Assembly (NCBI GenBank): GCA_963402885.1
Contig: OY727097.1
Coordinates: 15,872,001 to 15,936,000 of the forward strand
Reading direction: 5' to 3'
Length of the DNA: 64,000 nucleotides
Source of the DNA: Antedon bifida
Lineage: Eukaryota; Echinodermata; Crinoidea; Comatulida; Antedonidae
The notes beneath the pieces were generated by a model. It was not told the DNA's origin and made no database searches. It worked only from the letters and a program-made list of their open reading frames with translations. The position numbers and the translations under genes were made by a program. Below are positions 1-64,000 of the stretch, in pieces; position 1 is the stretch's first letter, and every line of letters starts with the position of its first letter.

Positions 1-58
1 TGTTTATAAATCAGATGTAATTAGAATTCTATGGACCTCAACACCATTCCTATTCTAG
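1..58 (+). pseudogene. End of a terminal coding exon, copy 1 (partial)
   Basis: The first 58 bases match the last 18 codons of the exon at 24111-24330, ending in the same residues (SDVIRI, WTSTPFLF) and a TAG at 56-58. Relative to the other copy there is one extra A near base 6, so an exon entering the window in the homologous frame would be frameshifted here. The sequence after the stop also matches the region after 24330. I do not recognise the protein. Whether this copy is expressed cannot be judged, because the rest of the exon lies outside the window. Confidence 0.45.
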
Positions 59-928
59 ATAAATGTCATTCACACTCATTGGGAGTAGGCTGGTTTATTT
101 AGCATCAGCTTAAACTTATTATCGTTTGACCAAAATTATCAGCATTACCGTAACCTTAAAGATGGGAGCCAATAATTAAATTTCTAACATTGTATCACCT
201 TGTCAACTAATGCTGATGAAGCAAAAATAAATTATCAAAGTAAAATTTACAAATATAACCTGTTTCAGGTTAAAACCTTTTTCATTGGTTTATTTACCAC
301 AAAATGTAATAATATCATTGTGTTTTGGTCTGGTTGTACAATGTTTATTAAATGGAGGTCTACATGGTTTTCTCTCGCGATGTATTTTTATGAGCTGGGT
401 CAAATTGGATAGAAAACAAACTTCCTAGCTACTGTAATTTTTGCTACTTGAAAATTGGGCCAGATTCAATTTTCCTGTAAAAATGATATAATTTCATGAA
501 AAAAAAAGGCCATTATAAATGTAAATATTGGTAAAAATTGTATTGATTAGATTGGACTGATTCGCCGCTGGAATTAGTCCTGGAACCAGAATAATAGAGC
601 AGGTTTATCGTATTTTTATACTAATATCAAAAATCCCCCCTTCCTCCCCTTGAGAGTTTTCCGCCGCTTTTTTAGGCCTCCTCCAAGGCAATTATTGTTA
701 TTGATTATATGAATTACGTAATTAGTTTAGTAGCTTAGGCCTATAGTATCTTTTTAGTAGGGACAAAAATACAAATCGAGCATAAGCAACAAAATAAATT
801 GGAACTGTTATTTGTAATAGTATAATTTAAATGCAGAAGCTCACAGTAAGTTTACGTCTTTGTACCATTGTTTATGTAAATATTAAAACATTTTAAGTTT
901 CATGATAATTGGAATATAATTAGTTTTG

Positions 929-985
929 ATTATAGTGATTTCTGATTTGACAAATTAAATTTGTCAAATCAGAAATCACTATAAT
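929..985. repeat. Perfect 28-bp palindrome with 1-nt loop
   Basis: Bases 929-956 and 958-985 are exact inverted copies separated by one A. In the homologous copy near 25160-25210 only the right arm is present, so the left arm arose in copy 1 as an inverted duplication of adjacent sequence. Confidence 0.85.
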
Positions 986-2667
986 GTATGACTGATGAAT
1001 TCAAGTTCAATCTGAAAACATCACTGATTACGCAAATTATAGCTAAACATTAATTATACATTATTGTCAACATAATCGCGGTGAAGGTATTGCTGTATAT
1101 GTACGAAAATATCATAGTATTATACTGACAAAAAAATTACATGATGAAATCTTCGTATACTAAGCGACTTTATCTATACCTGACATAATTATTTGAAGTA
1201 TGTATATCCCAATATATTTGGTTGGTGTCATAATGGGCGATTTTAAACTCACATAAACGGGCAATGAAATCCTCGTTATTGAAAAAAAAACAGTATTATT
1301 TTAAGCTTATACACTACAGTATATTTAAATTATCTACTTATTAATATTTATATATTGTTTTCTCTTTTTATTTGGTTAAATAAAACATGTTACTGAGAAA
1401 CGGCAAACATTCTAGTTTAAATTCTTTATGTTAAGTATACCCACAGATTGCACTATTTTCTGTATACTTAAATAGGTTCTCTTTTCGTACATGTGTTGAG
1501 AATAGAAAATATTTCACTTCAAACATTTTCCAAAATAGTGGTAAACAACCATTAAAAAAATGTGTGTTACGTTCTTGTCATAAGAAACATTCTTGCGACT
1601 GAGTTGAAATTCGAAAATGCCGGTCAGATGTAAAAAAAGTTAAAAAGAATAAATTAGCAATTGTCACTGCATACTCATCCATCAAACTAGCCGCCATCGA
1701 GAAAATACTCAATTCACAGTCATACAGATAAACAAAAAAATGCACTTCTTTTCGGGTGATTTTTTTTTTCTTATTTAATTTGTGTAGGCCTATTGTTTTA
1801 TATTATTGTATATCGTTGTTTTTACTATTATGATGCCAATTATCTATTAGAAATAAGGATTTGATCGAGTCGACTTTAGATTTGCAAGTAACAGAGATGC
1901 ATTTCTCTTGTCTGTTGTCAGATGGTTATTGAATCTTTGTTTTCAATTTCTCTAATACTTATGTAATTAACCACTTTACGTCACCCTGCATAGTAGGTAT
2001 TAACAATATGTATTAGAACTCTAGTAACTGTTCTTTTCCGATATCTATTTTCGACTCAATGTATTTCATTTCTTTCATGAATATGAACAGTTTTTGTCTT
2101 AAATGAAATTTAAATTGAATTTGAATTGCGTGTTTATTGTATTAACAATTGTCTGTAATTTTAATATTAATTTGTTTAAAATGAATCTTAAGAGAGTTGG
2201 TTTTATAGGAACAACAGTACTTTTTTATTTGTTTTGGCAATTAGTGCAATTAAAGCGTAATTAATTCAGCAATCGTCATATTCCATTTGGAATACTACGT
2301 CCTGTAAAATGACTAGAATGTTCTCATGGTTGTATCGCGGCGCCTTTCAACGTATCATGTTATCGCATCCCATTCTATTACTATTGAAACCAAATTGAAA
2401 GATTTTAAAAAGCTTTTTATGATGGTCACACTCATCGTCAGATCTATGTATGTAATGAGATATAATGTTGTTGTGATGTCGTGGGTGGGTGTTAGGTGTG
2501 GCGGCGTTCATTCAAGGTAGTCCAGGCAACCTATGAAAAAAAAGGGGGTAACCCAAAACAAATTGCAATAGTTTTCAAACCTTTTTAATCTGATTTAGTA
2601 CCTAATAGGACACTTCATTTTCAAAATCTACCAAAATTGGATTAGTGGAACATATAATTTAGGGGTC

Positions 2668-3165
2668 ATTTGAGGTCAAATAGGTCAAATTTGGTTTTAA
2701 TCATATATTTAGGTATAACTTATGACTGGTATAAGATATTTTATCAAATGACATATCTTATCATAGCTATTTAAATTATATATCTAATGATATACATGAT
2801 ATGTTTTCATGCAGACATGGTATAGTTACTGGGTGAAAATTGTAATTTCTTTACAATTTTATCCAAAATTAAAATTTGTCAATAATTATTTTTTGGTAAA
2901 AATGGAACTTCTTAACATATTTTTTAAACAAAATTTTACCAAAATTTTGCCTATATAGTTATGTTGAATTTAGGCTACAATATCAAAATTGAACCACAAT
3001 TTGGTACGGAATTACATGAATTTAAATAGAAACACTCAAAATTTGAGGTCAAATAGGTCAAATTTGGTATTAATCACATTTTTTTATATATAACTTATGA
3101 CTGGTATAACATATTTTATCAAATGAAGTATCATATTTTAGCTATTTCAATTTTTTTTTTTTTGC
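2668..3165 (+). repeat. Direct repeat pair, about 115 bp, around the LINE 5' flank
   Basis: The phrase GAGGTCAAATAGGTCAAATT and the following ~100 bases occur at about 2670-2785 and again at 3044-3160, with few differences. Between them are AT-rich bases with no coding potential that I can see. The origin is unknown. Confidence 0.65.
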
Positions 3166-3558
3166 ATTTAAATTATAATAGTATGAGGCTAATTAGACCT
3201 ATTTCAGATAACAGTTTAGCGGATTTTGTTTCTCAGGCTCATTCTGCAATCGCGAAATTTTCTTTTAATTCTAAGCTCACATAAACGGGCAATGAAATCG
3301 TTCATAAAAACATAATCTTATACAGTATATTTATATTGTATATACAACTCATGTATGAACAACTCATATTTCCCGCTGAGGGTAAGTTCATAACGGCACA
3401 ACTTAAACATACCACTGTCTATTTAGTATAATCTAGAACGGATTACCCATTAATAATCATCATTAATTTACACAGTTGAATTTGTGTGTAGTTATTATTG
3501 GACAATACCGCCATTTTGCTGAGGAATGTTTCGTAAAATTGTGAATGGTCTATAGCAG

Positions 3559-4401
3559 ATGGCTATTAACAATTGGAATACCCAAGACTACTATAAAATG
3601 ATTGTCAGTACAATTATAAATATCATCGTTATCGTACCAATTATATTCAAGCTACTTATTATAGCCGGCGATATAGAAACAAATCCGGGCCCTATAGAAA
3701 CCAGACAAACAACAATTAAAGAATCGATGGGAATGGAACCTTCATTGAAAGATGTTTTGAAACAACTTAACGATATGAATACAGTTTTAAACGATAAAAT
3801 GGATAGGATAGCTTCTGATTTCGCTTCAATTAAAGGAGATATGTCGAAAGGATTTGACAGACTAACTAAAAAAATAACTGATTTGGAAGAAGAAAATATA
3901 AGACTAAAAAACACAAACAAAGTTATAACTACACAACTAGATAAACTAGAAGCTGAAAGTCGTCGTAATAACATCATTATTTATGATATCCCTGAAGATG
4001 ATAGAAATGAAACGTGGCTTGACTGCGAACGAAAGGTAAAGGATTATATAACAACAAATTTAGAAATCGAAGAGGTCGCTTTCGAGAGAGCGCATAGATT
4101 GCACAGCAAAAGTAACCCACGACCCATCATAGCAAAACTTACTAGCTACAAACAAAAAGATGAAATAATGTCCAAAAATAGAGCACTCAAAAAGAAAATG
4201 GCTGGAAATAAATCAAAAATTAACATGGGTGAAGATTATACTCTCAGAGTCCGTAAAATTAGAAAAGGCCTGCAACCAAAAATACAACAAGCAATCAAAA
4301 ACAACGATCGTTTTCGGCTCAGATATGATAAGCTGTTTATAGGCGACGAAGTATATACATTCAACGTAGAAGACAACAAAATCATAAACCTCACAAAATA
4401 G
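3559..4401 (+). CDS. LINE ORF1 protein with N-terminal 2A-like motif
   Basis: This 280-residue protein is read from ATG 3559 to TAG 4399. Residues 13-36 are strongly hydrophobic (many I, V, L, F), directly followed by GDIETNPGP at residues 37-45. That matches the 2A ribosome-skipping consensus DxExNPG-P. Residues ~65-130 have heptad-like leucine/isoleucine spacing and many charged residues, typical of the ORF1 coiled coil. Residues ~133-200 (starting ESRRNNIIIYDIP, with AHRLHS and RPIIAKL) resemble the RRM of L1-type ORF1 (Transposase_22 family). The C-terminus (LRYDKLFIGDEVY) resembles the ORF1 C-terminal domain. Expected role: RNA binding and chaperone within the retrotransposition particle. 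Ribosome skipping would yield a 44-residue hydrophobic leader and a separate 236-residue RNA-binding protein. Confidence 0.85.
   Translation: MAINNWNTQDYYKMIVSTIINIIVIVPIIFKLLIIAGDIETNPGPIETRQTTIKESMGMEPSLKDVLKQLNDMNTVLNDKMDRIASDFASIKGDMSKGFDRLTKKITDLEEENIRLKNTNKVITTQLDKLEAESRRNNIIIYDIPEDDRNETWLDCERKVKDYITTNLEIEEVAFERAHRLHSKSNPRPIIAKLTSYKQKDEIMSKNRALKKKMAGNKSKINMGEDYTLRVRKIRKGLQPKIQQAIKNNDRFRLRYDKLFIGDEVYTFNVEDNKIINLTK
3667..3693 (+). other. 2A-like ribosome-skipping motif (GDIETNPG|P)
   Basis: Codons 37-45 of ORF1 read G-D-I-E-T-N-P-G-P. All invariant positions of the 2A consensus (D, E, N, P, G, P) are present. Skipping is expected between G44 and P45, i.e. between bases 3690 and 3691. 2A sequences at the N-terminus of ORF1 are known in some APE-type LINEs of invertebrates. 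Function here is inferred from the motif only. Confidence 0.85.
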
Positions 4402-5649
4402 GATTTTGGCCATGGTCCTAATGAAGAACAATCTGAACCATCTTTGAAAGTCACCAAACACATTGATTGTATTTCTTGGAATATTAACGGTATTAGAAAC
4501 AAATTTGCTGATTCTGACTTTATTGAGTATGTTAACAAATTTGACATAATTTGTTTTAGTGAAACATGGGATAAATATCGGAACGATTACAATATTAAAG
4601 GTTTCACTTGCATATCAAAATTATCAGATAAAAAAAGTCGTCATGGAAGAAATAGTGGAGGCCTAATGGTATATTATAAATTAAATCTCGTCGTTGAAGA
4701 ACTGTCAAGTGCATCGAATAACATTATTTGGTTAAAGATTACTCTAACCCCAACCGACACGGTTGTAATCGCTTTTTTGTATAGACCACCAAGTACATCT
4801 AGTTACGCGACAACTGACTTTTTTGACATTTTATCTAACGAATATTTGCATTACAGCTCCCAAATATCTGACATAGTATATGTAGTTGGCGACTTTAATG
4901 GTAGAACTGGTTCGGAGGACGATTATATATCCGCTGATGAAAACGACACATGGAACAATAATCTATATGTGGAAGACAACACCCGGATTGAAAGTAGAAC
5001 GAATTCTGATTGTATACTAAATAGCTACGGTAAAGATATATTAGAATTTTGCAAAGAAACTGGTATGCGAATCACAAATGGTAGAATTGATAAAGAATCA
5101 TCCAGTGGTTTTACATTTATCAGTTCACAAGGTAAAAGTGTATGTGATTACCTTCTTACTAACTCAAACAACTTTAAATTAATATCTTATTTAAGAATTG
5201 ATGACCGTGTTGAATCGGATCATATGCCAATTGCCTTTAGTATTCAATTCAAAGACAAAGAACACACTAGGCCTAAATTGATTGTCAATGAAGATGACAC
5301 GTTTACTCAGAGTACGTTCAAATGGTCCAACAGTTACATTAATGCATCCAAAGTCAGATGGGAACATGATGTCATTGAAACTATTGATAATGATTTTATG
5401 AATGCTATCTCTCAAAATGAAATTGATGAGGCAGTTTCACATTTATGTAAAATTTTTGAATACGTATGTAAAGGAATTAAGTATACACAAACAAGTAAAT
5501 CTTCAACTTCTACAAAACGAAACGAATGGTTTGATAAAGATTGTAAGGACCTTAAAATGCAGGTTAAACAATCATTAAAGAGATTTAGAATTATGCGCAT
5601 TCAACCTTTTTTAAATAATTATATTCAGGCAAAAAAGCAATATAAATAA
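4402..5649 (+). CDS. LINE ORF2, endonuclease part (no AUG start; 3' frameshifted)
   Basis: This is the apurinic/apyrimidinic-like endonuclease that nicks the target DNA. Visible motifs are ISWNINGIRNK at the start, SETW (E at 4561-4563), GDFNGRTG (D at 4891-4893) and SDHMPI (D at 5218, H at 5221). The frame is the same as ORF1 and is open from the base after the ORF1 TAG. No in-frame ATG occurs before 4666, which is already inside the domain, so translation probably depends on stop readthrough, reinitiation or a non-AUG codon. The frame closes at TAA 5647-5649 because of an indel, and the RT continues in another frame. Confidence 0.8.
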   Translation, partial: DFGHGPNEEQSEPSLKVTKHIDCISWNINGIRNKFADSDFIEYVNKFDIICFSETWDKYRNDYNIKGFTCISKLSDKKSRHGRNSGGLMVYYKLNLVVEELSSASNNIIWLKITLTPTDTVVIAFLYRPPSTSSYATTDFFDILSNEYLHYSSQISDIVYVVGDFNGRTGSEDDYISADENDTWNNNLYVEDNTRIESRTNSDCILNSYGKDILEFCKETGMRITNGRIDKESSSGFTFISSQGKSVCDYLLTNSNNFKLISYLRIDDRVESDHMPIAFSIQFKDKEHTRPKLIVNEDDTFTQSTFKWSNSYINASKVRWEHDVIETIDNDFMNAISQNEIDEAVSHLCKIFEYVCKGIKYTQTSKSSTSTKRNEWFDKDCKDLKMQVKQSLKRFRIMRIQPFLNNYIQAKKQYK

Positions 5650-7801
5650 ACGCAAACAAATTATTGATGCACTCAATACAAAGGATAGCAAAACGTTTTG
5701 GATGAAGTTGAAGACAAAACAGAAATTATCTTGTGAAATTTCTATTAATCAATGTTATATTCATTTTAAGAACCTATTTAAAAACGATGAGTCTATTGTT
5801 AGCGTTGAGTTGCCAAAAATCGCAGAATGCCAACAGAATGAGGACAATGATAATTTAAACCACGACATAACGTTGGATGAAATAAATAGAGCATTTAATT
5901 CTCAAAATAGTGGAAAAGCTCCCGGCATTGATGGAATGAATTTTGAATTCTTGCTAAACGCCCCCAACATTATTTTTGATATTTTAAAAATTCTTTTTAA
6001 CGCTATATTTTTAGTTGGAAAATTTCCCAAACAATGGGCAACAAGCTTAATTGTTCCAATTTTTAAAAATGGAGATAAAAACAAACCTGAAAATTATAGA
6101 GGTATTTCTTTAATTCCAATCCTAGGAAAAATATTTTTACATATTCTTAATTCTAGGTTAACACAATTTACAAATAGTAAAAAGTTAATTCATGAGGAAC
6201 AAGCAGGCTTTCGTAAGGGATATAGAACGACAGATAATATATTCATTTTAGATACCGTCATCTCTAAATACTTAGATAAAAAGAGGGGTAGGATTTTTGT
6301 TTGTTTTGTTGATCTTAAACGTGCCTTTGACTCTATAAATCATACACTTTTACTACATAAGCTGAAATATATCGGTGTTTCAGGCAGAATGTTAAACATA
6401 ATAAATTCCTTATACCAAAACTTATCTGCTCATGTTAAAATTGGCAACAAACTTAGTCCATCTTTTAATTGTTCGATTGGAGTACAACAAGGTTCTCCGT
6501 TGTCATCTTTACTCTTTAATATTTACATTAATGATTTGAGTGGTATACTTAATCAGGTAAACGATTTCATTCAAATTGGAGATTGTCATATGAATCATCT
6601 TCTTTATGCAGATGACTTAGTGCTTGTTAGTGATACGGTGAAAGGTCTCCAAAAATTAATAAATAAACTTGAACTTTATTGTGATACTTGGAAACTTACT
6701 GTAAATACTACAAAATCCAAAATTATGGTTTTTAAAAATGGCCGCAATTTAAGGAACATCGAAAAATGGAAGTATAAAAATATTCAATTAAAAATTGTTA
6801 ATTCGTATAATTATCTTGGTGTTATTTTTAGTTCAAATGGTACATGGAACAACTCAATGCAACATAATCAACAAAAAGCAAATCAAAGTTTATTCTGCTT
6901 AAAATCATTTATTTATCGTAACTTATCTTTTCTTCCAATTAAAACATGGAACCATATTTTTGATGTGAAATTACTTCCTATTTTAACGTATGGAAGCGAA
7001 ATCCTGGGAATGTCAGATAGCATAAACATTATTGAAAAAACGCATACTAAATTTTGTAGATATTTATTGCAAGTTGGGAAAAATGCACCAAATGCCGCTG
7101 TTACTTCTGAGTTAGGTAGATTACCGCTTTCTTTGGATTGTTTAGTTACAGTTATAAGATTTTGGTTACATATTATTACTTTAGATCATGACAGATTCAT
7201 TTTTAAGTGTTATGAGTTTCAACTTAGAAAAGTTAACCGTAATGAGAATTGTTGGGCACAACAGGTCAAACACTTACTTTTTTCTACTGGTTTTGGTTAT
7301 ATATGGTTACAACAATATGTTAATAGTAAAGGTTTATTTTTGAGAGAATTTAAGTTGCGCTTATGTGATATTGAAAAACAAAAATGCATTCAAAAATTTA
7401 GTTTACATAATAAGTTAAAGCTCTTTTCTCTTTATAAAAAAGAAATATGTTTAAGTTATCACTTGACCAACATCATTAATTTTAAACAAAGAAGATTATT
7501 AACTAAGTTACGTTTAGGAATATTAGAGCTAGAAATTGAAAAGGGCAGATGGGAGGGTGTAGAAAGGTATAAGAGAACGTGTAAATTATGTAAAAAGAAC
7601 ATTATTGAGGATGAATATCATTTTATTTTGCAATGCACATTTTACAATGATTTAAGAAAAAGTTTTATTCCAAGATTTATTCGTGTTTTTCCTTCTATTA
7701 ATAAGCTATGTTTATTACTTTCCAACACAAATTTTACTTATAATTTAGGAAAATACGTCTACTTTGCTTTTGAAAGAAGAAACCATTATCTTAAGTTATA
7801 G
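5642..7801 (+). CDS. LINE ORF2, reverse transcriptase part
   Basis: This frame continues the endonuclease after a one-base frame change near the A6 run at 5631-5636. An internal ATG lies at 5702. It carries the RT fingers (GKAPGIDGMNFEFL), the palm motifs (FVDLKRAFDSINH, VQQGSPLSSLLFN) and the catalytic YADD at 6605-6616. Downstream are a thumb-like region and conserved text such as LTYGSEILG and NAAVTSELGRLPL. Near the C-terminus, CKLCKKN with a following H and C (CKxCK...H...C) suggests a zinc knuckle. It ends at TAG 7799-7801. Apart from the frameshift there is no stop or gap in ~700 residues. Confidence 0.85.
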   Translation: MNKRKQIIDALNTKDSKTFWMKLKTKQKLSCEISINQCYIHFKNLFKNDESIVSVELPKIAECQQNEDNDNLNHDITLDEINRAFNSQNSGKAPGIDGMNFEFLLNAPNIIFDILKILFNAIFLVGKFPKQWATSLIVPIFKNGDKNKPENYRGISLIPILGKIFLHILNSRLTQFTNSKKLIHEEQAGFRKGYRTTDNIFILDTVISKYLDKKRGRIFVCFVDLKRAFDSINHTLLLHKLKYIGVSGRMLNIINSLYQNLSAHVKIGNKLSPSFNCSIGVQQGSPLSSLLFNIYINDLSGILNQVNDFIQIGDCHMNHLLYADDLVLVSDTVKGLQKLINKLELYCDTWKLTVNTTKSKIMVFKNGRNLRNIEKWKYKNIQLKIVNSYNYLGVIFSSNGTWNNSMQHNQQKANQSLFCLKSFIYRNLSFLPIKTWNHIFDVKLLPILTYGSEILGMSDSINIIEKTHTKFCRYLLQVGKNAPNAAVTSELGRLPLSLDCLVTVIRFWLHIITLDHDRFIFKCYEFQLRKVNRNENCWAQQVKHLLFSTGFGYIWLQQYVNSKGLFLREFKLRLCDIEKQKCIQKFSLHNKLKLFSLYKKEICLSYHLTNIINFKQRRLLTKLRLGILELEIEKGRWEGVERYKRTCKLCKKNIIEDEYHFILQCTFYNDLRKSFIPRFIRVFPSINKLCLLLSNTNFTYNLGKYVYFAFERRNHYLKL

Positions 7802-7823
7802 TTATTTTTATTTGTTTGTATTA

Positions 7824-7872
7824 GGGCCAAAGGCCAATATACATTGAAATAATAAATTCCCTGAAAAGGGAA
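7824..7872 (+). other. Hairpins in the LINE 3' UTR
   Basis: GGCC-AAA-GGCC (7825-7835) and TTCCCT-GAAA-AGGGAA (7857-7872) form small stem-loops; the second has a GNRA tetraloop. They sit close to the presumed 3' end. Many LINE reverse transcriptases recognise a 3' stem-loop, so they are candidate recognition structures, by inference only. Confidence 0.5.
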
Positions 7873-7990
7873 AGAAAGTAAATATTAATTATTTATTTAT
7901 TTTTTCTCGCTTTACTTGGTTTCGTGTTAATAGGCCTATTCGTGGATGCTATTTAAACATACAAACAAAGGGTTACTATCGATGGTTTCA

Positions 7991-8045
7991 CCAGGGAAGA
8001 GTTAAATTACAAATTAAATTAAATTGTAATTTAACTCTTCCCTGG
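7991..8045. repeat. 22-bp inverted repeat with 11-nt spacer
   Basis: CCAGGGAAGAGTTAAATTAC at 7991 onward is repeated inverted and exactly at 8024-8045. The spacer is AT-only. No transposon ends are recognised. Confidence 0.8.
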
Positions 8046-8494
8046 TTTCACTGTATAGCTTAATGTCTGTTTCTATTGAAACTCTCAGATCAACCGGCGG
8101 ACGCTTTAAATAATGTTTCTGATGACTTCTGACGTTAATGCGTCGGTCGTAAATTGAAAGATTTTTTTTAATATTTTAAATTTTAAAAAAAAGAGGCGTT
8201 TAAAAATAAATTTGCATGATTGATTTCAGTAATATAAATTATGTAAAAGCGTTGTTTCAAGTTTTCATTGTTGAGGCCGACCGATCGAGTATGATGTTAT
8301 ACAGGCCATGATTGTTATTATACAAATATGATATGAAAATACCTACCTGTATTGTTGTTATGTTGTACCATGTTGTGTTGAAGTTTAACAGAACAATAAA
8401 AATAGTTCTAATGGTTCTGCTAATTTAGTATTATTTATATAATGTAGTGACAGTACGTTAGGTATGTTATTATACAAACAATGAATGTTTATGA

Positions 8495-8610
8495 GTGTAA
8501 TGGTACTAATAATGACATGAGGTGAACGATGAAAGGTTATATATCAACAACGCCAAGTTGTTATTTAACCTTTCATCATTCACCAAATGCCATTATTTGT
8601 ACCATTACAC
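8495..8610. repeat. Imperfect ~50-bp foldback (MITE-like hairpin)
   Basis: GTGTAATGGTAC at 8495 pairs with GTACCATTACAC ending at 8610. Pairing continues inward through the GGTGAA(C/T)GATGAAAGGTTA segment and its inverse, with scattered mismatches and a small central loop. It looks like a decayed palindromic MITE. No clear target duplication was seen. Confidence 0.6.
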
Positions 8611-8836
8611 GAATATAAAAGATTCTTTATTTGTTTTATATAACATCTAATTCTAAATAGATTCCTGTCATTTGAATCAAATAAAAGGTAGCCCTAGCCA
8701 AGGCCTACATTTCATTCACATTGTCTATTGATTAAAACAGTAACATTTGGTTTTTAATATTATATTAAATGTTATATTTATATGGATTTTATAAACACAC
8801 CTACTTTAGTGTTGATTATGTCAACAAACGACCAAA

Positions 8837-8945
8837 TAATCCTAGGCCTAGCATGGCTAAAACGCCTAGGCTAGGCCTAGCCTAATACTAACAGGCTAGG
8901 CCTATAAGGCTAGAACTAGACTAGGGCTAGGCCTAGCTTGGCTGA
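8837..8945. repeat. Cluster of AGGCCTAG-type palindromic motifs
   Basis: Many copies of (C)TAGGCCTAG and its partial forms lie within about 100 bases. The same 8-mer is scattered through the window (e.g. 15970-16060, 57300-57420, 54600-54650). The function is unknown; the motif is useful mainly as a lineage hint. Confidence 0.6.
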
Positions 8946-9229
8946 AAAGCAAAATTTCGACAGATAATTTGAATTATCTAGGCTAATTATGGTTCCACAT
9001 CTTGTAGAGATGTTCCCATTAATTAATCAAAATCTTACATACGATCTAAAGCTAATTTAAATGCCTTTTTGATCTAAATTAATACATATATCTCATTATT
9101 ATCTCATTAAAATCGCAGCGAAAGTAAGATAGGTGGCGCTGTTGTATTTTAAAAGCAATAGTATAAAACAAAATATTATTTTTCCAAACGCGAAAAGATT
9201 TGTTTTTTTTTTTTTTTTGTACACGGAAA

Positions 9230-9472
9230 AAAGTACTATTAAACAATCGTTTAATAGTGCGTACTATCTCTTTATAACTTTTTTTTGTTTTGTTTTTATT
9301 AATTTGTACAACTTAGTTTTGTTATTTTTATATTTTATAAGTAATGATGGAGTAAGAGCAGTTTTCTGTTTGGGCTCATGCCTATTACTTGCTCCTGGCA
9401 AGATGAATTGTAAAACGTACTTTTAAGAACTTTTGCCGAATAAATATTATTATTATTATTGTTATTATTGCA
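9230..9472 (+). mobile_element. Possible 5'-truncated LINE 3' tail
   Basis: A stretch with a non-conserved open frame ends in GCCGAATAAATATTATTATT, i.e. an AATAAA-like signal followed by a short (ATT)n tail. This is the usual look of a LINE 3' end. No coding similarity is visible, so the assignment is weak. Confidence 0.35.
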
Positions 9473-9622
9473 CGCCATGTGACCCACATTCGTCCAATCA
9501 AATGACAGGAATTTATTTAGGTGTTATATAATACCGGTAGCCGGTTTAAACTTGAAAATTAAACCATTGTTTTAATCACACTGAACTATACAGCACCCCT
9601 TAATAATGTTTGTAAAACTTAC

Positions 9623-9721
9623 ATTGCTTGTAAGATCCAAATTAGCACCTGCCTTGATCAAAATAGTACAAACATCTGTGTGGCCATTACTTGCAGCAGC
9701 ACCCAAAGGTGTCCATCCTTC
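9623..9721 (-). CDS. Ankyrin-repeat exon (33 codons, phase 0)
   Basis: Read on the minus strand, a TTTCAG acceptor precedes 99 bases that encode exactly one ankyrin repeat, followed by a GTAAG donor. Residues include GWTPLGAAASNGHTDVC and LIKAGANLDL, matching the consensus G-TPLH-AA--GH--V---LL--GA--N. Both junctions are phase 0. The exon and about 150 bases of intron on each side are clearly similar to the exon at 13318-13416, so it is a duplicated exon. It probably follows that exon in the transcript. The rest of the protein, and so the function, is unknown. Confidence 0.8.
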
Positions 9722-10079
9722 CTGAAATATTACAAACATTATGTTATAGTATTTTTCACTTCACAAAAACTATTATCTAATATTGCACTAAAATCAATGT
9801 GATCATGTAAAATACTAATTCAATTAAATAATTTAATTTATATATGCTACACTGTTAAATTAAACAAAGTTTATTAATATTAATGCATTACATACGTCAT
9901 TGCTTGCATGATATTCTTTTGGATGGTACAGTACGTTTAAACACTTAATAACTGTAGCATTTATACTTTATAAACTGTTACCAATTGTGTAAAATATGGT
10001 GGTTCTTTCTTTTTTTTTATTTAACCTTTAGTTTTTCAGACACCACCTATTGACAGTAGCAGAATCGAGTGTTTATTTC

Positions 10080-12470
10080 AAGCTCACATAAACCGGCAAT
10101 GAAATCCTCGTTATTAACAAAAAAAAATTATTTATGCTTATACACTACAGTATATTTAAATTGTCTACTTATTAATTTATTTATATATTGTTTTCTCTTT
10201 TTACTTGGTTAGATAAAACATGCTACTGAGAAACTGTAAACATTCTAGTTGAAATTATTTCTGTTAAGTATACCCACAGATTGCGCTATTTTCTGTATAC
10301 TTAAATAGGTACTCTTTTCGTACATGTGTTGGGAATAGAAAATATTTCACTTCAAACATTTTCCAAAATAGTGGTACACAACAATGAAAAAAAGTGTGTT
10401 CTTGTCACTAGAACCATTCTTGGGACTTCGAACTTCGAAAATGCCGGTCAGATGTAAAAACAAGTTACAAAGAAAAAAATAGCAATTGTCACTGCATACT
10501 CATCCATCAAACTAGCCGCCATCGGGCAAATACTCAATTCACAGTTATTCAGATTTTAAAAAAAAATGCACTTATCTATTTACGTCACCCTGCATAGTAG
10601 GTATTAACAATTATTAGAACTCTAGTAACTGTCCTTTTCCGATATCTATTTTCGACTCAATGTATTTCATTTCTTTTATGAATATGAACAGTTTGTCTTA
10701 AATGAAAGTTAAATTTAATTTGAATTGCGTGTTGTCATCTGTTGTCATCTTAAAATACGCACATACTCTATGACCTGACAAAAAAAACTATTCATAGTGC
10801 TGAATTATGTATATTTTGTGTCATACAGTATTATGTGCGAATAACCAATAAAGTTAATAGTGTATGTTTTCTTCGTAAAAAACCCAATGTATTGTATGTG
10901 ATATTTTTCTTAAATTTAATTTGAATTGCGTGTTTATTGTAATTAACAATTGTCTGTAATTTTAGTATTAATTTGTTTAAAATTAATCTTACGAGGGTTA
11001 GTTTTATAGGAACAATAGTACTTTTTGAATTTGTTTTGGCAATTAGTGCAATTAAAGCGTAATTAATTCAGCAATCGTCATATTCCATTTGAATACTACG
11101 TCCTGTAAAACGACTAGAATGTTCTCATGGTTGTATTGCGGCGCCTTTCCACGTATCATTTTATCGCATCCCATCCTATTACTATTGAAACCGAATTGAA
11201 ACATGTTAACAAGCTTTTTATGAGGTTCAAGGACACCTACCCCCTAGACAGTTACCCCCCGGATGTTCACCACCACCACTACTCCCCGGCTACTACCCCC
11301 TTAGGACAACTACCCCCTTAGGATAACAACCCCCCGGACAACTACCCCCCGGACAACTACGCCCTTAGGACAACTACCCCCTTAGGATAACTACCCCCCG
11401 GTCAACTACCTATTATACACTGTTGCAGAGTCAGGTTGTTCATAGGGGGTAATTGTCCGGGGGGTAGTTGTCCAGGGGGTAGTTGTCCTAAGGGGGTTGT
11501 TGTCCTAAGGGGGTAGTTGTCCGGGGGGTATTTGTCCGGGGGGTAGTTGTCCTAAAGGGGTAGTTGTCCTAAGGGGGTAGTTGTCCAGGTGGTGGTTGTC
11601 CGGGGGGTAGTTTTCCGGGGGGTAAATGTCCAGGGGTGAATATCCGGATACGTTTTATGATGGTCACAAAATGCCAAGATACATTAAAGGAACGCCTATC
11701 GTCAGATGTATGTAATGAGAAATATACAAACAATGATGTTGTTGTGATGTCGTGGGTGGGTGTGTGGTGTGGCGGCGTTCATTCGGGTAGGCATTTGTTG
11801 GTAACGTTTTATAATAAAATAAATTCTCCTAGATTAGATATGAACAAGTACAACACCGTATTTGATATTTTAAAGAAATGATGACAATAAACACTTGTAT
11901 GAAAATGCTTGGTAAATACATAGATATAGCAGTCAATTATTCAACAAATACAATTGTGTTTGTGTTATAATAAAACATTCTGTGTATAAATAGATGTTGC
12001 GGGGCGTTAATTAGAGGGTGGATGTTGCATATTACAAAGATGTTTTATGGGGGAGACGGCGTTTATTCAAATAAATTCGGTAGGCCTAATTAGTATAATC
12101 AATACATTATTTAGTTTAAATCAAACGTTTTAAACGGCTTGCAACATGGGCCAAAGCACCCCGGGTCTCAATGGCGATACAGTATATGCAGAGTAGCAAA
12201 ATTGGTGAATTAAACTAAAATTTGAACTCAATCATCACCGTGATGAGTTCGGTATATCCGCGTTAACGCACACAGTGTAACAAACATCTTAAAATACGCA
12301 CATACTCTATGACCTGAAAAAACTATTCATAGTGCTGAATTATGTATATTTTGTGTCATACATTATTGTGTGCGAATAACCAATAAAGTTAATAGTGTTT
12401 TCTTCGTCAAAAACCCAATGTATTGTATGTGATATTTTTCTTGATAGTAATTAGTATAATTTTCAATCTG
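10080..12470 (+). repeat. Low-copy segmental repeat, copy 3 (truncated)
   Basis: 10080-11220 and 11653-12050 match copy 1 (from about 1245) and copy 2, with a deletion near 10565 and the foldback insertion at 11224-11652. A ~150-bp block (10745-10905) recurs at 12288-12440 and is absent from the other copies. Otherwise I see nothing coding. Confidence 0.65.
11224..11652. mobile_element. Foldback element of ~16-bp tandem units, 8-bp TSD
   Basis: This 429-bp insertion consists of two long inverted arms. Each arm is built of 15-17-bp units of the type GGGGGTAGTTGTCC, with spacers GG, AG or TAA. A unique centre lies around 11411-11448. TTTTATGA flanks it at 11216-11223 and 11653-11660. The homologous positions near 2415-2425 and 27107-27118 carry that sequence once with no insert, which confirms the insertion. 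An 8-bp duplication fits a hAT- or P-like integration. No coding sequence is present, so it is non-autonomous. Confidence 0.85.
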
Positions 12471-13317
12471 TTTGTGGATATGATGCATTCTGAAAGTCCT
12501 TTAAAAGTTTTGTTAAAAGAAACATCAAGTACGATTTAATTTTAAACAATGTTAATAATGTTTTGGTATCGGAAAATATCATAGTTTCGATCCATTAAAT
12601 ACACTAATTTTGATAGCTAAAAGATGTATATTCAACTGTAACATTTCAGAAGACCCACAAATTTAAAGTCATTGTTAAAAGAAATATTGAAAAAAATATA
12701 TTGCTTTTGAAAATTATAATTTGCATGCATATAACCTAAAATAGAAAAATATATGAGTATAGTCTGCCTTTTTACTACTCATGATATGTATACATTTTTG
12801 CTTCATTGGTTTTGTATCTTGTTGTTGAAAACGAAAGTGCGAAGGTTTTGGACAGTTTTGTCATCACCAAGTGCGCGCGACAGGTAATACAAAGTGTTAT
12901 GTGACGATTATTACAAAGTGCGACAAGGAGTTTACAGATATGTTATTATATATGCGATGTTTTTTTTCTCAAGACAGTTTATCCGGACTCGACTCTATTT
13001 TTGTCCTTTCTTGAGTTTCGAGATCATAAATTTGATGAGATCTTTCTTGGAGGTATCCAAGTCCAAGTAAATGACTGCGACTTTTAAACTATCTTTGGTT
13101 GATCTGACTTCTCAATGTCAAGATTAACCTTGATGGGGCAGCGTTGTTTGAAATCATGTGCAGTTCTCGACAATACAGTTATCCTCACTACAAAGTAGAC
13201 CTGAGTTGGTTCATTTAGGTATGTTATTACCGATACTTTAAATTGTAAAATTAGCACTTTGTTTTAATCACACTGAATTATATAGCACATATTAGTATTA
13301 ATGTTTGTAACACTTAC

Positions 13318-13416
13318 ATTCCTCTGAAGATCCAATTTAGCTCCAGTCTTGATCAAAATAGTGCAAACATCTGTGTGGCCGTTTTGTGCAGCCACAAATA
13401 AAGATGACGCTCCAGT
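13318..13416 (-). CDS. Ankyrin-repeat exon (33 codons, phase 0)
   Basis: Minus strand: TTTCAG acceptor, 99 bases, GTAAG donor. The product contains LFVAAQNGHTDVC and LIKTGAKLDLQRN, one complete ankyrin repeat. About 22 of 33 residues match the exon at 9623-9721, and the flanking introns are also alike, so the two arose by duplication of an exon with its intron edges. It lacks the TPLH-type turn (SSLF instead), so the repeat is somewhat diverged but unbroken. Confidence 0.8.
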
Positions 13417-14141
13417 CTGAAATATTACAAACATTATGTTATAGTATGTTTCACTCTAAACAAAGTATTGTACTGAAATCAATACGATGTGATCAATTAA
13501 TAATAACGTTATGGATTTAAGTATGCTACATTGTTAAATTAAATAAAGATTAATGTATTGTATACGTATACATTTGTCTTGCTTGTATAACTTTTATAGT
13601 ACTTTATAAATGTAAAACAAGTGTTTCTTTGCCTGAAATGTAAACACTTCATCCGGTAGTGTAAATTATGATAAAGTGTTGACGGGAGGACGTTCTGCCG
13701 ATAGAGGGCCAAAATCACGTTTTTTAAAAATGTATTTATTTATTCAATATATCGTAATCGCAGCACAAGGCTGAATTAAAACAATATTAACATGATAATG
13801 TACACATCAAAAGGACAAAAAATCTAAAAAATTAAAAATATAAAAATATAAAGGTACAAAATTCAAGAATCGATAAAAATATACAAAATTGAAAATAGAC
13901 AAAAAGTAGCACACAAGCACGCGAGCAGAAATTGCACATGACGACAAATAAAACAAGAATCATTTGTCATTAAGGAGTTTGGCGAGAAAGAAGAGAAAAT
14001 AGCACTTTTGGCATATCTTTCGGTTCCTTCGGTTCGGTACCTTTATGCCAAATATGTATCTATATCGTTTTGAAAATGACAGAATTATTTTACTACTATA
14101 CATTGGTTTGTAAATGAATACGTTTATAAATACCTATTAAG

Positions 14142-15151
14142 TCATGTTAATGAAAATGAGAAGAAATTACAATAAAGCTGGGTGATTCCCACGAAAGATA
14201 AAAAAAAATATCTTTCGGTTCGAACACGGGGGATTAGAAATTCGTTGGATTTTCTAAGGAGCATACTGTGAGAACGAGAATTAATAGGAAACCACTCTTT
14301 GATGGAATTGGAACAGACGCATCGATGTGCAAATTCTTTAAATAATTTAATTCTTCTCGTATCAAGCGTCTGAAGATTAGTACTTTTAAGTGTGTTAAGA
14401 TATGTGTCGTACTTAGGTTCCAATATACTCCGAAGCGCTCTTTTTTTATTTCACTCAATCATGAGAGACTGTTTTATAGTAATACAACTATGCCACGCTG
14501 TTAAGGCATACACGACAATAGGACAAACGTACCCCACATAAACGGACACCAAATCGCAAGCAGAAGCTCCAAATTAAACGCCTGAGACGATTAAGCATAT
14601 ATAATCTACGGCTACTATTAGAAATCATATTGCTAACAAGAGTATCCCATCTTAAATTTGCTTGTATAGGAATACCGAGAATTTTTATTTCATGCACAAA
14701 ATCCAGCGATTTACCACCTATAACTAAGTTTGGAGGATCGAGAGGGTGTTTTTTAAAACAAACTTGCAAGGCTTTACATATTGATGGATTAAGTTTGAGA
14801 AAGTTGTGACTAGCCCAGTTATCTAGATCACAAACGTCAGAATCAACAAAAGTGGGATCGCTAGCACGACGGACCTCAACAAGGCTAATATCGTCAACAT
14901 ACTTAAACTTAGATGATTGGGCGTTTACGGCAGCATCGTTAATTTTAACGTTAAATATAATTGGTCCAAACTTAGTACCATGAGGGACGCCATTACCCAT
15001 TCAGAGAGTTCGAATGGTAACGAGCTCTTTGGCGTCTGTTGGTAAGAAAGTCAACTACCCAGGGCAATATTTCATTTCGAACACCAAGATCAAGAAGCTT
15101 TTGGATTTTTTGATTGACGGAATCAAAAGCCTTGGTGAAGTCAGTCGCAAC
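14142..15151 (-). pseudogene. LINE reverse transcriptase, palm and thumb (decayed)
   Basis: The minus strand reads LVATDFTKAFDSVNQKIQ, then GVPHGTKFGPIIFN, then the catalytic KYVDD at 14890-14901, and KILGIPIQANLRWD. After a frameshift it continues with EPKYDTYLNTLKSTNLQTLDTRR. These are RT motifs A, B, C, D and the post-RT region. At least one stop and one frameshift interrupt the text, so it cannot encode an active enzyme. Confidence 0.8.
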
Positions 15152-15402
15152 TAAAGGCTGGTTTCCTGTCGACGTAAGAACATCACTACGTCGATTTGTC
15201 GTAAGAAATGCGGATTTTACAGGAAACCGATTACGATCGAAAATTTATAAAATCGACGCAACGTAAGAAAAATGGTAACGACAAACGATTTTACAGGAAA
15301 CCGATGACCTAACAATTGTTGCGTTACGACCTTTTCTTCTGATTTTACAGGAAACCGGGATTTTTTATCTTACGCTTGAATGAACGCCCTTGCGTCACGT
15401 TT

Positions 15403-15455
15403 CTTACGTCTCTTACGAAAGTTGACTTGAAGTCAACTTTCGCAAGAGACGTAAG
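15403..15455. repeat. 26-bp palindrome with 1-nt loop in the Harbinger-like element
   Basis: 15403-15428 and 15430-15455 are inverted copies with one mismatch, separated by a single G. Each arm carries the subterminal CTTACG/CGTAAG word. Confidence 0.75.
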
Positions 15456-16183
15456 CGCAATCGTAACAAGCAACCAATGAGCGACAAGAGTTATGACGTA
15501 ATGTGTATGTCCTTATAGTGAAATAAAGCCGGACAATAACATTTGTATGTATTTACTACTATAATTTTAGCCCACTTTACGATGTTGTACATACTTTACA
15601 AATGCACAGTAGTTTCAATATAATAATGTTCTAATCAGGGAGTTTACAACTCATATCAAAATATAATACTCTTATTTATGGACGTGCAATAAACAATCAG
15701 CATTTCAAAGAAATCGACGTTCTTCTGTTGGGTATTTGTCGGTAGAAACGTCGCGAAAATGAACATTTGCAACAAGATAAGATATAGAAAGCCCCTCTGT
15801 AAGCAATATTATAATATTATGTAACTTTTAAAAAAATTGTTTGCTTGTATAATTTATATTGTTTTGTTAAATTTATTCTTATTATAGGCCTGTAAAAAAT
15901 GGGTATCTTACTGCGGTAGTACTATCTCATGCTCGATTAGATATGCTTATAGACCCATAGGCCAATGCCTAGCCTAGGGCCTAGGTAGGTCTAATAATAA
16001 TAGGAATCTCGAAATGATTTGCCTTTTTTTAATTTTGAAAACTATTTAAGGCTAGGCCTAGAGGGCCAGGATAATTAATTCATATTTTGATTCATACTAC
16101 ATAGGCCTACTATGCTAGGGGCTAGTTTAATTATTTGGTCAAATCAATTCCTATTAGTACAGTATTAATTAAGTATTTTTTTA

Positions 16184-17110
16184 TTTCATTTCATTTCATT
16201 ATTTATTTGGTCTATTTAAGTATATACAAAACAAAAAAAACTGAAATTGGGGAGACCAGGGTCAACCTAAGTGAACTTAATCACTGTAGCTGAGCCGGTT
16301 GACCCAACCCCAAAGTCAGTTTACACATAAAAGACATAAAGACAAAATACAGTTACAGCGAATCAAAATGAATATGAACTTTTCTAATGAAGGCTGATGG
16401 GCCTTCTAGGACTGCAGCATCTGTCAACGGTCTGGGAAGCTGGTACCGTACCAGACACAGGGTAACCTGATTGCTATAGAATGAAAAAAAGCCTGTGTCC
16501 TTGATGCTTGATGTCTGAAGCACAAGCGATCATTGTGACGAGTATTTATTAAAATACAGTCATGAACTGTGCTGCAGTCCAGAAGCCCCACCAGAACCTT
16601 AAAACAAAATATAATAAGAAATGTATCTCTTCTGACAGACAAGGATGAAACTGAAAGCAAATTTAACCTCTCCTCATAACACATCTGTCCACGATGCTGT
16701 TTGAGAGCAAGACGAGTTGCTCTCCTATGGACCCCCTCAAGCTGATCTGACAAAGACTTCGTCCATAGAAACCAAGCAGGTTGCGCATACTCTAGACCAG
16801 GCAAAACAAGACTTGTACAAAGACAAAAATGCACTGGTCGAAGCATGTCCAGCCACACTCCAAACAAAGCCCAACATACGTTGGACATGGTCATCCTAGG
16901 TCAATTTTGAGATAAAAGTAACACCAAGGTATTTAGAAGATGTCAGCGGACTAATATGAGAGCCAAACAAAAGGTATTTAGACAACTGTCTGTTGCGCGA
17001 ACGTGTGACATGCAGGACATTCGTCTTCATAACATTGAAAGGCATGCGATTTGCTTGGCTCCACAGACCAAGTCAGTCCAGATCAGCTTGAAGGTTTAGA
17101 GAATCCTGAG
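16184..17110 (-). pseudogene. LINE RT C-terminal fragment inside the Harbinger-like element
   Basis: The minus strand from ~17100 reads GLWSQANRMPFNVMKTNVLH, SRNRQLSKYLLFG and SSKYLGVTF. After a frameshift come LEYAQPAWFLWTKSL, LEGVHRRATRLALK and YEERLNLLSVSSLSVRRD, the usual post-RT region of a LINE. A 3' tail of ATTTC repeats (as AAATG on minus) lies at 16184-16204. It is 5'-truncated with at least one stop or frameshift. Confidence 0.7.
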
Positions 17111-18643
17111 GAGAGTTAATTGCATTATAAATAATTTTATTTATAATGTGGTTTCTTTTTAACATCAAAATAATCTTAGCCTATGTATATACTGTTTAAA
17201 AGATATGTATTTTTTTAGCAATGTACCTTATAAATAAGAGAAATATATAAATGTGCATATATATATATTATTATATTTATAACTGTCAGAGAACTATAAT
17301 AAAAGTGAGACGAACCCACACACATTCAAAGTGATGTTTTATTGGAGAGGCGTTTATTCAAATAAATACCATCCTAATAATTATTAATACATTATTTAAT
17401 TTAAACATCTTTTGAAACTAACTGCCGTGACAGAGTGGGCCCAAGAAAGAAGACATTACGGCTTGCAACATGGGCAGACATCTCGGTCCTAACGGGACAC
17501 AGGAAGATAGCCTACAGTTATTCCTTCCAGCTTACTCAATAAAACTCAGCTATCGGGATTTCACACTCGATTTTAAACAAAATGTCTTATCATCAAATCT
17601 CCTTATGTAATTTTATAATACTATTCCCCACAATATATTCAGATTCTTTATGGCGTATATTTAATTTGATCTTTATTAATTTGCAGTATAATTTCTATTT
17701 TTAACTACTGTTCCTTCACACACGCGCGGTATGTTTTAAAATAAACAAAAAACTGAAATGGCTATGACTAATGACCAACTTAAGCGCCAGTCCTGCTATC
17801 TGATTTTTTTTTCCGTCTTCCAAAGGAACACTGTATTGATTGATGGAAAGTGCCTGTTTCCAGTCACCTTTAGGGTCAAATCTATTATTTTAACTGCCCC
17901 CTTGTGTATAAAAGAGAGAAAATAGTTGAAACCAGGTTGTTGCAAGGTGAACTTATCGTAAACCCGGAAATTACTTTGACCGCGAAGAATTGAAATTGAG
18001 TTGAAAATCTACTGTTGAAATCATAAATTTTGTTTTGTGTAAACTTTTTATAATATCTTCCTAAGATAGAAATATGGAACGATAGCGTCGAACTGAACAC
18101 TAATGTTATCAAATCTACGTTTCGCGGTACATTTGAGATAGATAAGGTAGGTATCCAAGGCGGAGATTTGTACCGAAGTTTTTGCATTGTGCTCGTCTGT
18201 GTCAGAATTAACCATAATTTATATATAGATACTAGGGCCTAGCCTATCTACTGAAAATAATATGTTGGTGTGCTGCACTGACACTGATGCTGATAACAAC
18301 ATTCAACATTTCGCGCGAAAAATGATAAAACCCGCTCTAAAAAGAAACACCAATCAGAGATGTTGTTTCAAATACGTCATAAATCTGACCGACGTAAGAA
18401 AAAATTGTCAACTTTCGTAACAACACTAAAATCGACGTAAGCATACGACGTGTGTTTCACAGCCAAAATGTTAACTTTCAGGAACAGCATAACTACAGAT
18501 GTTTCTCTGCGGCCCGACACGATCTTGACTGAGATCAACGACGTCAATTTTTTCTCAACTTTCGTAAGAGACGTAAGAAACGTATGAAACGCAAGAATCG
18601 TTGCAAAATTCAACTGCTTACGTCGACAGGAAACCAGCCTTAA

Positions 18644-19290
18644 CGTACCGACTGTGTTTGGTTTGTCAGAGCCTTTATAAAGAGTATCCAATATCTCAAC
18701 CAGACAATGAGTTGTTGAAGATCCCTTAATTCCAACAAATTGATGATGATGGGGAGATATTGTTACCGAACCATTTACAAACAAACTCCTCACATACTTT
18801 TGCTAGAATCGACGTGAGGGATATAGGGCGAAGATTTGAAACATTAGCAGGTTTAAATTTAGGGATAGGGGTAATAGTGGCGTCTTTCCACATTTAAAGA
18901 ATGGAACCTTGGGCAAGGGATGCATTAAGAATATTAGTAACAGGGATACTAAATTCGCATGGAAATTCTTTAATCAATTTTCCAGGAAGTCCATCGGGTC
19001 CTGGGGCTTTTCTGGCGTTAATTAATAAGGCTGTGAACATTTCCCAGATTTGAATCTGGGGGGTAGGGGGGGGGGGTGGGATGTAAGGTTGGAAGGTAGG
19101 CTAGTATCTTATGGCGTTCAATCGGGCGGCTATTATGTGAGATTGAGGCAAAACTCTGATTGATTGGACTCCGGGGACTGAAATGTTGGGAAGGGATTGT
19201 AATTTATTGCTCATAATTTGGATTCCTTTATGCCAATTGGATGGATCATTCTTTTTTAAATTTTAAAGGCGGTCTTGTTAAAAGGATTTT
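18644..19290 (-). pseudogene. LINE reverse transcriptase, fingers region (decayed)
   Basis: Read leftward from ~19050: LINARKAPGPDGLPGKLI, then FKPANVSNL-like text, HHHQFVGIKGSSTTHCLVE and DTLYKGSDKPNTVGT. This matches the RT region just upstream of the FTKAFDS motif that lies on the far side of the Harbinger-like insertion. Several frame breaks are present. Confidence 0.7.
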
Positions 19291-19294
19291 TTGA

Positions 19295-20245
19295 TTATTT
19301 GATTGAGAAAATGATTGTGTTTCTAAGGAAGGGCCACAGGTACGTTTTTTTTTGGCAAAAGACTACTTGGCGTTTTTTAATGAGAATCTTAATTTCTGGG
19401 GTCATCCAAGGTTTGTCATTAGTATGCATTTTAGAAGTTTTTAGTGGAAAGTGAGTGTTAATAGAGCTATTGACTGTACGATAAAATAAATCAGCCTTAG
19501 CTTGGGGTGACTTAGCTTCTAGGACTTCAATCCAAGATTGGACAGTTATCCACCTCCCAAATTCAAACATACATGCTTAGGCATAGGTCTAAAATACTTT
19601 TCCTAATACTACCATTTAATTTAAGGCCGCTCGGGGCCCAAAAAACAGTATTATGGTCACTATTACAAATTGGTGCACCAACAACTGGTTTACAATAAAC
19701 GTTATTAATGTTAGTAACAATAATGTCCAAAATAGCAAGTTCACGTGTAGGTGTCACGAACACTTGTTTCATAGAGTGAGCACGAAATGGGGTTGAAATC
19801 AACTCTGTTAAAATCGCCCAGTATGACGAAACCAATTTCCGGGTATATTGTCTTTAACTGATCAACTGTAAAAAATTATGTGGTCAACTAGCACTTGCTG
19901 ATGTTTAGATTTTGGAGGTATATAAACAGCACAGACAGCTATCGCAGACACCTTGCGTGGGAGTCGGTAAGGACGAACATACAGCCACAAACATTCATTG
20001 TATACAGGGATATTGTCCGTTACGTAGACGGCAACTCCGCCACCAGTTTTTTCCTCTCTTAATTTAGTGAAAACATTGAAGCCATCAATTGATAAGAAAT
20101 CTGTCGAGATTGAATTCGACTGCCATGTTTCTGTTACAACAGCTATATCAACAGGGCATATACAGTTATTCTTAATAACGGCTTCTAATTCGTCAATTTT
20201 GTTGTGTACGGAGCGAGTGTTTGTAAGTAAAACAAGGCCATAATA
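19295..20245 (-). pseudogene. LINE endonuclease domain (decayed)
   Basis: The minus strand reads GLVLLTNTRSVHNKIDELE, VDIAVVTETW, REEKTGGGVAVYV and AVYIPP. After a break come LAILDIIVTN and CNSDHNTVFW, then the linker KPWMTPEIK before the RT. The TETW and SDHN residues are endonuclease catalytic positions. Breaks near 19840-19860 and 19565 make it non-functional. Confidence 0.75.
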
Positions 20246-20254
20246 CATGGCTGC

Positions 20255-21007
20255 AGTCGCGTGCTCAAGTGAGTGTTTACCGACCAACCAACCGACCGAC
20301 CGACCAACCGACCGAAATTGCTGAACATGTTTAAAAATGTTTAAAAACTTCTTTTATTTTCTTTGTAAATAAAGCAAATAAATAAACAACAAAATTAACA
20401 TTTATAATTACAAAATTGATTTAACAAAGAAAAGGGGAAAATTCTTGAAGCAGATGCTTATATTTTTTTAATTTACACGTGCGTAGCCTGTCACTTTTGA
20501 CGTGCTCGTATAACGTAATTTCGAGTTGTAAAGTGAATCAAATATGATGACATTAAAGAAAGGTTGTAAAACAGAAATCGGGCAAAAAGATTGTATATTA
20601 ACGTGCAGTGCGCGTGCAAAAATCTGCGCACTCATTGCAATTTTTCAAACGCCTAAAATTGCCTGAAACGTATTCTAATTTCATCGAAAATAAATTTGAC
20701 AATTTTGAAAATTTTAAGCCCGCGTACGCATGCGTTTTATGCGCTACGCACGTAATTGTATTGCCATATGATGAAAAATAACCTGAAATTTTTGAGTACC
20801 AAATTTTATTTAATTGTGATTCATGCTTGTGAAGATATGATTACAAACGTGATTTCGTTGCGCACCGTGAAAAACATAACCACATCGAAAAATGGACTTA
20901 GCTAGATGAAACTGATATCAAGACAAGGCCATATACAAGTTTGTGTTTACCGACCGACCGACCAACCGACCGACATAATGAGCTTTAGAGTCGCGTTGCA
21001 CGCGACT
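20255..21007 (+). mobile_element. Hairpin-ended element X, forward copy
   Basis: It starts with AGTCGCGTGC (20255-20264) and ends in a hairpin of the same motif and its inverse (AGTCGCGT-TGC-ACGCGACT, 20989-21007). Just inside each end are arrays of ACCG/AACCG units. The middle (20480-20900) has alternating purine/pyrimidine CG-containing words such as GCGCGTGC and matches 31265-31790, 34240-34760 and, inverted, 27520-28110. It interrupts the minus-strand LINE between its basic leader and the endonuclease. No coding sequence. Architecture resembles Helentron-type ends; assignment tentative. Confidence 0.65.
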
Positions 21008-21009
21008 AA

Positions 21010-21300
21010 AAACAGGTAGACCACCAACGGTTTTGGGAGCGAAATGAAAAGTGTTCTTACCCAAATCCGCCAGATCGTGTTTACATATATTAAATTGGCA
21101 TTAGGCCTACGTATCATAGAGTTGGCATCACGAAAATTAGCGATATGTCCATAGCACGAATAAAACAACACGTATTCTACGCTTAGTACCACCACGTTGG
21201 CCTCGTTTTCTTCTTTTAACCCGCTTGCAGGTGGTACGCAAATAGTTCGTCGAGTTCACGTTGTTCCACATGTTCACTACGCTGCTCCCGTGGTATGCAT
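21010..21300 (-). pseudogene. LINE 5' coding remnant (basic leader)
   Basis: Minus-strand text includes STNYLRTTCKRVKRRKRGQR followed by GGTKRR, an arginine/lysine-rich stretch of the kind found just before the endonuclease in CR1-like LINEs, then frame-broken residues up to the X insertion. It probably belongs to the LINE at 13735-20245. Confidence 0.45.
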
Positions 21301-22141
21301 AACATTTAAACAAGATACAAGATACAAGATAACGTTATTGTCAAATAGTTCATCAACAAAAAATTTGAAATTGGTTTTTCTCATGGCAACTTAATATAAA
21401 AATAGAATAAAATCAGTAAAATGTTAAAACACAAAGTAAAATACACAGAACTGTAAAATATGTACAGATAAGGATAAATGCTATCTGGTGTTCCCAGGTG
21501 TTTGAAAATACAATTATTTGTGTTTGTCGTCATTATATTTAAATATACATTGTGGGACAAATGACAGTCGGTACCGTGCTGTCCGTAACCTTCTTCTAAC
21601 CCTCTTAGTCTACACCCAGTACGATTAAACACGAAGGATGTACGGAGTGGATGAGTATCATCGTTCATAATTGCAATTCTTTTCTGTTCCATTCGATTAA
21701 CATACATTTCCATAACACTAGGCAGATTATTATCTCCATTTATGCATTTCTTAGCTCTTTTAACTATGCGTTGATTTGTATTGTATTCATACGTGTTACC
21801 ATAGTAGCAAGTTAAGTTAAACAGTAAAACACTTTGTATAACGGCTTTGTAGAAGAGTACAAGTATTTCTTCATTTACCCTAAAGTTGTTGAGTTTTCTA
21901 ACGAAATACAAACGTTGATTAGCAACAGTTGTTGCAGCCTGGTCTGTCCAGGTAAGTTTCTCATCAATCATGGTTCCTAAATATTTATATTTGTCAATAT
22001 TTCAACAAATGCTCCTTCGATTATAAGTGTTTCAATTTGAGGTTTTTTAATTCTGAAATCAATAATTAATTCTTTAGTTTTCTTAATATTAAGCTCTAAG
22101 TAATTATCGCCACACAGGTTTGTCTGACATGAAACCCGTTA

Positions 22142-23032
22142 TTACAGTATCATCTGCATACTTGATGATGGAGCATTTAGGGTCTTCAAATACATAGTCA
22201 CTCGTATAGATGTAAATAAAATGGGGGATAATACACAGCCTTGTGGGGCGCCTTTGCTGACTTTGCATACTTTAGATTGCGCATCTTCTATTTTAACATA
22301 CTGTGGTCGTTCCCTAAGGTAACTGATAAGCCATAACAACATTTTAGTATTGACATTTAATTTATACAATTTATCGATAAGTAAGTGAGACTGGATACAA
22401 TTGAAAGCACTGGAAATAAAAGTTGATCTGATGAAAGATCTTGGCACATCAAGGTGTTTATATACACTATCAGTATACACCATCACTGCATCATCTACAC
22501 CTCTGTTTTGACTATATGCAAACTGATTAACGTCATTATCAATATCATCATTCGACATAATCATTATAAGCATTATTCTTTCCAAACATTTCATTGGATT
22601 TGGTGTCAAAGTTATGGGACGGTAATCGTTTAAGGAAGTAATTTGTTTAGTTTTAGGCAATGGTGCTATTATTGAAGTCTTCCAAATAGTTAGGATAACT
22701 CCAGTATCAATAGTACGTTTGAAAAAAGTTGTAAATACTGGAGAGAGTTGGTGACCACAAAACTTCAGCACTTTATTGCTAATACCGTCAGGACCCGTAG
22801 CTTTGTTCACCTTAACACCTGGGAATACCTGCCCGACTAAAGTTTCATCAATACTTAAAGTAGTTGATTTTTTATTGGTTTCGTTTTCTAATGACCTTAT
22901 GTTATCGCTAAAATAATGTTTATCAAATCGGCAGTAAAATTCATTTAGGTCATTTGCGAGTTTAAAATTAAAATTGTTAGTATTACTATTATCATTACTT
23001 TGTTTACAGTTAAAACCAGACATTGTTCGCAT
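22142..23032 (-). pseudogene. Reverse transcriptase of the second LINE
   Basis: Motifs in order are VNKATGPDGISNKVLKFCG, PLPKTKQ, LNDYRPITLTPN, the AFNCIQSHLLIDKL segment, GAPQGCVLSPILF and KYADD (22149-22160, just after a frame break). Downstream, LNIKKTKELIIDFR and LTWTDQA continue into the post-RT region. The conserved first catalytic D before AFNC is replaced (SSAFN instead of the usual D-x-SSAFN), a further sign of decay. At least two frame breaks occur. Confidence 0.75.
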
Positions 23033-23214
23033 TGCCTTCCATGCTCCTCGGCTATCACAGTTCTTAAATTTATTTTCAAGAGTTCTATCATCTTCAGCTT
23101 TACCGGATTTGATTAACTTGTTGATTTCTTTTTGTTTCAGTTTAACAAGACTACGTTGTTATCTGCAAAAGCCCGTTGTTTCTCAATTAATAGCAGTCTT
23201 ATGTTTCTCGACAT

Positions 23215-23680
23215 CTATGGTTTGTTATTTGCGTACACTTTCTTGTATTTGATCGGGATCACATTTCCAACACAATATTTAATGTACTCATTTACAGCAG
23301 CAGCATTAGTGTCGATATTATTATCGTCGACCACTGACCACCAGTCCGTACATTCGAAGCAACCGTGTAATGTATCCACTGCATCTTCCGTCCAGGCGCG
23401 GTATTCAATTGTGATTGGCTTGAATTGTTTAAAACGTTGTCTGTATTTCGGCAGCATACACATTGTATTATGATCAGATGCTCCTAGTGGCACTCGCGAT
23501 TTCACATTATATTCACACTTAATATTTCTGTTTCTAATTTCATCAATTTTATTTGGTAGCGATCTAACGTTTGCAAGAATGATGGAGGGGAGTGGGCTCT
23601 TATTACCACTTTTCCTCATTTTTACCCGAGCCCCTCCTTTCGTACCTCGTAGGAAACTTAGGTTTGGCAACAAATAACAT
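23215..23680 (-). pseudogene. Endonuclease remnant with internal deletion
   Basis: The minus strand reads LPSIILANVRSLPNKIDEIR, then immediately ASDHNTMCMLPKYRQRFK. The first is the very start of an APE endonuclease and the second is its last catalytic motif. About 150-200 residues of the core are missing without a frame break. The following text to KYCVGNVIPIK is the normal linker to the RT. Confidence 0.7.
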
Positions 23681-24110
23681 CAGAAAAAACAGTAACGTAA
23701 TCCAGCAAAACACACGAAAGGGACATCAAAAACACATACAAGATAGACATCAATTCAATGACTAAAAAACATCACAAATACAACAGGAAACTAAAGTCCG
23801 GAGAGAAGCTGATAATGTAGCGCTACCGAGACGACGAAACTACTGTCTTATGGCTATGCACAATATTTGTTGGCGTTCCAGATAATTATATTTTATTATT
23901 TAGGTGGTTTAGTATTATTTATGATTTTCAAACAAATTTTAAAAGCTTATTTATGCATGGAAATAGTGTAGATTTCTCATCTTCTAAATTAAATGTCAAC
24001 TGTATACGTGAAGCATAATTATCAATACATTTCAGTTCCAACTTATCTTTACATACATAAACTGCATTATCAAACTTGGTTCTTAATTGATATGACAATC
24101 CTTATTGCAG

Positions 24111-24330
24111 CTTAAAAGAAGCTATACATAATTATATGGGATTGGGTGCAGTAGCATCTGACAAACAGCATGCTTCGATAACTGCTGTAAAATTAACATG
24201 GGATGAATTTGAACCAGAACACTGGGGTAACCCCATATTCATCACGAAAGATGCCCTGGATTATTTATCATCCTGTTTTAAATCAGATGTAATTAGAATT
24301 ATATGGACCTCAACACCATTCCTATTCTAG
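24111..24330 (+). CDS. Terminal coding exon of an unrecognised gene, copy 2
   Basis: A good acceptor (CCTTATTGCAG, ending at 24110) precedes an open frame of 73 codons plus one base, ending at TAG 24328-24330. It includes YMGLGAVASDKQHASITAV, KLTWDEFEPEHWGNP and LDYLSSCFKSDVIR. Codon choice and residue composition look like a real, folded protein. AATAAA-like signals follow within ~180 bases. A diverged copy of the end is at 1-58. I do not recognise the family. Upstream exons were not found; it lies on the strand opposite the ankyrin exons, inside their largest intron. Confidence 0.55.
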
Positions 24331-27300
24331 ATAAATGTCATTCATACTCATTGGGAGTAGGCTGGTTTATTTAGCAGAAACAAGATATCCTTTAACTTGC
24401 ATCAGCTTATCCTTTGACCAAAATTACCAGCATTAACCTTAAAGATGGGAGCCAATAATCAAATTTCTAACATTGTATCAACTTGTCAACTAACTGATAA
24501 AGCGAAAATAAATTCTCAAAGTAAAATTTAAAAATGATAACCTGTTTCAGGTTAAAACCTTTTTTATTGGTTTATTTATCACAAAATATCATTGTTTTTT
24601 GGTCTGGTTGTACAATGTTTATTAAATGGAGGTCTACCTGGTTTTCTCTCGCGATGTATTTTTATGAGCTAGGTCAAATTGGATAGAAAACAAACTTCCT
24701 AGCTACTGTAATTTTTGCTACTTGAAAATTGGACCAGATTCAATTTTCCTATAAAAATGATATAATTTCATGAAAAAGGGCCATTATAAAATTGTAAATA
24801 TTGGTAACAATTGTATTGATTGGGTTGGATTGGATCGCCGCTGGGATTAGTCCTGGAACCAGAATAATAGAGCAGGTTAATTAATTTTTATACCGCATAC
24901 CCTTTGGAGTTATCCGCCGCTTTTTTAGGACTCCTCCAAGGCAATTATTGATTATACGAATTACGTAATTAGTTTAATTAGTTTAGTAGCTTATAGTACC
25001 AATTTAGTAGGGCAAAAAAGACAATTCGAGCATAAGCAACAAAATCCAACTAACTGTTATTTGTAATAGTATAATTTAAATGCAGAAGCTCACAGTAAGT
25101 GTACGTCTTTGTACCATGTTGTTTATGTAAAATTTATGTAACATTTTATGTTTCCTGATAATTGGAATGTAATCAAATTAAATTTGTCAAATCAGAAATC
25201 ACTATAAAGTTTGACTGATGAGTTCAAGTTCAATTTAAAAACATCACCGATGACGCAATAGCTAAACATTAATTATTACCTCCGCCAAGGAGGTTATATT
25301 TTCACCCCTGTATGTGTGTGTTTGTGTGTGTGTCTGTGAACAGCCTGGAGGCCACAGTTTTTATCCGATTCTCACCAAATTTGGCCACAATAATCTATGC
25401 CCCAAAAGCTCGGACGAATTCGAATTTGAGGGGAAAAGGTCATAGGTCAAGGTCACAACTAACAAAAAACTATTTTACTGCCTAGTTTTTATCCGATTCT
25501 CACCAAACTTAGCCACAATGATCATTGACTCATCATATAATTGTGGTTACATTTTGAAGGGTCAGGGTCAAAGATCAAGGTCCACAAAAAAAATCTCAGC
25601 GGGACTTGGACCAGCAATCTCAACTGTGAGAGGCTGGATACATAACCATTACACCAAACTCTCATCCACAACTTTGTAGTGTGCAGTTAGCCTATTTACA
25701 CTTAGAACTAATAAAAAAAATGTAAAAAAATATATAGATACATTTTATGTAGGGGAATTTTACAGTAGGCGGAGGTTTGTACTCTCGGAGTACCCTCTAG
25801 TTATACATATTATTGTCAACATAATCGCGTTGAAGGTATTGCTGTAAATGTACGTAAATATCATAGTACAGCATACGGACAGAAAAAGTTACATGATGAA
25901 ACTAGTCTATCTTCGTATACTAAGCGACTTACATTATCTATACCTGACATAATTATTTGAAGTATGTATATCCCAATATATTTGGTTGGTGTCATATGGG
26001 CGATTTTAAACTCAAACGTTATTGAAAAAAAAACCAGTATTATTTTAAGCTTATACACTACAGTATATTTAAATTATCTACTTATTAATATTTATATATT
26101 TTTTTCTCTTTTTACTTTTGGTTATATAAAACATGTTACCGAGAAACGGAAAACATTCTAGTTGAAATTCACACAGATTGCACTATTTTCTGTATACTTA
26201 AATAGGTTCTCTTTTCGTACATGTGTTGGGAATAGAAAATATTTCAATTCAAACATTTTCCAAAATAGTGGTACACAACAATGACAAAAATGTGTGTTAC
26301 GTTCTTGTCACTAGAACCATTCTTGCGACTGAGTTGAACTTCGAAAATGCCGATCAGATGTAAAAAAAACGTTACGGTACAAAGAGAATAAATTAGCAAT
26401 TGTCACTGCATACTCATCAAACTAGCCGCCATCGAGCAAATACTCAATTCACAGTCATTCAGATTAACAAAAAATGCACTTATTTTCGGGTGACTTTTTT
26501 TCTTATTTGATTTGTGTATTGTTTTATATTATTGTAGATCGTTGTTAGAAATAAGGATGTGATCGAGTCGACTTTAGATTTGCAAGTAACAGAGGTGCAT
26601 TTCTCTTGTCCGTTGTCAGATTGTTATTGAATCTTTGTTGTTGATTTCTCTAATACGTATGTAATTAACCACTTTTCGTCACCCTGCATAGTAGGTATTA
26701 ACAATATGTATTAGAACTCTAGTAACTGTCCTTTTCCGATATCTATTTTTCGACTCAATGTATTTCATTTCTTTTATGAATATGAACAGTTTGTCTTAAA
26801 TGAAAGTTAAATTGAATTTGAATTGCGTGTTTATTGTATTAACAATTGTCTGTAATTTTAGTATTAATTTGTTTAAAATGAATCTTTTGAGGGTTAGTTT
26901 TATAGGGACAATACTACTATTTTGATTTGTTTTGGCCATTAGTGCAATTAAAGCGTAATTAATTCAGCAATCGTCATATTCCATTTAGAAATACTACGTC
27001 CTGTAAATGACTAGAATGTTCTCATGGTTGTATCGCGCCTTTCCACGTATCATTTTATCGCATCCCATCATATTACTATTGAAACCGAATTGAAATTTTT
27101 TAAAAAGCTTTTTATGATGGTCACAAAATGCCAAGATACATTAAAGGAACGCTCATCGACAGATCTATGTATAGTAATGACAAATATACAAACAATGATG
27201 TTGTTGTGATGTCGGGGGTGGGTGTTAGGTGTGGCGCCGTTTATTCGAGGGAGGCGTTTGTTGGTAACATGTTATAATAAATTAAATTCCCCTAGATATG

Positions 27301-27480
27301 AACAAGTACAACACCGTATTTGATATTTTAAAGAAATAATAACAGTAATCAATTGTATGAAAATGCTTGGTAAATAAATAGATATAGCAGTCAATGAATT
27401 ATTCAACACATATAATTGTGTTTGTGTTATAATACAGTATTACAAAATACAATGGCGGGGCGTTTATTAGAGGGTGGAGG
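24270..27480 (+). repeat. Low-copy segmental repeat, copy 2
   Basis: The block is homologous to 1-2560 and in part to 10080-12050. It contains the terminal exon end, the extra insertion at 25276-25800, and the uninterrupted target site of the foldback element near 27107-27118. No further gene is supported. Confidence 0.75.
25276..25800 (+). mobile_element. Non-autonomous Helitron-like repeat (CCTCCGCC...CTAG)
   Basis: Copy 1 lacks this ~525-bp segment between the equivalents of 25275 and 25801 (near 1050). It starts TTACCTCCGCCAAGGAGGT, itself a hairpin, and ends GTACTC-TCG-GAGTAC-CCTCTAG followed by T. A short 3' hairpin a few bases before CTAG|T is the Helitron 3' signature. A GT microsatellite and GGTCA-rich text lie inside. 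The 5' end does not begin with TC, and TTA occurs on both sides, so the class is not certain. Confidence 0.65.
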
Positions 27481-27509
27481 TTGCATTATTATATTGAAAA
27501 TATGTTTTT

Positions 27510-28213
27510 AGTCGCGTGCAACGCGACTCTACAGCTCACTATGTCGGTCGGTTGGTCGGTCGGTAAACACTAACTTATGACCTTATCTTGATATCAGTTT
27601 AATCTAGCTAAGTCAATTTTTCACAGTATATTCCTTATGGCCATGAATCGTTGTGGTTATGTTTTCACGGTGCGCAATAAAAAAATACGCGGTCTACGCA
27701 CGATTTAACGAAATCACGTTTGTAATCATATCTTCACAAGCATGAATCACAATTAAATAAAATTTGGTACTCATAAATTTCAGGGCATAAATCATCATAT
27801 GGCAATACAATTACGTGCGTAGCGCATGTAACGCATGCGTACGCGCGCTTAAAATTTTCAAAATTGTCAAAATTTATTTTCGATGAAAAAAGAGTACGTT
27901 TTAGGCAATTTTAAGCGTTTAAAAAATTGACATGAGTGCGCAGATTTCTGCACGCGCACTGCGCGTTAAATGTTAATACGCACTCTTTTTGCCCGATTTT
28001 TGTTTTCTTGACTTACTTTTCAACTCGAAATTACGTTATACGAGCACGTCAAAAGTGACAGTCTACGCACGTGTAAATTAAAAAAAATATAAATGTTTTT
28101 AAACATTTTCAACATTTTTAAACATGTTTAGCAATTTCGGTCGGTTGGTCGATCGGTTGCTAGGTTGGTCGGTCGGTCGGTCGGTCGGTAAACACTAACT
28201 TGAGCACGCGACT
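27510..28213 (-). mobile_element. Hairpin-ended element X, reverse copy
   Basis: This is the inverse of the element at 20255-21007. The motif hairpin AGTCGCGT-GCA-ACGCGACT comes first (27510-27528), then CGGT/TGGT arrays, the CG-word core, another CGGT array, and the single motif GCACGCGACT at 28204-28213. The full pattern of one hairpin end and one single-motif end is preserved in both copies. There is no coding sequence. Confidence 0.7.
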
Positions 28214-28334
28214 GCAGCCATCTATATGGCCTTTTTTCAAATAAATGCGGTAGGCCTAATTGGTATAACCCTTCCTCCATGGTATAATCAATATATAAAA
28301 GCAGGAATCGAGAAAACAAGGCCAACAGCCATTA

Positions 28335-28479
28335 AGTCGCGTGCTACAATGCATAGTGATACCGGACCGACAGACAGACCGACAGACCGACAGACCGATA
28401 GACAGACCGACAGACAGGCCGACAGACAGACCGACCGACCGACCGACATAGTGAACTATAGAGTCGCGTCCACGTGACT
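28335..28479 (+). mobile_element. Miniature X-like element with (GACCGACA)n core
   Basis: AGTCGCGTGC at 28335 and the hairpin AGTCGCGT-CC-ACGTGACT at 28462-28479 bracket about 115 bases, mostly GACC/GACA units. It has the ends of element X but only the tandem array as cargo. Confidence 0.6.
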
Positions 28480-29780
28480 AAAAAAACAGCAGCATTACCG
28501 TTCAGGGAGGTTAGTCGATAGGGTAGGCTCAATTTTTAAGTAATAGAAAGTCACGTGGTCGTGGAATACTTCATTTCACTTTCATTTGTAAGAATAAACA
28601 TTTATAGGATGATTTATGTAGGTTATAACTATTATAAATATAAATTTAAAGTAAAGGCTCTACGTTTATTCGTTTTATTTCATTTAGCGTGCAAAATCGT
28701 ACATTGGCTATGCTACCTGCATTGTAACAATGAGAATGCGAATTATTCGTGTAAATAAGGTGATCATTACAATAACCTGATGCTACGTTTTTATTCTAAG
28801 CATACTTTAGCTCTGATCGTCCCTACATAATCCCATGTTATACCTGAGGTTTGAACGTAGTATTCTTCATTATTCTTCTAATCCGCCAAATAATTACCAG
28901 CTTATCGTTGGTACAGATTCTTAATTATAATTACGGCTATACCTTTTGACGCCTATCATGATTTTGTTTAATATAGATTTCTTAATTTGTAATAAAAAAG
29001 TATGTTATGCATTTTAATTTTACTTTGCAGTGCTTACATCAGTTTACATGAATGATACAGTACCTACAAGTCCCATTGTATCATCGTATTCGGGATTGTC
29101 AACGTTGGAACACTCGAGTCTATTTCCAGTTTATTGATCAGTAACGTAATTGTTTTCTTTTACAAGCCTTAACTCCACGTATTTAGCTTATTTTAGTTTT
29201 GATTTTTGTCTGGCCAATCCAAGTAAACTTTTGTAATGAAAGTCCTACAATTAAATAAGTGTCAATGTATATAGAGTAATTTATAACTTTTCCATAAGCT
29301 TCCTAATTACATGTATATATACAGTAAAGGTACGCAAAAGCACACACACATTTCATATCTTATTTGTTTTGTGTATTTGCATTGTATTTCAGTAAAAAAA
29401 CGGCTACTACTCTAAGGAAACATTTTTTTGATTAATTTAAATAATATTAATATTTAATTATTTGAATGTCGTACCACCATTTTTAAATTCAAAATGGCAC
29501 CTAAAACTTGCAAGAATTTAAAATATAGTGTAAAATGTTCTGTATTTATTTTTGTTGCAATGAATTTTACTGACCGCATACATTGCATACTTATAATAAG
29601 CATTTAGCCTACCAGATGTATGTTATGTTAAACCTAATTTTAATTATTTTTGTATCAATGAATTTAAAGCATAGAAAATGAGACTTCAATTGTAACTCCT
29701 GCATATTATATTATAATTTTGCATACGTTTGACAAGTTTCCTCGGCGCTGTTGAAAAATCTGTTAATCAGCAGGGCTCAT
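28480..29780. other. Gene-free AT-rich stretch
   Basis: I see no supported gene or complete element. Short open frames (for example 28555-28758) have no features of real proteins. Part of the stretch may be the interior of the Helitron-like element ending at 29808. Confidence 0.5.
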
Positions 29781-29808
29781 ACCCGTCGAAGACGGGTACT
29801 AATGCTAG
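29781..29808 (+). mobile_element. Helitron-like 3' terminus
   Basis: ACCCGTC-GAA-GACGGGT (29781-29797) forms a 7-bp hairpin, followed by ACTAATG and CTAG at 29805-29808, then T. This matches the expected 3' end of a Helitron, with a hairpin near a CTRR end inserted before T. The 5' end was not located, so the length of the element is unknown. Confidence 0.55.
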
Positions 29809-29953
29809 TTTTCTATAAATTAAACTGACAATTACCGAATTAATTTTAATGTAAATGAATCATAATACTAGGTGGTGTACAGATGACTACCTAATCAATT
29901 ACTATTAATGTATTATCTCAAATTGTACGGCATATGGTATATAATTGGATTAA

Positions 29954-30080
29954 TGCGTATGTTGTGATATATAAAAATAGAAAATGTTAAAAAACAAAGT
30001 ATATTTGAATCGGATAATGCGTATGTTGTGATAAAAAAAAGAAAATGTTAAAAACAAAGTATATTAGAATAAGATAATGC
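29954..30080 (+). repeat. Tandem duplication, ~64-bp unit, two copies
   Basis: GCGTATGTTGTGAT and the following ~50 bases, ending AGATAATGC-like, occur twice in succession with few differences. Confidence 0.7.
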
Positions 30081-30523
30081 TAGATATGTAGATGTGTATC
30101 ATATGTGATCGAAATTGTCAGAGGTCAATTTTTGTAGGGTGGGCGTATGTTGTGACGTCTACAGTCTTTTGTAGTACACAATACTTATTTGCATATTTTC
30201 CACCTGTGGGTTGGTTTAAATAGACGAGGTATTTGTAAAGGAAGGAGTTCCAGGCAGGAGGTTGTGTACACAACGAATTAATAACTAGATTTAATTCGTC
30301 ACTATGACGAATTATAGGTTATATGCATTGATTAAAATAAAGATAATTGATTTGTAAAAGATATATTGATTGATTGATTTTCTCAGAATCTTTAATTATT
30401 TATAATATATCCTAGGATCTTACTAACGCAAATACAATAGCCGGTATCGCAATCCGATCAAAGATCCCTCTGCGTATAATGTCATAAACCACATTTGTTA
30501 CATAATAATAAAGACATAAGTTT

Positions 30524-30641
30524 TTTAATCTGTTATAATACTGCACGTTTTAAATTGTTTGCAATATTGTTGTTTTAATCTACCAAGCAAAGTGAATTTC
30601 CATTTTTATGGACAAATAAAATTTCTTGAATCTTGAATCTT
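30524..30641 (+). mobile_element. 5'-truncated LINE tail, 118 bp, 11-bp TSD
   Basis: GACATAAGTTT flanks it at 30513-30523 and 30642-30652. The second array unit has the site uninterrupted near 33613-33625. The insert ends GGACAAATAAAATTTCTTGA plus ATCTTGAATCTT, a classic CR1/L2-like 3' tail with heptamer repeats. It inserted after the array units had duplicated. Confidence 0.8.
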
Positions 30642-30759
30642 GACATAAGTTTCTTTTTATCTAGATTTCATTATAAATCATGTGTATAATCTATACACTA
30701 AGAAATAAAATTGAACAAACAATACAAATAATAAAAAAAAATCTTATTTCGTTTCGTTA

Positions 30760-30835
30760 CCCAAAGTGAGGCTCGATCTCGGTACCTTGAATGCTATAGA
30801 CACGAGCACAGACCACCGAGCCATACGCAACTTAC
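30760..30835 (-). repeat. tRNA-like module in T1 (also near 33724-33798)
   Basis: The minus strand reads ATGGCTCGGTGGTCTGTG (A-box-like), then a region ending GAGATCGAGCCTC (degenerate B box). Stem pairing is incomplete. This looks like a tRNA-derived SINE head or a promoter module captured by the element, not a functional tRNA. Confidence 0.5.
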
Positions 30836-32001
30836 TAAAACATGTAGAATGATTCCTCCGTGTATTTACTATTCAGTAGCCACTTTGGTGCAGATAGATT
30901 ATTACATACCGCAATGAATTATAATTTATTACTATGATGACATCTTTAAAAATTTAAAAAAATGATGCACTGTCAAACTATATACTTTTAACTTTAATAT
31001 ATGAAATTCTTAAGAAAGAAAGTTAATGTTAAGTTTGTTATTTCGGCCTAAGAAAATGTCAAAATGTGTTTGATTGTCGAAATTAATTTTTTTTAATTCA
31101 ATATGCAATTAATGATGACTTAATCAACTTTTGTTCTCTTAATTTGATAATAAATCATACATATGATACATACACTTCAAAAAAATGAAATAAAAAATAG
31201 GTGTTCCCCAGCATTCTGACGATATATATTAATTTTAAAATTTACCATATTTTCACTATTTTGTTAACTTATACGTGCGTAGCCTGTCACTTTTGACGTG
31301 CTTGTATAACGCAATTTCGAGTTGAAAAGTGAATCAAATATGATGATATTATTAAAGAAAGATTGTAAAACAGAAATCGGGCAAAAAGAGTGCGCATTAA
31401 CGTTTAACGCGCAGTGCGCGTGCAAAATTCTGCGCACTCGTGGCAATTTTTTAAACGCTTAAAATTGCCATGAAACGTACTCTAATTTCATCGAAAATAA
31501 ATTTTGACAATTTTAAAACTTTTAAGCGCGCGTACGCATGCGTTATATGCGCTACGCACGTAATTATATTGCCATATGATGAAATATGACCTGAAATTTA
31601 TGAGTACCAAATTTTGTTTAAAAGTGATTCATGCTTGTGAAGATATGATTACAAACGTGATTTCATTAAATCGTGCGTAGACCGCGTAATTTATGATTGC
31701 GCACCGTGAAAACATGACCACATCGATTCCTGGCCATAAGGAATATACTCTGAAAAATTGACTTAGCTAGATGAAACTGATGCCAAGATAATTCACGGAC
31801 AAAATAGTGCTAAGGAAAGAATAAATAAACTAGATCTTAAACTCGTCACTTGAGGACGAGTTTGGTTATCCGCCCGCAACAAAACGTATCTTGCGCATTC
31901 AAGTACTTTTCAGTTGTGACTTTTCCAAAAAGTAGCCTATTCAAAATTAAAACTGCCCTTTCAGTGTAATAACCAAACAGATCCTTTTATTTAATTGTTT
32001 T

Positions 32002-32075
32002 CCCGTGATGGGATTCGAACCCGGTACCTCCGATACCAAAGTCGGTTGCATTACACATCGAGCCATATGAGCACC
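32002..32075 (-). repeat. tRNA-like module in T2 with intact B box
   Basis: The minus strand carries GGTTCGAATCC (32011-32021), a perfect B box, and an A-box-like ATGGCTCGATGTG. It also has an anticodon-arm-like CCGAC-TTTGGTA-TCGG; a TGG triplet there would be proline-type. The acceptor arms do not pair, so it is tRNA-derived, not a gene. Homologous modules are at about 34983-35058, 36663-36738 and 38603-38675; the last two have GGTTCAAATCC. Confidence 0.55.
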
Positions 32076-33389
32076 TGCTGATGAGAATCCGAAGAAAGAG
32101 TCCTCGTTCATTCGGTATGTTGTGAACCCCCTCGATGCAAGTTGATTATTACATATCGAACTTAAATCATAATTTTTACTATGATGAAATCTTCACAAAT
32201 TTTAAACAGTGACATATTATGAAAGTGCATACTTTCAAGTTGTATATATTAACATGTAAAGAAAAAAGATAAACGTTATGTTTATTGTTTTACTCTTTGA
32301 ATATGTTTATGTTTGTTTGATGATAATTATTTCAAAAATTACATTTAATATGCAAATAATGCAGCCATCAAACACTTTTTAACATTCAAGACTATAATAA
32401 ATCAGACCTATGATTAATACACTGCAAGAAAATAAAATAAAAAATGGGGGTAACCTTGCATTTTGATGAACTGTTTCATTTTTAAAATTAGACATATTTT
32501 GCAACAATTTCACAATTTGTTGACGTTTTCGTGCGCAACCTGTCATGTTTAACGTGCTCGTAGAACGCCAATTTAAGTTTTCAAAATGAATAAAACAACG
32601 TAAAATTGTTAACCGAAGTTTGAAAAACACAATTTATGTAAAAGAAAAGCTTATATGCGTTCCCTGCGCCATGCGCGCGTAAAAATGTGCGCACCGGTGG
32701 CAATTTTTTAAACGCTTAAAATGACCTGAAACGTGCTCTAATTTAATCAGAAATTGATTTGAAGCATTTTAAAATTTCAAACGCCGTTTACGCGTGCACT
32801 TTCTAATGTATTAAAATTCGGTAGGGATAAAAAAGTTAACAATTGATGTGAAGCAAACGTGGCTGAAAATTACGTTAAAAAATATTTATCTGTTTCAAAG
32901 TTATGACCAATTTAAGATTTTCAGAAAATCGCGCGTAACTTACGATACGCGCCTCTGACGGCGTCCAAAAGCTTGGCTGCACAATTTCAGTTAAATGTCT
33001 ATATGTTGACCAAGTAACAACATGTTATGTTAACGCGTTGCAGAGAAACAGCGTGAACAAATTTGGAGCATTTTAAAATTTCAAACGCAATTTACGCGCA
33101 AATTTTCTAGTCTCCAAAAATGTTCTAAAGATCGAAAAAGTTAGCCATTGATGTGAAGAAAACGTGGCTGAAAGTTACGTTAAAAAATATTTATCGGTTT
33201 CGAAGTTATGATCAATTTAAGATTTTCAGAAAATCGCGCGTAACTTACGCTACGCGCATCTGAAAGCGTCCAAAAGCTTGGCTGCACATCTTCAGTTAAA
33301 TGTCTACATGTTTACCAAGTTACAACATGTTATGTTAACACGTTGCAGAGAAACGGCGCGAACAAAAGTGGCGGAAAGAAAGAAGAATA

Positions 33390-36300
33390 ACTAGATTTAA
33401 TTCGTCACTATGACGAATTATAGGTTATATGCATTGATTAAAATAAAGATAATTGATTTGTAAAAGATATATTGATTGATTGATTTTCTCAGAATCTTTA
33501 ATTATTTATAATATATGCTAGGATCTTGCTAACGCAAATACAATAGCCGGTATCGCAATCCGATCAAAGATCCCTCTGCGCATAATGTCATAAACCACAT
33601 TTGTTACATAATAATAAAGACATAAGTTTCTTTTTATCTAGATTTCATTATAAATCATGTGTATAATCTATACACTAAGAAATAAAATTGAAATACAAAT
33701 AATAAAAAAAAATCTTATTTCGTTTCGTTACCCAAGGTGAGGCTCGATCTCGGTACCTTGAATGCCATAGACACGAGCACAGACCACCGAGCCATACACA
33801 ACTTACTAAAACATGTATAAAGATTCCTCCGTGTATTTACTATTCAGTAGCCACTTTGGTGCAGATAGATTATTACATACCGCAATGAATTATAATTTTT
33901 TACTATGATGACATCTTTAAAAATTTAAAAAAATGATGCACTGTCAAACTATATACTTTTAACTTTAATATATGAACTTCTTAAGAAAGAAAGTTAATGT
34001 TAAGTTTGTTATTTCGGCCTAAGAAAATGTCAACATTTGTTTGATTGTCGAAATTAATTTTTTTTAATTCAATATGCAATTAATGATGACTTAATCAACT
34101 TTTGTTCTCTTAATTTGATAATAAATCATACATATGATACATACACTTCAAGAAAATGAAATAAAAAATAGGTGTTCCCCAGCATTCTGACGATATATAT
34201 TAATTTTAAAATTTAGCATATTTTCACTATTTTGTTAACTTATACGTGCGTAGCCTGTCACTTTTGACGTGCTCGTATAACGCAATTTCGAGTTGAAAAG
34301 TGAATCAAATATGATGATATTATTAAACAAAGGTTGTGAAACAGAAATCGGGAAAAAATAGTGCGCATTACCGTTTAACGCGCAGTGCGCGTGCAAAATT
34401 CTGCGCACTCGTGGCAATTTTTTAACGCTTAAAATTGCCTGAAACGTACTCTAATTTCATCGAAAATAAATTTTGACAATTTTAAAATTTTTAAGCGCGC
34501 GTACGCATGCGTTATATGCGCTACGCACGTAATTATATTGCCATATGATGAAATATGACCTGAAATTTATGAGTACCAAATTTTGTTTAAAAGTGATTCA
34601 TGCATGTGAAGATATGATTACAAACGTGATTTCATTAAATCGCGCGTAGACCGCGTAATTTATGATTGCGCACCGTGAAAACATGACCACCTCGATTCCT
34701 GGCCATAAGGAATATACTCTGAAAAATTGACTTAGCTAGATGAAACTGATGCCAAGATAATTCACGGACAAAATAGTGCTAAGGAAAGAATAAATAAATA
34801 AATAAATAAACTAGAACTTAAACTCGTCACTTGAGGACGAGTTTGGTTATCCGCCCGCAACAAAACGTATCTTGCGTATTAAAGTACTTCTCAGTTATGA
34901 CTTTTCCAAAAAAGTAGCCTATTCAAAATTAAAACTGCCCTTTAAGTGTAATAACCAAATAAATCCTTTTAATTGATTGTTTTCCCGTGATGGGATTCGA
35001 ACCCGGTACCTGTGATACCAAAGTCGGTTGCACTACACATCGAGCCATATGAGCACCTGGTGAAGAAAATCCGAAGAAAGAATCCTCGTTCATTCGGTAT
35101 GTCGTGAACCCCCTCGATGCAAGTTGATTATTACATATCGAACTTAAATCATAATGTTTACTATGATGAAATCTTCACACATTTTAAACAGTGACATATT
35201 ATGAAAGTGCATACTTTCAAGTTTAATATATTAACATGTAAAGAAAAAAGATAAACGTTATGTTTATTGTTTTACTCTTTGAATATGTTTATGTTTGTTT
35301 GATGATAAATATTTCAAAAATTACATTTAATATGCAAATAATGTAGCCATCAAACACTTTTTAACATTCAAGACTATTATAAATTAGACCTATGATTCAT
35401 ACTCTGCAAGAAAATAAAATAAAAAAATGGGGTAACCTTGCATTCTGGTGAACTGTTTCATTTTTAAAAGTAGACATATTTTGGAACATTTTCACAATTT
35501 GTTGACGTTTTCGTGCGCAACCTGTCATGTTTAACGTGCTCGTAGAACGCCATTTCAAGTTGAAAAGTGAATAAAATAACGTAAAATTGTTAACCGAAGA
35601 TTTAAAAACACAAATCGTGTAAAAGAAATGCTCATACGTGTTCCCTGCGCCGTGCGCGCGTAAAAATGTGCGCAACAGTGGCAATTTTTTAAACGCTTAA
35701 AATGACCTGAATCGTGCTCTAATTTAATCAGAAATTGATTTGAAGCATTTTAAAATTTCAAACGCCATTTACGCGCGCACTTTCTAACGTTACAAATTGC
35801 GGTAGCGTTAAAAAAGTTAACTATTGATGTGAAGCAAACGTGGCTGAAAATGACGTTAAAAAATATTCGTTTGTTTCGAAGTTATAACCAATTTAAGATT
35901 TTCAGAAAATCACGCGTAACTTACGCTACGCGGCTCTGACATCGTCAAAAAGCTTGGCTGGACAACTTCAGTAAAATGTCTAAATGCTGAACAAGTTACA
36001 ACATATTATGTTTACACGTTGAAGAGAAACAGCGTGCACAAAATAAGAAGAGTAAAATATTTCAAACGCAATTTACGCGAAAACTTTCTAGTCTCCAAAA
36101 ATTTGTTAAACATTCCAAAAGTTAGCCATTGATGTGAAGAAAACGTGGCTGAAAATTTCGTTAAAAAATATTTATCGGTTGCGAAGTTATGACCGATTTA
36201 AGATTTTCAGAAAATCGCGCGTGACTTACGCTACGCGGATCTGACAGCGTCCAAAAGCTTGGCTGAACATCTTCAGTTAAATGTCTAAATGTTGACCAAG

Positions 36301-36488
36301 TTACAACATGTTATGTTAACACGTTGAAGAGAAAACGCGTGCACAAAATCTGAGAAAGAAAGAAGAATAATAAAAAAAAAAAGAAACACGTACAATAACA
36401 AAGGTTATCCGCTTGTGGCGGATAACCAATAAATAAATAAAGATCCTGACAGAATCAAGAGGTTATATGCATATCATGCATATAACCT
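33390..36488 (+). mobile_element. Composite array unit 2: complete T1 with nested T2
   Basis: T1 starts with CTAGATTTAATTCG at ~33391, with AGGTTATATGCAT at 33422-33434. It ends in the hairpin AGGTTATATGCAT-ATC-ATGCATATAACCT at 36460-36488. T2 is nested within it, from about 34811 (GGTTATCCGC at 34845-34854) to its own 3' hairpin GGTTATCCGC-TTGTG-GCGGATAACC at 36403-36427. T2 sits about 60 bp before the T1 3' end. Each family thus has its motif once near the 5' end and as a hairpin at the 3' end. Confidence 0.75.
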
Positions 36489-36489
36489 A

Positions 36490-37947
36490 ACTAGATCTGA
36501 ACTCGTCACTTGAGGACGAGTTTGGTTATCCGCCCGCAACAAAACGTATCTTGCGTATTAAAGTACTTCTCAGTTATGACTTTTCCAAAAAAGTAGCCTA
36601 TTCAAAATTAAAACTGCCCTTTCAGTGTAATAACCAAAAAAATCCTTTTAATTAATTGTTTTCCCGTGATGGGATTTGAACCCGGTACCTCTGATACCAA
36701 AGTCGGCTGCACTACACATCGAGTCATATGAGCACCTGCTGAAGAAAATCCGAAGAAAGAGTCCTCGTTCATTCGGTATGTCGTGAACCCCCTCGATGCA
36801 AGTTGATTATTACATATCGAACTTAAATCATAATTTTTACTATGATGAAATCTTCACAAATTTTAAACAGTTACATATTATGAAAGTGCATACTTTCAAG
36901 TTGTATATATTAACATGTAAAGAAAAAAGATAAACGTTATGTTTATTGTTTTGCTCTTTGAATATGTTTATGTTTGTTTGATGATAATTATTTCAAAAAT
37001 TACATTTAATATGCAAATAATGTAGCCATCAAACACTTTTTAACATTCAAGACTATAATAAATCAGCCCTATGATTCATACACTGCAAGAAAATAAAATA
37101 AAAAATGGGGGTAACCTTGCATTCTGATGAACTGTTTCATTTTTAAAATTAGACATATTTTGCAACAATTTCACAATTTGTTGACGTTTTCGTGCGCAAC
37201 CTGTCATGTTTAACGTGCTCGTAGAACGCCAATTTAAGTTTTCAAAATGAATAAAACAACGACAACAAGCATTTTAAAATTTCAAACGCCGTTTACGCGT
37301 GCACTTTCTAATGTATTAAAATTCGGTAGGGATAAAAAAGTTAACAATTGATGTGAAGCAAACGTGGCTGAAAATTACGTTAAAAAATATTTATCTGTTT
37401 CAAAGTTATGACCAATTTAAGATTTTCAGAAAATCGCGCGTAACTTACGATACGCGCCTCTGACGGCGTCCAAAAGCTTGGCTGCACAATTTCAGTTAAA
37501 TGTCTATATGTTGACCAAGTAACAACATGTTATGTTAACGCGTTGCAGAGAAACAGCGTGAACAAATTTGGAGCATTTTAAAATTTCAAACGCAATTTAC
37601 GCGCAAATTTTCTAGTCTCCAAAAATGTTCTAAAGATCGAAAAAGTTAGCCATTGATGTGAAGAAAACGTGGCTGAAAGTTACGTTAAAAAATATTTATC
37701 GGTTTCGAAGTTATGATCAATTTAAGATTTTCAGAAAATCGCGCGTAACTTACGCTACGCGGTTCTGCCAGCGTCCAAAAGCTTGGCTGCACATCTTCAG
37801 TTAAATGTCTAAAGGTTTACCAAGTTACAACATGTTATGTTAACACGTTGCAGAGAAACGGCGCGAACAAAAGTGGCGGAAAGAAAGAAGAATAATAAAA
37901 AAGAAACACTACAATTCCAAGGGCTTATCCGCTTGAGGCGGATAACC
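36490..37947 (+). mobile_element. T2 element copy c
   Basis: It begins CTAGATCTGAACTCGTC, with the 5' hairpin and GGTTATCCGC at 36524-36533. It contains the tRNA-like module and the ~300-bp sub-repeats, and ends in the (degenerate) hairpin GGCTTATCCGC...GCGGATAACC at 37922-37947. Compared with copy d it lacks a ~140-bp block near 37255. It is directly followed by a copy of the T1 3' end. Confidence 0.7.
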
Positions 37948-38000
37948 AATAAAGATCCTGACAGAATCAAGAGGTTATATGCATATCATGCATATAACCT
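37948..38000 (+). mobile_element. Orphan T1 3' end
   Basis: Starting AATAAAGATCCTGACAGAAT, this 53-bp piece repeats 36436-36488, including the AGGTTATATGCAT...ATGCATATAACCT hairpin (37972-38000). With the T1 3' end at 36460-36488 it brackets T2 copy c on both sides. Confidence 0.75.
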
Positions 38001-38435
38001 AATAAAAGTGAAAGGTACCAAGTAAGATGTGTTGTGTATTTATTGTCTACGAAAAACAATATAAGCACTTTATTAGTTATCTCGCTGTTTGCGATTTTTC
38101 ACGTTCGAAAACGGAATCGTTTACCCAAACGCAACTTTATTAACTGTTCGCCGAGTGTCGCATTGATTGCAACACACTGCAAACACCAAGATAATGTAAT
38201 GCATATTTGTGCAATGTTCTTACCGGGAGTGTGTAATTTAATGTTTACATTTTGTTGATAAGTCAGTCTGTGGAGCACATGCCAAGGAAGTTAAGAATTA
38301 TTCTTTTCTTTATTGTTTTTTACTTTTTAATTTATAATTTACATTCAATTATCGTACGAAGGAAGACAAATTAAATCCACCACTTTTAAACAAGATGATT
38401 TGACCAGAGGCAAAATCAACAAAATAATTCTTAAA

Positions 38436-40049
38436 CTAGATCTGAACTCGTCACTTGAGGACGAGTTTGGTTATCCGCCCGCAACAAAACGTATCTTGCG
38501 TATTAAAGTACTTCTCAGTTATGACTTTTCCAAAAAAGTAGCCTATTCAAAATTAAAACTGCCCTTTCAGTGTAATAACCAAAATAATCCTTTTAATTAA
38601 TTGATGGGATTTGAACCCGGTACCTCTGATACCAAAGTCGGTTGCACTACACATCGAGTCATATGAGCACCTGCTGAAGAAAATCCGAAGAAAGAGTCCT
38701 CGTTCATTCGGTATGTCGTGAACCCCCTCGATGCAAGTTAATTATTACATATCGAACTTAAATCATAATTTTTACTATGATGAAATCTTCACACATTTTA
38801 AACAGTGACATATTATGAAAGTGCATACTTTCAAGTTGTATATATTAACATGTAAAGAAAAAAGATAAACGTTATGTTTATTGTTTTGCTCTTTGAATAT
38901 GTTTATGTTTGTTTGATGATAATTATTTCAAAAATTACATTTAATATGCAAATAATGTAGCCATCAAACACTTTTTAACATTCAAGACTATAATAAATCA
39001 GACCTATGATTCATACACTGCAAGAAAATAAAAAAAAAAATGGGGGTAACCTTGCATTCTGATGAACTGTTTCATTTTTTAAAGTAGACATATTTTGCAA
39101 CAATTTCACAATTTGTTGACGTTTTCGTGCGCAACCTGTCATGTTTAACGTGCTCGTAGAACGCCAATTTAAGTTTTCAAAATGAATAAAACAACGTAAA
39201 ATTGTTAACCGAAGTTTGAAAAACACAATTTATGTAAAAGAAAAGCTTATACGCGTTCCCTGCGCCATGCGCGCGTAAAAATGTGCGCACCAGTGGCAAT
39301 TTTTTAAACGCTTAAAATGACCTGAAACGTGCTCTAATTTAATCAGAAATTGATTTGAAGCATTTTAAAATTTCAAACGCCGTTTACGCGTGCACTTTCT
39401 AATGTTATACAATTCGGTAGGGATAAAAAAGTTAACAATTGATGTGAAGCAAACGTAGCTGAAAATTACGTTAAAAAATATTTATCTGTTTCAAAGTTAT
39501 GACCAATTTAAGATTTTCAGAAAATCACGCGTAACTTACGATACGCGCCTCTGACAGCGTCCAAAAGCTTGGCTGCACAATTTCAGTTAAATGTCTATAT
39601 GTTGATCAAGTAACAACATGTTATGTTAACGCGTTGCAGAGAAACAGCGTGAACAAATTTGGAGCATTTTAAAATTTCAAACGCAATTTACGCGAACATT
39701 TTCAAGTCTCCAAAAATGTTCTAAAGATCGAAAAAGTTAGCCATTGATGTGAAGAAAACGTGGCTGAAAGTTACGTTAAAAAATATTTATCGGTTTCGAA
39801 GTTATGATCAATTTAAGATTTTCAGAAAATCGCGCGTAACTTACGCTACGCGGCTCTGCCAGCGTCCAAAAGCTTGGCTGCACATCTTCAGTTAAATGTC
39901 TAAAGGTTTACCAAGTTACAACATGTTATGTTAACACGTTGCAGAGAAACGTCGCGAACAAAAGTGGCGGAAAGAAAGAAGAATAATAAAAAAAAAAAAA
40001 AAAAGAAACACTACAATTCCAAGGGCTTATCCGCTTGAGGCGGATAACC
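38436..40049 (+). mobile_element. T2 element copy d (solo)
   Basis: The start is CTAGATCTGAACTCGTC with GGTTATCCGC at 38469-38478; the end is the hairpin GGCTTATCCGC...GCGGATAACC at 40024-40049. The body is collinear with the other T2 copies. The tRNA-like module here has lost the bases just before the B box. This is the only T2 copy not embedded in T1 sequence, so it best defines the element's length, about 1.6 kb. Confidence 0.75.
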
Positions 40050-40472
40050 AATTATCAATATGTCGGGGAATAAAACCCGACAAATCGTGTGTGGTGTGTG
40101 GTTACATTACAAAATTATAGTGGGAACCGAACCGAATAAATTTTCGTCGCAACAGCGATGATTCAACTACAGTAAAGAGTGGGGGGTGCGAAATTGATAT
40201 GGCATGCTCTTTTCCTTGTTCTTCTAATTCATTTATTTGTTTCAAAATAAAAAAACAATATTTACCATTTGAATCTTACCTTTTATTGTATATCTCAATC
40301 ATAACAATTTTAGATATTACATTTTTGACTGCACCTTTTGAATTGGTGAGTTATGAATGTTTGCATATTATAATATTTTATGGTAAATAAACAATTTAAT
40401 TTGCGGAGATAGAAGTATATACAATTTCCAGATTTATTAATATGTAAAATTAAAATATACTTTATTACTTAC

Positions 40473-40571
40473 GTTAGCTTGAAGGTTAACATTAGCATCC
40501 GACTCAATTAAGTTCTGGCAAACAGTGACATTATTGTAATAAGCCCCAAAAAACAGTGCAGTGCGACCACG
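40473..40571 (-). CDS. Ankyrin-repeat exon (33 codons, phase 0)
   Basis: Minus strand: acceptor TCTCATTAG, 99 bases, donor GTAAGT. The product contains RGRTALFFGAYYNN, CQNLIESDANVNLQAN; one ankyrin repeat that is more diverged (GAYYNN replaces AAxxGH). Same length and phase as the exons at 13318 and 9623, so probably part of the same gene and upstream of them. If so, the intron to the next known exon is 27 kb. Confidence 0.75.
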
Positions 40572-40865
40572 CTAATGAGAATAAAAAACAAAAAACTGCA
40601 ACAATTATCTTTTTCAAACACCAATTATTGAAGATTAATTAATCATATTATGTTCAATTCTATGTTTTCTACCCTTTTATCATCACTAGAGAACAATTGT
40701 TTGTTTAAATAACTATTACCAATGACTAATTTTACTATGTGTTTTAAAATGGAATAGTATTTTGTGTGTGATAGACATTTGTTTTGTTTTTGCATCTATA
40801 TTATTTGCTCTGAAGTCAATACATAAGTTTTAATTAATTTGTCATAGTTTTATTTTAAAGATATA

Positions 40866-41181
40866 TTGTCCCCCTAAAAAAATATTTTTTTTAATTTTTT
40901 TGTTGAATATGTTATTTTAATGTCACATAATAGTTATTCACTCTCACAAAAAATTGGGTCTGAAAAAAATGTATTTACCTGAGAAAAATGTAATTTAAAG
41001 CAAAAAATGGTCAAAAATGGTTTTTGGGTAATTTAACTGTTTATTTTGCCTTTTTATAGGTGAAATAATTTTTTCCCCCGTTTTTTTTCTTATGGAAGTG
41101 AACAACTTCATTCAAACTGCAAAATGGCCTATTCAAAGTCCGATTTTAAAAATCTTTATTTTTCATGATTTTGGGGGACAA
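40866..41181. mobile_element. MITE with TTGTCCCCC inverted repeats and TA flanks
   Basis: TTGTCCCCCTAAAA begins the element and its inverse, TTTTGGGGGACAA, ends it, apart from one base. TA lies on both sides (40864-40865, 41182-41183), as expected for Tc1/mariner-type insertion. The interior is AT-rich and non-coding. Confidence 0.65.
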
Positions 41182-41189
41182 TACATCTG

Positions 41190-44030
41190 AGGTGAGCATA
41201 ATACAATATTAAAAAATAATAATTGGGGATAGACTAGGCAGGTAAATTAACTGCTTTAAATTAAACGTTAAAACCTGTATTATGGCCAAAAACTATAATA
41301 TGCCATTTTATATCCATTGGTTGTCAGTCGATTTGACTACTTTTTGCTTTAAATATTACAGTTTTTCAGGTAAATGATAATTTGTTTTGGTAAAATTATT
41401 GGCCAAAATAACTAAATATTATGTGACAAAATGGCATACAACAAAAAAGTTAATTTTTTCAGGTGGAAAATATAAATTTAATTTATGAGATTGTTTAGCC
41501 TGTGAGTAAATTATAATTGGCAAAATATATGTATATGTAGATTCTTACTTTATGTAAATGTATGTGGTACGGTACTCATTTTTCACCACATAAAGAAGTT
41601 GAAACACAATACTATAAGGAAGCTTAGTCATGTGTATCTCTGTTTACAATGATTGTTTTTAAATGCTAAATTATTGAGAACAATCGTAATGTTGATCGGC
41701 AAACAAATATTGTAAAAAATATGATTTGAATCGCTGGGATATTCGTTTATTCAAAGGATGACAATGAATGGAATATTCCAATCCTTCTTTTGAGATTGAA
41801 TTTCCTCAGAAGGCGCATAATTTCCTTTAACTGCTTAGATTAATTAGAAATAAAAACTGCTGACGGCGTAAACAAATAAAAAAAAAATCCTTACTTATTT
41901 TGGGATTTGAAGAGGAATATTTATAGGATGTATAATTGTAGTCTATGTTCAAACGGTTTGTTAGCAACGGTTTTAGCATGTACATTGGGGATTTAGCACA
42001 CTGACCAACAATAAAGATTTCGCGATAAACATCATTTATCTTATCTTATAGTTGTCCTGACAGTACTGAATCTACAATGCATGCGTAACCCAGACATGTT
42101 TTAAGCACGTTAGCTAAATATACCAAATGTAGTGTTTCATGTGGTTTATTCTAAGCGGTTATTTGCTTTTCTTAAGAATTATTTCATAATGTTTGATCAT
42201 TTTGTTTTCTTATAGCGTTTTCTTTGTATTAATACATTATATACATAATTAAAAATGTCCAAGGCATCTCCTGCCATCGGAAGCGCTGGACTGTTGTGTA
42301 ACTTTGATTTCATCACAGTTGATGGACACTTGACATACATTTGGTCTTTACAGTGTAAAGACAATATACGAGATACATTTTAAGGTAAGCCCACGTATGG
42401 AAAGTCAAGTTTAGTTTTATACAACTAAATTAAAGCTGTCCAGCTGATTTTTTTCTTTGAAGGTAGAGTATTTCTTGAATGCAATAAAGTATTATTAATT
42501 AGTAAATCGAATTGAAAAAGATTACGCATTGTATAAACAATGCGATGTGATACTGTGGTATACTGTCGTGTTTAGTTACTGATTATTATAGCACACATTG
42601 TTATACTGTAGGTTTCTCCCTATTGTAGGAAGTATTTACAGCATAGCACATGAAATCCCTGAATCATTGAATGTAGTAGACAATAAAAGCAAGGGAATTA
42701 TCAATCAAGCTTCGTATCCAGTTCCAAAAACAAGCATTCTGCAAACGGCAGATCAAAGTCACAGTTTAACTTTATTAGGATTATAAGCAGTTTACTTCAT
42801 TGTACGTTTTTGATTTGTCTTAAGAAATAATATATTAGCTATGTTATTTCTATAATGTTAATATCGTCCCATAATACGTAGGCTATTTGTTTCAAGTATG
42901 TATCATCAAAGAATATAAAACCTGGATTACATTTGGAGGTTAATCCGGGAGATTTATTTTAATATAAAAATAATTTTGATTTCTCATTGATTTTGTTTTA
43001 CTTGTTTATATGTTTATTGTTATACAGTAAGCGTTCTTGTAATGTATGCATGTGGCAAATGGTTTAGTATAAATTCGTGTTGGTTTGTCACTATTGCTGA
43101 AATCATGTCAGTACTTTTTTCTCGGAATGATGATTGAATAATGAACCTAGTAATTGTTCATGATTTATTGAAATTTGTAATTTGAAAATTAATCAATTTA
43201 TTATAATAGATTGCTGGAATTGTTATTTGAAATATTGAATTTTACTATATTATATTATATACCATATTTGATTGATCACTTAATTTCAGAAAAACAATTC
43301 AATTTCAATTCCAAACAATACTTAGAAGAAAACGAAAAATCACACTAAAATGTTATGTTCCCATTGAGTATATTTAAATTATTTATTATTATTTTCATTA
43401 TTGTTTTTGTTTATTATTATTTTTCTTCTTTTCTGCATCATTGTTTACATTACTATTCCAGTATTTGTATTTTTTTCTCTTTTGTAGGGAAGCCCACTTT
43501 TATTGCACATAATAAATGACAAACAATGGGTATCTACATTATATTACACAGACTGATGTTAATATGTTAATACATTACAGATAATATGTTGGTATTTGTA
43601 TTATTATTTACATAGAAAATAAATCTTGATTTGTAGGCCTACCTGGTCCTGAATGTTCACGCTCTTTGTATTTATAATATGGGTACATATACCAATCTCA
43701 CTAGTCTTTGCACTTTCCGGAATCTATAAAATGTGAACCGATAATGTTATTAATATAAATCCAACTGTTTATGTCATTTAATGACATGCATTGATATTAT
43801 TGTTTAACACAAGATCGTTGATCATGGCGATGACGATAAAGATTATGTTTAAATTAAATAAATTTTGAAGAAAACTAAAAAAAAAGTTGTAAATGTAAAT
43901 TAATAAGTAAATTTATTTCTCTATAATATGCTGTACAAAGATGGAAGGTACTACTCTTTTTACGTTTCAACATAATCAAAGTAAAATACTAATATGATTT
44001 TTTTTCAGTAGTTGCATAGTAAAATCACCT
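41190..44030. other. Mostly gene-free intronic stretch
   Basis: Apart from the weak exon at 42629-42786, I see only AT-rich sequence with no recognisable repeats. It would be the first intron of the ankyrin gene if the exon at 44033-44083 is real. Confidence 0.4.
42629..42786 (+). CDS. Possible terminal exon of an unknown plus-strand gene
   Basis: A strong acceptor (GTTTCTCCCTATTGTAG) is followed by two bases and 52 codons ending at TAA 42784-42786. The residues (YSIAHEIPESLNVVDNKS, YPVPKTSILQTADQSH) have balanced composition, unlike chance frames in this AT-rich DNA. No partner exon was found and no family is recognised. Confidence 0.3.
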
Positions 44031-44032
44031 AC

Positions 44033-44083
44033 CTTCAGGCTATTGTCAGCACAGAGTACTAAAAGACATTTTTTAAGATCCAT
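44033..44083 (-). CDS. Possible first coding exon of the ankyrin gene
   Basis: On the minus strand an ATG at 44083 opens 17 codons, MDLKKCLLVLCADNSLK, ending exactly at a GTAGGT donor in phase 0. That is the phase needed to join the ankyrin exon at 40571. A short helical leader before ankyrin repeats is common. Support is only the fit of phase, position and donor. Confidence 0.4.
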
Positions 44084-44099
44084 TTGTAGTTGCTATACC

Positions 44100-46590
44100 G
44101 TGTACTAGCAAAACATAAAAGAAGTGATTACGATGGATATTAAAAATTGGTTGTTAAATATTTAATAAAAGAATGCAAACGTGGTCTGTAGAGTGTTAAA
44201 GTTTACCACTAATTAAACAAACGTGCATGCTATCAAAATAAACGTTTATATTTAAATCTAAAAAGTTTCCATAATCATAGTTACCGTATCAAAATGTATT
44301 ATCATTTTGGATACTTGTGGTACAGAACAGATCAACAATGTTCTCTCCTTCAGAAATGGTTTCAGATTTGTATATACATTTAAAGCATAGATGTTGTAAG
44401 AGAAAGAATGACGCTCAAAACGGCCACCACTACGACAACGACAATATTTCTATTTAGTGTGCGCAATACTCGTATGGACACCACATTTACTGTTGTATGT
44501 TTGATTTCTTATGAACTATTATAATTTTTTTAATTTAAATATTATACATTTGTAATATAAATGCTTGAAATAAATAATTCTATTCTTCTGATTTATTTTT
44601 ACAGAAACAGAGGAAATGTTCGTTAAGATAAATATCTGATACTTGTATAGCAACATTTGTAGTAGCTAACAAAAAAAGTATACCTGTAGATACATGATGT
44701 TCAAACATTTTACATTAAACACAACCCTATACACTACACTCACGTATAGTTTCGTACATTTTTTAAGTTACTTTTCAAACTCACTTGACTTGTGCTGAAA
44801 TATATGTTTCCTCAATCAACAGTTGACTGTTTTTGTACAGAACACCAGACACTATACATTATCATTTGTATAAGCGATAACAAGTACATTCTAAAAAGTT
44901 GCTGCAACAAGCGTGATTTGTTATTTATTGTTTGCTTTGATCTTATCATAAGGTGATTGGAGCTACACCGATGTGAATTGCCATTTTAGGTAAGCATAGT
45001 AAACCATTATACCGATTTGGTTAACGATGTCGAAGTACAATACAATTCATAATTGTGGAAATACATTTCTCCACAACTAATTCACAGAATGCCAGTGACA
45101 CCTAATTTCAATAGTGTTCTTCTTTGATTGCAGGATAATGCACCATCTATTCATTTTTATATTTATATGGTATAAAAATAGCAATCAGCAGCTTATGTTG
45201 AAATTGATTGTAAATTAAATTTAAAAACCTGTTATTATGCAACAACAAGTGCTACATTATCTATAAAAATCTATTTTTTCAAACTATTTTACATTCCTAC
45301 ATCAAGTTGATGCGTAAATATTTTTAAATATTTATGTGATCAATTTTCAATTTACGTAATTATATAGGCCTGCATATATCTACATTTATAGAGCAAAAAT
45401 ATAAACAAAATGTACTGGAAGTTTATTACTGCCAATAATAAAAGCAAGAATACTTGAACTGAAATAGGAAGAATGTTCATGAGTTGAAAGTTTGACAGTA
45501 TAACGAGGCGGAGCCGAGTGCAGAAAAGAAGTCACTTGTATAGACTTCTAACGACTATTCCCTCCGTTCAGCTAATATAAAATATTCATTGTTAGGTTCA
45601 ATGTTAGTTTTACAATGTACGATTGCATAAATAAAAATAAAAACAAACTATTATTTCATTTTTTTAAAAAAAATATATTTTAATAAATACATGTTAAAAG
45701 AAAGAAATTGATTCTAACATTTAAATTGTCATTTCCATTGTACACATAATACACATTACATAGTTGATTTTTACTTGTAGTTGTAATCAATATGTTTGTT
45801 TTTCTTTGGCATATTATTTTGCACAGAGGCGTCCAATAAGGTAAACTTTAGCTACAGAAATAAATTACAATATTTCACAAAACATTAAGCAAATTATGAC
45901 TAAAAGTAAGCCCAGATGGTTAAAAGAATATTGTATTTTCATACGAACAAATCTAAATTGTACGTTAAAGAGTTGATGTTAAGCCAATCATGGTTCAAAT
46001 TTATTAGTTGTAGTACTAATAACTCAGTCGTTCCAATTTTCCTACCTTATACCGAAAGCAGAGTGACGGACATAGATTCTTAAGACGAAATAGAAAATCA
46101 TCTTTTAATCTTCCAACGATAAAATGTTTCTGTTGTTGTACACAGACGATCAAACGCTTTGATTTAATTATTTGTAATATGATAAAAAGAGGACAGTTTG
46201 TATTGATAATAAGACAGAAGTATACAATTTTTCTCAACACTGTGATTAATTATGGATTGATCCATTTAGTATAGTAGTAGGCCTACGGCAGATCTTCCTC
46301 TTTTGAAACGGTTTTCTGTATTCTAGAATTAAAATTAACATGTTTTGGCTCTTCAATGAAAGACTTAGCTAAGCCTACATCCGATAGGTTCTGACATACA
46401 CGACGGCGATAATATTAATATAGCGATAAATGAATCATAAGGTCCTTATACGATGACGTCACATACTGCCAGCACCCCATTGACTGATTATTACGTAATG
46501 TAATTTTACCGTGCCTTTAGCAAACGGAAGTTAGGATACGGTAGCGTATCTTTAGCCACGGCCTTTATCTAAAAAGGTATACAATATTAT
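44100..46590. other. Gene-free AT-rich stretch
   Basis: No gene, complete element or tandem array is evident here. If 44033-44083 is the first exon of the ankyrin gene, this includes its upstream region; no TATA-type promoter stands out. Confidence 0.45.
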
Positions 46591-46599
46591 GTTCAACCC

Positions 46600-47641
46600 T
46601 GGAATTAATAATGGATCGATCCATTTAGTGGTCTTATAGCAGAATGAAACTAGAAAACTCAAGTCTTGAAATCGCAATAGGACCATATAGTATTTATTTT
46701 TACAATGTAGTTTGTGACCTTAAATTAGATTTTAAAAACGTAGGGAATGAGACTTTAAACATGTTTGATATGAATATACGTCAAACAGTTATGTAAATGT
46801 TTAGTTTCAGTAGTAACCAGCTTCTTGTAATAATTTATTTTCATATTGTTGTCAATTGCATTCTTATAATACTATGTAAGTCTCCGACTGATTTATGAAA
46901 ATATTCTATTTCACTTCGAAATAGCAACATTTGCTTCAAAAACAGGCAGTAAGCGCCGTATATATTGTATGACTAATCATTTTGTATAAATAATTCACAG
47001 TGCGGTAAAAAGCAAGGTTGTAATAGTTAAAATATGTCAACATTCAAAATTCAAACTTTGAAGCATTTGATATCTGTTGGTTAGGGTTACTTTTGTGGAA
47101 AATGCATACTGATGCGGTGGAACGATATTATTATTGTAATAAACAGTCACACATTTTCATTCCGCATTTACTGACTAAATATATAAAACATGTAAACAGA
47201 GGGCGCTATCTCATTTGCAGCCAAGATTCTTATGTCTATTATGCAAAGTTGAAAAATAAATAACGTCAACGATGTTTGTCAAGATCGTGCTGCACGAAAA
47301 CTACTGTAGCCCCGAATAGAACGTTAAAATTCACGACGCACGCTTACGTTAGTGTTGTTACGAAAGTAGACATTTCCTTAATACCTTAATATCCTACGTC
47401 GACCAGATTTATAACCTATTTGGAGAATTGTCTCTGATAGGTTTTTCCTTTTTTCGAGCGGATTATATTATAATTTTAGCACACAACGTATATACATAAA
47501 CAAGTATCTAGTTTTCCTTATTTTTCTTTATTTAACTACTTTTTTTTATAGCGTCCCTTTAAGTACGGATATTTATGATAGTGAATTGTCCTGCCTTGCT
47601 AAAACAATAACTTAAATTCACGTATTTGAAAAAATGACTAT
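46600..47641 (+). repeat. Repeat Z, copy A (left part)
   Basis: This is homologous to 52550-54600 (copy B), with the end also at 57973-58093 (copy C). It continues at 51134 on the far side of the transposon at 47642-51133. In copies A and C it runs into LINE endonuclease text, so Z may be the 5' region of a LINE family. It holds the unoccupied target site (TTA, 47324-47326) of the MITE at 54040. Confidence 0.7.
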
Positions 47642-50600
47642 TAGTCCAGTCATTTTAGCCCAAAATTTAGCCAAACTTGAAACAAATTGCAACAGAATTT
47701 TTTTCACCGCAATGCATTTCTTTGAGGTTCCCAGAACACCATACTAAAAGTCCCAAAATATCCCAATGGGGGAAAGACGTCTAATTTGCATAAATCCAAA
47801 ATGGCCGCCAAAAATCAATATTTTGACATATTTTGACTTGTAGACAACCTATTTGAATGTCTTAAAGTTGCAGAGCAGGGCATTGACACATGGGCTTTCA
47901 TTTGAAAAAGGGTACAATGATTTAGGACTGGTTAATTTGCATATTCATTTGCATATTATTTTGCATATTTTTAAATAGCTGCCAAATACGTACATAAATC
48001 CTATTTTCTGCTTGTTTTATGAATATTAATACATATAATATGACTAAATTTGTTTTTTCTGACGTCTTGGTAGGTGGTATAAGCATGTTTAGGATGTTAT
48101 TAAACATCATAATCAACATTCAATGATTTTACATATTTTGACATTTAGATTGCCCATTAACATATTTAAGTGTTTTTAACTCATATCAGACCTATTTGTC
48201 TGATTTTTCTTTATGTTGTTTATTTTTTTCAATGGCGTCCCTTTGATGCCATACTTAATTTTAAATCCACTGTGCATGTATGTAGGCCTATTAATGTATA
48301 CATTATACTATAACTTTTATAGAATCTAAAAAGTAAATAATCAAGGTAGGTAATGACATGTCTTTGTACAATCAGATGTGTAAAAGAATATCAGGGATGA
48401 TTAAGAAGTTTGTCATTTTATGTCGAAACTCTAGTTACATTCTGTAGGCCGTAGAACTCCTCTTCCCTTTTGATAATATTTCAAAGCATTACATAAATGA
48501 ATAAATGTTGTTTGTGTGATGAAACCATCTCAGATGGAAAGAAGAGTGTTGTCTTAACAACAAAGGCAGTGGAGTGAATCGAGCAAGCCTACTGTACAGC
48601 GTGGAAGAGATTTAATGACCAGGGCCATTTAAAAAACGACAGTATTGAAGTATATCCAGTGAGAATAGAGGATTTTCAAAACAGTGTTGTCCAAGTATGC
48701 AATTCTAGGAAAGATGAGTGGGCTGAAGCAATCATGGGCAGACTAGCATCAGTTAATGACCTGCATGCTGCGGATGCAGTGTACCATCAGCAGTGCAGCA
48801 GCACCTTTAGAACAGGAAAAAATTACCTGAAAAATCTACAGAGCATAAACCAAAACAGGCAAAAACAGGAAGGCCAGATTCAAAGTAGAGAACAGAAGCA
48901 TTTTTGAAAGTGGTAGACTATTTGGAAGAACACGATGATGAACTTATTACTATCAATGACCTTGTTCTTGTGATGAGTGACTATCTAAAAAAATCAGAAT
49001 CACCGTACAGTACTCGTTATATGAAAACAGTATTACAACAGCATTTTGGTCAGAGACTTATGATGACAACACTAACTAAAAAATCGTGTGTAGTTACATT
49101 GCGGCAAACAGCGATGTCAATCCTTCATGAATTCCATAAAAAGAAGCAACAAGAAAATACCAAAGATGAGAAGCTGAGAATCATCAAAACTGCAGCTAAA
49201 CTCATAGAGAGTGATGTTAAGTCCATTGATCCTCAAACAGATGTTTATCCAACCGTAGACATGATTGAAAGTGTCGATTGCGCTGTGGATCCAGAGACAT
49301 TGCAGGTATTCTTGCAAACCATGTTTGCCGGTAGAAATGTTGTCTTAAAGCTTTCTGCAATAGGACAAGCTATTATGCAGGCAATACGACCAAGAGCCAT
49401 GCTAACACCACTCCAATTTGGCTTAGGTGTACAGATGCACCACCACTTTGCATCAAAGTTCTTGATAAACACACAAATATGGTTTTGCGTGTTCATACAA
49501 TGAAGTACTTCAATATGAGCGAAATGCAGCAGTTTCTCTTGGAAATGACTTGTCAGGTAATCCACAAGAAAGTCATGTTCAATTTGTTGCTGACAATGTA
49601 GATCATAATGTATTAACAATAGATGGCACAGGAACCTTTCATGGGATGGGAATTATTGCTGCTGTTACACCTCGATCAAATACATCATATAAACCTATTT
49701 CAAGAGCTCACGTTAACCACCGACGAGATTGCAAAAGTAGGCCGCATCAACATTGAATTTTTCAAGATCTCACCGACAACCACACCGTTAACATATCTGC
49801 CACTTACTTACAGATTAGTAGAAGATCCTACTTCACAACTAGATATGCTGTGGAAGACATCTTTACTGCTTCACACCCTAGACCAGCATGGTCAGGTATG
49901 ATGCAAATGCTTCATCATGGGCCATACCCTGGACAATCGTCTGTCACGTTTCTACCAATGATTTATCTACACCCTTGGTGATCCATCCTGTATTTATTCT
50001 ACTATGAAGTTCATATCAGCTCAAGCAAAACAGCAGAATGTAACTCCCATCCTCACATTTGACCAACCCCTTTACTGTAAGCCCTTGACCATTATACAGT
50101 CTCAACCAACTAGCAGTGATCTGAAGAGCATAGTTCTCCGACTCGGTGGGTTCCACATGGAAATGAGTTTTCTAGGCAGTATTGGACACCTCATGGCAAG
50201 TTCAGGATTGGAAGAGCTTCTAGAAGTTGTGTATGCAGGTAACGCTGCTGTACGCCATATGCTGACAGGCAAAGCTGTTTCCAGAGCAGTTCGTGGTCAC
50301 TTGTTAGTTGACGCTGCATTGAACACTATTCTTATAGCAAAGGCCTACAATGTCAAAACACTAACTGCAGACGTAATTGTTGAACACACAGGCAGTAAAT
50401 ACAATGTTCAAGTGCCAGACATGGAAGTAGATGTTTATATTGAAAAGAATTCTGCGCAGATGGTAGACGGTTGTGATACCCTGCATATAGACATTGACAG
50501 AATAGCAAACCATATGCAAACCATCCAGGTAAATGCCAACTCTGGAAGGACGTACAATAGGAAACAAATAAATACGACCTTATTGAACTATGATTATTTT

Positions 50601-51133
50601 GATAACTCCATGCATAACGAGATACAAAATTTCGAAAAGACTTTTATTCAGCTTTTTACACAGATGTCTATTTTCACCAAATATTCATCTGATATTCATA
50701 AACATTTTAAACATGCTTGGATCACCTCTACCAAGTAGTCATACAATTCTTTCTACTAAAGGTATGAACAAATTCAGTCTATATTCATAAAACCAGCAGA
50801 TAATAGGATTTATGTACGTATTTGGCAGGTATTTAAGATATGCAAATAAAAATGCAAATTAACCAGTCCTTAAATCATTGTACCCTTTTTCAAATGAAAG
50901 CCTATTGGCCAATGCCCTACTCTGCAACTTTAAAACATTCAAATAGGTCGTCTACAAGTCAAAATATTGAATTTTGGCGGCCATTTTGGATTTATGCAAA
51001 TTAGACGTCTTTCCCCCATTGGGATATTTTGGGACTTTTAGTATGGTGTTTTGGGGACCTCAAAGAAATGCATTGCGGTGAAAAAAATTCTGTTGCAATT
51101 AGTTCCAAGTTAAAAGTTAAAATGACTGGACTA
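47642..51133 (+). mobile_element. 3.5-kb DNA transposon with ~350-bp TIRs, TAT duplication
   Basis: The element begins TAGTCCAGTCATTTTA and ends with the exact inverse. The inverted repeats extend over 47642-48019 and 50788-51133 at roughly 90 % or better, by eye. TAT flanks both sides (47639-47641, 51134-51136). The homologous site at 58087-58094 has ATGACTATG with a single TAT and no insert, which confirms the boundaries. The centre encodes a decayed transposase-like protein. I cannot place it in a named superfamily. Confidence 0.85.
48497..50738 (+). pseudogene. Transposase-like gene of the 3.5-kb transposon (decayed)
   Basis: From ATG 48497 the product starts MNKCCLCDETISDGKK (a zinc-knuckle-like CxxC), meets TGA at 48575, then reads on as DLHAADAVYHQQCSSTFR. 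Frame changes occur near 48835, 49470, 49700 and 49900. Recognisable blocks are TEAFLKVVDYLEEHDDE, QTMFAGRNVVLKLSAIGQAI, QFVADNVDHNVLTIDGTG, FHGMGIIAAVTP, TPILTFDQPLYCK, LRLGGFHMEMSFLGSIGHLM and VRGHLLVDAALN. The ADNVDHN, TFDQPL and later acidic blocks are plausible DDE-type positions, but that is inference. I believe similar proteins recur in invertebrate genomes. At least one stop and four frame breaks make it inactive. Confidence 0.7.
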
Positions 51134-51136
51134 TAT

Positions 51137-51410
51137 GCCTAGATTATGCATTCAATATTCGACAACAGTTTTTGATACAGCAATTGGACGACAAAAAACA
51201 ATCTGTTGTCGCCAACAGAGCTTATCATGGTTCACTTTATGAAGAATAACACTCATAATGTTAGTTTGCCAACGTTCTTTCTGTGCAACGCTAGATCATT
51301 GATAATGCATTCCATTAATTGTATTCTACTGACACAGAAGTATGATGTTATATCAGTTACAACAACGTGGTACAGACCAGATTTACCGTCTAACACAATG
51401 TCCTCTCGTG
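51137..51410 (+). pseudogene. LINE endonuclease start, broken (repeat Z copy A, right part)
   Basis: After the transposon the Z repeat resumes and encodes FLCNARSLIMHSINCILLTQ and KYDVISVTTTWYRPDL, the start of an APE endonuclease (TETW degraded to TTTW). Similarity to copy C stops at about 51390, where unrelated sequence and then the 75-bp minisatellite begin. Confidence 0.65.
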
Positions 51411-51561
51411 GATGAACATTAGATCTAGCCTAGCGGAGTATGGTCGAAGCGGCCGCCAGTTTAATATCGTCATTTGTATGGAACGCCATATACGCTTTAA
51501 TCTTTGATTGTCGTTGTCTATGGCGAGTTGAGTTACAGCTAAAGGAGTATGCTCAAACCAA

Positions 51562-52075
51562 TAATAATTTACGTACGGTATTGCCGAATCTTTATATCTC
51601 GTTTACATACTATCGAATCTTTATACAGTATTGCATTAATAATTTACGTACGGTAGTCGAATCTGTATATCTCATTTACATACTATCGAATCGTTTACAG
51701 TATTGCATTAATAATTTACGTACGGTATTGCCGAATATTTATATCTCCTTTACATACTATCGAATCTTTATACAGTATTGCAATATTAATTTACGTACGG
51801 TACTGTCGAATCTTTATATCTCATTTACATACTATCGAATCTGTATACAGTATTGCATTAATAATTTACGTACGGTATTGCCGAATCGTTCTCATGTATA
51901 AATTATATTATCGAATCTTTATACAGTATTGCAATAATAATTTACGTACGGTATTGCCGAATCATTATATCTCATTTACATACTATCGAATCTTTATACA
52001 GTATTGCATTAATAATTAACGTACGGTATTGCCGACTATTTATATCTCATTTACATACTGTACTATCGAATCTTT
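51562..52075 (+). repeat. Minisatellite, ~75-bp unit, about 7 copies
   Basis: The unit contains AATTTACGTACGGTATTGCC, then GAATCTTTATATCTC, TTTACATACTATCG and TACAGTATTGCA. Copies start near 51562, 51637, 51711, 51786, 51862, 51936 and 52011. An open frame through most of it only reflects the repeat. Confidence 0.85.
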
Positions 52076-52549
52076 TTATTATTATAAGTGTTATTCCATT
52101 GTAATACATTGTTTGTGTTTTCAATAAAGCAACGTGAGGAACGAATACGCTAGAGGAACGTGCACCTTCTACAGCACTATTCCTGGCCGGCCACTAGTCG
52201 AGTTTATTAGTATAAATTCGCGTAATCAATTAGTTTTGTATGCAACAGTAATGTACAAACATCGGACGCTAGCTATGCCTAGCCTGACGTTGTATAGTTG
52301 CTGCATTAATTGTATTTCTGTTTTCCAGAATCTGTAATACAAATTTGGGGAAACCCAGTATTTTCGCTGAAATAAATTCTTCTACTGTATTTATTTTGGA
52401 CTTCACGATCGATCGAAAGTAGGTGAATCACAGAAGAAAAACTAAAGAATCAATCCGCGCGTAATGCATGTTGGGATTTTTAGCGGGCCGCTAATAATTA
52501 TGATTAGAATCGACTTATTTTTCACATTTTTAACCGTTCACAGACGAAA

Positions 52550-54600
52550 ATAGGACCATATAGTATTTATTTTAACAGTAGGTCGTGACCTTAATAAATT
52601 AGATTTAAAAAACGTAGGGAATGGGACTTTAAACATTGTTCATATGAATGACTTCAAACAGTTATGTAAATGTTTAGTTTCAGTAGTAACCAGCTTCTTT
52701 TAAAAAGTAATAATTTATTTTCATATTTTTGTCAATTGCATTCTTATAATACTATGTAAGTCTCCGACTGATTTATGAAAATATTCTATTTCACTTTGAA
52801 ATAGCAACATTTGCTTCTAAAACAGGAAGTAAGCGCCGTATATATTGTATGACTAATCATTTTGTATAGATAATTCACAGTACGGTAAAAGCAAGGTTTA
52901 AACATTCAAAATGCACTGATTATCTTTAACCAAACTTTGAAGCATTTAATATCTGTTGGTTAGGGTCACTTTTGTGGAAAATGCATACTGATGCTAATGG
53001 TGGAACGATATTATTATTGTTAAACCATAACTTATATCAGTAATAATAATGCAATGAAATATTTATAAAAAGGTATACAACTTTTTTCTAACCCTCTGAT
53101 TAATAATGGATCGTTCCATTTTGTGGTCTTATAGCAGAAACTAGTCCTGAGTGTTAACACTCGTTTTCCTTCTGTCTATGTGTCTGTTGTACTCAACGAG
53201 GATTGTGTTATACTTATAATGATTATATATTGCCAACTTACCAACTATTGCCACTGGACTTGAAAACTGAACAAACCTTCCCGATAAACTCTCAATTCAA
53301 CCAATTCGTATAGCTGTTTACAGTACCTGCACTCCTTTGTCTGTTTTCCAATTAGTAGTTATAATAAAAATATGTATGCTTGAATTTACTACAATAATAG
53401 TAATAGCACAAAAACCTTTCCATGGTCTAATAAACTTATTCAGAGATGCACACATCATTGTGTAGAATTTCAATTCATATTTACAGTCATTCAATTCTAT
53501 ATAACCCCAGAAGTAGTCAGGTATCAGATTACATAACTTGCACCCACTATAGTATACTCTTAGTGTGATAACTTCGAGAATCCTAACGCACTGAATAGGT
53601 AAATGAATTTTATATGTATAATATGAAATTAAAACTCAGAGGATATAGGAAAATAGGTAACAAAACATCACGATTGTGTAAATCTTTGTTGAATTCAAGT
53701 ATTAAGACAGTAGGATATATTATGTTTAGATTGGAAAGAAACTGTTGGAAAGAAAAGAGAACGCATTTATAATATATGTCATTAATTGACGCTATTTCAA
53801 GAAACAAGAATAATAATACTAAAGAACAACATTTTAACGTTATAAATAATCATAAAACAGTCACACAGTTTTATTCCGCATTTACTGACGAAATGTATAA
53901 AACCTGTCAACAGAGGGCGCCATCACATTTGCAGCCAAGATTTTTATGTCTTTTAGGCAAAGTTGAAAAATAAATAACGATGTTTGTCAAGATCGCATCG
54001 TGCTGCCCGAAAACTGCTGTAGCCCCGAATAGAAAGGTAAGCGTGGTTCCCACTAGAACGCGACGCGACGTAACGCAGCGAGGAATCGACGAAAAGTGCC
54101 GTATTGCGTAATCACAAGTGGGAACCGACGACGCAACAGTGCTGCAAACATCAACACGGGAAATCAAATCAGTTTGATTTCACGCAACAACGCAAGGCAA
54201 AAGAACACTGGTGAAAACATAGTACAGCGCGTACTTAAAAGTACGCGGGGTGAACCAGGTCAAAGTCTACGACATGCTAACGTTGACGCGTAACAAACAG
54301 TTCAGTGATTTCACGAAGGCGGGGCAAACACAATTATTGGAAGGGCATTTGCTTACGTTGCGTAGGTTGCGTTACGTTGCGTGTCGCTAGTGGAAAACAA
54401 GCTTTAAAATTCACGACGCACGCTTACGTTAATGTTGTTACGAAAGTAGACATTTCCTTAATACCTTATCCTATGTCGACCAGATTTATAACGTATTTGG
54501 AGATTTTTCTCTGATAGGTTTTTCCCCTTTTCGAGCGGATTATAATATTATAATTTTTGCACACAAAGTATATGCATAAACAAGTACATAGTTTTCCTAA
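52550..54600 (+). repeat. Repeat Z, copy B
   Basis: 52550-53030 and 53820-54030 plus 54404-54580 align with 46670-47510. The gap 53030-53820 is unrelated AT-rich sequence, and 54040-54403 is a MITE. No gene is supported. Confidence 0.6.
54040..54403. mobile_element. Harbinger-type MITE, 364 bp
   Basis: The left end is AGCGTGGTTCCCACTAG; the right end is CTAGTGGAAAACAAGCT, a slightly diverged inverse. GTA (diverged) and TTA flank it, and the homologous copy A has a single TTA at 47324-47326 with no insert. Subterminal regions are rich in ACGTAACG and TTGCG words. A further right-end copy is at 57840-57972. Non-coding. Confidence 0.7.
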
Positions 54601-55471
54601 AGCCTAGCCTATGGGTGGTACGGTATTAGTAGGCCAGGCCTATATTGCAAGGAAATATTCGTTACCAAAAATAAATGAATAAGTAATACAATATTATAAT
54701 ATATATATTTAAATATAAATAATAATATAATTTGATTTCTTCTTGTTTTATCATTATTAGATAATACTATTGGTATTATTAATGTAAAATTTGATATACT
54801 TTATATTGGATTGATATTTTAATTTCAGACATTCAACAAGATGATATTGTTAACACAGATTGCTCAATTACGGCACCTGAATCTGAAGGAAGTTAAGCAT
54901 TTATATTTCAAGATATTATGAAAGTTTGCTATGTGTCATTATTAGTCTGATAACATGGTTTTTGTTCATACCAAATGAGATGATGCTAGTTTTGGTGTTA
55001 TCTTTTTTTTAAAGATGTTAATTGCTTTCTTTCTATCTATATTTTAGGAAATCACATCTCCTTAAATTAAAGATAGGCCTATTGTTGGTAAGTGGAACCA
55101 GCAGACACAAACAATAATCTTATTGTATAATTAATGTAACAATAAAAGTAATGATTTATTAGTACGAATTTAACAAAAATTCAGAATGCCAGAATAGCTG
55201 TACAGTAGGTGCTGAAATATTTAAACATTATTTTGTTTTCCTACTGTGGTTTGGACAAAAATGTTTGCATATGACCATATGAAAAATGTACTGTAAAGAT
55301 AATTATGTGTATCATTCTTATTTTGCAGTATTACAGACTGAGGAGAGTGCACAAAATAAAAAAGATGACATGACATATTTTTGTGTACATTATGTGTGAA
55401 TAAAAAGAAAAGTAGTAAATAATTGAAGGGCCCTAAATTAAGCTTTTTTTTTACATATTTGAAGAAGCAAT

Positions 55472-56271
55472 ATGGATCCAACAGACCAAGAAGTAAGTAA
55501 TTGTAAATAAAGTATAAATGTATACATACAACAAGTCATGTTTGCTTTAATAATTCCACATACCAATTTCATCATCAAGAAAGCATCATTAATAGAATAG
55601 CACACCTAATGTACTACCTGTAATTGTGATAACATTTTAATAAATAAATTGGTAATATTTTTTACTTTTTGTACACTATCACAAATGTGCTGTAACTGTA
55701 TTTCAATTTCATTTTTCAATAATTTTAGAAGAAAAATGTGATGTTGATTATATTGTAAAAATTCGTCAACATTATTCACAAGAATTTATAATATGTAACA
55801 GTAGTAAATGAAAATTTATTTCAGGACAATGATGATGATGAGCTGTGGCGAACAGCCATTGCCCAGATGACAATGACAACATCTGATTTCAAAGATGAAA
55901 GTTCCCTTGTTGGGGAGCTGGTAGCCGACAAACTGCGGTAGCTCCCCAAAAAGCAAATATCCATCGCTCAAATAGAGATTTTCCAGGTAACATAACACAA
56001 TATTTCTCTTTTGTATAGCAATCAATATTAGGTGATGTGCTTACTATCATATAATTATTGTTTTGTTATGTTTTTTATTTACAAATAATTTGTTTGAAAT
56101 ATTTTTGTCAATGTTATGAACATGAAATTAACAGAGAATAGGAATTATAGACATGCAGTACCCTAACTGTTTTTATACTAAGATGGTTGTAAACGTTTTT
56201 ATGTTAAACAAAATGTTAATATCTAGTACTTGAATCTTCTTTTACAGATATGTATAGAAGATGAGGAATGA
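55472..56271 (+). pseudogene. Three-exon small gene with BESS-like tail and internal stop
   Basis: The exons would be 55472-55492 (MDPTDQE, donor GTAAGT), 55825-55986 (acceptor TTTCAG, donor GTAACA) and 56248-56271 (acceptor TTTTACAG, ends EDEE-TGA), all in phase 0. The second exon reads DNDDDELWRTAIAQMTM, SLVGELVADKLR, then TAG at 55939, then LPKKQISIAQIEIFQ. The pattern of an acidic stretch followed by V--LR-LP--Q---A---I resembles the C-terminal tail of MADF/BESS proteins, some of which are encoded by Harbinger elements. The TAG probably replaces CAG. An AATAAA follows at ~56366. Confidence 0.4.
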
Positions 56272-56565
56272 GGCCTGCTGTATCATGGAAGTGTTGAGCT
56301 GAATTTGTGACTCATTTGTTCATGTTTTAAGAGTAGTTGTTATTGAACAATAGCTTTTGGCAAAAATAAATGTTTAGTGATGGTTTTGATTTATTTGTTC
56401 TGATTTTTTGTATCTTTTTATTGTAAATGGAAGCAGCGATTTAATCGAATAAAAATAGAACAGTAGGTGGGTTATAAAACACTATTTTGGGTTTGATGTT
56501 TGTGCTGAATCATTTATTGTATTTTTAATTAATTAATTATGGATCTAGTGAATTTTTAATCTTAT

Positions 56566-57270
56566 AAGTCACCAAAATGAACCCCTTAAGGCTTAAATTC
56601 ATACCCCATATGCCCATATGGCACCTATAAGTCACCAAAACGAACCCCTTGAGGCTTAAATTCATACCTCATATGCCCATATGGCACCTATAAGTCACCA
56701 AAACGAACCCCTTGTGGCTTAAATTCATACCCCATATGGCACCTATAAGTCACCAAAATGAACCCCTTGAGGCTTAAATTCATACCCCATATGCCCATAT
56801 GGCACCTATAAGTCACCAAAATGAACCCCTTGAGGCTTAAATTCATACCCCATATGCCCATATGGCACCTATAAGTCACCAAAATGAACCCCTTGAGGCT
56901 TAAATTCATACCCCATATGCCCATATGGCACCTATAAGTCACCAAAATGAACCCCTTGAGGTTTAAATTCATACCCCATATGCCCATATGGCACCTATAA
57001 GTCACCAAATGAACCCCTTGAGGCTTAAATTCATACCCCATATGCCTATATGGCACCTATAAGTCACCAAAATGAACCCCTTGAGGCTTAAATTCATACC
57101 TCATATGCCCATATGGCACATATAAGTCACCAAAATGCACCCCTTGTGGCTTAAATTCATACCCCATATGCCCATATGGCACCTATAAATCACCAAAATG
57201 AACCCCTTGTTTCTTAAATTCATACCCCATATGCCCATATGGCACCTATAAGTCACCAAAATGCACCCCC
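56566..57270. repeat. Minisatellite, 62-63-bp unit, ~11 copies
   Basis: The unit is CACCTATAAGTCACCAAAAT, then GAACCCCTTGAGGCTTAAAT, then TCATACCCCATATGCCCATATGG-like. Each unit contains CATATG twice. One unit (around 56730) has lost the 8 bases between the two CATATG words. Because the unit is 63 bases in many copies, the minus strand has a long open frame of 21-residue repeats (56688-57056); I treat this as incidental. Confidence 0.9.
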
Positions 57271-57839
57271 ATACATTGAGTGTCTACCTAATTTAAATTA
57301 TAAATCTAGGCCTATCTATGGTTTTAAATAATATAATTATTATTATAATGTATTATATTATTATACATATCAAAGATAATAATAGGCCTAGGAGGCTAGG
57401 CCTTAACTAGGCCTATTATAGTGTTAATTATCCAGAGACAAAAAAAATAAATAAAATTTTAATTAGATATTAATTATTATTATTGATTACGGTAAACATA
57501 GATCATATACACTAATTGATAAAAAAATATATATATTTATATATAAACAGACAAAGTACATAAATTATAAATAGGCCTATAATATACTGTACATGAAAAA
57601 GTATTCGCCATCAGCTACTTTCAACAATTGGAATGTTGTTACAAACTGACCATAATGATCTCAGTGTAAATTCAAATCTCCCACCCAAAATGGGCGTCAT
57701 TTTGTTCTATTTTTTTCCTTTTCCATAGTAAGTAAAGAATGCAAATTCTTGCCAACTCTCTTTTGTTAGTTTTAGGCATTTTAGGTAAGTTACGTTAAAG
57801 TGTATACTGTTTCAAACTTCGCGCGAGAAGTACGACTCA

Positions 57840-57972
57840 AAACAACAACTTAACGTTGACGCAACCGAACTGGTTTGATTTCACGCAGGCGGGGGCAAAC
57901 ACAATTATTGGAAGGGCATTTTCTTACGTTGCGTCGTTTGCATTACGTTACGTCGCAAGTGGGAACCACGCT
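57840..57972. mobile_element. Right-end relic of the Harbinger-type MITE
   Basis: GGTTTGATTTCACGCAGGCG to GGGAACCACGCT matches the right part of the MITE at 54040-54403 and ends precisely before TTA at 57973-57975. The left end is missing or too diverged to see. Confidence 0.55.
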
Positions 57973-58085
57973 TTATTGTCTTTATTTAACTACTTTTTTT
58001 ATAGCGTTCCTTTAAGTACGGATATTTATTTTAGTGAATTTTGCTGCCTTGATACAACAATAACTTAATTCACTTATTTGAAAAA

Positions 58086-59100
58086 ATGACTATGCCTAGA
58101 TTTTTACACAGCAGTTGGACGACAACAAACAATCTGTGGTCGCCAACAGAGCTTATCATGGTTCACTTTATGAAGAATAACACTCACAGTGTTAGTTTGG
58201 CAACGTTCTTTCTGTGCAACGCTAGATCATTAATAATACATTCGATGAATTTTATTCTACTGACACAGAAGTATGATGTTATATCAGTTACAACAACGTG
58301 CTACAGACCAGATTTACTGTCTGAAATTGTATCAATTCCAAACTATTCTTTAATTTCCAAACCAAGACCTGGTCGTATAGAAGGCATCGTCTCGATTTAT
58401 GAAACGTGCTGAAAATATTAAAGTTCCACACCAGCTATGGCATTTTGTATTGTATTTCTTCTATACTGCAGAGCTATATCCAACTAATTTACGGTTAGCA
58501 TAACCCTACTTTATTTATACCATATTTAATTATTTAAGGTGGTTCTAGCTAGTCTAGGTCTAGCTACTAGGAGAAAAGAACGCTCTTGTTAGATTTTCAC
58601 TTAATGAGAAGTTAAATAATGTGTTTAAAATCAACCTTTTGAGACCTACTTGAGAGAAATAATTATACTGATATTTTAAGTTTTACAACAGTTTTAATAG
58701 GCTTGGCATTTAATGTTTTAACAAATTATTATGACGGAATACAATCTTGTGTTAAAACTACTCAGGGATGCACTGAATTATTTAATTGTGAGAATGGCCT
58801 TATAGGCAAGGGTGTATTTTTTCTCCCCAACTATTTTCGTTTTATATAGGCCGACGATATCGTTCTATTGGCGGATACGCCCCATAAAAAATTCAGAAAA
58901 TGTTGTATGTCTGTAGATGTTTATTGCGACTTGTGGGACCTCGAGGTAAATCTAAAAAAAAAAAACAAAGGCCATAGTTTGCGAAATGGTGGAATTACAA
59001 AACAAACATTGAGATGGTTCCATACTATAATTATTTAGGCCTTAAGATCTGTTTAAGAGGTACGTGGTCTGTCGCAATAAACACTCTTGCAAACCAAGCT
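58086..59100 (+). pseudogene. Plus-strand LINE remnant (endonuclease start and RT piece)
   Basis: 58140-58410 encodes FFLCNARSLI, LLTQKYDVISVTTTCYRPDL and IPNYSLISKPRPGR, an endonuclease start. After a large deletion, 58740-59080 encodes GIQSCVKTTQGCTELFNCEN, ADDIVLLADTP, VYCDLWDLEVNLKK and LGLKICLRGTWSVA, the RT active-site region and thumb. Several stops and frame breaks occur. It contains the unoccupied target site (58091-58093) of the 3.5-kb transposon. Confidence 0.7.
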
Positions 59101-60260
59101 ATTATAAATGCCATTAAAAAATAGTTATATTAATGGAAATACCTATATAGACGTAGAATAAAACAACAATTTATTTTTTCGACATTGATATGCATCTTAT
59201 TAGCCTTTTTTGTAATTTTGATTTATTATTTTCTCAATGTATGATGACGTCTTGGAATAAATTTGAAATCTGGTTGTCAAACTAACCGACTGCTTTATTC
59301 ATTTGGCAATAGGTCAGTTGCTGTTGGCATTTGTTCAACATCTGGTCGGATTGGGCACCACTTGCAAGGTTAACATTCAGTGTATTAGCCATTTCATCTG
59401 GAGTACTTGTTTTACTTTTACCCGAAATTGCCAATAGAAAGTTACCAGATACAATGGATGAAGTTACACAACTTAAAATGTAAGAGTTTGTTTACACAAG
59501 TTACATTAAGAATATACACTGTAAACCGCAGTCGTTGGTACATAATGGGTTCAATAAGATGTCTAATTTCTTATCAGAGCACGTATTAGGTGTGTGTAAT
59601 TACAAAGTTAATATTTGCATCGCTTGTTGTCTGTGGATCTGCTAGAAAGCACATTTTACTTTGGTAGGCCTTTGTGTGTGCGGTTCATCTACTTTAAGTT
59701 TAGATCATCGTTTAGACGTATGTTACAGAAATACAATTACTTTTGAATACCATCGTCTGAACAAAAATGTTAAATCGTACCTTGGGTGTATTTGTGCATA
59801 ATGCGAAAGCGAAACACGTGTTAATGCCTATTATTGATAATATTAAACGTTCTGTATTTTATCTTCAGATCTGTGACAACATTATCGTCAGCAGAATTAG
59901 AAAAGAAAGAAGCTATGACACAAACAACATTGATATCATGAGAAAGGCTTGCCTACACTGACGTACCTTGAGAGACCTCCGTAAAAACGTGAAAAGTAGT
60001 TCTAAAAGATAATCTAGTCTCAGTAAAACCAATTGGGGTGATAAGGGTTATAGAACACTCAACTCTTACACTGATATACCTGTGTTTAAGATGTTTATTT
60101 GTACCAGTACTTCTAGATATCCTGTAGAATACTAGTATAAGGTTTCCCAAACAAATTAATGAAATCCTTATAATAGGTAACTAAACGCATTTCACCAATT
60201 GGTTGTATTTCACAAGATCTAAGTTTAGATTTATTGCGAACGTCCGGATAACATGAGAAT
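59100..60260. other. No supported gene
   Basis: The stretch contains degraded sequence, possibly more LINE remnant near 59140-59270, and a short open frame at 59767-59961 (LGVFVHNAKAKHVLMPII) that I cannot identify. The missing TM3-TM7 exons of the receptor were looked for here on the minus strand and not found. Confidence 0.4.
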
Positions 60261-60264
60261 AGTA

Positions 60265-60890
60265 CCCCTTTTACACCGCCGAGCTTATAACAAACCCGGG
60301 TCGTGTCCGGATAAATTTCCATTTCACACCTGATTCATTAACCCGGGAATGACACGGGTTTCGTGTATTTACACTGCAAAATACCAGCCCGTGTAAATGT
60401 TCTAGATCATTCGAAATATCGCCCTCTCACGCACGAAGAGGGACCCTAGTAACGGTCTGCTCATTATACCTCCTACAATTTTTTTATGGCAATACACACA
60501 AAAATTGAGTCTACTCGTGAAGAATGATATCTTGAAATAAAAACGAATAATAAATAACCATAAGTTTTATTTAATAAATAAGCGAATAAACAAAATCAAT
60601 CTTATCTTAATTCTATGTAAATTAAATACTATAGTGAGCGAGGATAGTAAACGAACGGGTAAAGATACGCTGAGCGTTTTACACCGCAAACACGGGTTCA
60701 TCCCGGGTCCGTCCCGGGTTGACTTGACGCTGAATACATTCCGCATCACTTACCCGGGTGGTTCAGCGACCCGGGTAACTTTTTACGTCGTTTACACCGG
60801 CCTACATTTCCGCATTTTTGCGTCCCGGGTACGACTCGGGTTATACAATTCCGGATCAACTCCGCATTTTTACTGGCGGTGTAAAAGGGG
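60265..60890. mobile_element. TIR element with ACCCGGGT-rich interior, TA flanks
   Basis: CCCCTTTTACACCGCC begins the element and its exact inverse ends it. TA flanks both ends (60263-60264, 60891-60892), extending the perfect inverted repeat to 18 bases. The interior, about 626 bp, has many copies of CCCGGGT and CCGGAT(A/C) and is GC-richer than its surroundings. There is no ORF. TA duplication suggests a Tc1/mariner-type non-autonomous element. Its right end is 14 bp into the intron after the receptor exon. Confidence 0.75.
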
Positions 60891-60905
60891 TAATAGACAA
60901 CGCAC

Positions 60906-61255
60906 CTGCGAAATGACATAGTAAACTTGATCTCAATATGGTAGCATACACGGCATATTCTCCACGATAATAAACATCGGCACTGGCAATTATGACCATG
61001 TAGACACCCATTACAAAATCTGATATTGCAAGGTTTGTTATAAGAAATGATTGCACGTTATTGTAACTGTTGTCTCGTACACGCCAGACAACCACGAATG
61101 CGTTTCCTATAAGGGCACTAACACCTAATATCCACATCATCACTCGGAGGAACGATATTCTAATCAAGTCTTCGCATGACGAAAATATATCAGAAGGTGG
61201 TTCACAGTGTGTGGCTTCTGACACCATGCAGCAGAATTGGTTGTCATCAGTATAC
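60906..61255 (-). CDS. GRL101-like LRR-GPCR exon: hinge, TM1, TM2, start of TM3
   Basis: Minus strand: acceptor TATTCTGTTGCAG, then 350 bases, donor GTGCGT. The product begins YTDDNQFCCMVSEATHCEP, PSDIFSSCEDLI: the cysteine-rich hinge typical of LRR-GPCRs of the relaxin-receptor/GRL101 group. TM1 contains the conserved GN (SALIGNAFVVVW). TM2 contains LAISDFVMGVYMV, with the class A aspartate. Then YYRGEYAVYA leads to LLCHFAG, the conserved cysteine at the top of TM3. The exon ends in phase 1. Expected role: plasma-membrane receptor for a peptide or relaxin-like ligand; ligand unknown. Confidence 0.85.
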
Positions 61256-61479
61256 CTGCAACAGAATATTGAATGATAAACAAAAACAGTTCCATTATTG
61301 CCGTGATGTTGTTTTAAAAAGATTTTGTAATTTTTTTTTAAAGAATTTTAGGAATTCACTCAATTTTAATATCAAAACTCCGTGCTATGTGCCAATAAAG
61401 CACACGTGTTGAGACCGTACAAATGGAGAGGTTTTGATAGTATAGCGATACAACGTAAATAACTGGTTAATATACTTAC

Positions 61480-61548
61480 AGATGAGTTAATGATAAACCA
61501 TTAAACATATCTGGGTCTATATCTTCTAAAAGATTATTTTCCATATGT
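61480..61548 (-). CDS. LRR exon of the receptor (last repeat)
   Basis: Minus strand: acceptor TATTACAG, 69 bases, donor GTAAGT. It encodes HMENNLLEDIDPDMFNGLSL plus TH, a leucine-rich repeat (LxxNxLxxI-x-FxxL). It ends with CT, which joins the G of the next exon to make a leucine codon, giving THLYTDDNQFCC, as expected for the repeat-to-hinge junction in this family. Confidence 0.85.
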
Positions 61549-61801
61549 CTGTAATAATTCAATGCAAAAAAACACCTTTTTGTAATAAATTCCTAATGAA
61601 CTACTGTATAAAACTGTTGGCTATAATACAGATGTTATGATCTAGGAATAGGAATTTGTTGTGTAGGAAGAGATTAAAATAATGTATGTACACAGTACGC
61701 AGTGTTTTGGTGGTTTATATAATAACAAATAAAATATGTGTTAAAGTGATACAATCTCGGAACCTTAATTATATTGACATGATGTTAGTGTGTTTACTTA
61801 C

Positions 61802-61873
61802 ATGACAGCAACCGATGGCGCATTTTTAAGAACATTTGGTCCAATTGTTACTAGTCCATTTTTGTCAATAAAT
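61802..61873 (-). CDS. LRR exon of the receptor
   Basis: Minus strand: acceptor TTTTAAATAG, 72 bases, donor GTAAGT. It encodes FIDKNGLVTIGPNVLKNAPS plus VAV, one repeat, in the 1+69+2 phase pattern shared by all LRR exons here. It joins the last repeat through AT|A (Ile). Confidence 0.8.
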
Positions 61874-61879
61874 CTATTT

Positions 61880-62750
61880 AAAAAGTCAAGTTTTATTGTC
61901 AATAAAGGAACAGCAAAGCCATACATGCCATTTAAGCATACAGTAAATGGTTTTTATAATAAAATAATTAATAATACATTTACACACAACACAAATAAGT
62001 AATGCTTTCCCAGTTTATTAAGAGTATACATTTAACAATACATAATATTTATTTCTACTGATACTGTACAAGCAATGCTAAATACTACTAAAGCTTAATA
62101 ATAAACTACATTTGGCCTCTTGGGGGCTACCACTCATATGACATCGCTGTATTAAGGTCCAGTGTGTTGTCACAGGAGCCAGTAAATCAAATTGTTGTTA
62201 TTAAGTATATCGGTAAGGATGTAAGTGACATCCGTTAGGTAAATTGTGGAATTTGGGGGCAAAATAATTCCCCAGAATTATACCAGCCAAATGAGCAAAT
62301 AGCATGAGTAACATATGAGTAGCGCCTGTGTTGAAGTTAGGTGTTGGATGATGCCGGGGGATGGCCGGGTGGGAAGATTGAAAAGTTTGTACAACTATTG
62401 AACAGCTAATTTAACAATGAGGTGTGCTAGTATGCATCTTAGTAACCAACTAAAACACTCTGAATTCCCATTGGTTGCCAATAAAAAATTAGCCTATCCT
62501 ACATTTTTGTGGTTCCACTATTAGATATACCCGTTGGTCTATAGAAATACATTGTCAATTACTGTGGTTGGAACTTTGATAAATTGTCTCCCTTGACTAA
62601 CATTCACTTTTTAATTACCTGTAGAAACAATATACCATTCATCCTAACACTTCTGTTACTCTGAAGTCTACCCACATTTATATACCACATCCTTAGTTAA
62701 AAGTACTTGTGCTGTGTATACACTATAATTTATTACTTTAAATTTCCTTA
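61880..62750. other. Intron between LRR exons; no other feature seen
   Basis: The flanking LRR exons are in matching phase and give a regular repeat junction (KLKSL-FIDKNGLV), so no exon needs to be missing between them. The stretch is unremarkable, apart from a slightly GC-richer part at 62120-62390. Confidence 0.5.
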
Positions 62751-62758
62751 AATCTTAC

Positions 62759-62830
62759 AATGATTTTAGCTTATTAAGTCCATCAAAGCATCCAGCCTGT
62801 AGATGTTTGATTTTGTTTCCAGATAGAACC
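62759..62830 (-). CDS. LRR exon of the receptor
   Basis: Minus strand: acceptor ATCTTGAAG, 72 bases, donor GTAAGA. It encodes VLSGNKIKHLQAGCFDGLNK plus LKS, a textbook LRR (L-GNKI--L----F-GL--L). Phases match its neighbours. Confidence 0.85.
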
Positions 62831-63081
62831 CTTCAAGATATAAAGTGACAATTAGACCATCTCTTCCAAAGTTAAACACTGACTGACTGTATTAAGTTTG
62901 TCAAAAAGCAGAAAGTGGTTATTCATTAACAACGTATTGAACATAAAACATACATAGACTGTAAATTGGATGGGTAAGAACCCGACTGCAATGATGGGGG
63001 TTGGTAAGCAAAATATATAAAAGTTTGTTTCAGCACTTTATTTACTAAAATCCCATCCCAATTATGCTGATAGTTTTTTTA

Positions 63082-63153
63082 ATAGTTTCTAGATTAATTT
63101 GGTATGAAAAAGAGGACGTTGCTATTGACTCAATTCCATTCCACGATATATTA
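63082..63153 (-). CDS. LRR exon of the receptor lacking its splice donor
   Basis: Minus strand: acceptor ATGTTACAG at 63154-63162, then NISWNGIESIATSSFSYQIN plus LET, a clear LRR in the shared 1+69+2 pattern. The expected donor, after AT at 63082, reads TAAAAA rather than GTAAAA, as if one G were deleted. The next in-phase GT (exon end 63046) adds 12 codons, but the junction with the next exon makes TAG. Skipping this exon keeps the frame. The allele may be damaged or the base call wrong. Confidence 0.65.
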
Positions 63154-63886
63154 CTGTAACATAAAAATAATATCAACATATTAGAATATTTCAAGCCTAT
63201 TAATATAGGATAAGTATTCTTCTTATCCATCCAAGTAATTTGGAATAATTTTATTATTTTCACAATTTATACTATTGATTAATATTGCTTGGTATCTTGA
63301 TTTTAGCTTTAGAATGGTCCTTATAATCTAAGAATCATTATTACACTTGTTAAATCTTATTACATACAGTGAAATTAACATCTGGAAGCGTGTAAAAGGC
63401 ATTTTCAATACATCATCAACTGTTAATAACGATGATGACCTTCTGACCCGAGCATGATAAGATTCCATATGTGATGTGAAAGAGAGCTACAAAGACAAAA
63501 ATAACACGTTAAATAACAATCGTTTTTAAATTTTGTATTATACAGATATAATCAATATTGAACATCGAATTGCACAAAATACTACCATCCATGCGTAACA
63601 TAATTTTAACAATAGTAATGCGATTGTGTACAACTAATTGTAGGTCTACACAATTAAATGTCAATATTTGAATATAATTTTTTTCGAAATATATTCCTCA
63701 GCTGCTACATTTTACTATATTTAATGAAATAATTATAGACCAGTGAACCCATGCATATTGGTGAAACCCTGATTCAAAATGATAAAATAGGCCTACTGTA
63801 TTTTATTCGAATTATAATGCTGCTGTATTGCTGTTCTGAGAACAATGCATAGTTATAGTAGGTATGAGATAATAACGTATATTTAC

Positions 63887-64000
63887 ATGTATCTTGTTGA
63901 TACTGAGAGCATTTGAGCTTTTGAAACATTCCATCCTGTACGTTGGCACTTGACAGTTAAGCCGACACATACGCACCCCGTTGGACATTCAAAGCCTATA
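63887..64000 (-). CDS. LRR N-terminal cap exon of the receptor (partial)
   Basis: The minus strand from the window edge reads IGFECPTGCVCVGLTVKCQR, then TGWNVSKAQMLSVSTRY and a GTAAAT donor in the shared phase 2. CPxGCxC...C is the LRRNT cysteine pattern, and VSTRY leads naturally into the first repeat (INISWNGIESI). The exon's 5' end lies outside the window, as do any LDL-receptor class A modules that this family often carries. Confidence 0.8.

Follow-up and report, generated by a model that had tools for sequence, protein, structure and literature searches.

End words of three repeat families in Antedon bifida match Helitron2/Helentron termini and point to a Rep-helicase partner

Three repeat families (X, T1, and T2) in a 64,000-nucleotide stretch of the Antedon bifida genome (the window) raise the question of what kind of element carries a word once at one end and as a hairpin at the other, and which proteins move it. 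T1, T2, and X are very probably short, non-coding, non-autonomous rolling-circle transposons of the Helitron2/Helentron lineage, presumably moved by the Rep-helicase of endonuclease- and OTU-encoding relatives. The copies on which the analysis is based are given by window position; a slash marks a junction.

20232 to 21007, + strand: X copy 1; left end (A)CAAGG, small hairpin GCCAT..ATGGC, single word AGTCGCGTGC (20255-20264), and body, the left boundary being set from dispersed copies; word hairpin 20989-21007, then an A run
27510 to 28235, - strand: X copy 2, inverted; word hairpin 27510-27528, single word 28204-28213
28315 to 28479, + strand: X miniature of the CC-loop subfamily; hairpin 28462-28479 with one stem mismatch
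30285 to 31829, + strand: T1a, left part; A/CTAG, hairpin AATTCGTC..GACGAATT, word 30316-30328, body
31830 to 33390, + strand: T2a, left part; word at 31864, cut at the AATAA/T point of the tail, where T1b starts
33391 to 34810, + strand: T1b, left part; word at 33422, abuts the T2a tail
34811 to 36429, + strand: T2b, complete; CTAG leader, word at 34845, perfect word hairpin 36403-36427, ends AA/T
36430 to 36490, + strand: T1b, right part; word hairpin 36460-36488, final AA abuts the CTAG of T2c
36491 to 37949, + strand: T2c, internally deleted; CTAG leader, word at 36524, imperfect word hairpin ending at 37947, then AA/T
37950 to 38002, + strand: T1a, right part; GATCCTGACAGAATCAAG tail, word hairpin 37972-38000, ends AA/T
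38436 to 40051, + strand: T2d, complete, 1616 bp; word at 38469, hairpin ending at 40049

End words and terminal structure

The end words were counted against shuffled sequence: the window holds 8 copies of AGTCGCGT (mean in shuffles, 0.58; maximum, 3), 7 of AGGTTATATGCAT (0 in shuffles), and 8 of GGTTATCCGC (mean in shuffles, 0.06; maximum, 1). Exact word hairpins number 1407 for X, 224 for T1, and 767 for T2, and a genome-wide control with the three patterns read backwards gave 0; these totals are whole-genome counts, and individual places cited below are among the matches listed. The layout in the initial annotation, with the word once at one end and as a hairpin at the other, was seen in all three families. 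T1 gave 27 matches of 98 to 100% identity on nine contigs, and a copy on contig C9 agrees with T2d over its full length at 100% (as printed). The T2 hairpins ending at 37947 and 40049 have one stem mismatch each. A stray AGGTTATATGCAT lies at 12725-12737 (- strand), outside all described copies. At gathering scores, Rfam gave no match, and ARAGORN found no tRNA; the window holds 17 hairpins with arms of at least 9, with no clear further word family among them, in a scan that misses X (arm 8) and whose orientation control is blurred by nesting.

Pairing between the two ends is longer than the hairpin stem itself in T1 (14 to 15 versus 12 to 13; 7 of 7) and in X (9 to 11 versus 7 to 8; 20 of 21, with pairing broken in one copy), these lengths being longest exact matches in which a letter or two may be chance. 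The T2 hairpin stem is 10 bp. All six T1/T2 left ends in the window have the annotated leader, CTAG followed by AATTCGTC..GACGAATT or AACTCGTC..GACGAGTT, with CTAGAA in place of CTAGAT at one of them, and in the leader hairpin a T-A pair has changed to C-G, in compensatory fashion, between T1 and T2. The family words differ, as had been claimed, but those of T1 and T2 both hold GGTTAT and are not unrelated.

For X, the annotated words, inverted copy, and miniature were recovered, but the boundary drawn at the single word was not: the element runs ~24 nt further, to an end of the form (A)ACAAGGCCAT..ATGGCTGC, which places a small hairpin, although a weak one (3 to 5 bp), outside the word in X as well. 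Between its ends, the miniature consists only of a GACC/GACA microsatellite. Twenty-two X left ends were seen (L005 has no hairpin; L004, L008, L059, L061, L065, L066, L067, and L071 were unmatched), and the A before them is built in, since the search pattern demanded it. A follows the hairpin in 21 of 21 two-ended copies, with at least three A in 20; five of these rows (window copy 1, L002, L003, L006, and L007) share flanks and are non-independent, and L001, which lies inside the window, was excluded. Near 12060-12098 is a diverged paralogous site without X, the counterpart of X copy 2, 81% alike and poorly aligned beside the junction. That X sits in A or T runs like ordinary Helentrons is suggested rather than proved; as far as tested, it fits the Helentron/HINE type, with boundaries apparently in such runs.

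What had been called a 5' leader is the 3' end in the convention of the available literature, in which the elements are drawn the opposite way. In this orientation the order of parts is host A / TT, word, loop, word' ... word', stem-loop, CTAG / T host for T1 and T2, with the word hairpin 2 nt from the element end, and T run, word hairpin ... word', stem-loop, CTTGT, T run for X. All three families have a palindromic subTIR near the 5' end and a matching one before the 3' stem-loop. In Helitron2 terms, the 5' ATIR forms the 5' hairpin and the 3' ATIR lies upstream of the 3' hairpin. T1 and T2 also have the ends of a proto-Helentron, namely, 5' TT, 3' CTAG, and A/T insertion.

Autonomous relatives

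The Helitron_like_N domain (PF14214) was found at 39 places in the genome, 38 of them above the curated cut-off, and 16 of the 39 have an open frame of at least 2,500 amino acids. In the one copy scanned (T2 line, on C8), OTU, DUF6570, Helitron_like_N, PIF1, and Exo_endo_phos lie in one frame, all above cut-off (Exo_endo_phos, 47.3 bits versus 24.5). Two copies, on C10 and C11, start exactly at a T2-type CTAG-hairpin-word end, reading ..GGATAACCAA or ..GGATAACTAA / CTAGATTTGAACTCGTC..GACGAGTTAGGTTATCCGC. Upstream of CTAG these two are 54 to 80% alike over 50 to 1000 bases, versus, downstream, 100% at lengths of 50 and 100 bases and 99.5% at 200. The word hairpin of T2 follows in one of them.

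All six stretches read (L075 and L093 to L097) have T2-like DNA with the same orientation beyond the end of the open reading frame (ORF), and ..GGTTATCCGCCAAGTGCGGATAACCAA/CTAG.. is reached in L075, L094, and L097. The T2 word or hairpin is absent past the ORF in L093, L095, and L096, because either the stretch ends inside the unit or the word has changed. Right sides vary among autonomous copies, so the right terminus is less sharp than the left. A second autonomous set has an ORF end 82% identical to that of the first. On C8 (L104/L105), 1523 bp of the DNA that follows the ORF show 97.9% identity to T2b of the window, and on C7 a match to T2 (96%, positions 13-1616) begins about 550 bp past the ORF-end match. 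The T2 leader was not seen before any second-set ORF, and the DNA read on the upstream side of the C8 copy did not contain it either.

With Rep, Pif1 helicase, endonuclease, and OTU in the partner and T2-type left ends on two copies, the Helentron/Helitron2 class holds, in line with the likeness noted in the initial annotation. The anticipated Rep/helicase relative with the same ends thus exists for the T2 left end, but no such relative with the words of T1 or X was found. A search of about 1.5 kb on each side of the Rep domain, covering 30 of the 39 loci, gave no exact match to any of the three family words. The machinery of X is assigned, provisionally, from its architecture. A degenerate Rep fragment on C8 has an X-like body about 1.7 kb away; this body was set aside, since its direction is wrong for a tail of that fragment. 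A variant hairpin, AGTTATCCGCT, lies close to the Rep fragment of L038.

The CTAG end, the hairpin a few bases inside it, and A/T insertion are all Helitron1-like, and the families could be read as non-autonomous elements of canonical Helitron1, with CTAG as the CTRR 3' end plus its upstream hairpin and the other hairpin incidental. We consider this very unlikely: the opposite end is TT plus the family-word hairpin, not TC; the word hairpin is present hundreds of times with its paired single word; and the partner frame has the endonuclease and OTU described for Helentrons.

Insertion sites and arrays

T1 and T2 insert between A and T, not within TT; the insertion dinucleotide was a point that the initial annotation had marked for checking. 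A precedes CTAG in 23 of 23 distinct left ends, tallied only where the leader hairpin matched. T1 right ends finish in AA in 16 of 16 cases (next base T in 14, A in 1, and a neighbor's CTAG in 1). For T2, AA was found in 18 of 18 (T in 10, A in 4, and a neighbor's CTAG in 4), counting only ends whose upstream tail matched the pattern and whose stem was exact, which omits T2c, T2d, and some stacked hairpins. Target duplication, given as absent in proto-Helentrons, was looked for in 12 T1/T2 copies: no common word of fixed place and length was found, but two copies (L044 and L052) have a shared 8-nt AT-rich word near the ends, and one has a shared A run. No clean empty site was found outside A/T-rich repeats.

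The families could also be read as MITEs with imperfect terminal inverted repeats that derive from a cut-and-paste DDE transposon, given the 8-nt words in two of the 12 copies, that the elements are short, AT-rich, and high-copy, with inverted-repeat words at both ends, and that HINE-like elements were formerly annotated in this way (available text of PMC4067079). With asymmetric ends, no fixed-length duplication among the 12 copies, linked proteins that are Rep-helicases rather than DDE transposases, and a T2-type left end on a Rep-helicase element, such an origin is extremely improbable, and we reject it together with the canonical Helitron1 reading.

Nesting of T1 and T2 at a single point was observed directly. 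In the T2 array on C1, two units end at base 1551 and the next unit begins at base 1 with no gap; the same point in intact T2d reads AATAA/TAAAA. T1 occupies it both in the window and in L105 on C8, where the T2a/T1b junction recurs with one substitution on the T2 side. Units of the C9 array stop at 1551, 1560, and 1209. Extra tail copies (about 1553-1616) lie at the far array end on C1, C9, and C7 (only five candidates were scored). Entry of T2 units and T1 into one A/T point of the T2 tail therefore explains the arrays. We regard it as somewhat unlikely that they are instead concatemers from rolling-circle read-through. A bypassed termination signal has been blamed for Helitron arrays (PMC4067079, available text), head-to-tail AA/CTAG joins make up 4 of 18 T2 and 1 of 16 T1 right ends, and the C9 stops vary; yet read-through would join 1616 to 1, not 1551 to 1 as on C1, the extra tails at far ends are what serial nesting predicts, and T1 was found twice at the same T2 point. 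Serial nesting and read-through may both operate.

Comparison with described elements

The paired words, thought undescribed in the initial annotation, are the ATIRs of Helitron2 (Bao & Jurka 2013; PMC3627910) and the palindromic subTIRs that define families of Helentrons and HINEs (Thomas et al. 2014; PMC4067079), in the portions of these papers available to us. The grammar is thus already described, and the families themselves are new. As in T1, T2, and X, the 5' ATIR of Helitron2 folds as a 5' hairpin, the 3' ATIR lies just inside a second hairpin, and compensatory changes occur; a RepHel sometimes in opposite orientation is listed as a further likeness. Its Chlamydomonas examples insert after TTTT, whereas T1 and T2 insert at A/T with a CTAG end, and it has no endonuclease according to the summary in PMC4067079, in contrast to the partners here.

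Helentrons and HINE/DINE-1 elements, as given in the same source, share the endonuclease-bearing Rep-helicase (with OTU reported), a palindromic subTIR 2 to 4 nt from the 5' end, a 3' subTIR followed by a stem-loop, microsatellite cores, and an excess of non-autonomous over autonomous copies. They insert within TT, unlike T1 and T2 with their CTAG end between A and T. Closer in this respect is proto-Helentron-Pi of Phytophthora infestans (PMC4067079), with 5' TT, 3' CTAG, and A/T insertion, but it is described there as lacking an endonuclease, whereas the partner here has Exo_endo_phos, and its ORF-end sequence was found again in the second set. FoHeli elements of Fusarium oxysporum (PMC5148889) are alike in their ATIRs, hairpins at both ends (FoHeli1/2), joined-end junctions, and some inverted ORFs; their termini (TCAG..ATTTT or TGCCT..CTCCTGT) differ from those of T1, T2, and X, and no endonuclease was found in the fungal elements according to the available text, in contrast to the partner here. 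Mildly unusual, against this literature as far as available, are endonuclease-encoding partners with a CTAG end, which is reported for the endonuclease-less proto-Helentron.

Proposed mechanism and shared bodies

Nicking at the 5' word hairpin is most likely the work of the Y2 HUH Rep-helicase from the endonuclease/OTU-encoding relatives; the enzyme would then peel off one strand and halt at the 3' end. Two partners would be open to the 5' word, the other arm of its hairpin and the identical single word' close to the 3' end, and a switch from hairpin to 5'-3' pairing would mark the end point, after the strand-switch proposal of Bao & Jurka in the available text; if the switch sets the end point, the three copies of the word must change together. 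The strand would be circularized and then inserted, T1 and T2 at A/T and X in T runs, and the same proteins would presumably move T1 and X besides T2.

The striking grammar is thus the published Helitron2/Helentron end structure, and what one genome offers here is several word families, T1 matches at 98 to 100% identity, autonomous copies with open frames, and elements that pair one body with different ends. Such material would permit direct tests of two ideas: that the replication end point is set by 5'-3' word pairing, and that target choice (A/T or TT) tracks the ends rather than the endonuclease.

Bodies of X and T1 are 87 to 90% identical over 411 to 533 bp, and their ends are unrelated. 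Since families with different words have bodies in common, the constant grammar reflects, at least in part, common descent with changed ends. Tentatively, Rep-helicase-endonuclease elements of one lineage could have retained the CTAG and A/T chemistry while sisters of nearly the same body (X versus T1) carry unrelated words and lie in T runs; the word trio, outer hairpin, and target choice might then be swapped together as end modules, with gain of the endonuclease uncoupled from the switch to TT insertion.

Terminal architecture

The single words and word hairpins of the non-coding repeat families T1, T2, and X were present where the initial annotation had placed them, at frequencies far above chance. 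The window covers C10:15872001-15936000 in a genome of 315.6 Mb and 27 contigs. A search of this genome recovered 224 (T1), 767 (T2), and 1407 (X) exact word hairpins and zero matches to the backwards-read control patterns of the three hairpins. A lone exact T1 word also lies at window 12725-12737 on the minus strand, outside any T1 copy described here.

Element boundaries were set from dispersed copies, keeping the left and right of the initial annotation (published convention is the reverse). T1 and T2 begin with A|CTAG, followed by a hairpin and the single word, and end with the word, a loop, the inverted word, and AA. A preceded CTAG in all 23 distinct hairpin-bearing CTAG ends, and AA closed the right end in 16 of 16 T1 and 18 of 18 T2 copies. 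The base after AA was T in 14, A in 1, and a neighbor's CTAG in 1 for T1, and T in 10, A in 4, and a neighbor's CTAG in 4 for T2.

X is laid out similarly. The word architecture described earlier held for this family, while the outermost segment beyond the single word, where (A)ACAAGG is followed by a small hairpin (GCCAT..ATGGC), had been overlooked. This outer hairpin belongs to the TGC-loop subfamily; that of the CC-loop subfamily is weaker. A hairpin partner was found for 21 of 22 matched X left ends. All 21 two-ended copies had A immediately past the hairpin (at least three in 20), and the left end agreed with the subfamily in 20, the exception (L068) being mixed.

Helitron2 and Helentrons have this architecture. 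The initial interpretation was partly supported, and its claim that the paired family words are novel was not, since the same architecture has been published for those elements.

Family relationships

T1 and T2 bodies are 70 to 71% alike over ~660 bp, and their words share GGTTAT. X and T1 bodies are 87 to 90% alike over 411 to 533 bp, with nothing obvious in common between their words and outer ends. Judged from these sequences, the three families are kin by descent, with ends that have been exchanged or change faster than bodies; a T1 fragment captured within X would produce the same X/T1 body likeness. T1 had 27 full-span matches at 98 to 100% on nine contigs, the window's own counted (best 40 candidates scored), which indicates that it is a young family.

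Insertion site

The insertion point of T1 and T2 was examined using T2's own tail as the target (five candidates scored). Two T2 units of the C1 array end at base 1551, and base 1 of the next unit abuts with zero bases between; units in the C9 array end at 1551, 1560, and 1209. Extra T2 tail modules (~1553 to 1616) occur at the far end of arrays on C1, C9, and C7. Long arrays with several such hairpin-tail modules span C1:27360817-27366052 and C9:9650565-9659831. At the 1551 stop point, the intact copy T2d reads AATAA|TAAAA, and the start of T1 coincides with this point both in window copy T2a and downstream of an autonomous ORF on C8. Insertion of T2 into T1's (ATAA)n tail is likewise consistent with A|T.

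Flanks of 12 T1/T2 copies held no duplication constant in place or length. Two copies had an 8-nt AT-rich word common to both flanks near the ends and one had an A run in both, making insertion without target duplication likely rather than proved. The 8-nt word (T1 copies L044 and L052) could reflect chance or a variable target duplication. For X, one paralogous X-less site (81% over 365 columns, junction badly aligned) puts insertion in a T-rich spot.

In the available text of PMC4067079, CTAG ends with A|T insertion are reported for proto-Helentron, which, unlike the partners described below, lacks an endonuclease, whereas Helentrons are reported at TT. In the open-licence PMC literature searched, as far as its text was available, no element was found that combines an endonuclease with CTAG ends and insertion at A|T.

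Autonomous partners

A PF14214 profile search gave 39 places in the genome, 38 over the cutoff and 16 in open frames of at least 2,500 aa. A single open frame on C8 encodes OTU, DUF6570, Helitron_like_N, PIF1, and Exo_endo_phos domains. By eye, the translated Rep contains what we take to be Y2 and HUH motifs.

Two autonomous copies (C10 and C11) start exactly at CTAGATTTGAACTCGTC..GACGAGTTAGGTTATCCGC. Upstream of this start they are 54 to 80% alike over 50 to 1000 bases; downstream they are 100% alike over 50 and 100 bases, 99.5% over 200, 93.4% over 500 ungapped, and 99.7% over 1000 with 50 gap columns allowed. No CTAG-hairpin-word leader of this kind was seen in the part of the region upstream of the C8 copy that was read.

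All six stretches read downstream of the ORF end contained T2-like sequence, oriented the same way. Three (L075, L094, and L097) extended through the T2 word hairpin and AA into a further CTAG; neither T2 word nor hairpin was found in L093, L095, or L096, and the Rep preceding L096 is broken. Together, the C10 element and L097 form a candidate unit of ~15.5 kb, its interior read in part. A second autonomous set, with an ORF end 82% identical to the first, carries the T2 body of the window: C8 matches window copy T2b at 97.9% over 1523 bp, and C7 matches T2 positions 13 to 1616 at 96%, ~550 bp beyond the ORF-end match.

The ORFs at these loci point away from the CTAG end and toward the word hairpin, the reverse of the usual orientation. 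Inverted ORFs are already reported for Helitron2/Helentron-type elements in the available text of PMC3627910, PMC4067079, and PMC5148889. At C8:11169103-11169507, short matches to spaced pieces of the autonomous 5′ region stand side by side, as those of a spliced, retrocopied transcript would.

Proposed pairing of the ends

PMC3627910, in the text available, proposes that 5′-3′ pairing of ATIRs opens the 5′ hairpin and fixes the replication end. The 5′-3′ match was longer than the stem of the hairpin in all 7 T1 copies and in 20 of 21 X copies, and was 10 to 13 in five T2 copies against a 10-bp stem; same-family copies are not independent, so these counts amount to a handful of families. The longer match fits the pairing proposal, but a Rep-binding site that extends past the stem would account for it equally well.

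Other features

Further features of the window and of other loci were as follows.

Window 32000-32075, tRNA-like stretch in the T2 body, with a B-box-like GGTTCGAATCC on the minus strand (by eye)
Window 30735-30830, tRNA-like stretch in the T1 body
L104 ~215-300, tRNA-like stretch in an autonomous tail
Window 21500-23660, minus strand, reverse-transcriptase-like coding stretch (by eye), probably a non-LTR retrotransposon relic
Window 51549-52134, tandem array of ~75-bp units
Window 56449-57383, tandem array of ~63-bp units

ARAGORN made zero tRNA calls on the window. X copy 1 sits in a larger segment; many of the listed matches fall on C10 at ~11.4 to 16.4 Mb, mostly in one orientation, and those read (L002, L003, L006, and L007) have flanks in common with X copy 1.
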